A stretch of 28,147 nt of DNA from a virus: the IMG/VR virus record IMGVR_UViG_3300026512_000697, positions 1 through 28,147 of that record; one strand, given 5' to 3'. Positions 1 through 28,147 of this stretch are shown piece by piece; positions within the stretch are counted from its first letter, which is position 1; every line of letters begins with the position of its first letter. Below the pieces are notes generated by a model. That model was given only the letters and a program-made list of their open reading frames with translations. It was not told the DNA's origin and did not search any database. The translations under genes were made by a program, and so were the position numbers.

Positions 1-414
1 TTATTTAACCCCATAAGTCCAACTTCTCATATCTCCACTAGAACTTAGCTTAGTATCTATATGAAGTCTATAATCTCCACCTGCACCAATCCAATGTGAG
101 CCTTGCCCTATTCCTGTAAAACCTGCTTGAATTATACAAGATAGAAAATGAAAATAATCTGATTTATTGTTAAATGTTTTCTTTTTAATATCTACTGCCT
201 TAGCACCATCTCCATTATCAATATGTGTACTTGTTGATTTTCTTCCAACTTTATTAACACTATAATCTTTACAAGTTGCACCCTGTTCTACATAGACTGG
301 TTTTCCGTAAAGCTCCCTTGCCTTATCTAATTTGTCTTTAGTATCTTGGTTAAGACTAGCACCACATCCACAAGGACATTTTAGATTCTCTTTTTCTTCA
401 TCAAAATATTTCAT
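1..414 (-). CDS. Endolysin, M15-type D-Ala-D-Ala peptidase
   Basis: 137 aa. It probably cuts the peptide cross-links of peptidoglycan at the end of infection. The zinc-site pattern of the M15 (VanY-like) peptidases is visible: H64 and D75 in STHIDNGDGAKAVDIK, and H118 in RLHID. A CPCGCG segment at residues 13-18 is common near the N-terminus of this phage subfamily. There is no signal peptide, so release to the periplasm would need the holin encoded just upstream (gap of 1 nt). It is the last gene of the leftward late operon. Length is normal for the single-domain family. The reaction is inferred from motifs. Confidence 0.85.
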   Translation of the reverse strand: MKYFDEEKENLKCPCGCGASLNQDTKDKLDKARELYGKPVYVEQGATCKDYSVNKVGRKSTSTHIDNGDGAKAVDIKKKTFNNKSDYFHFLSCIIQAGFTGIGQGSHWIGAGGDYRLHIDTKLSSSGDMRSWTYGVK

Positions 415-415
415 T

Positions 416-814
416 TTATTTCCCTTTTATCGTATTTATCCCATTCACCCCAAATGATGCAGTCACTATTGTAGCCCAAGACGCTGTTATAGGTGTAAAC
501 AAGTCTGTCATTAACTTAGAGGCTAATTTAGCTCCATCAACATCCCCAAATTTAAAAGCTACAACGAAAATAAGAACTGATGTTACAAGCAAATAATATC
601 CATAAGCCCAACTAGCGAATGTCGCTAAGTTTCTTCTCATCTTGCCGTTTGGATCTAATGTCTTAATAAATAAAGACTTAGCTTCTGCATCGATATGACC
701 TGCTTGTGCTTTTTCTATATCAGTATCAATCCATTCTTTAGCAATATTCTCAACTGTTTTAGTTGCACCACCTGTAAATATACTTGCTATTGTTCCCCCT
801 ATTGTTCCCCACAT
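416..814 (-). CDS. Holin, 3-TM (GTA/phage) type
   Basis: 132 aa inner-membrane protein expected to open the membrane for the downstream endolysin. A Gly/Ala-rich amphipathic start (residues 1-20) is followed by a charged stretch (TDIEKAQAGHIDAEAK). The segment MRRNLATFASWAYGYYLLVT then leads into hydrophobic helices at about 62-85 and 105-125. This charged-then-hydrophobic layout, with an arginine-containing entry to the membrane part, matches the family named holin of 3TMs. It sits directly between a TM/coiled-coil protein and the M15 endolysin, as in a lysis cassette. Assignment rests on topology and context. Confidence 0.7.
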   Translation of the reverse strand: MWGTIGGTIASIFTGGATKTVENIAKEWIDTDIEKAQAGHIDAEAKSLFIKTLDPNGKMRRNLATFASWAYGYYLLVTSVLIFVVAFKFGDVDGAKLASKLMTDLFTPITASWATIVTASFGVNGINTIKGK

Positions 815-816
815 GA

Positions 817-1227
817 TTAGTCCTTTTTCCTATCTATGGAAGCATAAGTGGAAATAGTATCGAGGAAATCGTCTAACTTCCCCTCCATCTTCTCTACTTT
901 TTGATTTGTATTTTTTGCGACTAATTCTAGGTTTTTTAAATGCAGTTCTAATTCTAGTTTAGATACAAACTTTGCTTCTGCTTTGCCCATATCTAAATGG
1001 GTTGATGTGTTTTGTTCAAGCACAACAATACGCTCAACATTTGCATCGATTTTCTTAAACTGTGCATTAAGTTTTTTATCTAAATCTTTTGAGTTTGTAC
1101 CACTTGTAGTTATATGTTTTTCCATATCTTCTTCAAGCCTTTCAACTCTATTTCTCAATACTGCGTATGTACCGATAACACCTGCAATGGCAATAACAAT
1201 ATTAACCATCCAACTTTCTAAATTCAT
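817..1227 (-). CDS. Membrane-anchored coiled-coil protein, spanin-like candidate
   Basis: 136 aa. One hydrophobic segment lies at residues 8-24 (MVNIVIAIAGVIGTYAVL). The rest is a long charged, heptad-like helix (RVERLEEDMEKH..., LDKKLNAQFKKIDANVERI..., LELELHLKNLELVAKNTNQKVEKMEGKLDDFL). This is the topology of an inner-membrane spanin (Rz-like) or of an accessory holin regulator. It lies in the lysis cassette, 2 nt upstream of the holin gene. No outer-membrane lipoprotein partner was recognised nearby, so spanin is only a hypothesis. The start is chosen on AAAGG six bases before the ATG. The start also overlaps the stop of a 10-codon ORF (ATGA). Confidence 0.55.
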   Translation of the reverse strand: MNLESWMVNIVIAIAGVIGTYAVLRNRVERLEEDMEKHITTSGTNSKDLDKKLNAQFKKIDANVERIVVLEQNTSTHLDMGKAEAKFVSKLELELHLKNLELVAKNTNQKVEKMEGKLDDFLDTISTYASIDRKKD

Positions 1228-1256
1228 ATTAAACCTTTCATTGCTTCATCTGCCAT
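1224..1256 (-). CDS. 10-codon coupled micro-ORF
   Basis: Reads MADEAMKGLI then TGA. It has a GAGAGG ribosome-binding site six bases before its ATG. Its stop overlaps the start of the TM/coiled-coil gene as ATGA. It may serve only to couple translation of gpD to the lysis genes; no function is claimed for the peptide. Confidence 0.3.
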   Translation of the reverse strand: MADEAMKGLI

Positions 1257-1259
1257 ATT

Positions 1260-2198
1260 TTACCTCTCGAATTCAATGGTCATCTCCCACCCACCACTAC
1301 TAAAGTTGTGATTGACTGATTTTATTTGATATTCTCCGTCATCTTCTAAAGTATCAGTTAGTTCTAAAATTCCACCAGCAAATACAATCTGTCCTATGGT
1401 AGATAAGCTTCCAGTAACTATTCTCTGGTTAGCTCTTTGTAAATATGCATCTGCTTTTAATTTTGCTTCGGCTTCATTTTTAAACGAACTTCTATATACA
1501 AGTTGTGGCATACCATCGCCAACAATAATATTTTTAGTTGTATTTGTTTTTGTATCGTGCCATGTAGCTTTACATGATTTGTAGAGTGTTTTATTTGAGT
1601 GCTTTGCAGATAGTGAACTACACTCATCAGCACTTATTGTATATTTTGGTAACTCATCACTTTTTTTATCATCTTTTACTTTTTTCATAAAGTATAGAGT
1701 GTTATTTTTTATGTTAAATATCGCATTCAAATCTCTAGCTATTCTATTTAAAAAATTTAGATCACTTTCATCATGCTGTGCAATACTAGTCATAAAAACA
1801 TCATCGAAATCGCTTTTTAACTCAAGACCGCTTCTATCTGCTATCTGAGAACATATATCTTTTATAGACAATTTTTCGTAAGTAATATCTCTTTTTTGTT
1901 TTAAAACATTGCTAAAATCAACACTTGTAGCATTTATCGTAATTCCCTGATGCTTATCCCATGTGCTACTTTGCACTTTAAAAATTCCACAAAAAGTTAA
2001 ATCATCACCATATCCTAAATATAGCTCCAACTCATCTTCATACTTTGGTCTGATAAATCCATCTGTTATTTTTATAGTGAGTTCATCGGCTTTTTCATTT
2101 GCTTCATCTTTAAAACTTATACTTGTATTGTTTTGTTTTAAAACTGTAGTTACATCATCGCCATTGGCAATGATTTTAAAATTGGGATACATCACCAT
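1260..2198 (-). CDS. D: Baseplate hub protein, P2 gpD / late control D family
   Basis: 312 aa. It forms the trimeric hub that links the tail tube to the spike (T4 gp27 analogue). The N-terminal half carries the typical DELTIKITDGFIRPKYEDELELYLGYG-type pattern (written here only as a family signature). The middle contains SFKDEANEKADEL and SDLNFLNRIARDLNAIF, the conserved pattern around the hub domain junction. The C-terminus has GEYQIKSVNHNFSSGGWEM, typical of D proteins. The order X then D after U and T is that of P2. It overlaps the upstream gpX gene by 7 nt, suggesting coupling. Confidence 0.88.
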   Translation of the reverse strand: MVMYPNFKIIANGDDVTTVLKQNNTSISFKDEANEKADELTIKITDGFIRPKYEDELELYLGYGDDLTFCGIFKVQSSTWDKHQGITINATSVDFSNVLKQKRDITYEKLSIKDICSQIADRSGLELKSDFDDVFMTSIAQHDESDLNFLNRIARDLNAIFNIKNNTLYFMKKVKDDKKSDELPKYTISADECSSLSAKHSNKTLYKSCKATWHDTKTNTTKNIIVGDGMPQLVYRSSFKNEAEAKLKADAYLQRANQRIVTGSLSTIGQIVFAGGILELTDTLEDDGEYQIKSVNHNFSSGGWEMTIEFER

Positions 2199-2401
2199 AG
2201 CTTTTTAGCCTTTGGAGTTATTTCTACATCTATTACTGGAAGATTTACTGTATCACCATCATTTAAAATTGGTTTTGTAGCTAGTATAGGGTTGTATGCT
2301 ATCACCTTATCAAACACGGATAGTGTTTTATACTCTTTATAGATTATTTGGTCTAGTCTATCGCCATCTTGAGCTTTATATTGCTTCATAACTAAAACCA
2401 T
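2192..2401 (-). CDS. X: Tail protein X, LysM-like
   Basis: 69 aa, the usual size for P2 gpX. It shows one LysM-like fold signature: YKAQDGDRLDQIIYKEY, then VIAYNP and LNDGDTVNLP. In P2-like tails this protein helps to complete the baseplate or tube end. It overlaps gpU upstream by 26 nt and gpD downstream by 7 nt, so all three are probably translated together from the promoter module before U. Confidence 0.85.
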   Translation of the reverse strand: MVLVMKQYKAQDGDRLDQIIYKEYKTLSVFDKVIAYNPILATKPILNDGDTVNLPVIDVEITPKAKKLW

Positions 2402-2762
2402 CCCCTACAACTGCCAGGTCTATTTTAAACTCTTGTTTTAAAAACGCACCATCTTTTAAAAAACCACTTCTACTTAACTCAAGTGCTAAGATTAGGATTG
2501 TTTTACAAGTTCCATCGCTAAAAGCTAAAATACGAGGCTGTTTGGCTCTTGCCATTAACTCAAAATCTCTCAATTGCTTTTGAGACTTAGCTATAAGAGT
2601 ACCTTTTAACTCTATAGCCTCCTCGTACATTCCAGTAGATTGCCAGTTGTCAAAATTACCAAGTCTTTTTGACTGATTAAATACAAAGTTTATAGTTCTC
2701 TTGAGTTCATCAAAGGCAGTGTCATTTATATCAAATGTAAATTCATCTATTTGTGCTAACAC
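2376..2762 (-). CDS. U: Tail completion protein, P2 gpU family
   Basis: 128 aa. Recognised by the MLAQIDEFTFDIND start, the KRLGNFDNWQSTG segment and the middle FELMARAKQPRILAFSDG, a gpU pattern (cargo written as separate parts). In P2, U is needed for tail completion. The start codon is GTG with AAGG seven bases upstream. It is the first gene after the 81-bp gap that holds promoter module A, so it begins the third late transcription block (U-X-D-lysis). Confidence 0.82.
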   Translation of the reverse strand: MLAQIDEFTFDINDTAFDELKRTINFVFNQSKRLGNFDNWQSTGMYEEAIELKGTLIAKSQKQLRDFELMARAKQPRILAFSDGTCKTILILALELSRSGFLKDGAFLKQEFKIDLAVVGDGFSYEAI

Positions 2763-2792
2763 TCACAAGCCTTGGTTTTAAATTATGGGTGT

Positions 2793-2840
2793 ATTATCTT
2801 TAAAAAATGAAGTTAAAAAAAGGTCATATTTGTTGGCATA
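2793..2840 (-). promoter_or_regulatory. Late promoter module A
   Basis: The block 2812-2840 is repeated perfectly at 16810-16838. On the leftward strand it reads TATGCCAACAAATATGACC, then seven T, then AAC. Exactly 13 bp further is GATAATAC (-10 hexamer 2793-2798). The predicted transcription start is about 25 nt before the GTG of U. A T-rich -35 position overlaps the end of the repeat, so the rest of the repeat may bind a phage activator. The function is inferred from repetition, spacing and position. Confidence 0.65.
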
Positions 2841-2843
2841 AAA

Positions 2844-5189
2844 CTAAATCACCTCATCGCTCAAATTTCTATCATTTCCTTGTTGCAACATTGCTCTTTT
2901 TATTGCCTTTTCTATATCAATACTACTTGATGGGTTATTTACAATAACTTTTACATGGTTTGTTTGCTGCATAGCTTGTTTTTCTTTTTGTATTTTTGGA
3001 ACTGGAGGTATGTATTGTGGCTGAGAAGCTACCAACTGTGTGCTTACAGCTGTTGCAACTGCTACCTTTTTCATTGTAGCACCTGGATTAAAGTTTGGAT
3101 TATTCGCAGACTTATCCTTTGTCTGCTCTTTTTCATCGCTACCAAATCCAAAAAAACCTTTTATCGCAGACCCTATATTTTTAAGTTTGCTTACTGACTT
3201 CCCAAACCAATCAAATTTGCCCGACAACCAATCAAATGCTTTGCCAAAGCCATTCATTAACAACCCAAGCGGAGACCATTTAAAAATTGTTTTTACAAAT
3301 CCCCATACCTTATCTACACCGCCTTTAAACCAGTCAAACTTATTATATGCCCATACAAGCCCACCAACTAATGCACCTATAGCAATTACGACAAGTCCTA
3401 TAGGATTTGCACTTAATACAAAATTAACACCCATCATAGCTACTTTAAAAATTCCACTTGCTATTGCTCCAGCTTTTTGTGCTATTGCATATCTACTAGT
3501 CCATAGTGTTGCTATCTTCGTTTTTGTAGCGATTACTCCTTGCCAAAAAGCGAGTGCTTTAGCTTTAACAGTTGTGTAAAATATTTGTGCTTTATTGAGT
3601 GCCAATGCTCGACCCTCTGCACTAGTCCAAAAAACTGCTAATTTAAAACCACGATAAAGTGATCCGAAACCATCTGTTACAAAACTAAAAGCATATCTAA
3701 GTGCAAATGCAGAGACGCTAAGTGCTATCATGCCTCCACCAACTCCACCAATAACAGTTGCTAAAGTTCTATGATTTTCTATAAAGCTATTTAAACCTTG
3801 AGTAACACTTGTAATCCCACTTGTAATTCCTTTTAAAGCTGGTAAAAACAGAGATGTCGCAGATATACTAACTCCCTCTAATGCACTTCCAAGAGCTTTA
3901 AAACTACCCTTTACAGTATCGTTTTGTTGTTTTGCGATTCGACTTGCTGTGCCTTTGTAATTTTTGATTACATCAAGATATTTAGTTATCCCTTTAGCTC
4001 CCTCTTTGGATACGAGTTCAGCTACTCCTGCTGCAGCTTCCTCACCAAATATATCTTTATATATAGACAACTGTTCGCCACTTCCCATTCCTTTGGTAGC
4101 CTTTGCAACATCTCCTAATATCTCCACCATATTTCGCATATTGCCGTTTGCATCTAAAGTATCAACTCCTAACTTTTTGAGAGTTTTAGAAGCTCCACTA
4201 CTTGGTGCTGCCAAACTTAAAAGCATTTTTCTAAGTGTTGTTCCAGCTTGAGAGCCTTTTATACCCACATTGCCGAGTAATCCAGCCATTGCAGAGGCTT
4301 CCTCTAAACTCATACCAGCTTTTCTTGCTACTGGTCCTACATATTTCATAGTTTCGCCAAGTTTTGCTAAGTCTGTATTTGCAGTTGTAAAAGTTTTAGC
4401 TAATATATCACTAACATTTCCCATATCTTTAGCTTTTAAACCAAAACCACTTAAAATATCACTCGCTATATCACTTGTCATTGCTAAATCTGTTTGACCA
4501 GCACTCGCAAGATTTAAAAGACCAGGCATTGCTTTTATAGTTTCATTTGCTTTAAAACCAGCCATTGCCAAGTATTGCATACCCTGTCCGACTTCACTTG
4601 CACTAAATGTAGTTGAAGTTCCGAGTTGTCTTGCAGTAGAATTTAATTTTTTAAACTCTTCATTTGTAGCACCACTCAAAGCCTTAACTCTTGCCATTGA
4701 GCTTTCAAACTCTATACCAGCTTTAAAAGGTGCTGCTATTGCATACCCAATAGCAAGTTTATCAAGCATTTGTCCTTTTAGATTATCTCTTACACCTTTT
4801 CTTTGTTGTGAGTTTGCTATAGAAATACCAACTTTACTTTTTACACCCTCAAGCTTACTAAAAGCTTTTTGTAACTTAGAAGCATTTTTTAACTCAATGC
4901 CATACTTTCTTGCCTCAAGCTTTGCTTCTAAAAAAGCTTTTTTAGTCATCTTGATTTTATTTTTTAGTTCACTACTTCCCCCACCAGCTCTTTTTTGTGC
5001 TTTTTGTAGTTGCTGGAGTTCTCTGTTTAAACCCAGGACTTTACCAGTAAGTCCTTTTTGAAAACTAATCGACTTTAAACTCTTTGATAAGGCTCGTCCT
5101 TTCTCATCAATAGTCTTAAAAGCACTACCAAAACTACTCTGTAAGGCTACACCTATACCAAAACTTATCCCTATTGATTTAACAGACAT
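2844..5189 (-). CDS. T: Tail tape measure protein (P2 gpT, TP901 core)
   Basis: 781 aa. It fixes tail length and crosses the host membrane during DNA injection. An N-terminal coiled coil (about 30-130) is rich in K/L/E. The TP901 tape measure core spans about 150-430: FESSMARVKALSG, LGTSTTFSASEVGQGMQYLAMAG, LGNVGIKGSQAGTTLRKMLL and similar parts. Hydrophobic stretches follow at about 475-495 and 590-615. The C-terminus is basic and Gln-rich. There is a strong AAAAGGAG site seven bases before the ATG. It follows E/E', as in P2. It is shorter than many tape measures, predicting a fairly short tail. Confidence 0.9.
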   Translation of the reverse strand: MSVKSIGISFGIGVALQSSFGSAFKTIDEKGRALSKSLKSISFQKGLTGKVLGLNRELQQLQKAQKRAGGGSSELKNKIKMTKKAFLEAKLEARKYGIELKNASKLQKAFSKLEGVKSKVGISIANSQQRKGVRDNLKGQMLDKLAIGYAIAAPFKAGIEFESSMARVKALSGATNEEFKKLNSTARQLGTSTTFSASEVGQGMQYLAMAGFKANETIKAMPGLLNLASAGQTDLAMTSDIASDILSGFGLKAKDMGNVSDILAKTFTTANTDLAKLGETMKYVGPVARKAGMSLEEASAMAGLLGNVGIKGSQAGTTLRKMLLSLAAPSSGASKTLKKLGVDTLDANGNMRNMVEILGDVAKATKGMGSGEQLSIYKDIFGEEAAAGVAELVSKEGAKGITKYLDVIKNYKGTASRIAKQQNDTVKGSFKALGSALEGVSISATSLFLPALKGITSGITSVTQGLNSFIENHRTLATVIGGVGGGMIALSVSAFALRYAFSFVTDGFGSLYRGFKLAVFWTSAEGRALALNKAQIFYTTVKAKALAFWQGVIATKTKIATLWTSRYAIAQKAGAIASGIFKVAMMGVNFVLSANPIGLVVIAIGALVGGLVWAYNKFDWFKGGVDKVWGFVKTIFKWSPLGLLMNGFGKAFDWLSGKFDWFGKSVSKLKNIGSAIKGFFGFGSDEKEQTKDKSANNPNFNPGATMKKVAVATAVSTQLVASQPQYIPPVPKIQKEKQAMQQTNHVKVIVNNPSSSIDIEKAIKRAMLQQGNDRNLSDEVI

Positions 5190-5211
5190 CTCAACTCCTT
5201 TTTGCTACAAT
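5183..5211 (+). promoter_or_regulatory. Possible rightward promoter of the antisense membrane ORF
   Basis: Extended -10 TGCTACAAT (hexamer TACAAT 5206-5211) with CAGACA 17 bp upstream (four of six match TTGACA). The ATG at 5218 lies only six bases after the -10, so a transcript would be nearly leaderless. No Shine-Dalgarno site precedes the ATG, consistent with that. Confidence 0.35.
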
Positions 5212-5217
5212 ACCTAC

Positions 5218-5457
5218 ATGAATGACTTTATAGATAAACATTTTTATTTTGTATCCTTTTGTATAGGATTTTTAACTATTGCTATATTTGACTATAGTGC
5301 CATAACTGATGATACTTTCACTTTTATAGTTATATCCCCAGTTATAGCACCATTTATAGGTGCTATAGTTATGATTGGACTGGCTCTACTAAGAGGTGCT
5401 ATTGCTCTCCTCGGAGATTTCTTTCGTCTCGTTAGTAAAGCTCACAAAATCACTTAG
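5218..5457 (+). CDS. Small membrane protein on the opposite strand (moron candidate)
   Basis: 79 aa, the only rightward ORF here that reads like a real protein. Two hydrophobic segments lie at about residues 8-24 and 33-66, with charged ends (MNDFIDKHF and RLVSKAHKIT). It fills the otherwise empty 199 bp between the E' stop (5388/5389) and the tape measure start. Its 3' part overlaps E' in antisense (5389-5457). An extended -10 box lies just upstream. A gene inserted against the operon with its own promoter is typical of a lysogenic-conversion moron, for example superinfection exclusion. No homologue is recognised, and it could still be a chance ORF. Confidence 0.45.
   Translation: MNDFIDKHFYFVSFCIGFLTIAIFDYSAITDDTFTFIVISPVIAPFIGAIVMIGLALLRGAIALLGDFFRLVSKAHKIT
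5343..5366. repeat. 9-bp inverted repeat in the E'-T gap
   Basis: Arms TATAGCACC (5343-5351) and GGTGCTATA (5358-5366) with a six-base loop. It lies just downstream of the E' stop on the leftward strand and inside the rightward membrane ORF. There is no U-tract, so it is not a standard terminator. It might attenuate or stabilise the late transcript, or be incidental. Confidence 0.4.
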
Positions 5458-5750
5458 ATCCATTTTTAGCATATCTTCAAAAGAGAAGTGCAACCAATGA
5501 CCCATATAAGCCATTGATTTAACACAATCTTTCCAATCTATGACAAAAAACCTTTTAGCACCTCATCAATTTTGTTAAAATCTTTCATACTAAGTTCATC
5601 TACCTCATCAGGAGTAAGTCCTGTAAGGTTTACTATCAAAGCCAACTCTTTATCAAACTCATCAGCTATATCGCTAACGAGCTTCATATCTTTTACTTTA
5701 GGCTCTCTCATCTCGATTTCTTTGCCATCGCTTAGTTTTATTTTTTTCAT
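5389..5750 (-). CDS. E': Tail assembly chaperone E+E' (predicted -1 frameshift product)
   Basis: About 120 aa if the ribosome slips -1 at the T TTT TTG site (5544-5550) near the end of E. The -1 frame then stays open for 51 codons: VIDWKDCVKSMAYMGHW, LHFSFEDMLKMDLSDF, then a polar Ser/Glu-rich end and TAG at 5389. The composition (paired W, hydrophobic helix, SFEDMLKMDL) looks like genuine protein. In P2 the E gene makes E and E+E' by the same -1 shift at the same heptamer; the pair acts as chaperone for the tape measure. Gene order FII-E/E'-T agrees. Sequence shows slippery site and open frame; efficiency is unknown. Confidence 0.75.
5538..5750 (-). CDS. E: Tail assembly chaperone E (unshifted product)
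   Basis: 70 aa. It begins MKKIKLSDGKEIEMREPKV, the usual opening of phage tail assembly chaperones of the P2 E / Mu gp41 type, followed by an acidic helical region (LTGLTPDEVDELSMKDFNKIDEVLKGF). It lies between the tail tube gene FII and the tape measure, the fixed place for this protein. AAGGAG precedes the ATG. It ends at TAG (5538-5540), two codons after the slippery heptamer. Confidence 0.8.
   Translation of the reverse strand: MKKIKLSDGKEIEMREPKVKDMKLVSDIADEFDKELALIVNLTGLTPDEVDELSMKDFNKIDEVLKGFLS
5544..5550 (-). promoter_or_regulatory. -1 ribosomal frameshift site T TTT TTG
   Basis: On the leftward strand the zero-frame codons are GGT TTT TTG TCA TAG. The heptamer fits X XXY YYZ and is the one known from P2 gene E. 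The normal stop is two codons on, and the -1 frame is open beyond it. Confidence 0.75.
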
Positions 5751-5759
5751 ACTGTCTCC

Positions 5760-6260
5760 TTATTGTATATGTGATCTTAAATCTGCTAGATAATCAACAC
5801 CATCAATTATGCATATCATATTTTCAGTATCTAGCATAACTGCTTCTTTTCCATCTATTGTCATGATGTATTTGTTTACATTCATTTTGACTTTTCTTTC
5901 AACTTCACTATTCGCTTTCCAGGTTCCGTCATCGACTTCTATCTCGCCTTGTAGAGTAGCTATAGCTGGAATGTGGCTTCCACCCTGGGTAATACTTCCC
6001 TTTATAGTAAAGTTTGCACCAAGACCAGTTGCAGTTCCAGCTGCCATCGCTGCATAAACAGCTGGAGAGTATTCACTTAATGTAAATTCTGCCTCAAGCT
6101 TTTCAATAGTTCCGATATTTATATCTTTTTCATATCCACCTCTTTCTACTGTTTGCTTTTTAAACTTCACTTGGGGCAATTTAGCCTCTTTTGAAGTACC
6201 AAGGTGTCCGATACCATCTACAAAGATATTTATATCTTTCATCATTTGTGCGAATTTCAT
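5760..6260 (-). CDS. FII: Major tail tube protein (P2 FII family)
   Basis: 166 aa, the usual length. It forms the inner tube of the contractile tail. Family signs are the N-terminal DINIFVDGIGHLG, the KLPQVKFKKQTVERGG segment, and the C-terminal KYIMTIDGKEAVMLDTENMI (parts). It follows the sheath gene by 10 nt and precedes E. AAGGAG is well placed before the ATG. No anomalies seen. Confidence 0.93.
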   Translation of the reverse strand: MKFAQMMKDINIFVDGIGHLGTSKEAKLPQVKFKKQTVERGGYEKDINIGTIEKLEAEFTLSEYSPAVYAAMAAGTATGLGANFTIKGSITQGGSHIPAIATLQGEIEVDDGTWKANSEVERKVKMNVNKYIMTIDGKEAVMLDTENMICIIDGVDYLADLRSHIQ

Positions 6261-6270
6261 TTTCTACTCC

Positions 6271-7392
6271 TTACCCATTTATATAGTTTATTAAAGTGTC
6301 GCCCCAGTTATCAGAGTACACAAGTTCGATATTAAGCTCTCTAATACTTGGCATATCTTGTACCAATACAGTTAGATAAAACTTACCAGCTGTTACAGTT
6401 GCTTTAGTATTTTTTTCAGGGTCAAAGAACACATCAAAACCTATTACTACATTGTTACCTTTAAGTTCATTCATAAACTCAATTATAGACTTTTTAACCC
6501 ATATTAATTGGTCGGCTTCTCTATCTCTTGCCCATTTGTTAGCTTTAAGTATTGCAGCTAAAAGTCTGTGGAATGTTCGCACTCTATCAAGGCTTTGCCA
6601 AATAGGGTCAATATCTGTAGTTTCAAATCCGTATGTTCTCCAACCTACATCTTTAAGTATCATAGACACCGATTTTTGTCTTAATCTTCTAGCTTCACAA
6701 TCTGAACCATCTAAGTATTCAATAACTCTTTGAGTACCAGCTACACCTTTTGCTATTCTGTTTGAGTGGTTTTTTGCCCATCCAAAAGCAGTATTTCCAT
6801 CGTGATAAGCTATGATACCAGCCATCAAAGAACTAAATGGTATTAGCTTACCATCAGCATTATATCTACCAGTACCAACTAGCAAATACTTACTACCAAA
6901 GTTATTTACAAAGTTAGATACACCAGCTTCATCAACACTAAAATCATCTACAATACCAGTGGTCCATAAAGCACTAGATACACTATCAACTTTTGCAGCT
7001 ACTTCTACATCAGCACTATATTCAGGTGTGATAATCAAACCATTTTTAAGGTCAATACCTATTACTGGGTCTGATTGCTTCAGCATATCAAGCCCCTCTA
7101 AAACATTTGTCTTATTTACAGCACTATCATCATCAAGTGTAGATATATGCACTACAATAGGACAATTTACCCCTTGTAAGCTTATACCAGTAAGTGCTAC
7201 TTCTAAAGTGCCATCTGTGATATTGTTATCTTTTACATACTCTAAACCCTCATCTGCATTATTGAACTTCATAAGCCCAGTGTCACCAGCATTTGCTGTA
7301 GCTACAATCCCAATAGGTGTAGAACTACTTATGCTTATAGGTCTTGCAGCTTGTACCCCAAAACTTCCATTAATTCCGAAATTTAAATCCAT
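6271..7392 (-). CDS. FI: Tail sheath protein (P2 FI family)
   Basis: 373 aa contractile sheath subunit. Visible family patterns: IGIVATANAG near the N-terminus, a variable middle domain, KGVAGTQRVIEYLDGSDCEARRL, and the conserved GWRTYGFETTDIDPIWQSLDRVRTFHRLL region (quoted in part) with the C-terminal sheath fold. The IDPIW and VRTFHRLL motifs are typical of P2-type sheaths. It is followed closely by the tube gene, the standard order. Confidence 0.92.
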   Translation of the reverse strand: MDLNFGINGSFGVQAARPISISSSTPIGIVATANAGDTGLMKFNNADEGLEYVKDNNITDGTLEVALTGISLQGVNCPIVVHISTLDDDSAVNKTNVLEGLDMLKQSDPVIGIDLKNGLIITPEYSADVEVAAKVDSVSSALWTTGIVDDFSVDEAGVSNFVNNFGSKYLLVGTGRYNADGKLIPFSSLMAGIIAYHDGNTAFGWAKNHSNRIAKGVAGTQRVIEYLDGSDCEARRLRQKSVSMILKDVGWRTYGFETTDIDPIWQSLDRVRTFHRLLAAILKANKWARDREADQLIWVKKSIIEFMNELKGNNVVIGFDVFFDPEKNTKATVTAGKFYLTVLVQDMPSIRELNIELVYSDNWGDTLINYING

Positions 7393-7396
7393 CTTT

Positions 7397-7645
7397 CTAT
7401 TCTCCTTTGCTTTTAATGCAATGCTTCGCTTCTAAAACTCTTAGAAACTTACACACTAATTTGTCAAACCAAGTAGCCTTATCGCTCTCAATTCTTCTAC
7501 CAATATGACTACTAATCGTTTCATCTTGGCTACCGTTCCAAAGTAGTACATTAAACATTTGGTCTAATACTAAAAGAAACCTCATAGTGCGACCTCTTTT
7601 ATTCATATCATTCTCAAACTTTTTAATGTACTGTTTTTTGTTCAT
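7397..7645 (-). CDS. Conserved phage protein with LDQ...DETISS...R signature
   Basis: 82 aa, rich in basic residues, with no TM segment. The stretch LLVLDQMFNVLLWNGSQDET followed by ISSHIGRR resembles a group of small phage proteins often found near tail-fibre or lysis genes. I cannot name a verified function. It lies between the tail-fibre assembly gene and the sheath gene, 4 nt before the latter. The C-terminus contains KLVCKFLRVLEAKHC. Confidence 0.6.
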   Translation of the reverse strand: MNKKQYIKKFENDMNKRGRTMRFLLVLDQMFNVLLWNGSQDETISSHIGRRIESDKATWFDKLVCKFLRVLEAKHCIKSKGE

Positions 7646-7654
7646 ATCTTCAAC

Positions 7655-8140
7655 TTATTCATAAGTTGGAAGCTCTGTTAAAACTTCATCAACTGTAGGC
7701 ATATCTCTATTACCAGCTTTTACATCTGCTTGTATTTCACTAGCTTTTGCCCATACATTAAAATACCAATCCATTAATGTTTCTGCATTATTCTTCATTG
7801 CTTTCACTGCATCACTGTCGTTATCTTTAATAGGAACTGCAGCCGCTCTTGCTGATTGCATATTGTCCCACTTATACTCTTGTGCTTTTGTATCTAAGTG
7901 ATTTTGAATTGCATTGTTTATATTTTTTGCTTGTTGAATAAGTATTTCATCATCTGTTCTAAAATCTTTAACTGATAAATTATTTTTAGTTACATCAATA
8001 TAGTTGTAGCTATTGTCAATAGCTGTCTGCCAATCAGTTTCATTTACTTCGATGTTTGGTGTAGGTATTTCTTTGTGAATTTCACTATCATACCAACCTA
8101 AAAGTTTTCCATTTGTTTCGTCATAATGTGCTATTTTCAT
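7655..8140 (-). CDS. Tail-fibre assembly/chaperone-like protein
   Basis: 161 aa. The N-terminus (MKIAHYDETNGKLLGWYDSE...IPTPNIEVNETDW) has the pattern of phage tail-fibre assembly proteins that follow the fibre gene. The remainder is alpha-helical with AAAVPIKDNDSDAVKAMK and a Trp-containing end (MDWYFNVWAKASE). It starts 10 nt downstream of the fibre gene with AAGGAG before its ATG. The role, helping fold or attach the short fibre, is inferred from position and the N-terminal pattern. Confidence 0.6.
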   Translation of the reverse strand: MKIAHYDETNGKLLGWYDSEIHKEIPTPNIEVNETDWQTAIDNSYNYIDVTKNNLSVKDFRTDDEILIQQAKNINNAIQNHLDTKAQEYKWDNMQSARAAAVPIKDNDSDAVKAMKNNAETLMDWYFNVWAKASEIQADVKAGNRDMPTVDEVLTELPTYE

Positions 8141-8150
8141 GTTATACTCC

Positions 8151-8741
8151 TTAGTATCCTATTGCAAACCATAGCATTTGTAATGAACCTGTATTATGTG
8201 ATACATTCATTGATGTAGTAGATAAAGTATCAACTGTTGCTTGATATTCATCTGCACGCGTTGAATTGTAGTTACCCACCCCCAGCACACAAGCTGTAGG
8301 GAAAGCTATTGGGAAAACTACATTATCTGATGAGTTAGCATCGTCATTACCTTTAAATGTACCCCATTGCATAATCAAGCCACTTGGTAGTTTTTGATAA
8401 CCATTTTCACTTAAACTAGAAGTAAAGTCTGCGGGCAGTCCTCTAAGTAAATCAGCATCTAATCCACTGTCTGAACCATCAACAGCTTTCATTTCAACTA
8501 ATAGCTGACCCTTACTTAACGCTTCATCATCATTAACTGCATCTGCAACTTTAAAAGTTTGAGTTGGACTACCACCAAGTAGAGCTTTTAAAGCAACTTG
8601 TGCTTTCAACCATAAAGTTCTATTTGCTAAAGCTTTATGTGGTAGATTATCCACTCCATCAGCTCCACCTTGTACTGGGTCTGTAGTTTCAAGTTGATAA
8701 ACTCCAGTATCCCATTGTTCAGCTTCAGTTATATCAGCCAT
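8151..8741 (-). CDS. Short tail fibre protein (gp53-like C-terminus)
   Basis: 196 aa. The N-terminal part (EQWDTGVYQLETTDPVQGG...NLPHKALANRTLWLKAQV) is the repeat-like attachment motif of P2/Mu-type fibres. The C-terminal part GYQKLPSGLIMQWGTF...FPIAFPTAC...MLWFAIGY matches the gp53-like fibre tip domain, which binds the host surface. It is very short compared with P2 H (over 600 aa), with little shaft between the two domains. It follows gpI as in P2. Confidence 0.8.
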   Translation of the reverse strand: MADITEAEQWDTGVYQLETTDPVQGGADGVDNLPHKALANRTLWLKAQVALKALLGGSPTQTFKVADAVNDDEALSKGQLLVEMKAVDGSDSGLDADLLRGLPADFTSSLSENGYQKLPSGLIMQWGTFKGNDDANSSDNVVFPIAFPTACVLGVGNYNSTRADEYQATVDTLSTTSMNVSHNTGSLQMLWFAIGY

Positions 8742-8757
8742 TTACATATCTCCTTTT

Positions 8758-9387
8758 TTATACTAAACCGTGAGTATAAGCACTATCATAAAAAATAGCA
8801 CCGTCTCGTTGTTTTCTATCAAATACAAAACCGATTAAAACACATCTAACGGGCTTGTAAATTTCTATAAGCTTTTTAGCTAATACTGCTTGACTTTCAC
8901 TGATAGTTGTTTTTATAATTACTGCAAATTCAGCCCAGTTGGAAAAAACAAAATCATAGATATTTAATCCGTCATTGTGTTTTGCTTCACTATTATATGT
9001 GTAGCTTCCATCTCGTTTTACATCATACTTGTAGCTATTTCTATCTTTATATTCAACAATAATAGCTTCATAGTCAGGTATGCTTAAACCAACTGCTTTT
9101 AAAACTTCTAAAATAGCCCATCTAGTACCTTTAAGTTGGTGAAGCTTTAAACTAGATTTTATTAAATCTCTTTTATCAACCTCTCTAAGACTTTCATCCC
9201 AAAAATCAACTTTAAAAGCATAAGCCAAGTATGGTAGATATTTTGCTTCACAAGTTCCGGCATTAGCCAAGTCTTTAAAAGCTTTTATCTCACCACTTAA
9301 TGCACCAGCTACATCAGAAGCTACTACATCAGCACTATGTAATTCTTTAGTTTCAAATAACGGTATAAGTGATTGTGTTTGCACCAT
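8758..9387 (-). CDS. I: Baseplate/tail protein I (P2 gpI)
   Basis: 209 aa. Recognised by CEAKYLPYLAYAFKVDFWDE (the family LPWLAWALSVDxWD-type motif), IKSSLKLHQLKGTRWAILEV and the C-terminal KKLIEIYKPVRCVL. It attaches the fibres to the baseplate wedge. It overlaps J by 35 nt, a long overlap; the ATG used is the first methionine and gives the usual N-terminal length (SLIPLFETKEL). Confidence 0.88.
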   Translation of the reverse strand: MVQTQSLIPLFETKELHSADVVASDVAGALSGEIKAFKDLANAGTCEAKYLPYLAYAFKVDFWDESLREVDKRDLIKSSLKLHQLKGTRWAILEVLKAVGLSIPDYEAIIVEYKDRNSYKYDVKRDGSYTYNSEAKHNDGLNIYDFVFSNWAEFAVIIKTTISESQAVLAKKLIEIYKPVRCVLIGFVFDRKQRDGAIFYDSAYTHGLV

Positions 9388-10447
9388 TTATTCCTATCTC
9401 GTTATTTGCTATTACTACATTTGATAATGGACTTGTTATAACTACCTCTTTAACACCTTGAACTTTTAAAAAGTCATTGATTTCACTAAGTGTTATATCC
9501 GTACCTATCTGTTTAAGTGCAGCTAATCCAGTTGTTAAACTCTCAATAGCATTACTATAAACAGTTGCAGTTTCTTGATTTTGTAGTATTTTGATTTCAG
9601 CAACTACACTAAAAGGTATTTCAGTAGCTTTTGCAACTACGACAACATCACTAAGAGGTCTTACCTCTTCTTTGTTCAACATATCTTCTATTCTAGTTTG
9701 CATGAGAGTATCAGATAGTGGTGAGTAGTAAAAAACATTCACTACACCAGCACCACCATTTAACACAGCAACATCTTCTATTCTTTCATCAGCACTATAT
9801 GTAAATGACTTGTAAGTTTCTTCACTACCAGCTGTTGATTTATCAGCCATACTTAAAAGTATTCTAGCTCTAAACTCTTCATCATTTTCTACACTCGAAC
9901 CATTACTAAAAACTTCAGTTGCTTTTGCTTCAATCACAAAAGGTAAAGGTGTTGTTACGATTTCAGTCTTCACATCACTCTTAGATATTTCAAGTTGTAG
10001 TTCAACCGTACCAGTTACTTTAATTTCGCCGGCGAAAATAGTTACAGCATTTAAAAGTTTCCCTTGATACTCACTATTTTCATCTGTTAAAATCAAGTTA
10101 GCCGGTATTACTACATCTTGTGCTAAGGCTTCAGCTATACTAAACTCATAAGCAGCATAAGGTTTAGACCCACCAAGTCTTTCAACATTGTAAAAAACTG
10201 CATAATTATCTAAGTCATTATTTGTAGAAGTAGATAAGAAAAAAGCACTTGCTAAGTTATTAAACTCTGCTCTTAAATGCAACTCTCTATATGCGAAAGC
10301 TTCTAGTATCAATTTAAACTCATCACTTTCAAGTGGTATCCAATCAGGTACTAAAGTTTTAAAGTTATCTATGTTTTGATTTAAAATCTCTTCATAGTCT
10401 AAAACTTGCATTACATCAGGTCTTGGTAAGTTTGCTATATTAATCAT
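9353..10447 (-). CDS. J: Baseplate wedge protein J (P2 gpJ)
   Basis: 364 aa. Family signs: NLPRPDVMQVLDYEEIL at the N-terminus, ESDEFKLILEAFAYRELHLRAEFN, AVFYNVERLGG, ATEVFSNGSSVENDEEFRAR, and VKEVVITSPLSNVVIANNEIG at the end (parts). It builds the baseplate wedge with W and I. The start overlaps the end of W by 8 nt. Length is a little above P2 J (302 aa) and close to relatives in other phages. Confidence 0.9.
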   Translation of the reverse strand: MINIANLPRPDVMQVLDYEEILNQNIDNFKTLVPDWIPLESDEFKLILEAFAYRELHLRAEFNNLASAFFLSTSTNNDLDNYAVFYNVERLGGSKPYAAYEFSIAEALAQDVVIPANLILTDENSEYQGKLLNAVTIFAGEIKVTGTVELQLEISKSDVKTEIVTTPLPFVIEAKATEVFSNGSSVENDEEFRARILLSMADKSTAGSEETYKSFTYSADERIEDVAVLNGGAGVVNVFYYSPLSDTLMQTRIEDMLNKEEVRPLSDVVVVAKATEIPFSVVAEIKILQNQETATVYSNAIESLTTGLAALKQIGTDITLSEINDFLKVQGVKEVVITSPLSNVVIANNEIGINGANTITYTVI

Positions 10448-10730
10448 TTTCTACCTCAATTACTTCGCCATTTGCTAGGGTGATAACAAGTATCACAACA
10501 CCACTTACTGGTTTTATCTTAAACTCTACATTTTCAACTTTTACTCTTGGCTCATATTTGCTTATAGCTTCATAGGTGTATCTTATGGCTGTAAGTTTAT
10601 ATTCGTTGTTAAATTCTCTATCTCTTAGCTCATACAGTCTTGATCCAAACTCTGGTCTCATGACTCTACTTCCAAGAGGAGTTTTTAAAATACGATTGAT
10701 ACTCTTTGTTATATCTACTTTAAAAGCCAT
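10440..10730 (-). CDS. W: Baseplate wedge protein W (gp25-like)
   Basis: 96 aa. The pattern SINRILKTPLGSRVMRPEFGSRLYELRD (in parts) is the conserved core of the gp25-like/P2 W family, followed by EPRVKVENVEF and VVILVITLANGEVIEV. It is needed for sheath-baseplate assembly. It lies between V and J, the fixed P2 order, 3 nt after V. Confidence 0.9.
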   Translation of the reverse strand: MAFKVDITKSINRILKTPLGSRVMRPEFGSRLYELRDREFNNEYKLTAIRYTYEAISKYEPRVKVENVEFKIKPVSGVVILVITLANGEVIEVEND

Positions 10731-10733
10731 AAT

Positions 10734-11306
10734 CTACCTTGGTGTTGCAGTCGCACCATCTGTGGTGTCGTGCTTATGATTTGTAAGGTCACCCTTACTA
10801 TCTGTTATGTTCCCACTTACACTCAAGTTACCATCAATCGCTACATCACCAATATTTGTGGTAGTTGCTGTTATGCTTACTGTATCAGCTGTTATAGTTG
10901 CAGCTTTACAAATGATAGTGATTTTGTCACTAGCATTTACTTTAAGCTCTTTTGCATCTGTATCGTATGTAATAGTTGTGCCATCTTCAAACTCTACTCC
11001 AGCGGTTGTATCACTTGCCCAAGTTGGCTCTTTTGCCAATACATTAAAAATACTTCTTAATATAAAGCCACTACTAGCTTCCCCAAAAGGACTTATAACT
11101 ACAACTTGCTCACCAACTCTCATCGGAGAGTAAACTTTAAAAAAACTATTTACCAGGCTAAGAGCTGGTAAAAAGTCGGTTTCTCTCTCACCTATCTTCA
11201 CTCTTGCTAAACTTTTACCATCGCTACTTTTTGTTTGTGTGATAGTTCCATAGTTTGCTATGTTTCCAATAAGTCTTTTAAGTGCTGAATACATTACTCT
11301 TCCCAC
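10734..11306 (-). CDS. V: Baseplate spike protein V (P2 gpV)
   Basis: 190 aa. An N-terminal OB-fold region (about 15-90, NYGTITQTKSSDGKSLARVKIG..., MRVGEQVVVISPFGE...GFIL) is followed by a beta-helix built of short Thr/Ile repeats. The tip carries H177-K-H179 in LTNHKHDTTDG. In P2 such an HxH motif binds iron at the membrane-piercing apex. It is the first of the baseplate genes and overlaps the upstream gene by 13 nt. Confidence 0.9.
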   Translation of the reverse strand: MGRVMYSALKRLIGNIANYGTITQTKSSDGKSLARVKIGERETDFLPALSLVNSFFKVYSPMRVGEQVVVISPFGEASSGFILRSIFNVLAKEPTWASDTTAGVEFEDGTTITYDTDAKELKVNASDKITIICKAATITADTVSITATTTNIGDVAIDGNLSVSGNITDSKGDLTNHKHDTTDGATATPR

Positions 11307-11728
11307 TTCTGTGTAGAATATGTAACAGTAAATTTTAATCTTGCACTTGCATAGGCTTTACCTCTGTACTCGCCTACAACCTCACTGCCTTTATACTCAC
11401 CAATTACATTTAAAACTTCATCGCAAACAACACCAAAAGCTTTTATCACATCACTCATATACATTCTAAAAGACAAAGTATCTACATCTTTTTTATATGC
11501 GGCAGTTACATCTATCTCTATTGTAAGTATATGTGTGCTGGTCCAACCATTAGCCTCACTTGCACTTTCAGGGTCTCTAATGATAATACTTTCTGTCTCT
11601 TCATCTCCAAGAGGTCTCTCTAGCCATTCAAATACTTTTTTACCAGCTTCAGTGTAATACCCATTTCTTGAAGATATTTTTCTCATCTCTTCAACAATAG
11701 CACTTACAATTTCATCTCTTTTCATCAT
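11294..11728 (-). CDS. Tail terminator/neck protein candidate
   Basis: 144 aa, no clear named family. It has the shape of tail-completion proteins: an N-terminal helix (RDEIVSAIVEEMRKI), then beta-rich segments (STHILTIEIDVTAAYKK, YASARLKFTVTYSTQKW). It lies between the head-tail joining gene and V, where neck or tail terminator proteins are encoded. It overlaps the upstream gene by 4 nt and V by 13 nt. Function is inferred from position and predicted fold only. Confidence 0.5.
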   Translation of the reverse strand: MMKRDEIVSAIVEEMRKISSRNGYYTEAGKKVFEWLERPLGDEETESIIIRDPESASEANGWTSTHILTIEIDVTAAYKKDVDTLSFRMYMSDVIKAFGVVCDEVLNVIGEYKGSEVVGEYRGKAYASARLKFTVTYSTQKWEE

Positions 11729-12042
11729 TGGTTAGCACCCAAATAAACTCTAGTCGTTCCATCATCTTGACCCTGAATAGATACGACACAATAACTACTT
11801 CCCTCAACTTCAAATAACGAGCCATGAGATACATTCCTAATCTTATGAGTTGCAAATACCAAAGATGGAACACTAGCCTCAGCTTCGCTAAACTCACTTT
11901 GACTATCAAAAATAACCTCTGTGTGTTCTTCAAAGTATAAATACTCAAGCTCCTCACTAGTTTCGTTGTAAAAATGATTACAAACTCCACCCATATCTTT
12001 ACAACCCTCTAAATCAGCTCTCATTAACTCATCAAAGTTCAT
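11725..12042 (-). CDS. Head-tail joining protein (lambda gpFII-like)
   Basis: 105 aa. The C-terminal half (VPSLVFATHKIRN, GSLFEVEGSSYCVVSIQGQDDGTTRVYL) has the beta-strand pattern of lambda FII-type connector proteins, with V..G..Y.V......DG.....L. It sits after the capsid genes and before the tail genes, as expected for the head-tail joint. Its ATG overlaps the TAA that ends the extension beyond the previous gene's TGA (TAATG). Confidence 0.6.
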   Translation of the reverse strand: MNFDELMRADLEGCKDMGGVCNHFYNETSEELEYLYFEEHTEVIFDSQSEFSEAEASVPSLVFATHKIRNVSHGSLFEVEGSSYCVVSIQGQDDGTTRVYLGANQ

Positions 12043-12125
12043 TACTTCTCTTTTACCTCTTTAGCTTTTTTAGTAGCTGGTTTTCGAGGAAACTTTTCGC
12101 TCTGCGAAATCGCCTCGGCTAGTTT
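12042..12125 (-). other. In-frame extension beyond the TGA of the upstream gene
   Basis: After the TGA at 12126-12128 the same frame stays open for 27 codons: KLAEAISQSEKFPRK then PATKKAKEVKEK and TAA (12042-12044). That TAA overlaps the start of the next gene (TAATG). The Lys/Ala-rich end resembles the tail just before the TGA (TTTAKAGAKK). This suggests the gene once ended at 12042, and that the TGA arose by mutation or with the palindromic element. Readthrough is possible but unproven. Confidence 0.45.
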
Positions 12126-12126
12126 T
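12080..12126 (-). repeat. 47-bp palindromic element, copy 1
   Basis: 43 of 47 bases match copy 2 (14275-14321), same strand and same reading phase. Nested arms: CGAGG...CCTCG outside, TTTCGC-AGA-GCGAAA inside (leftward strand). It covers the stop of the 115-aa gene and the stretch just after it. Confidence 0.75.
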
Positions 12127-12473
12127 CATTTTTTAGCTCCAGCTTTTGCAGTTGTAGTTTTTTTAGATAACTCCTCAACTTTAGCTTCAAGCTCTTTTAT
12201 AGTTTCATCTTTTGAAACTAACTGAGTATTTAACTCCTCATTTGTAGAAGCTAAACCATTGATTTGAGTTGTAAGCTCCTCAACTTTAGCTTCAAGCTCT
12301 GCTATTACTTCGCTACTATCATCATTACTTACATCTTCGCTATACTCTTCAATATAACCAGCTTTTTCAAGCTCTTTTATCTCTTTAGGTTTTAAATGCT
12401 TTGATACATCTAAAACCCTACCAGCTTCAAGTATCCCTTTGTCTGTTGTTATTTCTACTTTGATTTTATGCAT
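12126..12473 (-). CDS. Head-region coiled-coil protein of unknown function
   Basis: 115 aa from the ATG at 12473 (MHKIKVEITTDKG). This start is preferred over an upstream in-frame ATG because AAGGTGG lies well placed before it and it follows the capsid stop directly. Residues 1-45 form a compact domain (DVSKHLKPKEIKELEKAGYIEE). Residues 55-105 form a coiled coil with a duplicated ELEAKVEEL, also duplicated at DNA level. The end is Lys/Ala-rich. It lies between major capsid and head-tail joining genes, where head completion proteins occur. See the extension entry for the odd stop. Confidence 0.65.
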   Translation of the reverse strand: MHKIKVEITTDKGILEAGRVLDVSKHLKPKEIKELEKAGYIEEYSEDVSNDDSSEVIAELEAKVEELTTQINGLASTNEELNTQLVSKDETIKELEAKVEELSKKTTTAKAGAKK

Positions 12474-12474
12474 A

Positions 12475-13518
12475 TCACACCACCTTAGCACTCAAGTAGC
12501 TATCTACATCACCTGGAAGAGGTAAAGGCTTAGATTGGAACACTAAAAATCTAACACTTGGGTCGTTCTCTTCGTAAGATTTAACAAAAATATCGCCTAC
12601 AAAGATATTTGTATCCATTCCAGCAGCTTTAAATGCTTTAAAATCAACAATACCACCATGTGCTATTTTTCCACCAGCTCTATCGCTTCCCATAATAAGC
12701 TTATCGCCTGGCATTATAAGAGTAGATACACCCTCATCATTTTCATAGTAATCTACATATTTATAGATTTCAAGATTTAACTCTTTTAGATAACCAATAT
12801 ATACAACACCATCTTCAAGTTTTTTAGGATTTATCTCACCTATATCTATTCTTTTTTTATCCATGGCATCTTGCACTTTTGCATGAGCAGTAAAAGCATT
12901 TGCTACATCTCTACCAAACACAACTTTATCAGGTGCAATTCCACTTTTGTCAAACAGATAGTCCGACCATGTTTTTAAATCATTGATTGGATCTGAACCC
13001 TCATCGGTCCATAAAGCACTACCAGTTAAAATTTTTGTATTTTGTGCATCTCTACCAAAATCAATCTCTTCTTCTACTCCATCACCTTTTACGATTATCT
13101 TGCCATCAACCAAAGCACTTACACACATAAGCTCTTTTCTTCTAGCAATTCTATCTTTACCATCTGCCAAATCTTCAGCAAGTTTTAGCATCGCTCTTTC
13201 TTCAGGGTCTGAGTTGTCAGCATAAAAAACAGTATCTGTATTTAAAAGCTCCTCTGCTTCAGTTATAAACTTTGGTTTCATCAATGGTGGTTCATAAGTC
13301 TTTAAAACTTTTCCATCTCTTTTTATAACCTTACCAGCCAATTTTGGAGATACAAAAGGAGCCACTTTACGACCACCTTTTTTGATAACAACATCTACAT
13401 ATTTTGTATCACTAAAACTCTCATCATTAAAGAAAGTCTTTAAGATAAAGTTTCCTACTGGTTTAACTTGACTAACTGTCTGAGTTAGTGTTCTTGAATT
13501 AAAATCTAAATCTGCCAT
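12475..13518 (-). CDS. E (lambda-type): Major capsid protein (lambda gpE family)
   Basis: 347 aa, the family's usual length (lambda E is 341). Typical features: DFNSRTLTQTVSQVKPVGNF at the N-terminus, KKGGRKVAPFVSPKLAGKV, LADGKDRIARRKELMCVSAL (the helical spine region), PDKVVFGRDVANAF and the C-terminal VRFLVFQSKPLPLPGDVDSY. It forms the icosahedral shell, stabilised by the gpD homologue encoded 11 nt upstream. No anomalies. Confidence 0.92.
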   Translation of the reverse strand: MADLDFNSRTLTQTVSQVKPVGNFILKTFFNDESFSDTKYVDVVIKKGGRKVAPFVSPKLAGKVIKRDGKVLKTYEPPLMKPKFITEAEELLNTDTVFYADNSDPEERAMLKLAEDLADGKDRIARRKELMCVSALVDGKIIVKGDGVEEEIDFGRDAQNTKILTGSALWTDEGSDPINDLKTWSDYLFDKSGIAPDKVVFGRDVANAFTAHAKVQDAMDKKRIDIGEINPKKLEDGVVYIGYLKELNLEIYKYVDYYENDEGVSTLIMPGDKLIMGSDRAGGKIAHGGIVDFKAFKAAGMDTNIFVGDIFVKSYEENDPSVRFLVFQSKPLPLPGDVDSYLSAKVV

Positions 13519-13529
13519 TTTTTATTCCC

Positions 13530-13862
13530 TTATTTTAAATAGATATTTTTATCTCTTAGAGGTGCTTCTATGTCTGCAAGAGTTAAAGTACCACCAAGTG
13601 TAAGCTGTTCTTTATCTACAGCACCACCAATCAATATCGGAGCATTTTTTAGCCCAGCTGTTGCATCAACATCATCTAAAAGTATCGCTTCCACTTTTGC
13701 TGCATCTGTTGTAACTTCAAAGTTCCCATCATCATTTTTGCCCAATACCGAACCCTTAACATAAGCACTACCACTTGCCAACACTCCGTTGCCATCAACT
13801 TTCCACTCACTAACTACTAATGGATTTGCACCATCAACAGTTGTTGTTTTAGGATTTGCCAT
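13530..13862 (-). CDS. D (lambda-type): Head decoration protein (lambda gpD family)
   Basis: 110 aa, exactly the lambda gpD size range. N-terminal flexible part, then LASGSAYVKGSVLGK, VEAILLDDVDATAG (lambda-type LAVDADGTATN region equivalent), APILIGGAVDKEQLTLGG and LADIEAPLRDKNIYL. It trimerises on the expanded capsid to stabilise it. It lies between protease/scaffold and capsid genes, as in lambda (C-Nu3-D-E). Confidence 0.9.
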   Translation of the reverse strand: MANPKTTTVDGANPLVVSEWKVDGNGVLASGSAYVKGSVLGKNDDGNFEVTTDAAKVEAILLDDVDATAGLKNAPILIGGAVDKEQLTLGGTLTLADIEAPLRDKNIYLK

Positions 13863-13864
13863 TT

Positions 13865-14242
13865 TTATTTACCTCTCTTTGCATTTACTTTTTCAAGCAC
13901 AGCACTAAGCTTTGCTTCACTTTTTTTGTCATTATTTGTAGTGTTTTCATCTACACTAGGCTCTAGTTCTTGAACTTGTTTAGACAAGTTCTCACCATCA
14001 CTTAGTTTTTGTTGTTTTAGCTTTTGGATTTGTGCTTCTTGCGTATCAAATAAAGCCACCTTTACATCTTTAACATCACTAGTGCCATCAAACACCATAG
14101 CTTTTAGCTTTTCATTATCATGATAAGCTTTTGGAATAGCACTTAAAATATCTTGTATTCGCTGACGCTCTTTTTTAGCCCCAGCACTAAATACCTCTTG
14201 GTGTAAATCACCATGATCTTGTTGTAGTTTTTCTAAAGTCAT
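13865..14242 (-). CDS. Scaffold protein from an internal start (Nu3-like)
   Basis: 125 aa in the same frame as the protease, beginning at M187 (MTLEKLQQDHGDLHQEVFSA). AAAGGAG lies nine bases before this ATG, a better ribosome-binding site than most true starts in the window. This is the arrangement of lambda C and Nu3, where the scaffold is made separately in excess. The protein is helical with KKERQRIQDIL and a Gln/Lys/Glu-rich C-terminus that would contact the capsid protein. Confidence 0.65.
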   Translation of the reverse strand: MTLEKLQQDHGDLHQEVFSAGAKKERQRIQDILSAIPKAYHDNEKLKAMVFDGTSDVKDVKVALFDTQEAQIQKLKQQKLSDGENLSKQVQELEPSVDENTTNNDKKSEAKLSAVLEKVNAKRGK

Positions 14243-14800
14243 TGTTTTACTCTCCTTTTGACTTAAATTTTCTTGTTTTCGAGGAAACATTTCGCTTTGC
14301 GAAACCGCCTCGGCTTGTTTTAACCCCACCTTTGCAGTTGGAATTGCTGGAATAGTTACAAAACTAGCCTCTTGTAGTTTCCAAGAAGTAGCTTTAAAAA
14401 TATTATCCTTGCCTTTAACTGGCTCTTTTGCATTTACCATTATCCCTACAGATAACGATTTCATAAAACCTTTTGAAACTTTTTTAAATATCTTCATAGC
14501 AAACTCATCTTCATCATCAAAAATAGCAGTTGCTTTTAACTTTTTATCTTCAAGCCTTATATCTTCAAAAGTTCCTATTGGTAGAGCTTCACTATTGTGT
14601 TGCACTAAAAGTGGCAATATATCTGCACGACTTAAATCAATAGCTTTTTTACTATGTTCTAAAATCAACTCATAAAGCCCATTTTCAAAATCAAATCTTA
14701 AAACTTTAGATTCATCACTTAAAACTACTGGAACTTTATAATTCTCTACATCAATGCCACTTTTATCTATATAACATTGACTACCAACACTACATCCCAT
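13865..14800 (-). CDS. Prohead protease fused to scaffold
   Basis: 311 aa. Residues 1-160 resemble HK97-type (U35) prohead proteases: H68 in LLVQHNSEALPIG, S117 in GFMKSLSVGI, and E144 in LQEASFVTIPAIPTA form the likely catalytic triad. Residues about 187-311 are helical and charged, as in a scaffold. Pairing a U35-like protease with a lambda gpE/gpD capsid is unusual, since lambda uses an S49-type gpC. The linker at residues 160-176 (LKQAEAVSQSEMFPRKQ) is encoded by palindromic element copy 2. An internal start for scaffold alone is described separately. The start overlaps the portal end by 11 nt. Confidence 0.82.
   Translation of the reverse strand: MGCSVGSQCYIDKSGIDVENYKVPVVLSDESKVLRFDFENGLYELILEHSKKAIDLSRADILPLLVQHNSEALPIGTFEDIRLEDKKLKATAIFDDEDEFAMKIFKKVSKGFMKSLSVGIMVNAKEPVKGKDNIFKATSWKLQEASFVTIPAIPTAKVGLKQAEAVSQSEMFPRKQENLSQKESKTMTLEKLQQDHGDLHQEVFSAGAKKERQRIQDILSAIPKAYHDNEKLKAMVFDGTSDVKDVKVALFDTQEAQIQKLKQQKLSDGENLSKQVQELEPSVDENTTNNDKKSEAKLSAVLEKVNAKRGK
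14275..14321 (-). repeat. 47-bp palindromic element, copy 2
   Basis: Matches copy 1 (12080-12126) at 43 of 47 positions. It lies inside the protease-scaffold gene and keeps its frame, encoding AEAVSQSEMFPRK (copy 1 frame: AEAISQSEKFPRK). The arms CGAGG/CCTCG and TTTCGC/GCGAAA are kept. Confidence 0.75.
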
Positions 14801-16313
14801 CTTTACTCTCCTCTTTTCTTAATCCAGCTTCGATCATTTTTGAATTTTCACTCTTTGCTTTGTTCATATTTGAGTTAAAATCCGTTCCATTCATCTCGGC
14901 ACTCTCTTTTGTTCTTGTGCTAAATCCCTCTTCGCATCTCATTTTTGCTGCTTTTGTCTCTTTCACTGGATCGAGTTGCCCTGGTGCATCTCCATTCCAG
15001 CTTGTTTTACAATAAGCTTTTCTTAAGCTAAAGTCATCAAAAAAGCCTGGTGCTTCTATACGACCAGTAAGGATTGCAAACTCAAGCCACTCCTCATAAA
15101 CCAACTGACAAAAATTAGTTGCCAACCACTTTCTTTTTTTTCTAAAAAACTTAAAAGCTTCAAGCAAAGCCCCACGACTTGCACTATAACTAGCTGTAAA
15201 GTGTTTTATTAGTAACTCATAAGGGATTTGTAAAGATGAACCGATTTGTCTTATGATAGATAAAGTAAAAGGGTCAAAGTTTTGGTTAGGTCGTCCAGGA
15301 TTTGCACTCTCTACGCTCTCACCAGGTGCAAGTCCAACTATAGAACCATTGCCAAGTCCATAATCAATATCATCTATATCTTCACTACTTATACCATCGC
15401 CAACCTCCCCAAGTTCAGTTTTAATAAAAACAGTAAAAAGACCACTTATAACTGCTGCAGTAAGTTCAGCCTCTGTGTATCTTCCTAATTGTTTTAAACT
15501 TTCTATTACTGGAGCTAAAAATGGCACTCCTCTTCTTTGGTCTGGTCTTTTTTTATCAAACAGATGTATAAGTTGTCTATTTCCACTTTTTGAAAATGTA
15601 TCAACTACTATCCAGCTATTTTTACCTTTATGGAGTCCGTATGGATGATATTTACTTATATGATATTTTATAGGCTCACCATACTCATTTACTTCTATCC
15701 CACCAGCTACTTTTTCACTATCAGGCTTATTGTCTTTATTTGATATTTGATATGCCTCTATTAGTTGCAAACTTAGTGTATATGGGCTATTGTGTCTTTT
15801 AATATGTGGTAAAAGTGCGACAACATCACCTCCAATTAGAGTTGAAAGAAAAGCGATCGATTGAAGTTCATAAAAATTTGATGTTCTAGTTGTATCACAC
15901 TCTTTACTATCAGCCCATAGTGAAAATTCTCTCTCTATATGTGAAGATAGTACCTCTGCCTCTTCGCTTGATATATTTAAAACCTCTGCATCTACTTGAG
16001 ACTGCAACTTTAATCCAGTCCCAACTATATTTATATCAGCAGTATCAACAGCACCATTTGCCAATGGGTTATTTCTATACAAATCAAAGCTTCTATCTCT
16101 TAGAAGTTCTAAATCAGGTAAATCTGTATTGTCGGAGTTTCCTTTTGTAGTTTTCCAACCCTTTAATGATGTTTTTTTCTTACTTGCACCACTATATGCA
16201 CCACTATTGGTTAAAAAGTTCAGATGAGTTCTAGCTTTTACACGATTTAACGCTTTTTGAGGTGAAAAAACTCCTATAGCACGATCTAGTAAAGTAGCTT
16301 TAATCAAGGACAA
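14790..16313 (-). CDS. B (lambda-type): Portal protein (lambda gpB family)
   Basis: 507 aa (lambda B is 533). It forms the twelve-fold DNA entry ring. Family signs: ARTHLNFLTNSGAYSGASKK, LRDRSFDLYRNNPLANGAVD, then DINIVGTGLKLQ, FDKKRPDQRRGVPFLAPVIESLKQLGRY (parts), and SYSASRGALLEAFKFFRKKRKWL. The C-terminal region KTSWNGDAPGQLDPVKETKAA is also conserved, with a Glu/Lys-rich tail. It overlaps gpW upstream by 14 nt and the protease downstream by 11 nt. Confidence 0.92.
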   Translation of the reverse strand: MSLIKATLLDRAIGVFSPQKALNRVKARTHLNFLTNSGAYSGASKKKTSLKGWKTTKGNSDNTDLPDLELLRDRSFDLYRNNPLANGAVDTADINIVGTGLKLQSQVDAEVLNISSEEAEVLSSHIEREFSLWADSKECDTTRTSNFYELQSIAFLSTLIGGDVVALLPHIKRHNSPYTLSLQLIEAYQISNKDNKPDSEKVAGGIEVNEYGEPIKYHISKYHPYGLHKGKNSWIVVDTFSKSGNRQLIHLFDKKRPDQRRGVPFLAPVIESLKQLGRYTEAELTAAVISGLFTVFIKTELGEVGDGISSEDIDDIDYGLGNGSIVGLAPGESVESANPGRPNQNFDPFTLSIIRQIGSSLQIPYELLIKHFTASYSASRGALLEAFKFFRKKRKWLATNFCQLVYEEWLEFAILTGRIEAPGFFDDFSLRKAYCKTSWNGDAPGQLDPVKETKAAKMRCEEGFSTRTKESAEMNGTDFNSNMNKAKSENSKMIEAGLRKEESKDGM

Positions 16314-16521
16314 CTCCTCTTCTTATAGATATACCTCTTCTTGGTCGTTCTAGTTTTGCTACTTTTTGCTCCCAAATAGCTCTGTTTTTTGTAATCTCAT
16401 CAAGGTTTGCACGAGTAAAAGTTCTGTCGTTTATTTTGTAAGATTGGTTCAATAAGACTGCTTTTTCTGCTTCTATATACAGATTTAGCATAGTTTGTGC
16501 GGTTTCTAAAGATATTGCCAC
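16300..16521 (-). CDS. W (lambda-type): Head-tail joining protein W (lambda gpW family)
   Basis: 73 aa, close to lambda gpW (68 aa). Two helices, LETAQTMLNLYIEAEKAVLL and RANLDEITKNRAIWEQKVAKL, flank a short beta hairpin (SYKINDRTFT), the gpW fold. A basic C-terminus (RPRRGISIRRG) follows. It binds under the portal to close the filled head. It lies directly before the portal gene, as in lambda. Confidence 0.82.
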   Translation of the reverse strand: MAISLETAQTMLNLYIEAEKAVLLNQSYKINDRTFTRANLDEITKNRAIWEQKVAKLERPRRGISIRRGVVLD

Positions 16522-16763
16522 TACTTAAGCCCTAAAAAACTTTTTAGTTCATTAAATCTTGGCTCTATTTGCTTTATCTCCTTATTAACTTTATCTATCT
16601 CATCACACATAACTTTTATCTCATCTGTATCTACATTCTGAAACTGGTTACATGTAAGTTTTGATAGTGTTCTTAGATGGACTCTTTTTAAGATTTTTAT
16701 TTTATCAAGTTTGCTTTTTAGCTCCTCATACTCACCTCTTAACTCATATTTTGTTTGTTCCAT
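16521..16763 (-). CDS. Small coiled-coil protein of unknown function
   Basis: 80 aa, almost wholly helical with heptad character (YEELKSKLDKIKILKRVHL, DEIDKVNKEIKQIEPRFNEL). It is the first gene after promoter module B, about 21 nt from the predicted transcription start. Its stop meets the gpW start (shared base). No named family is recognised. Position before gpW suggests a head-assembly or regulatory role, which is inference only. Confidence 0.6.
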   Translation of the reverse strand: MEQTKYELRGEYEELKSKLDKIKILKRVHLRTLSKLTCNQFQNVDTDEIKVMCDEIDKVNKEIKQIEPRFNELKSFLGLK

Positions 16764-16790
16764 AATACAATCCCTTAATTTTATAATCGT

Positions 16791-16838
16791 ATTATGTCAA
16801 TAAAGAGAGGTTAAAAAAAGGTCATATTTGTTGGCATA
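16791..16838 (-). promoter_or_regulatory. Late promoter module B
   Basis: 29-bp block 16810-16838 identical to 2812-2840, then 13 bp, then CATAATAC (-10 hexamer 16791-16796). A TTGACA also occurs between block and -10 but is badly spaced for use. The block begins 6 bp after the stop of the upstream gene. The predicted leader is about 20 nt. It begins the head-gene block. Confidence 0.65.
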
Positions 16839-16843
16839 GTTTT

Positions 16844-17047
16844 TTATTCATCAGGCAAATCGCTGTAATCTTTTTGCAATTCTTTTAATTTTTGCTTGTA
16901 AACTGGAGAGCTTTCGACTATTTTTTCAAAAGCACTACTCCAATTGTCTCCCTCATCTTCATGTATTGCTTCTAAAACTAATATAATCTTATTTTTAACA
17001 GTTAATGCCTTTCTAAATCTTGTTTTCAAATCCCAAAATAGCTTCAT
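16844..17047 (-). CDS. Small protein downstream of the large terminase, unknown
   Basis: 67 aa. Basic start (MKLFWDLKTRFRKALTVKNK), acidic middle (EAIHEDEGDNWSSAFEKIVE) and helical end (YKQKLKELQKDYSDLPDE). It starts 2 nt after the terminase stop, so it is probably co-translated with it, and ends just before promoter module B. No family recognised. Confidence 0.6.
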   Translation of the reverse strand: MKLFWDLKTRFRKALTVKNKIILVLEAIHEDEGDNWSSAFEKIVESSPVYKQKLKELQKDYSDLPDE

Positions 17048-17048
17048 T

Positions 17049-19949
17049 TTAAATTACCCCTTTGCTTATTACTCTTCGTTTTCGTTTTAGCCTCGATGTT
17101 TGGTTGTAAAATATAGGTTCTTTTAATTTTGATATATTTAGTCCAGTAATCTCTAAAGTTGCTCTTGTATAAACCATAAGGTCAAAGGCTTCATTTCGCA
17201 CAGTTGGCTTTCTTTTTTTCCATCTTCCAGTATTGTCTCTTTTTTCAGATATTAACTGCTCAAAGAAATTATCATCAAATTTTTTATTTTTAGGGAAGTG
17301 GGTATATGTAGGACCAGGAACTGTAATGCTAAGATTACTCCAAACAACATCTTTTAGTTGATTTACTCCTATCATAAAAAAAGTTGTTTTATATTTTGAT
17401 CTCTTTGCATCTCTTTTTGTAACTGCTGGAGCTTCAACTGGCTTTGCACCTTTTAGTGCATATATCCTCTTACCATATCTCGGTTTACAATATTGATATA
17501 CATATTTAGTTTTACTACCACCACTATCGATACCAGTAGCATATATTTTCATCTTTCCATTGTCATGTTCATAAGTTTGGTTGAGTAAAAATCTGTCTAA
17601 ATCTTCCCAAACATCAGGAAGTGCTGGGTCGCCAAATAATATCTCCCTATCTACTACCCAGCTCTCATCATCAAGCCCAAATCCCTCTACAAGTATCTCT
17701 AGTCTGTCCTCTTGTGTATCAACACTCGCTATTAGCACATATACTCCAAATGGCACTTCTATTTCATAATCTTCTTGCTTCTCTTTTAGAAAATCAATAT
17801 CAAGTTTTGAGTAATCTTCCTCCCAAACTTCAGCTAAACGAGTATTTTTCCACCTTTTCATTAGCCTTGTATCGCCAATCTTCATCTTTGATTGTGCTTT
17901 TAACCACTCTAAAATAATATCTTTCCAACTTCTCCAACCAAGAGGGCTGTATAAAGATGATAATTTATAGCCACGATTTACATGACCTGGATTATTTGGA
18001 ATCCATTTTGCACCATTATCCCAGTCCATCATCCATGTTTTTTGATATTCCTCTATCTCACCACCACAATGAGGGCATATCATCACAACTTCATCACTTA
18101 GTAGTTTAAAACTCTCTTTGTCATATTCAAATTTAAAGTTTTCAAAATCAAGCTTAACCATATTGTCTATATTTTGCTTTGATTTGTCTTTTGGAGTGCA
18201 ATGAGGACAAGGCATAAAATACTCTCGCTGGTCGCTCTCTTCATATTCAGTCTCAATATGTGAATTATTAGCACGAGTTGGAGTTGAATTTTCATAAATC
18301 TTTCTATTAGCAAAGGCATCAGTTCTATTATCAATAAGCTCAATAGGACTTCCCTCGCCATCAACATCATCTACAAATCCGTCAATATCATCTTTTATAG
18401 CAAATGAATAACTATCAGACCTAAAGCTAGACCCACTACCACTACCAGCAAGTGATAAACTACCACCAGGGAATGCCCACTCTAAAATAGTGGAGCTTTC
18501 TTTACTAGCTCCTCCACCTTTTCGCCTCTCGCTAACTCTACTTTTTAAAACTGGTGTCTCTTCCACCATTTTCCACAGTTTCTTTTTTGCATGTTTTTCA
18601 GCTAAGGCATCAGTTGGCAACCACATACCACCAGCTCGTGGTTCAATATGTATGTAATATCCAATCATATTATTTCCAACCTCTGTATTATGAGTAGGTA
18701 TAAAACTTTTACTTGCTAAATATAGATGAGATTTGCTATCTACTTCTATGCATCTCACTGGGATACTTTCTATTTCCTTAACATCAACAATCCTTCTTCT
18801 GAAAGTTTCCGTTGGACGACCTATTTTAATATCTGTCAATCTGTCATATTTTATTTTTGCGATATTGTTTTGTTTGTATGCTTTGAAAGTTATTTGATAA
18901 ATTATTTCTGATTGATTTATCTCTCTTTGATTTATTGTATTTTTTGCTTTTTGTTTTTTTGTTCTAATAATTGGTTTCAACCCAAGTGTTAAGATTAATT
19001 CTTTTACATTTTTAGTTAATTTTTCTGAAGCTGAATAATATTCACAATATCCATCTTTAGTAATATGCCCATCACCATCTATTAAACCTTGCAATAATTC
19101 AAGCCGATATTTTTCACTACTTCTTAATATTTTTTGAGGTATATGTTTACTTTTCCCTATCAATTTGCTAATTTTTGGATAAATATCATAAAAAATTATC
19201 TCAGTAGCATTTCCTTTTGAGTGCTTATCTGTTATTTTTGCTTTTATATTTTTATCTTGTAAAATTTTTAAATATTTTTGAGCCACTTTTTTATCTATAG
19301 TAATTCTATTGCTGTAACTATTGCCATTTGCTAACCACATTCCAAGCAAATATGGATCTATATCTATATCATTTGTTTGTATTTTTAAAACTTTTGATAC
19401 ATCTATAGCATATCTATTTCTATTTTTATATTTAAAATCTTTGTTTATAGACTCTGTATTTGTGATTATTTTTTCAAATCTTTTAAAAGTAGAACCAACA
19501 TATCTATCAACTGCCCATTTATGCTCTGCATCAGCTATAATTTTACTTCTATCGCTAAATATTATCTCAAAACATTTATGATTATAATAAATAGGTGAAA
19601 CATAGGTAATATTTACGATATTTCCATTTTCATCAAATACTTTATCTCCTACTTTTATCTCTTTCATAGTTGTCCAACCATCTACTGTTGGTATATCAGT
19701 ATCTATACTCAAAGCAAAACCAAGCTGAGTTCCCTTGATAACAATAACTTTAGAAGTAGGACTTTGTGGGCTTAACTCCTCCATAATCTCTTTTAAATAT
19801 GGAGTTCTTTTTGTCCTCCAGTTCCCAGGCTCTGCACTTCCTTTTGGTAAAACTCTATATTTATCAGCCCATTGCCATATATTTACATTTGGAGTTGGCT
19901 CAAATCCAGCTAAAAAACCTTTTACAAAAGCACTCATTTGATTACTCAT
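17049..19949 (-). CDS. Terminase large subunit (GpA family) carrying an intein
   Basis: 966 aa precursor; about 623 aa after removal of a 343-aa intein (residues 79-421). The exteins join to give VIKGTQLGF-TEVGNN at the ATPase P-loop region, so the intein sits in the ATP-binding site. Other parts: Walker B-like AIKDDID (517-523), two CPHC pairs (C581/C584, C625/C628) likely forming a zinc ribbon, and nuclease acid patches ASVDTQEDRLE (741-751), GIDSGG (806-811) and NEAFDLMVY near the end. It cuts and packages DNA with the Nu1-like subunit encoded upstream (8-nt overlap). GpA-type family as in lambda. Confidence 0.93.
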   Translation of the reverse strand: MSNQMSAFVKGFLAGFEPTPNVNIWQWADKYRVLPKGSAEPGNWRTKRTPYLKEIMEELSPQSPTSKVIVIKGTQLGFALSIDTDIPTVDGWTTMKEIKVGDKVFDENGNIVNITYVSPIYYNHKCFEIIFSDRSKIIADAEHKWAVDRYVGSTFKRFEKIITNTESINKDFKYKNRNRYAIDVSKVLKIQTNDIDIDPYLLGMWLANGNSYSNRITIDKKVAQKYLKILQDKNIKAKITDKHSKGNATEIIFYDIYPKISKLIGKSKHIPQKILRSSEKYRLELLQGLIDGDGHITKDGYCEYYSASEKLTKNVKELILTLGLKPIIRTKKQKAKNTINQREINQSEIIYQITFKAYKQNNIAKIKYDRLTDIKIGRPTETFRRRIVDVKEIESIPVRCIEVDSKSHLYLASKSFIPTHNTEVGNNMIGYYIHIEPRAGGMWLPTDALAEKHAKKKLWKMVEETPVLKSRVSERRKGGGASKESSTILEWAFPGGSLSLAGSGSGSSFRSDSYSFAIKDDIDGFVDDVDGEGSPIELIDNRTDAFANRKIYENSTPTRANNSHIETEYEESDQREYFMPCPHCTPKDKSKQNIDNMVKLDFENFKFEYDKESFKLLSDEVVMICPHCGGEIEEYQKTWMMDWDNGAKWIPNNPGHVNRGYKLSSLYSPLGWRSWKDIILEWLKAQSKMKIGDTRLMKRWKNTRLAEVWEEDYSKLDIDFLKEKQEDYEIEVPFGVYVLIASVDTQEDRLEILVEGFGLDDESWVVDREILFGDPALPDVWEDLDRFLLNQTYEHDNGKMKIYATGIDSGGSKTKYVYQYCKPRYGKRIYALKGAKPVEAPAVTKRDAKRSKYKTTFFMIGVNQLKDVVWSNLSITVPGPTYTHFPKNKKFDDNFFEQLISEKRDNTGRWKKRKPTVRNEAFDLMVYTRATLEITGLNISKLKEPIFYNQTSRLKRKRRVISKGVI
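18687..19715 (-). other. Intein with class 3 features and LAGLIDADG endonuclease domain
   Basis: 343 aa, inserted between F78 and T422 of the terminase. It begins with Ala (ALSIDTDIPTVDGWTTM), not Cys or Ser, and ends SFIPTHN before Thr. W145 follows the block B histidine (AEHKW), C400 lies in block F (PVRCIEVD), and +1 is Thr: together the W-C-T set that defines class 3 inteins, where the internal Cys starts splicing. The endonuclease has LLGMWLANG (201-209) and LLQGLIDGDG (285-294). In the first motif the catalytic acid is Asn (N208), so cutting may be lost. Confidence 0.88.
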
Positions 19950-20490
19950 CTAAAAAGCCTCCATTTTCTATAAATTCTAAAATTGCTTCATGTATCTCAT
20001 CTTTTAAAATTTTTCTAATTTCGTGTTGATCACTTTTAGCTGCTATTATTGGAGCAACCCTATCAGGCATTGATAAAAATTTATCCTTTAGTTTCATAGC
20101 CAACTCAAACCCTTTTTTTTGCTCATCCTCTTTTGAAACATATTCACCTTTTTGCACCTTGAGTTCAAGTGCTGCTTTTTGTGCGAGTATATTTTCTTTA
20201 AAGGCTCTAGCTTGATAATAACTAGCAGATGAGTTTCCACCACCACTTGGCTTAGAGTTGTTAACTGTGTTAACTCCATTGTTAACACTTTGCGAACCCC
20301 CACTATTAGAGCCTTTTTCTCTTTTTCCACCCCTTGGGTCATAAGCAATATTTAACAAGTTAACAGTAGCTTCGTAATCTACTTTATCCCCAACCATTAC
20401 GACTTTACCTTGTTTTTTCCATCTGCTAATTTGTGGCTTTTTTTTACCAAGTCTGTTAGCAAGTTCTGTCAATGTGATAAGTTCGCTCAT
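19942..20490 (-). CDS. Terminase small subunit (Nu1-like)
   Basis: 182 aa. An N-terminal helix-turn-helix (LTELANRLGKKKPQISRWKKQGKV, in parts) binds the packaging site. It is followed by a Gly/Ser/Asn-rich linker (about 55-85). The helical end contains YYQARAFKENILAQKAALEL and KLKDKFLSMPDRVAPIIAA, the pattern of Nu1/DNA-packaging proteins. It overlaps the large subunit by 8 nt. It is the first gene after the terminator at 20544-20567, so it opens the late region. Confidence 0.85.
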   Translation of the reverse strand: MSELITLTELANRLGKKKPQISRWKKQGKVVMVGDKVDYEATVNLLNIAYDPRGGKREKGSNSGGSQSVNNGVNTVNNSKPSGGGNSSASYYQARAFKENILAQKAALELKVQKGEYVSKEDEQKKGFELAMKLKDKFLSMPDRVAPIIAAKSDQHEIRKILKDEIHEAILEFIENGGFLDE

Positions 20491-20543
20491 CTGCTACCCC
20501 CACCAGCCCAAGTTAACCAAAAGTAAAATTCCCACAACGAGTG

Positions 20544-20567
20544 AAAAAACGGGGCTCTCGCTACCCC
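20544..20567 (-). terminator. Intrinsic terminator between early genes and terminase
   Basis: On the leftward strand GGGGTAGCGAGAGCCCC forms a GC stem (GGGG/CCCC plus a wobble) followed by G and six T (20544-20549). It lies 26 nt after the stop of the gpZ-like gene. It would end the early operon before the terminase genes. No clear promoter was found between it and 20490. Confidence 0.6.
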
Positions 20568-20592
20568 ATATAGGCTAAATCCCCCAAAGTAC

Positions 20593-21150
20593 CTATTTAA
20601 GTCCAAGATACCACTCCATCTCTCGCTTGAAGTTCTTAGGGAAGTCCTTTATTGCTTGTTGTTCAGCCTTTTTGTGCATATCCCTTTTAAACATTTGAGG
20701 GACTGATAGTGTCTTGAGTGCGACTATCTTTTGCTTCTTGCTATTGGACTTCATGCGAGTCCCTTTTACCCTTTGAAATACAGTTCCATTATGTATAAAA
20801 GCCCCACCACGGTGACTTGTAGCACTTATAGTCTTTCTTCCGCTTTGCTTGTTTATCTTAACACTAACCCCTTTTTTATTCTGCTTAGCACCAAAGTGGA
20901 TAATGTTTCTTCTCTTGCCATCCATAGAAGCCACCCAATACAAATCCGACAGCCTCGATGTTCTAGTCCTCATATATCTCTTAACATCACCTATTTTTAT
21001 ATTATATTGTTTGTTTATATCTCTTGCTATTTGTGTTTTTAATTTCCTACCAACTGTGTTAAGGCTCGTGTTTATCGCCTTTTTAAAGGCTTTTGGTTCA
21101 AGTCTTGCCAATGCTTCCTCAAACTCCGTCATATCAACTACTATTTCCAT
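20593..21150 (-). CDS. Tail completion protein, minor tail gpZ family
   Basis: 185 aa. Family signs: basic N-terminal helix region PKAFKKAINTSLNTVGRKLKT, KQYNIKIGDVKRYMRTRTS, a Gly/His-rich loop SHRGGAFIHNGTVFQRVKG, and LSVPQMFKRDMHKKAEQQAI. Lambda Z and its relatives complete the tail top for joining to the head. Here it lies before the terminator and the terminase genes rather than among tail genes. AAAAGGGG precedes the ATG. It overlaps the truncated gene upstream by 10 nt. Confidence 0.78.
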   Translation of the reverse strand: MEIVVDMTEFEEALARLEPKAFKKAINTSLNTVGRKLKTQIARDINKQYNIKIGDVKRYMRTRTSRLSDLYWVASMDGKRRNIIHFGAKQNKKGVSVKINKQSGRKTISATSHRGGAFIHNGTVFQRVKGTRMKSNSKKQKIVALKTLSVPQMFKRDMHKKAEQQAIKDFPKNFKREMEWYLGLK

Positions 21151-21365
21151 ATCACTACCCCTTTTATATATTCCATATAGTTACTTTGTAAGCACCAATC
21201 ATAAAAAGCTTTAAAGTTATCTTTCCACTCATCACATATTTTTATTCCTCTACCACCATAATATTTATATGCTGTATCTGTTTTTGAATAACATCTTTTT
21301 TTAATATTTGCATATCTTGTATGTAATGGGTGTTTTCTTAATCCATGTTTCTGATAGGTTCTCAT
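21141..21365 (-). CDS. Truncated YGGRGI-type protein (homing-endonuclease associated)
   Basis: 74 aa. The stretch YANIKKRCYSKTDTAYKYYG followed by GRGIKICDEW...FKAFYDWCL is a widespread phage module, often followed by an HNH or AP2-type DNA-binding part. Here the protein stops soon after (SNYMEYIKGVVIWK), where relatives usually continue with a conserved ...DRIDNDGNY region. It therefore looks like a remnant cut off at the gpZ gene, with which it overlaps. It has a strong GGGGG site and a coupled upstream micro-gene (ATGA overlap). Function uncertain. Confidence 0.6.
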   Translation of the reverse strand: MRTYQKHGLRKHPLHTRYANIKKRCYSKTDTAYKYYGGRGIKICDEWKDNFKAFYDWCLQSNYMEYIKGVVIWK

Positions 21366-21457
21366 TTTGCACCCCCTACATTGATATTTATATTTGTAGT
21401 TGATGTGCTATCATCAAAATCCCAATCTTGACTAGTCTCATATAACTTACTTATCAC
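21362..21457 (-). CDS. 31-aa coupled small gene
   Basis: GTG start; reads MISKLYETSQDWDFDDSTST then TNININVGGAK. Its start overlaps the stop of the ParB-like gene (ATGTGATAA) and its stop overlaps the next ATG (AATGA). GGGG lies eight bases before the GTG. The composition (acidic, W, ordered end NININVGG) looks like real protein, perhaps a C-terminal fragment of a larger gene. A frameshifted tail of the ParB gene was considered: a TGA just upstream in this frame argues against it. Confidence 0.5.
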   Translation of the reverse strand: MISKLYETSQDWDFDDSTSTTNININVGGAK

Positions 21458-22041
21458 ATCAAAATCCCCAGCCTTTTTAATATCTCAGCTTTTATCTTCT
21501 CATCATCACTTCCTACTTTTTTATTTATCTTTTCGATCCATTTATTATATTTGCTTTGGCTTATCTCTATTTTGTGCTTACCTACTACTACCAAAACCCC
21601 ATCACTACTACTTACTTCTTTTGTCTCCTCTTCTACTGGATCATCTTCTAAAAAATCTAAATCAAATCCCATAAGTTCAATATCAAAATTAAACTCATCT
21701 TGTAGCAGTTCCAACTCTTGCTTTAGCAACTCTTCATCAAACTCACTCAAATCTTGAAGTCTATTATCTGCTATCCTATAAGCCTTGATTTGTGCTTGGC
21801 TTAGATTTTCAGCTCGTATGCAAGGAACTGACAACATTTTTAAAAGCTTTGCACCCTCTATACGACCATGTCCTGTAACTACTACATTATTTTCATCAAC
21901 AATAATAGGATTTAGAAATCCAAACTCTCTTATACTATTTGCTATTTTGCTTATTTGGTCTGTGCTATGTATTCTTTGGTTTTTTTCATAAGGTATTAAC
22001 TCATCAACTTCTATATATTCTAACTCTAAATTATTCTCCAT
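21454..22041 (-). CDS. ParB-like nuclease domain protein
   Basis: 195 aa. Residues 7-95 match the ParB/sulfiredoxin fold: IEVDELIPYEKNQRIHS, ISKIANSIREFGFLNPIIVD, then VVTGHGRIEGAKLL (box II GHGR). Residues 80-100 carry LSQAQIKAYRIADNRLQDLS, seen in phage ParB proteins linked to DNA methylases. The C-terminal half is acidic, then Lys-rich (KAEILKRLGI, a usual family end). Phage relatives often sit beside or are fused to methyltransferases and terminases. Here it lies between the modification genes and the packaging genes. DNA binding or nicking is inferred. Confidence 0.8.
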   Translation of the reverse strand: MENNLELEYIEVDELIPYEKNQRIHSTDQISKIANSIREFGFLNPIIVDENNVVVTGHGRIEGAKLLKMLSVPCIRAENLSQAQIKAYRIADNRLQDLSEFDEELLKQELELLQDEFNFDIELMGFDLDFLEDDPVEEETKEVSSSDGVLVVVGKHKIEISQSKYNKWIEKINKKVGSDDEKIKAEILKRLGILM

Positions 22042-22051
22042 TTCTTATCCT

Positions 22052-22174
22052 TTAAAAAAATATCTTGTAAATAAACACAATATTTACAACAAATAAAATT
22101 CTTATAATCCATATAGCTGTAATATAGTTTGTTTCAAGTCTCTCTCTTGTATATCTACTAACAACTCTTCTCAT
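22052..22174 (-). CDS. 40-aa membrane peptide
   Basis: Reads MRRVVSRYTRERLETNYITA then a hydrophobic helix (IWIIRILFVVNIVFIYKIFF) to TAA. AGGAG lies eight bases before the ATG. Basic cytoplasmic end, single TM segment. It overlaps the end of the decayed VRR-NUC frame by 17 nt. Function unknown; small TM proteins of this kind are common in phage early regions. Confidence 0.55.
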   Translation of the reverse strand: MRRVVSRYTRERLETNYITAIWIIRILFVVNIVFIYKIFF

Positions 22175-22400
22175 TTTCCACTCTCCTATAATTGATATAT
22201 TTTAAAATGATATTTTTTGCTTCACTCCAGCTATATGCTACTCCAAACTCATATTTATCACTCAAGGCATCTCTAAACTTGATTTAATTAGCAGTAAGTT
22301 TGTTTTTACCAGCTTTCATCTCTATAAAAAGTCCAGCTTTACCTTGGTTTGGATAAGGTAAAAATATATCCCATACTCCACTAAACTCTACCCTCGTGTC
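22158..22400 (-). pseudogene. Decayed second VRR-NUC nuclease
   Basis: In one frame the DNA reads DTRVEFSGVWDIFLPYPNQG then KAGLFIEMKAGKNKLTAN, a stop, then IKFRDALSDKYEFGVAYSWS and EAKNIILKYI. This is the core of a VRR-NUC domain (D in VWD, E-x-K in FIEMK). The stop TAA (22284-22286) stands where the family has Gln (CAA), so one base change broke it. The N-terminal third is missing; its place is taken by the overlapping 73-aa gene. The intact VRR-NUC gene lies 500 bp upstream. Confidence 0.7.
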
Positions 22401-22609
22401 TCACCCACCCTAAGTTCACTTATCTCTACCTCAAGACTAAAACTATTTGCTAACTCTCTCTTTCTAACATCAACAGCAACTAACAGCTCATCTTTTGCCT
22501 CTTGTCTTAACCCTACAGAGGAGTGGACTGCTATCGCAAAGTCCTCAAGTGTATTTGTATCCATTAAGGCTATTTGTTTTTTCTTTGTCTTGATTTGATT
22601 TTTATTCAT
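22388..22609 (-). CDS. Unknown 73-aa protein
   Basis: Lys-rich start (MNKNQIKTKKKQIALMDTN), then helical acidic/basic sequence (LRQEAKDELLVAVDVRKREL) ending ELRVGETRG. AAAGGGA lies upstream of the ATG. Its 3' end overlaps the opening of the VRR-NUC pseudogene frame by 13 nt, perhaps the scar of the deletion that removed that gene's start. No family recognised. Confidence 0.5.
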   Translation of the reverse strand: MNKNQIKTKKKQIALMDTNTLEDFAIAVHSSVGLRQEAKDELLVAVDVRKRELANSFSLEVEISELRVGETRG

Positions 22610-22613
22610 GCTT

Positions 22614-22661
22614 CTATCCCTTTAACTCAATAGCTCGTTCTTCTCTTGACATATACCCCAT
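22614..22661 (-). CDS. 15-codon micro-ORF
   Basis: Reads MGYMSREERAIELKG. AGGAG lies seven bases before the ATG, and the start overlaps the previous stop (TAATG). It may only relay ribosomes to the next gene. Confidence 0.3.
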   Translation of the reverse strand: MGYMSREERAIELKG

Positions 22662-22927
22662 TAATTAACTCCTATTTTTATTTTATAAGCCTCTGTATTA
22701 CCAAACATTAAAGCACTTAGCCATCTTTTTTTATTCTCAATCTTTATATTTCCCTCTAACATAGACAACCAATAGTCAAACAGTTTTTTATTATAATGCT
22801 TAGACGCATCTTCCCTGTTCATTCTCTCTTGATGCTCTCTATGTTTTTTTTCAGCTTCAAAGCTATCCTGTTTAAAAATATCTATTTTTGATTGATACCA
22901 TGCCTCACCGTATGTTAGTTTATTCAT
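22661..22927 (-). CDS. Unknown 88-aa protein
   Basis: Charged, helical (QDSFEAEKKHREHQERMNRE, ASKHYNKKLFDYWLSMLEGN) with a more hydrophobic end (RWLSALMFGNTEAYKIKIGV). Its ATG overlaps the stop of the VRR-NUC gene (TAATG), so the two are coupled. No family recognised. Confidence 0.55.
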   Translation of the reverse strand: MNKLTYGEAWYQSKIDIFKQDSFEAEKKHREHQERMNREDASKHYNKKLFDYWLSMLEGNIKIENKKRWLSALMFGNTEAYKIKIGVN

Positions 22928-23385
22928 TATCTAGCCTCCATGTATTCATCAATAATCTCTTTAACCTCACTAAACCCAACTGCAAAAACACAACTAAACC
23001 CTGCATCTCTAAGCACTTGGTGGATATTGTTCTGTATCTCTAAATGTTCATCTTTTTTTAACTTCCCATCTTTCTTAAATGGACTTTTGCCCTCAGCTTT
23101 AAGTTCAATATAAAGTCCGTGATAATATTTATTAGGGAAGGCAATAAACAAGTCAGGATAGCCACGACTCCACTTCCCATGAAGTTTTTTAGCTCGACTT
23201 GCTTGAAACATTGTCGTTTTTCTCCCTGCCCCAATATCAAAATGAAAGAGAACAGCGTTATAAGCTCTTTGAAGATACTCGGCTACCATTTCCTCTAAAA
23301 TATCTTCTTCGTGCTTTTTAGGGCTATTTCTGTTAGTTCTATACGGTATTTTTCTACTTTTGTAGTTTCCTAGTGGGTTATTCAA
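22927..23385 (-). CDS. VRR-NUC domain nuclease
   Basis: 152 aa. VRR-NUC is a PD-(D/E)xK nuclease fold, seen in phages as Holliday-junction resolvase-like or structure-specific enzymes. Residues: DIGAGRKTTMFQASRAKKLHG, D78 in RGYPDLFIAFP, E94-x-K96 in LYIELKAEGKSP, and the helix EIQNNIHQVLRDAGFSCVFA with V..S..E at the end. All catalytic positions are present. Its ATG overlaps the stop of the methyltransferase upstream (4 nt), so the two are made together. A modification/restriction partnership is possible but not needed. Confidence 0.85.
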   Translation of the reverse strand: MNNPLGNYKSRKIPYRTNRNSPKKHEEDILEEMVAEYLQRAYNAVLFHFDIGAGRKTTMFQASRAKKLHGKWSRGYPDLFIAFPNKYYHGLYIELKAEGKSPFKKDGKLKKDEHLEIQNNIHQVLRDAGFSCVFAVGFSEVKEIIDEYMEAR

Positions 23386-24053
23386 AACAAACTCCCTTGC
23401 ACTGCTTCTAAGCGTTTATTAGCTATTTCTACATAATCAGCTTCTAACTCACAACCACACCACTCTAAGCCTAATGATTTACACGCTATGGCTGTTGTGC
23501 CACTTCCCATAAAAGGGTCGAATACTTTACAATCTGGAATTAATGATTTTTTTAAAAGAAATTCGATTAAATCGACTGGCTTTTGTGTAGGGTGCAAATC
23601 GTTTTGTGTTCTAGTAGCTTTGATTATATTTGCACTTCTACCGTCATTAAGTTTTGTGCTACCATTGCTACAAAATAAAATCATTTCGTATTTAGGAGCA
23701 TAATCTCCTTCTAAGTCGCCCATTCCTATGTTGTTTTTTTCCCATATTAAAATATTTTTAACCTTTCGATATTTCTGCAACTCGCTTTTAAACACTTCTA
23801 CAAGATGATGACTGCAAAACAAATACATATGTGCGTTTTCTTTGGATACCCTATGCAACTCTTTAACAAAGTCAGGAAGCCAATCTAAATTCTCATCATT
23901 TTGTATTTTTTTATGCTTTTTTTCTCTACGCCCACTTTGAAAACTCATACCAAATGGCGAATCGGTCAAAACCAAATCAAAGTAATCATCAGGTACTTGC
24001 TTCATAAACTCTAAACAGTCTATGTTGTGTATTTTGTTCATTTTATTTTTCAT
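23382..24053 (-). CDS. DNA methyltransferase (N6-adenine/N4-cytosine, beta class)
   Basis: 223 aa. The order is catalytic motif IV (LVLTDSPFGMSF, D31-S-P-F34) first, then the SAM-binding motif I (VFDPFMGSGTTAIACKSLG, about 177-195) near the C-terminus, after LHPTQKPVDLIEF. That is the beta-class order. Motif IV is DSPF rather than the usual DPPY/DPPF or SPPY. It methylates DNA, probably protecting the phage or altering regulation. A second ATG (codon 5, MNKIHNIDC) could also be the start. It ends overlapping the VRR-NUC gene. Confidence 0.88.
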   Translation of the reverse strand: MKNKMNKIHNIDCLEFMKQVPDDYFDLVLTDSPFGMSFQSGRREKKHKKIQNDENLDWLPDFVKELHRVSKENAHMYLFCSHHLVEVFKSELQKYRKVKNILIWEKNNIGMGDLEGDYAPKYEMILFCSNGSTKLNDGRSANIIKATRTQNDLHPTQKPVDLIEFLLKKSLIPDCKVFDPFMGSGTTAIACKSLGLEWCGCELEADYVEIANKRLEAVQGSLF

Positions 24054-24055
24054 CT

Positions 24056-24247
24056 CTAAGCCTCTACCTCGAAACCACTAATAAATGGAACTTGTTCTAA
24101 TTTAGATTGAACCTGTGCTAAATAAGCTAAAAACTTATAAACATCTTTTTTTGTTCCTTTTGCTATGTCTTCGTTGTTGATTATTTTCTGCAAATCATTT
24201 TCACAAACTTTGTAAATTTGTTTAATTTTTTCGTGTGTGTTTATCAT
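24056..24247 (-). CDS. Unknown 63-aa helical protein
   Basis: MINTHEKIKQIYKVCENDLQ then charged helix and FLAYLAQVQSKLEQVPFISG. It overlaps the previous small gene by 4 nt (ATGA) and precedes the methyltransferase by 2 nt, so it is in the same operon. No family recognised. Confidence 0.5.
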   Translation of the reverse strand: MINTHEKIKQIYKVCENDLQKIINNEDIAKGTKKDVYKFLAYLAQVQSKLEQVPFISGFEVEA

Positions 24248-24435
24248 GCCAACTCCTTATAATTCTCATCAGCCCACTCGATAGCCTTACCTGCATTTCT
24301 AAAGTTCTTGTCTGTGTATCTCTCTAAGTTCTTGTCTGCAACTGTAAAGCCCATCAAGATAAAGTTTTCATCTACAATACCTGCTATGATGTAGCCCTTG
24401 TCTTGATTTTTTGAATATTTGATTAGTTTTAGCAT
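24244..24435 (-). CDS. Unknown 63-aa protein
   Basis: MLKLIKYSKNQDKGYIIAGI then beta-like sequence (VDENFILMGFTVADKN) and a helical end (FRNAGKAIEWADENYKELA). It starts directly after the stop of the larger methyltransferase with GAGGTGG upstream. No family recognised. Confidence 0.5.
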   Translation of the reverse strand: MLKLIKYSKNQDKGYIIAGIVDENFILMGFTVADKNLERYTDKNFRNAGKAIEWADENYKELA

Positions 24436-25245
24436 CTATGCCACCTCGCATAACATTTTTTCTTTAGCATTTCTATACATTTCTCGAGAGATTTCAAAGC
24501 CATAACAGTGTCTATTTAATTCTGCACACGCTCTTAGTGTTGATGCACTTCCAGCACATGGGTCAATTACAACATCACCCTCATCTGTAAAAATTCTAAT
24601 AAGCTCTGCAAGTACGGCAATAGGTTTTTGTGTTGGGTGTAACTTAGGATAGGCTTTACCATCTTTTTTCCAGTGAAACCAGTTAAAAACCATTTTTCCG
24701 TTATTGTTAAACTTTGGAAGTTTCTCTCTGTAAAGCACAACAGCATACTCAGTTGCCCCTACTACTTTCATATTTGCTTTTAGCACTTGAGGCGAATAAT
24801 CTTTTATAAAAGTAATCGGATAGTTATTTTTAAAGCCGTATTTTTCGCCATATTTTATGACTGTTTGCATTTGTTCAAACGCACAAAAGACAATCATTGC
24901 TGGAGCTTTCCCTACCTCTTTCGGCTCTTTTTTGAGTAACTTAGAACAGAAGTGCATATACTCTGCAATGTTAAAACTGTAGTCGCTATTAAAAAACGCC
25001 TTACCTGCTTTTTCACTCTCTCCGTTCTTGTTGTCTCCGTCTTTGTACCACTCTGTACTTGACGCGTAAGCATTTATCCCTAGGTTGTATGGAATATCAG
25101 CGATAACGAGCTGTGCTTTAGGTATGTTGTAGCGTTTAAAGTTTTGAAAATTGTCGTTATATAATTCAATCTTTGTGCTTTCATCCACAAATAAATTCAC
25201 GCTTGAAATACTATTTTTCTTTTTTGTTTCAAATAAATTGCTCAT
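24436..25245 (-). CDS. DNA methyltransferase (phage DIPYN type)
   Basis: 269 aa. Motif IV is LVIADIPYNLG (D50-I-P-Y53) followed by INAYASSTEWYKDGDN, a pattern typical of a phage-encoded group. HWKKDGKAYPKLHPTQKPIA and motif I VVIDPCAGSASTLRACAELN (D228 onward) follow: beta-class order. It probably modifies adenine or cytosine N4. It differs clearly from the 223-aa enzyme, so the phage carries two specificities. It lies downstream of the replication genes. Confidence 0.88.
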   Translation of the reverse strand: MSNLFETKKKNSISSVNLFVDESTKIELYNDNFQNFKRYNIPKAQLVIADIPYNLGINAYASSTEWYKDGDNKNGESEKAGKAFFNSDYSFNIAEYMHFCSKLLKKEPKEVGKAPAMIVFCAFEQMQTVIKYGEKYGFKNNYPITFIKDYSPQVLKANMKVVGATEYAVVLYREKLPKFNNNGKMVFNWFHWKKDGKAYPKLHPTQKPIAVLAELIRIFTDEGDVVIDPCAGSASTLRACAELNRHCYGFEISREMYRNAKEKMLCEVA

Positions 25246-25247
25246 CC

Positions 25248-25418
25248 CTAAAACCCCTCTGCTATTTTCTTGCCGTCAAGTATCAAATTATTGACGATTG
25301 TTAATTTCTTCCCTGCAAACGCACTCTTTCTTTTTTCAATTCCCATCTCCTCAACAAGATAATCAACCACTGTGCTACTGTTAGTCGCTGCTGTTATTGC
25401 TTTTTGTAGGTTTGTCAT
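25248..25418 (-). CDS. Unknown 56-aa protein
   Basis: MTNLQKAITAATNSSTVVDY then LVEEMGIEKRKSAFAGKKLT and IVNNLILDGKKIAEGF. GAGGTGG before the start and a TAATG overlap with the initiator gene support translation. It is small and basic. No family recognised. Confidence 0.55.
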   Translation of the reverse strand: MTNLQKAITAATNSSTVVDYLVEEMGIEKRKSAFAGKKLTIVNNLILDGKKIAEGF

Positions 25419-26269
25419 TATGCCACCTCCATATCAGTTAGAAAAACAAGCTCTTTCTTTGCTATTTTTTCTAAATATCTTGCATAGTTTAGTTTATACT
25501 TAGCACCTGTAACCGCTTCAAATACTTCATCTTTAAATGTTCCATCAACAAAGCTTCCTTGAATTTTTACGCTTATATTTTTTGGTAAGTACGATAAATA
25601 TAATTCCTCTTTGATGAACTTTGCTAGTCCTACTGTTTTTTTGTCTTCTGGATTAAAATATCTCTTGTAGGCATAGGCAATTACTTCAATATCAAACATC
25701 TCTTTAACTTTTAAATATTCCTGATAAGCTGTTTCTTTTTTCCCTAAATATTTCTTACTCGTAGATAGTCTTAACTCTGAAAAATATCTAAAAAAATTAA
25801 TATCTAAATGACAAGATAATTGCTCTTGTTCTGGCTCTTGGTTTTGAGTGCTTTTATTGTTGTTGTATTGTTTATTATTTATACTTAGTTCTGCTATCGT
25901 TCTGCTATCGTTCTGCACCTCTTCACCAAACTCCGTATTTTCGGTAGTTGTGGGGGATAAAATCGTTCTGCTATCGTTCTGCAATCGTTCTGCTGTTTTT
26001 GCTGAATTTTGATGTATGTTATTGAAATTTTGAGTGTTTTTTTCCATCCAATATTGATGATGTTTTTCAATCGCATCTTTAAAATCTTTAGTCCATTTAT
26101 GAGCATTAGATTTTGATAAATTCCAACTTTTAGCATAAAAAGAAATTGAATTTGAAACACCATTATCTAAATCTAAACAGTACTCCATAAATGCTCTTGC
26201 TTTTTCTCTTTTGTCCTCATTCTGCAATTGTATTGCATACTCTTTAGGCATAGTCATATAAGCACTCAT
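25418..26269 (-). CDS. Replication initiator candidate (lambda O-like organisation)
   Basis: 283 aa. Residues 40-75 (ISFYAKSWNLSKSNAHKWTK, DFKDAIEKHHQYW) look like a winged-helix DNA-binding domain of phage replication proteins. A polar linker (about 80-150, Asn/Gln/Glu-rich) follows, then a helical C-terminal part (FFRYFSELRLSTSKKYLGKK, YKRYFNPEDKKTVGLAKFIK). The gene follows a DnaB-type helicase, with which such proteins load at the origin. The linker is encoded by phased iterons, giving a duplicated QNDSRTI (97-103 and 119-125). Specific function is inferred from context. Confidence 0.65.
   Translation of the reverse strand: MSAYMTMPKEYAIQLQNEDKREKARAFMEYCLDLDNGVSNSISFYAKSWNLSKSNAHKWTKDFKDAIEKHHQYWMEKNTQNFNNIHQNSAKTAERLQNDSRTILSPTTTENTEFGEEVQNDSRTIAELSINNKQYNNNKSTQNQEPEQEQLSCHLDINFFRYFSELRLSTSKKYLGKKETAYQEYLKVKEMFDIEVIAYAYKRYFNPEDKKTVGLAKFIKEELYLSYLPKNISVKIQGSFVDGTFKDEVFEAVTGAKYKLNYARYLEKIAKKELVFLTDMEVA
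25851..25993. repeat. Six phased iterons plus AT-rich tract: putative replication origin
   Basis: The heptamer GTTCTGC (plus strand) begins at 25888, 25899, 25910, 25965, 25976 and 25987. All spacings are multiples of 11 bp (11, 11, 55, 11, 11), one helical turn, and the usual linker is TATC. An 11-bp period does not fit codons, so it is kept at DNA level. The stretch 25851-25887 next to it is almost only A/T. Same design as lambda ori inside gene O. Confidence 0.72.
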
Positions 26270-27471
26270 CAGATAACCTCCATAGATACAGTAGGCGTAT
26301 CGTTTAATGATGATGTGTAAGATGTTTCATATAAGGCTGGTTTGTGTTGTTGTAGCTTTAATATCTTAGGATTAAAATATACTTCTTGTTTAAATTCATT
26401 TCCGTTTTGTCTGTTTTTCTCACAAATAAAATATCTTTTATGCTCATCATCTTTATCTTTTTGTAAAAAGAACATAATGTCAGCATCATAATCTGCATCG
26501 CCTGACCCTTTTACTGCCATACGGTTACTTTTTAAGTCCTCGTTGCTTATTTGCACGATTAAGATGATGATAATATCAAGCTCCACACACAACTTAGATA
26601 GTTTACTTGTTATATCTGCTATCTGCTCGTGTCGTTTTCCTGTATGATGCTTGTTTGTGAGTTTCATAAGGCTATCAATAGTAAAAAACTTTACTCCTGA
26701 TTTTGCTAGATATTTTGTATTTCTTTGAATATCTGAAATATCCCTGCCCTTGTCAAGTATCAAGATATTATCTTGTTGCAGTTGTGTTAAATTTGCCTTT
26801 TTACTTCTTTGAGCAATTTTCCATATTGGCATCTCAAAACTAAAAAAAGCACTTTTAAACCCTTGTGATACATTAAACAAAAACTGCAAACTAAAAGCCG
26901 TTTTTCCTGCTCCCTTTGCACCACCTAACATTATCAACTGGCTTAGTTCCAGCCCACCATTGAAATAGTTATCTACAAGTGCAATACCTGTTTCATATTT
27001 TGGCTTATTTGGCATATTGTCGTAGTCTGTTATTGCTTGAGATAACTTTTGCGGTTCGTAATTTGTTGGTGCTTCTAATTCTTCTTGTGATTTGTTAATT
27101 ATCTCTAGTTTTTGAGATAGTGATAACTCATTATTTTTTAAATCAAGTGATAATTTTAAGAGCTTTCTTTGTCTTGACAACTCTAAAATCTGCTTTTCAT
27201 ATTCTGTAATATTAAAAATAGGACTTTTAATCATTATTTCACACATTACCTGCTCATCAAAGCTCTTATCTTTAACTAATACAGCTTTAATAAACTCTTC
27301 ATCTATCGGCTTGTCATTTTCATAAAGAACTTTCATTGCTCTAAAAATGTTTTGATGAGTTACTAGATAAAAGTCTTCTACATTTAGCTGTGTATCTTCT
27401 ATTTTTATTGGGTCATATAAAATACTACTAAGTACGCTTTGCTCTAAACTAACATTGTAATACTCATTCAT
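26269..27471 (-). CDS. Replicative DNA helicase, DnaB type
   Basis: 400 aa. The N-terminal domain (1-100: LEQSVLSSILYDP, EDFYLVTHQNIFRAMKVLYE) is the DnaB N-terminal fold. The RecA-like domain has Walker A GGAKGAGKTAFSLQ (183-196), FFSFEMPIWKIAQR (arginine/walker-adjacent SLEM-type motif), VKFFTIDSLMKL (Walker B region) and KGSGDADYDADIMFFLQKD. It unwinds phage DNA, loaded by the initiator encoded next (stop and start share a base). It is somewhat shorter than cellular DnaB (about 470 aa). Confidence 0.92.
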   Translation of the reverse strand: MNEYYNVSLEQSVLSSILYDPIKIEDTQLNVEDFYLVTHQNIFRAMKVLYENDKPIDEEFIKAVLVKDKSFDEQVMCEIMIKSPIFNITEYEKQILELSRQRKLLKLSLDLKNNELSLSQKLEIINKSQEELEAPTNYEPQKLSQAITDYDNMPNKPKYETGIALVDNYFNGGLELSQLIMLGGAKGAGKTAFSLQFLFNVSQGFKSAFFSFEMPIWKIAQRSKKANLTQLQQDNILILDKGRDISDIQRNTKYLAKSGVKFFTIDSLMKLTNKHHTGKRHEQIADITSKLSKLCVELDIIIILIVQISNEDLKSNRMAVKGSGDADYDADIMFFLQKDKDDEHKRYFICEKNRQNGNEFKQEVYFNPKILKLQQHKPALYETSYTSSLNDTPTVSMEVI

Positions 27472-27479
27472 CGTAAAGC

Positions 27480-27695
27480 CTATGATATGTTTTCTCTATC
27501 AAGTATCTCTTTTATAAATTCAAGTGTTGCATCGTTTCTTAGATAATCAGCAATAAGTTTTTCTTTTTTCCCAAGCTGTGTTCTATATCTATTTGCGATT
27601 TTTATAAGGTCGGTTGCATTGAACCATCCTGTTTTGTGATTTTGTCTAATAATCCCATCTTTAAATGGTCTCATCATAATTTGTGCAGTTTTCAT
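27480..27695 (-). CDS. Minimal KilA-N domain protein
   Basis: 71 aa from the ATG at 27695, chosen because AGGGG lies seven bases upstream; a longer GTG-started frame to 27794 runs through operator and hairpin DNA and is not likely. IIRQNHKTGWFNATDLIKIA, then LIADYLRND and LEFIKEI give the KilA-N DNA-binding core. Family members usually add a C-terminal domain, absent here. It is the first gene after the control region and may act as a regulator or antirepressor. Confidence 0.7.
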   Translation of the reverse strand: MKTAQIMMRPFKDGIIRQNHKTGWFNATDLIKIANRYRTQLGKKEKLIADYLRNDATLEFIKEILDRENIS

Positions 27696-27717
27696 CTGAA
27701 AGCCCCTATTTTGTGTA

Positions 27718-27737
27718 AATATGGGATTTCCCATATT
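27718..27737. promoter_or_regulatory. Palindromic operator
   Basis: Perfect 9-bp arms AATATGGGA and TCCCATATT around TT. It overlaps the last bases of the leftward -10 box, a place where a bound repressor would block transcription of the replication genes. Confidence 0.6.
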
Positions 27738-27740
27738 ATA
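27735..27740 (-). promoter_or_regulatory. Leftward early promoter, -10 TATAAT
   Basis: Consensus TATAAT on the leftward strand, preceded by a T-run, about 40 nt before the KilA-N ATG. The -35 position (ACACTC) is poor. Campylobacterota sigma-70 promoters often lack a -35 box. Confidence 0.5.
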
Positions 27741-27755
27741 AAAAGACCTTATTTC

Positions 27756-27822
27756 TGGAGTGTTATTTATAAAAGGAGGTAGGCGACACTCCACATGCCA
27801 AAACCGCCCACCTTTTATAAAT
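27756..27822. repeat. Two interleaved inverted repeats
   Basis: Pair 1: TGGAGTGT (27756-27763) with ACACTCCA (27786-27793). Pair 2: ATTTATAAAAGG (27765-27776) with CCTTTTATAAAT (27811-27822). Arms alternate 1-2-1-2, so in RNA the two stems compete or form a pseudoknot. Confidence 0.65.
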
Positions 27823-27837
27823 ACTTTTGGTCTTTTA

Positions 27838-27864
27838 TTGACACTTAGGAGAAGATGCTATAAT
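27838..27864 (+). promoter_or_regulatory. Rightward consensus promoter
   Basis: TTGACA (27838-27843), 15-bp spacer, TATAAT (27859-27864) with an extended TGC just before it. Both hexamers are perfect; the spacer is short but an extended -10 compensates. It faces away from the early operon. Confidence 0.55.
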
Positions 27865-27895
27865 TAGCGTTCGCCTTTGTGCGACAATTTGTTTA

Positions 27896-27934
27896 GGTTA
27901 TGGGCTTCGGTCGCCAAACTTTCAGCCCATAGCC
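27896..27934 (+). ncRNA. Hairpin within a possible rightward small RNA
   Basis: Arms GGTTATGGGCT (27896-27906) and AGCCCATAGCC (27924-27934) form 11 pairs in plus-strand RNA, including one G-U. In minus-strand RNA the same position is an A-C mismatch, favouring plus-strand transcription. TTATTAG follows, a weak U-tract. It starts about 25 nt after the predicted rightward start site. No ORF is evident on this strand here. It could be a small RNA, an attenuator, or only a terminator. Confidence 0.35.
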
Positions 27935-27967
27935 TTATTAGATACCCACGAATGAATATCTATAAAG

Positions 27968-28147
27968 CTACTTCCTCAAATAAGCTATAAGCTTCCCTAT
28001 GCCCTCTTTATCAATGATGTTAAATGCTAAGTCAATGATTATCTCTTGTGTCTCTGTTTGGTTATCACTGTCTAATTTGTGCATAATCTCTTGGAACTTT
28101 TTTGCCATATCGTCTTCAACTTTGAAGTTAAGTGGATAATTTTTCAT
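27968..28147 (-). CDS. Small protein at the window edge, ribbon-helix-helix-like
   Basis: 59 aa as seen (MKNYPLNFKVEDDMAKKFQE, IMHKLDSDNQTETQEIIIDL, then AFNIIDKEGIGKLIAYLRK). A short strand (YPLNFKV) followed by two helices fits a ribbon-helix-helix DNA-binding fold, but no key signature is certain. The ATG is the last codon of the window, so the start could lie further out. It lies upstream of the control region and could encode a regulator acting there. Confidence 0.5.
   Translation of the reverse strand: MKNYPLNFKVEDDMAKKFQEIMHKLDSDNQTETQEIIIDLAFNIIDKEGIGKLIAYLRK

Follow-up and report, generated by a model that had tools for sequence, protein, structure and literature searches.

Two identical 29-bp repeats as predicted operators of coordinated late promoters in a temperate phage

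What does one 29-bp sequence do, letter for letter the same, in front of two separate blocks of lytic genes of a single prophage? The window, by which we mean the whole analysed stretch of 28,147 nucleotides, comes from a 48,448-bp contig in a genome bin and presumably belongs, as do its relatives, to the order Campylobacterales. Its lytic genes all lie on the minus strand, the early end of the prophage runs off the contig, and a tRNA-Leu(CAA) (L015 19801-19885), some 0.1 kb away from the lysis end, is the likely attachment site. Pfam identifies a GpA-type terminase, a lambda-type portal, capsid E and P2-type tail genes. Along the gene strand, the terminase large subunit (17049..19949, minus; GpA_ATPase, GpA_nuclease, LAGLIDADG_3) is followed by the gene of a 67-aa protein (16844..17047, minus), by the head-side copy of the repeat (16810..16838, minus) and by a block (5538..16763, minus; Pfam and homology table) of gpW-like, portal, protease, capsid, baseplate, sheath, tube and gpE genes. 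The tape measure gene (2844-5189, minus; same sources) comes next, then the second copy on the tail-end/lysis side (2812..2840, minus) and a block assigned by Pfam (1..2762, minus), comprising gpU (2376-2762), gpX, gpD, two short genes and an M15 peptidase endolysin; within it, 416-814 has no Pfam match and is probably the holin gene. In the terminase large subunit, a LAGLIDADG homing endonuclease insert, apparently an intein, separates the early part from the ATPase domain.

Two copies of one sequence among the lytic genes

Comparison letter by letter bears out the identity of 2812-2840 and 16810-16838 that the earlier note had claimed. Read on the minus strand, each copy gives TATGCCAACAAATATGACCTTTTTTTAAC, followed by 13 dissimilar bases and then by a -10 octamer, GATAATAC at 2798-2791 and CATAATAC at 16796-16789, respectively; the claimed 13-bp spacing to (G/C)ATAATAC is exact at both. 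The gaps that hold the copies measure 81 bp (2763-2843) and 80 bp (16764-16843), in agreement with the 80-81 bp reported before, and they precede the U-X-D-lysis and head genes, as stated there. The repeats had been placed 4-6 bp after a stop codon, which is right if one counts from the codon's last base; the intervening bases number 3 and 5. At 29 bp, the pair forms the longest exact repeat in the window, compared to longest repeats of 14-19 bp in 60 third-order Markov sequences. With up to three mismatches allowed, the 1.53-Mb genome of origin holds the two copies and no other, and the 25-base core occurs in one of 99 genomes, the window's own, with zero records for the exact 25-mer in IMG/VR. 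A separate 50-bp repeat (12077-12126 and 14272-14321), 90% identical and partly self-complementary in its core, has one copy in an intergenic position and the other within the protease gene.

The position close behind stop codons would suit a terminator, an RNA processing signal, a packaging or recombination site or a functionless recent duplication, but neither gap folds into a terminator hairpin, Rfam has no match in the window, and pairs of other sequence recur in other lineages at a fixed distance to a -10 element, which makes this the least probable of the explanations considered here. A canonical promoter with -35 and -10 was likewise discarded: neither site was listed by a TTGACA/TATAAT scan.

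We propose instead that this temperate tailed phage has a pair of coordinated late promoters and that the two repeats serve as their operators. Either promoter would consist of a host sigma70 -10 element (GATAAT, 2793..2798, minus; CATAAT, 16791..16796, minus, with TGA before it as in an extended -10) lying 27 bp from the GACC anchor of the repeat, without a canonical -35 and with the operator centred near -40. When the -10 is placed at -12 to -7, the repeat is predicted to span approximately -54 to -26, where class II activators usually sit beside the polymerase. One phage protein would bind both operators, positioned to contact RNA polymerase, and so activate in step the operons for head and tail (from 16763 down) and for gpU-X-D and lysis (from 2762 down). 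The likeliest binder would be the product of 16844-17047, which is encoded last in the operon upstream of promoter 1. To the reading as a whole, that is, two or three predicted late promoters per phage, with an operator near -40 particular to that phage, served by one phage regulator (likely the post-terminase protein) and started by host sigma70, we assign a probability of about 60%. The sequences themselves show the repeat and its geometry, the matched boxes of the relatives and the agreement of operator class with the post-terminase protein; from these we infer that the sites are promoters, that the post-terminase protein binds them and that it activates rather than represses.

Predicted promoter geometry and matched boxes in related phages

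Sigma70 promoters of Campylobacter jejuni have an extended -10 and, instead of a -35, a periodic AT signal (PMC3656092, PMC3847290). Our sites, 13 of 21 by the count given below, fit the Campylobacterales sigma70 type defined by the consensus in these papers, with a gnTAnaAT-like -10 and no -35. Since such promoters lack a -35, a box fixed near -40 is no host element, and the periodic AT signal of the host may explain the T-runs around the boxes.

Relatives were collected through gpU, which was matched in 21 of 398 genomes of the order, in 10 of 104 genomes of one family and 3 of 175 of another, and at seven loci of IMG/VR. In the same gaps or in other late-gene gaps, several related prophages carry a matched pair or trio of another sequence, namely GTCCCTTTTT, CACC...CTCCCTTAC or TAGTCGACTA, with a sigma70-like -10 some 27-31 bp beyond the box. 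The gpU gap, wherever it is present, contains a box, and gpU relatives without the gap (e.g., G549, G514, L075) are also without that site. The motif search recommended in the earlier note, through the phage's own genome and its relatives, thus returns two copies at home and, in the relatives, conserved architecture in the absence of the letters; its refuting observation, a repeat absent in all relatives, is therefore misleading.

Boxes of the GTCCC type stand before gpW/portal and before gpU in G254, IM08 (the IMG/VR phage L070/L100) and IM28 (L074/L103), the two sites of the last having 26 bases in common. G254 has ATTTTTGTCCCTTTT in the gpU gap; the twin of this box lies 12.9 kb upstream, where a gap separates the post-terminase gene from the gpW-like gene. 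In G107, G185 and G309, CACC...CTCCCTTAC is found before gpW/portal and behind the capsid gene, with none at gpU; in the G185 pair, 55 bases match, with one difference. Shuffled controls reached the within-phage match in 0 of 300 cases for the window, IM28, G107 and G185 and in 1 of 300 for G254 and IM08; G365, with AGGGCTTT at both sites, is a weak pair, non-significant alone (86/300). G365 is redundant with 3300003138_000021, and G544 contributed the gpU side only. Among IMG/VR records, 2868776803 equals G254 at both sites, and 2899706915 pairs a head site of IM08 type with a tail site of G254 type. The operator of G150 and G137 is TAGTCGACTA. The pattern AGTCGACT-N22-NANAAT, drawn from the sites seen in these two and scanned in six whole genomes, has three matches in G137 (2.3 Mb) and two in G150, all five inside prophages, and none in the four other genomes; the scan was the first to reveal the third G137 site. 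The reversed pattern, used as control, gave none in G137, none in G150 and one in G254.

Broader screens were less discriminating. The loose core GWCCYTTTT-N17-22-AWAAT occurs at or below control level in seven of eight genomes (4 versus 2 in the window's own genome), so the core by itself is non-diagnostic. A strict screen for noncoding repeat pairs, run on 29 relative loci, returned the window, L046, L048 and L054 only and missed the known pairs of G254 and G107; the two L054 copies resemble ribosome sites. Behind IMG/VR terminase relatives (80 of 589 listed, 48 of them with 3.5 kb downstream), a repeat score of at least 17 was found in 2 of the 48, both tentatively taken for coding similarity. 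A second operator copy was not found in G438, G226, G267, L058 and G549, 5 of the 14 lineages searched, some of them on short contigs. The pair in L048 (reverse complement, 1725 and 2647), 58 bp long, promoter-like and ending in TTATAAT, is apparently unrelated to the operator pairs.

The best -10 lies at the same or nearly the same offset from the operator anchor within each phage: 27/27 in the window and in G107, 29/29 in G254, IM08 and IM28, 28/27 in G365, 27/28 in G309, 31/31/31 in G137, 31/31 in G150 and, weakly, 27/30 in G185. A -10 with at least five of six matches at offset 26-31 is present at 13 of 21 sites, compared to a shuffled mean of 2.3 and to 0 of 2000 shuffles with as many. 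Such fixed spacing would also be expected if a phage sigma-like factor read operator and -10 as a single promoter type, a very improbable arrangement in view of the -10, which is host-like throughout, and of the box, which is wholly different between lineages. Because the operator changes fully while the -10 stays of host sigma70 type, an activator is favoured. What the earlier note had advanced, twin late promoters under one phage factor, is hence supported in part, as the reading best backed by the matched pairs in late-gene gaps of several relatives and their fixed -10 distance; its sigma-like option gives way to the activator as the better fit.

The gene behind the terminase as candidate regulator

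The window is a mosaic. Its tail module is akin to the GTCCC/AGGGC clade, with a sheath 81-86% identical to sheaths there, and its head module to G107/G185, with a capsid that has no match in the former clade and is 41-44% identical to those of the latter. Genes in 21141-28147 have no relative in G254, G365, IM08 and IM15, and two methyltransferases among them have one in IM28. Despite the two module origins, the window's operators match each other and neither source clade, as expected if one protein must read both.

A short, alignable gene, its protein mostly of 60-76 aa, follows the terminase in 14 lineages; ORF listings of G339 and L059 have no short gene directly in that place, and these two, together with G079 and G131, are excluded from all lineage counts. 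As a single query against 248 genomes, the 67-aa protein of the window gave no convincing match (best foreign E 0.0017), and the profile alone links it to the family: when built from the post-terminase proteins of 13 relatives, with the window left out, it ranks 16844-17047 first among 155 window ORFs, with 28.0 bits and E 1.5e-8, while the highest score among 1000 shuffles is 11.2 bits. The gene ends 5 bases before operator copy 1.

Across ten lineages, with operator classes assigned by eye and IM08 and G254 being close kin, the operator class tracks the identity of the post-terminase protein with an AUC of 1.0 (1 of 20000 label permutations as good), compared to 0.72 for terminase identity (1079 of 20000). 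Pairs with the same operator are at least 40% identical in the post-terminase protein and other pairs at most 38%, a margin of two points. The comparison leaves out the five lineages that have the post-terminase gene and in which a second operator was not found. IM28 and G365 have terminases 77% identical, differing operators and post-terminase proteins 30% identical; G137 and G150 share their operator and have post-terminase proteins 76% and terminases 32% identical, and the G137 terminase is 65% identical to that of IM28. Linkage between the gene and the adjoining head-side operator contributes to the association. The far operator, 1.7-16 kb off, matches too, and in IM08 and G309 there are 0.5-0.8 kb between the gene and the near operator. 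Inserted opposite-strand genes, possibly morons, separate the post-terminase gene from the head genes in L100 (reverse complement, 10060-10488), L101 (9639-10067) and L090 (2917-4599).

Based on this sequence evidence, the product of 16844-17047 is the best candidate for the regulator. Its pI is 5.8, not basic, compared to 8.0-9.9 for seven of nine listed family members. The family's sequence pattern is reminiscent of ribbon-helix-helix proteins, but that fold is weakly supported, single members scoring below the cut-offs (PF01402, RHH_1, 0.064; 56B_RHH, 0.066-0.18), the family profile having no relevant match in the PDB and single-sequence AlphaFold giving a poor, all-helical model of the window's protein (pLDDT 67). 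This weak support for the fold counts in favour of another phage protein as regulator of the same twin promoters, encoded in the early control region that partly runs past the contig end. One weaker candidate of that kind is the 59-aa ORF at the contig edge (27968..28147, minus), ribbon-helix-helix-like by eye; it has no significant family match, was rejected as a post-terminase family member (2.7 bits, E 1.2 in the profile search), and its AlphaFold model, made without alignment, is poor and of low confidence. Against a different regulator speak the agreement of operator class with the post-terminase protein over ten lineages and the fact that the window, while lacking relatives of the G254 clade's control and replication genes, has a recognisable post-terminase gene. 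We consider a regulator other than the post-terminase protein unlikely, and still the most probable of the alternatives.

The direction of control requires separate consideration, for binding near -40 can keep polymerase out as well as bring it in, and the regulator might silence the late promoters until removed on induction. PHROG 876, annotated as 'transcriptional repressor', matches 3 of the 14 post-terminase members (best 1e-5), and ribbon-helix-helix proteins are mostly repressors. However, a lytic terminase operon is an odd place for the gene of a lysogeny repressor, and the sites lack a canonical -35 as activator-dependent promoters do, although host promoters lack one too. Gene position and the absent -35, the latter with that same reservation, thus favour activation by the post-terminase protein, and silencing appears quite improbable.

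Known late-gene switches and wider meaning

The predicted switch is likened to staphylococcal Ltr or to Mu C in its mode of action, with membership in neither claimed. Ltr/RinA of Staphylococcus phages are proteins of ~130 aa from Gram-positive hosts, with RinA encoded upstream of terS; here, the proteins have mostly 60-76 aa, the gene lies behind TerL, and there are two or three predicted promoters. Shared with that type is the candidate regulator gene directly upstream of a predicted late promoter. No kinship to Ltr, RinA or ArpU emerged among the Pfam and PHROG matches of the 14 post-terminase members. To our knowledge, Mu C is not encoded behind a terminase. It is a small phage activator of four scattered late promoters with non-consensus -10 and -35, bound just upstream of the -35 (PMC4461284). 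Like Mu C, our candidate would be one small activator acting on several scattered late promoters; unlike in Mu, the operator varies between relatives. Mor/C (PF08765) was rejected among the proteins scanned, with no match in the post-terminase family or in those short ORFs of the window that were covered.

In P2, several late operons with P2-like tail genes are driven by one activator, Ogr/Delta. Ogr is a zinc finger that reads TGT-N12-ACA near -55; the box described here is centred near -40 and spans approximately -54 to -26, and the tail genes are of the P2 kind. Among the subset of window ORFs scanned, no protein matched Ogr. P2 is not known to have a promoter between T and U. The closest annotated relatives of the tape measure are VHML-type Vibrio phages (44-46% identical), and in MAR, VHML and VP58.5 the gpU gene overlaps that of the tape measure, which leaves no promoter gap, unlike in the window.

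A description of late-gene control in temperate phages of Campylobacterales was not found in the open-access (PMC) literature, and the matched tags suggest a phage switch of a kind not described before. For ten phage lineages, our study puts forward predicted promoters and operators together with a candidate regulator, and it proposes a rule, according to which the operator follows the post-terminase gene: a predicted regulon whose recognition sequence changes in concert at distant sites while the surrounding genes recombine. More tentatively, and at slightly less than even odds, the post-terminase proteins may constitute a new family of late-gene activators of Campylobacterales phages whose DNA specificity is exchanged from phage to phage along with the full set of scattered operators. 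If so, a recombinant would have to change all its late promoters simultaneously, and the operator-protein pairs would amount to naturally occurring phage switches, each insulated from the others.

Some minor observations concern other parts of these genomes. L043 (199-1284) encodes, amid lytic genes and besides the integrase, a second tyrosine-recombinase-like protein (~360 aa, by eye) with homologues in L044, L100, L101 and L103, conserved in the GTCCC/AGGGC clade. In the window, an 11-bp unit, TATCGTTCTGC, forms two small arrays at 25877-26004, inside the gene 25418-26269. The long gap before the KilA-N gene (27795-27967, without Rfam match) contains a hairpin with the loop GAAAGTTTGGCGACC; the same loop occurs on a different stem upstream of the replication genes in L103, and L102 has a similar one.

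Follow-up and report, generated by a model that had tools for sequence, protein, structure and literature searches.

Repeat array within a viral gene

What role do six short direct repeats play inside the coding region of a single viral gene? The window analyzed here, a stretch of 28,147 nucleotides representing IMG/VR virus record IMGVR_UViG_3300026512_000697 and belonging to a prophage of a Campylobacterota bacterium, contains six copies of GTTCTGC, starting at 25888, 25899, 25910, 25965, 25976, and 25987 with start-to-start spacings of 11, 11, 55, 11, and 11. We thereby recover exactly the starts, all separated by multiples of 11 bp, that had been listed in a preliminary description of the locus, which proposed a lambda-type replication origin inside a replication initiator gene. 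On the minus strand, which is the sense strand of the gene, the unit reads GCAGAACGATN, and three copies, a 44-bp spacer, and three further copies lie ∼275 to 385 nt into the coding region. Five of the copies are exact across 10 bases, and the final copy reads GCAGAACTAA.

25961 to 25993, minus strand: half-array 1, three 11-bp iterons GCAGAACGATN (25983-25993, 25972-25982, 25961-25971)
25917 to 25960, minus strand: 44-bp spacer separating half-array 1 from half-array 2; it contains CCGAAAATACGG, and in many relatives CCCAAAATATAGGG occupies the corresponding position
25884 to 25916, minus strand: half-array 2, with iterons at 25906-25916, 25895-25905, and 25884-25894, the final one reading GCAGAACTAAG

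The count of GTTCTGC is by itself unremarkable, since 2.6 copies are expected by chance across the whole window and six were reached in 5 of 100 shuffles. The gene holds 21 matching 7-mers at a lag of 11, a value matched by none of 10,000 synonymous-codon shuffles (maximum, 13), and only 3 of 10,000 such shuffles of the initiator gene contained any 7-mer six times. Repeats at the protein level fail to explain the pattern, as had been argued from the 11-bp period, because the six copies are spread over all three frames (phases 0, 2, 1, 2, 1, and 0). The accompanying claim that all six copies lie on one face of the helix is true within each triplet but too strong for the whole array. With a helical repeat of 10.5 bp, the copies of the first triplet sit at 0, 17, and 34 degrees and those of the second at 120, 137, and 154 degrees, so that one triplet is rotated against the other by ∼120 degrees, or about one-third of a turn. 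No second array of the kind represented by SPP1 oriR was seen, GTTCTGC being absent elsewhere in the window, and a search with the longer paired repeat pattern found no second site in the 1.53-Mb host assembly with up to two mismatches allowed, where the phage genome is possibly incomplete.

The surrounding gene and its neighborhood

The gene that carries the array encodes a putative initiator protein whose predicted domains divide the coding region as follows, with the helicase gene included for reference.

26269 to 27471, minus strand: gene for a phage replicative helicase of the dnaB type, 400 aa, immediately upstream of the initiator gene (Pfam, phrog_19)
25418 to 26269, minus strand: initiator gene, 283 aa (protein P0001); its start codon shares one base with the dnaB stop codon (TGATG)
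26030 to 26269, minus strand: N-terminal helix-turn-helix domain, residues 1 to 80, proposed iteron-binding domain (AlphaFold; conserved in all relatives)
26144 to 26146, minus strand: codon of I42, at the start of the first helix of the helix-turn-helix; relatives have Glu exactly when the iteron is CCGAGC
26108 to 26110, minus strand: codon of S54, at the start of the recognition helix; Ser occurs with xCGAAC iterons and Gly with xTGAAC iterons
25820 to 26008, minus strand: linker, residues 88 to 150, predicted to be disordered (pLDDT of <50 throughout) and containing the entire repeat region
25421 to 25819, minus strand: C-terminal domain, residues 151 to 283, proposed helicase-recruiting part, with helices followed by a small beta part

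The AlphaFold model of the N-terminal domain places helices at residues 21 to 35, at 42 to 48, and from 53 onward, with pLDDT mostly above 85, and the C-terminal domain modeled alone gives a confident fold (pLDDT 88, pTM 0.80). Fold searches with the whole protein and with the C-terminal domain returned no PDB match at an E value of <0.001, a fold search of a viral library likewise gave no match for the initiator, and sequence searches of the PDB with the single protein and with a profile found none. The window protein has no convincing family match in Pfam, PHROG, or NCBIfam, and 30 family members compared with Pfam hit no replication family at E values up to 0.05. Three of these 30 members match PHROG 270 ("replication initiation protein") weakly, with a best value of 4.7e-6 and over the linker/C-terminal part only, and two family members match a DnaD-like loader PHROG, also in the linker/C-terminal part.

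The gene neighbors a DnaB helicase, as the preliminary description had stated. The product of this gene, which lies directly upstream, matches Pfam DnaB_C (1.7e-22), the DnaB N domain (5e-17), and phrog_19 (8.7e-52). Family matches among the tested neighbors revealed no recognizable helicase-loader gene; a dnaB homologue stands upstream instead. The window contains several other minus-strand genes. A small KilA-N domain gene (27480-27794; Pfam, 1.9e-7) lies just upstream of dnaB, while two N6/N4 DNA methylase genes (24436-25245 and 23382-24053) and a ParB-like gene (21454-22041) lie downstream of the initiator gene. The GpA-type large terminase gene (17049-19949) contains an in-frame insertion with LAGLIDADG/homing-endonuclease domains, an intein-like element in TerL. 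Rfam and tRNA scans across the window found nothing.

Repeats are kept at the DNA level among relatives

Direct searches recovered a 95%-identical viral contig (L005), a homologue in Sulfurimonas phage SNW-1 at 29% identity, and one distant genome, and a profile search with the N-terminal domain then yielded 51 distinct long genes, drawn both from genomes of Campylobacterota and from IMG/VR contigs. Named hosts of these relatives include Aliarcobacter, Nitratiruptor, Sulfurovaceae, and Sulfurimonas. In 44 of the 49 loci for which upstream sequence is available, the gene is preceded by a DnaB homologue, as a rule one that touches it.

The preliminary description had suggested asking whether homologous genes keep the linker repeats at the DNA level and with 11-bp phase. 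The first part stands, with linker repeats in nearly all of the 51 distinct relatives; the second does not, since spacings within half-arrays vary (11+11, 11+9, 9+14, 11+22, and 12+12 in L034) and exact 11-bp phase is therefore not a rule of the family. The usual layout is a half-array of 2 to 4 copies, a gap of ∼45 to 65 bp, a second half-array, and an AT-rich stretch, with half-arrays offset by roughly 66 to 89 bp, and in L025 and L026 the 11+22 spacing of the first half is mirrored as 22+11 in the second. Exact 11-bp phase is the form found in the lineage of the window, and a half-array spanning about two helical turns is the commoner rule. Of the relatives, L033, which ranks second in distance by score, has no clean repeat family, and L055 keeps three copies.

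To quantify the repeats we adopted a lag spectrum in place of a per-gene score based on the most frequent 7-mer with one mismatch, which is weak because AT-rich words compete (15 of 51 genes exceed every shuffle). The shuffles behind the pooled lag counts exchanged synonymous codons only, preserving both protein and codon usage. Across 38 nonredundant genes pooled, we counted 186 6-mer matches at a lag of 11 against 14.5 expected (largest shuffle, 27) and 1,664 total lag matches against 498 expected. The C-terminal part of the same 38 genes shows no comparable excess, with 6 lag-11 matches against 2.7.

Some members of the family depart from the usual architecture. The most distant relative by score, L034 (ORF 1464-2229), has two arrays, each made of three TGAAACAC copies that recur every 12 bp and therefore stay in codon phase. 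L007 (ORF 1090-2169, minus strand) has CCGATA repeats at 11/22-bp spacing and a different C-terminal part, with dnaB absent within 1.4 kb upstream, an architecture that suggests domain exchange. ORFs of ∼76 to 112 aa that consist of the N-terminal domain only occur in L019/L103, L020/L076, L021/L077, L029/L078, L030, L031, L032/L079, and L102, and in L019 to L021 they adjoin the full initiator gene, where their products could compete for its iterons or exert regulation through them.

Repeat spelling follows the helix-turn-helix

The repeats are spelled differently in different lineages (GCAGAAC, CCGAAC, CCGAGC, GTGAAC, CTGAAC, ATGAAC, TCGAAC, TGGAAC, TGCAAC, ACGGAC, TGAGAC, AAGAAC, CCGATA, and TGAAAC). 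Copies inside one gene are mostly identical in spelling, and a change of spelling has therefore reached the sites together. The iteron cores of different lineages were brought into register manually on G-A-A-C, and the mutual information between iteron bases and 246 aligned protein columns was then calculated. For iteron base 2, residue 54 is the top column of the 246 (z = 11.7), with Ser accompanying C in 20 cases, Gly accompanying T in 7, and Gly accompanying the shifted TGG/TGC in 4. For base 5, residue 42 is the best column outside the linker, and Glu42 is present in all 3 nonredundant CCGAGC cases and absent elsewhere. Linker columns likewise score high, because the iterons encode them. 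In the predicted helix-turn-helix, residues 54 and 42 each stand at the start of a helix.

Changes were counted on a tree built without these columns. Residue 54 changes 6 times against 7 changes of the iteron base, and there are 3 changes of residue 42 and 3 of GAGC. Independent pairs on the tree nearly always agree and none is opposite, with 3 pairs for residue 54 and 2 for residue 42 on well-supported branches, numbers so small that a formal sign test falls short of significance. Close pairs illustrate the pattern: L011 combines GTGAAC with Gly54 among CCGAAC/Ser54 kin, and L045 (CCGAGC, Glu42) stands beside L066 (CCGAAC, Val42). In five relatives found later (L075, L087, L089, L098, and L100), Gly54 without exception accompanies xTGAAC or TGGAAC, in keeping with the residue-54 rule; the support is mild, because these five are kin of known cases. 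Since spelling tracks residues 54 and 42, the initiator protein most likely binds the repeats in its own gene, judging by sequence covariation.

AT-rich tract, spacer, and GC skew

The preliminary description had also drawn attention to an AT-rich tract alongside the repeats, and one does lie directly after the last copy.

25851 to 25883, minus strand: AT-rich tract TATAAATAATAAACAATACAACAACAATAAAAG, candidate DNA unwinding element (family AT analysis)

Across the family, AT content in the 30 bp past the last iteron is 0.79, compared with 0.745 under synonymous shuffles (z = 7.1), so that at the family level the AT peak directly after the final iteron exceeds what the encoded amino acids dictate. 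The spacer between the half-arrays is possibly a third element of the origin. A central inverted repeat is often visible there (CCC-AAAATATA-GGG, CCGAAAATACGG), but we rejected it as a candidate, with a summed score of 324 against 304 ± 17 under synonymous shuffles. A GC-skew switch, which had been put forward as a check on the origin, is present at the iteron site neither in the window nor in SNW-1; in both, GC skew tracks the coding strand.

A probable replication origin within the initiator gene

We conclude that the six repeats are very probably iterons for the helix-turn-helix of the protein encoded around them and that, together with the AT-rich tract, they form a prophage replication origin inside the linker of the initiator gene. 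This reading is based on the conservation of the arrays at the DNA level, the spelling shared within each gene, covariation with the helix-turn-helix, the AT peak, and linkage to dnaB. We hypothesize that the helix-turn-helix domain would bind both half-arrays in its own gene, that the bound complex would strain and then open the AT-rich tract, and that the C-terminal domain would recruit the phage DnaB encoded just upstream. Melting, helicase loading, and the start of replication at the array are inferred by analogy with lambda O, SPP1 gene 38, and 80alpha ORF20.

The chief rival, which we consider improbable, is that the arrays are operators through which the protein binds its own gene only to block transcription, with replication starting elsewhere. 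Covariation indicates that protein and repeats match and does not speak to the effect of binding, and the stand-alone N-terminal-domain copies of ∼92 to 112 aa beside the gene (L019/L103, L020/L076, and L021/L077) are what a regulator might look like. Autoregulation fits poorly with arrays that lie ∼275 to 385 nt inside the coding region in an origin-like layout of two half-arrays with an AT peak after the second, and with dnaB linkage in 44 of 49 loci. Furthermore, the ACCGAAC core is absent from the rest of the SNW-1 genome, and thus no promoter operator is seen there.

We regard as very unlikely a packaging (pac) or partition site recognized by some other product of the phage, for instance the small terminase subunit or a ParB-like protein. 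The SNW-1 initiator gene is two genes away from the small terminase gene, and the window encodes a ParB-like protein, but the repeat spelling covaries with the helix-turn-helix of the protein whose gene surrounds it, and the arrays travel with dnaB. The window's array is in the initiator gene even though the end of the large terminase gene is ∼6 kb distant. Least credible of all is functionless tandem duplication by replication slippage, since, even though short-unit direct repeats might be expected in a disordered linker tolerant of sequence change, the copies occupy all three frames and stay alike while the spacers between them differ and their spacings vary (9+14, 11+22, and mirrored 22+11), the arrays recur in nearly all relatives against protein-preserving shuffles, and changes of spelling are linked to changes in the helix-turn-helix.

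Beyond the origin itself, we tentatively suggest, at somewhat less than even confidence, that this is an unrecognized initiator family of Campylobacterota phages in which gene, initiator, and origin form a self-contained cassette. Two residues at helix starts of the helix-turn-helix would set a private code for each lineage, the C-terminal domain would recruit DnaB without a separate loader, and the half-arrays would form paired complexes around a central element. Prophages of Campylobacterota, with relatives in Sulfurimonas, Sulfurovaceae, Nitratiruptor, and Aliarcobacter, gain a candidate origin, and a likely function can be named for an SNW-1 gene so far called hypothetical. With ∼50 natural initiator-origin pairs, more than 10 spellings, and two candidate specificity residues, the joint change of initiator and origin becomes directly testable, and such pairs could be a source of plasmid origins that function independently of one another in hosts for which genetic tools are scarce.

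Comparison with known origins

The proposal of a lambda-type origin holds for the DNA-level repeats in the linker, the AT-rich tract, and the dnaB neighbor, but not for membership in the lambda O family, from which the window family differs in Pfam relationship, loader, and array. Among 30 members compared with Pfam there is no detectable sequence relation to lambda O. Lambda has a single row of 4 iterons (6 in Stx phages), whereas the window family has two half-arrays of ∼11-bp units; lambda iterons are longer, about 18 to 19 bp. Lambda encodes the loader P beside O and uses the host DnaB, while the window has a phage dnaB just upstream and no recognized loader. Origins embedded in lambdoid O genes are established, and ori-lambda resembles the window in that direct iterons and an AT-rich tract are found midway along the initiator gene (PMC7466680).

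An embedded origin is also established for SPP1 gene 38, where G38P binds direct repeats in its own gene next to an AT-rich unwinding element, and the window shares with SPP1 the repeats in the initiator gene, the AT-rich element, and a phage-encoded DnaB-type helicase (PMC6316719). In SPP1 the loader is a protein of its own, gp39, and oriR provides a second origin, whereas neither a loader nor a second array was found in the window, and the 30 family members have no Pfam match to the G38P/replisome organizer family, with the weak PHROG 270 match in 3 of the 30. The replisome organizer ORF20 of Staphylococcus phage 80alpha has been proposed to hold an origin within its own gene (PMC5499656). 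That phage has no helicase gene and encodes a DnaC-like ORF21 (PMC5499656), and its host belongs to an unrelated phylum.

A further comparison is with Sulfurimonas phage SNW-1, whose protein WAK43912.1, annotated as a "hypothetical protein," is a direct relative (29% identity) encoded at the same place behind dnaB. Its gene has GAAC cores spaced 11, 9, and 11 and half-arrays 66 bp apart, with the iteron (A)CCGAAC where the window has GCAGAAC. The words "origin," "iteron," and "helicase" are absent from the main text of the SNW-1 paper (PMC11290706), and in the open literature, short of a full literature search, we found no origin described in phages of Campylobacterota. Origins inside initiator genes are of an already known kind; the novelty lies in the protein family and its phylum, in an array divided into two halves of ∼11-bp units, and in the lineage-specific spellings with their candidate specificity residues.
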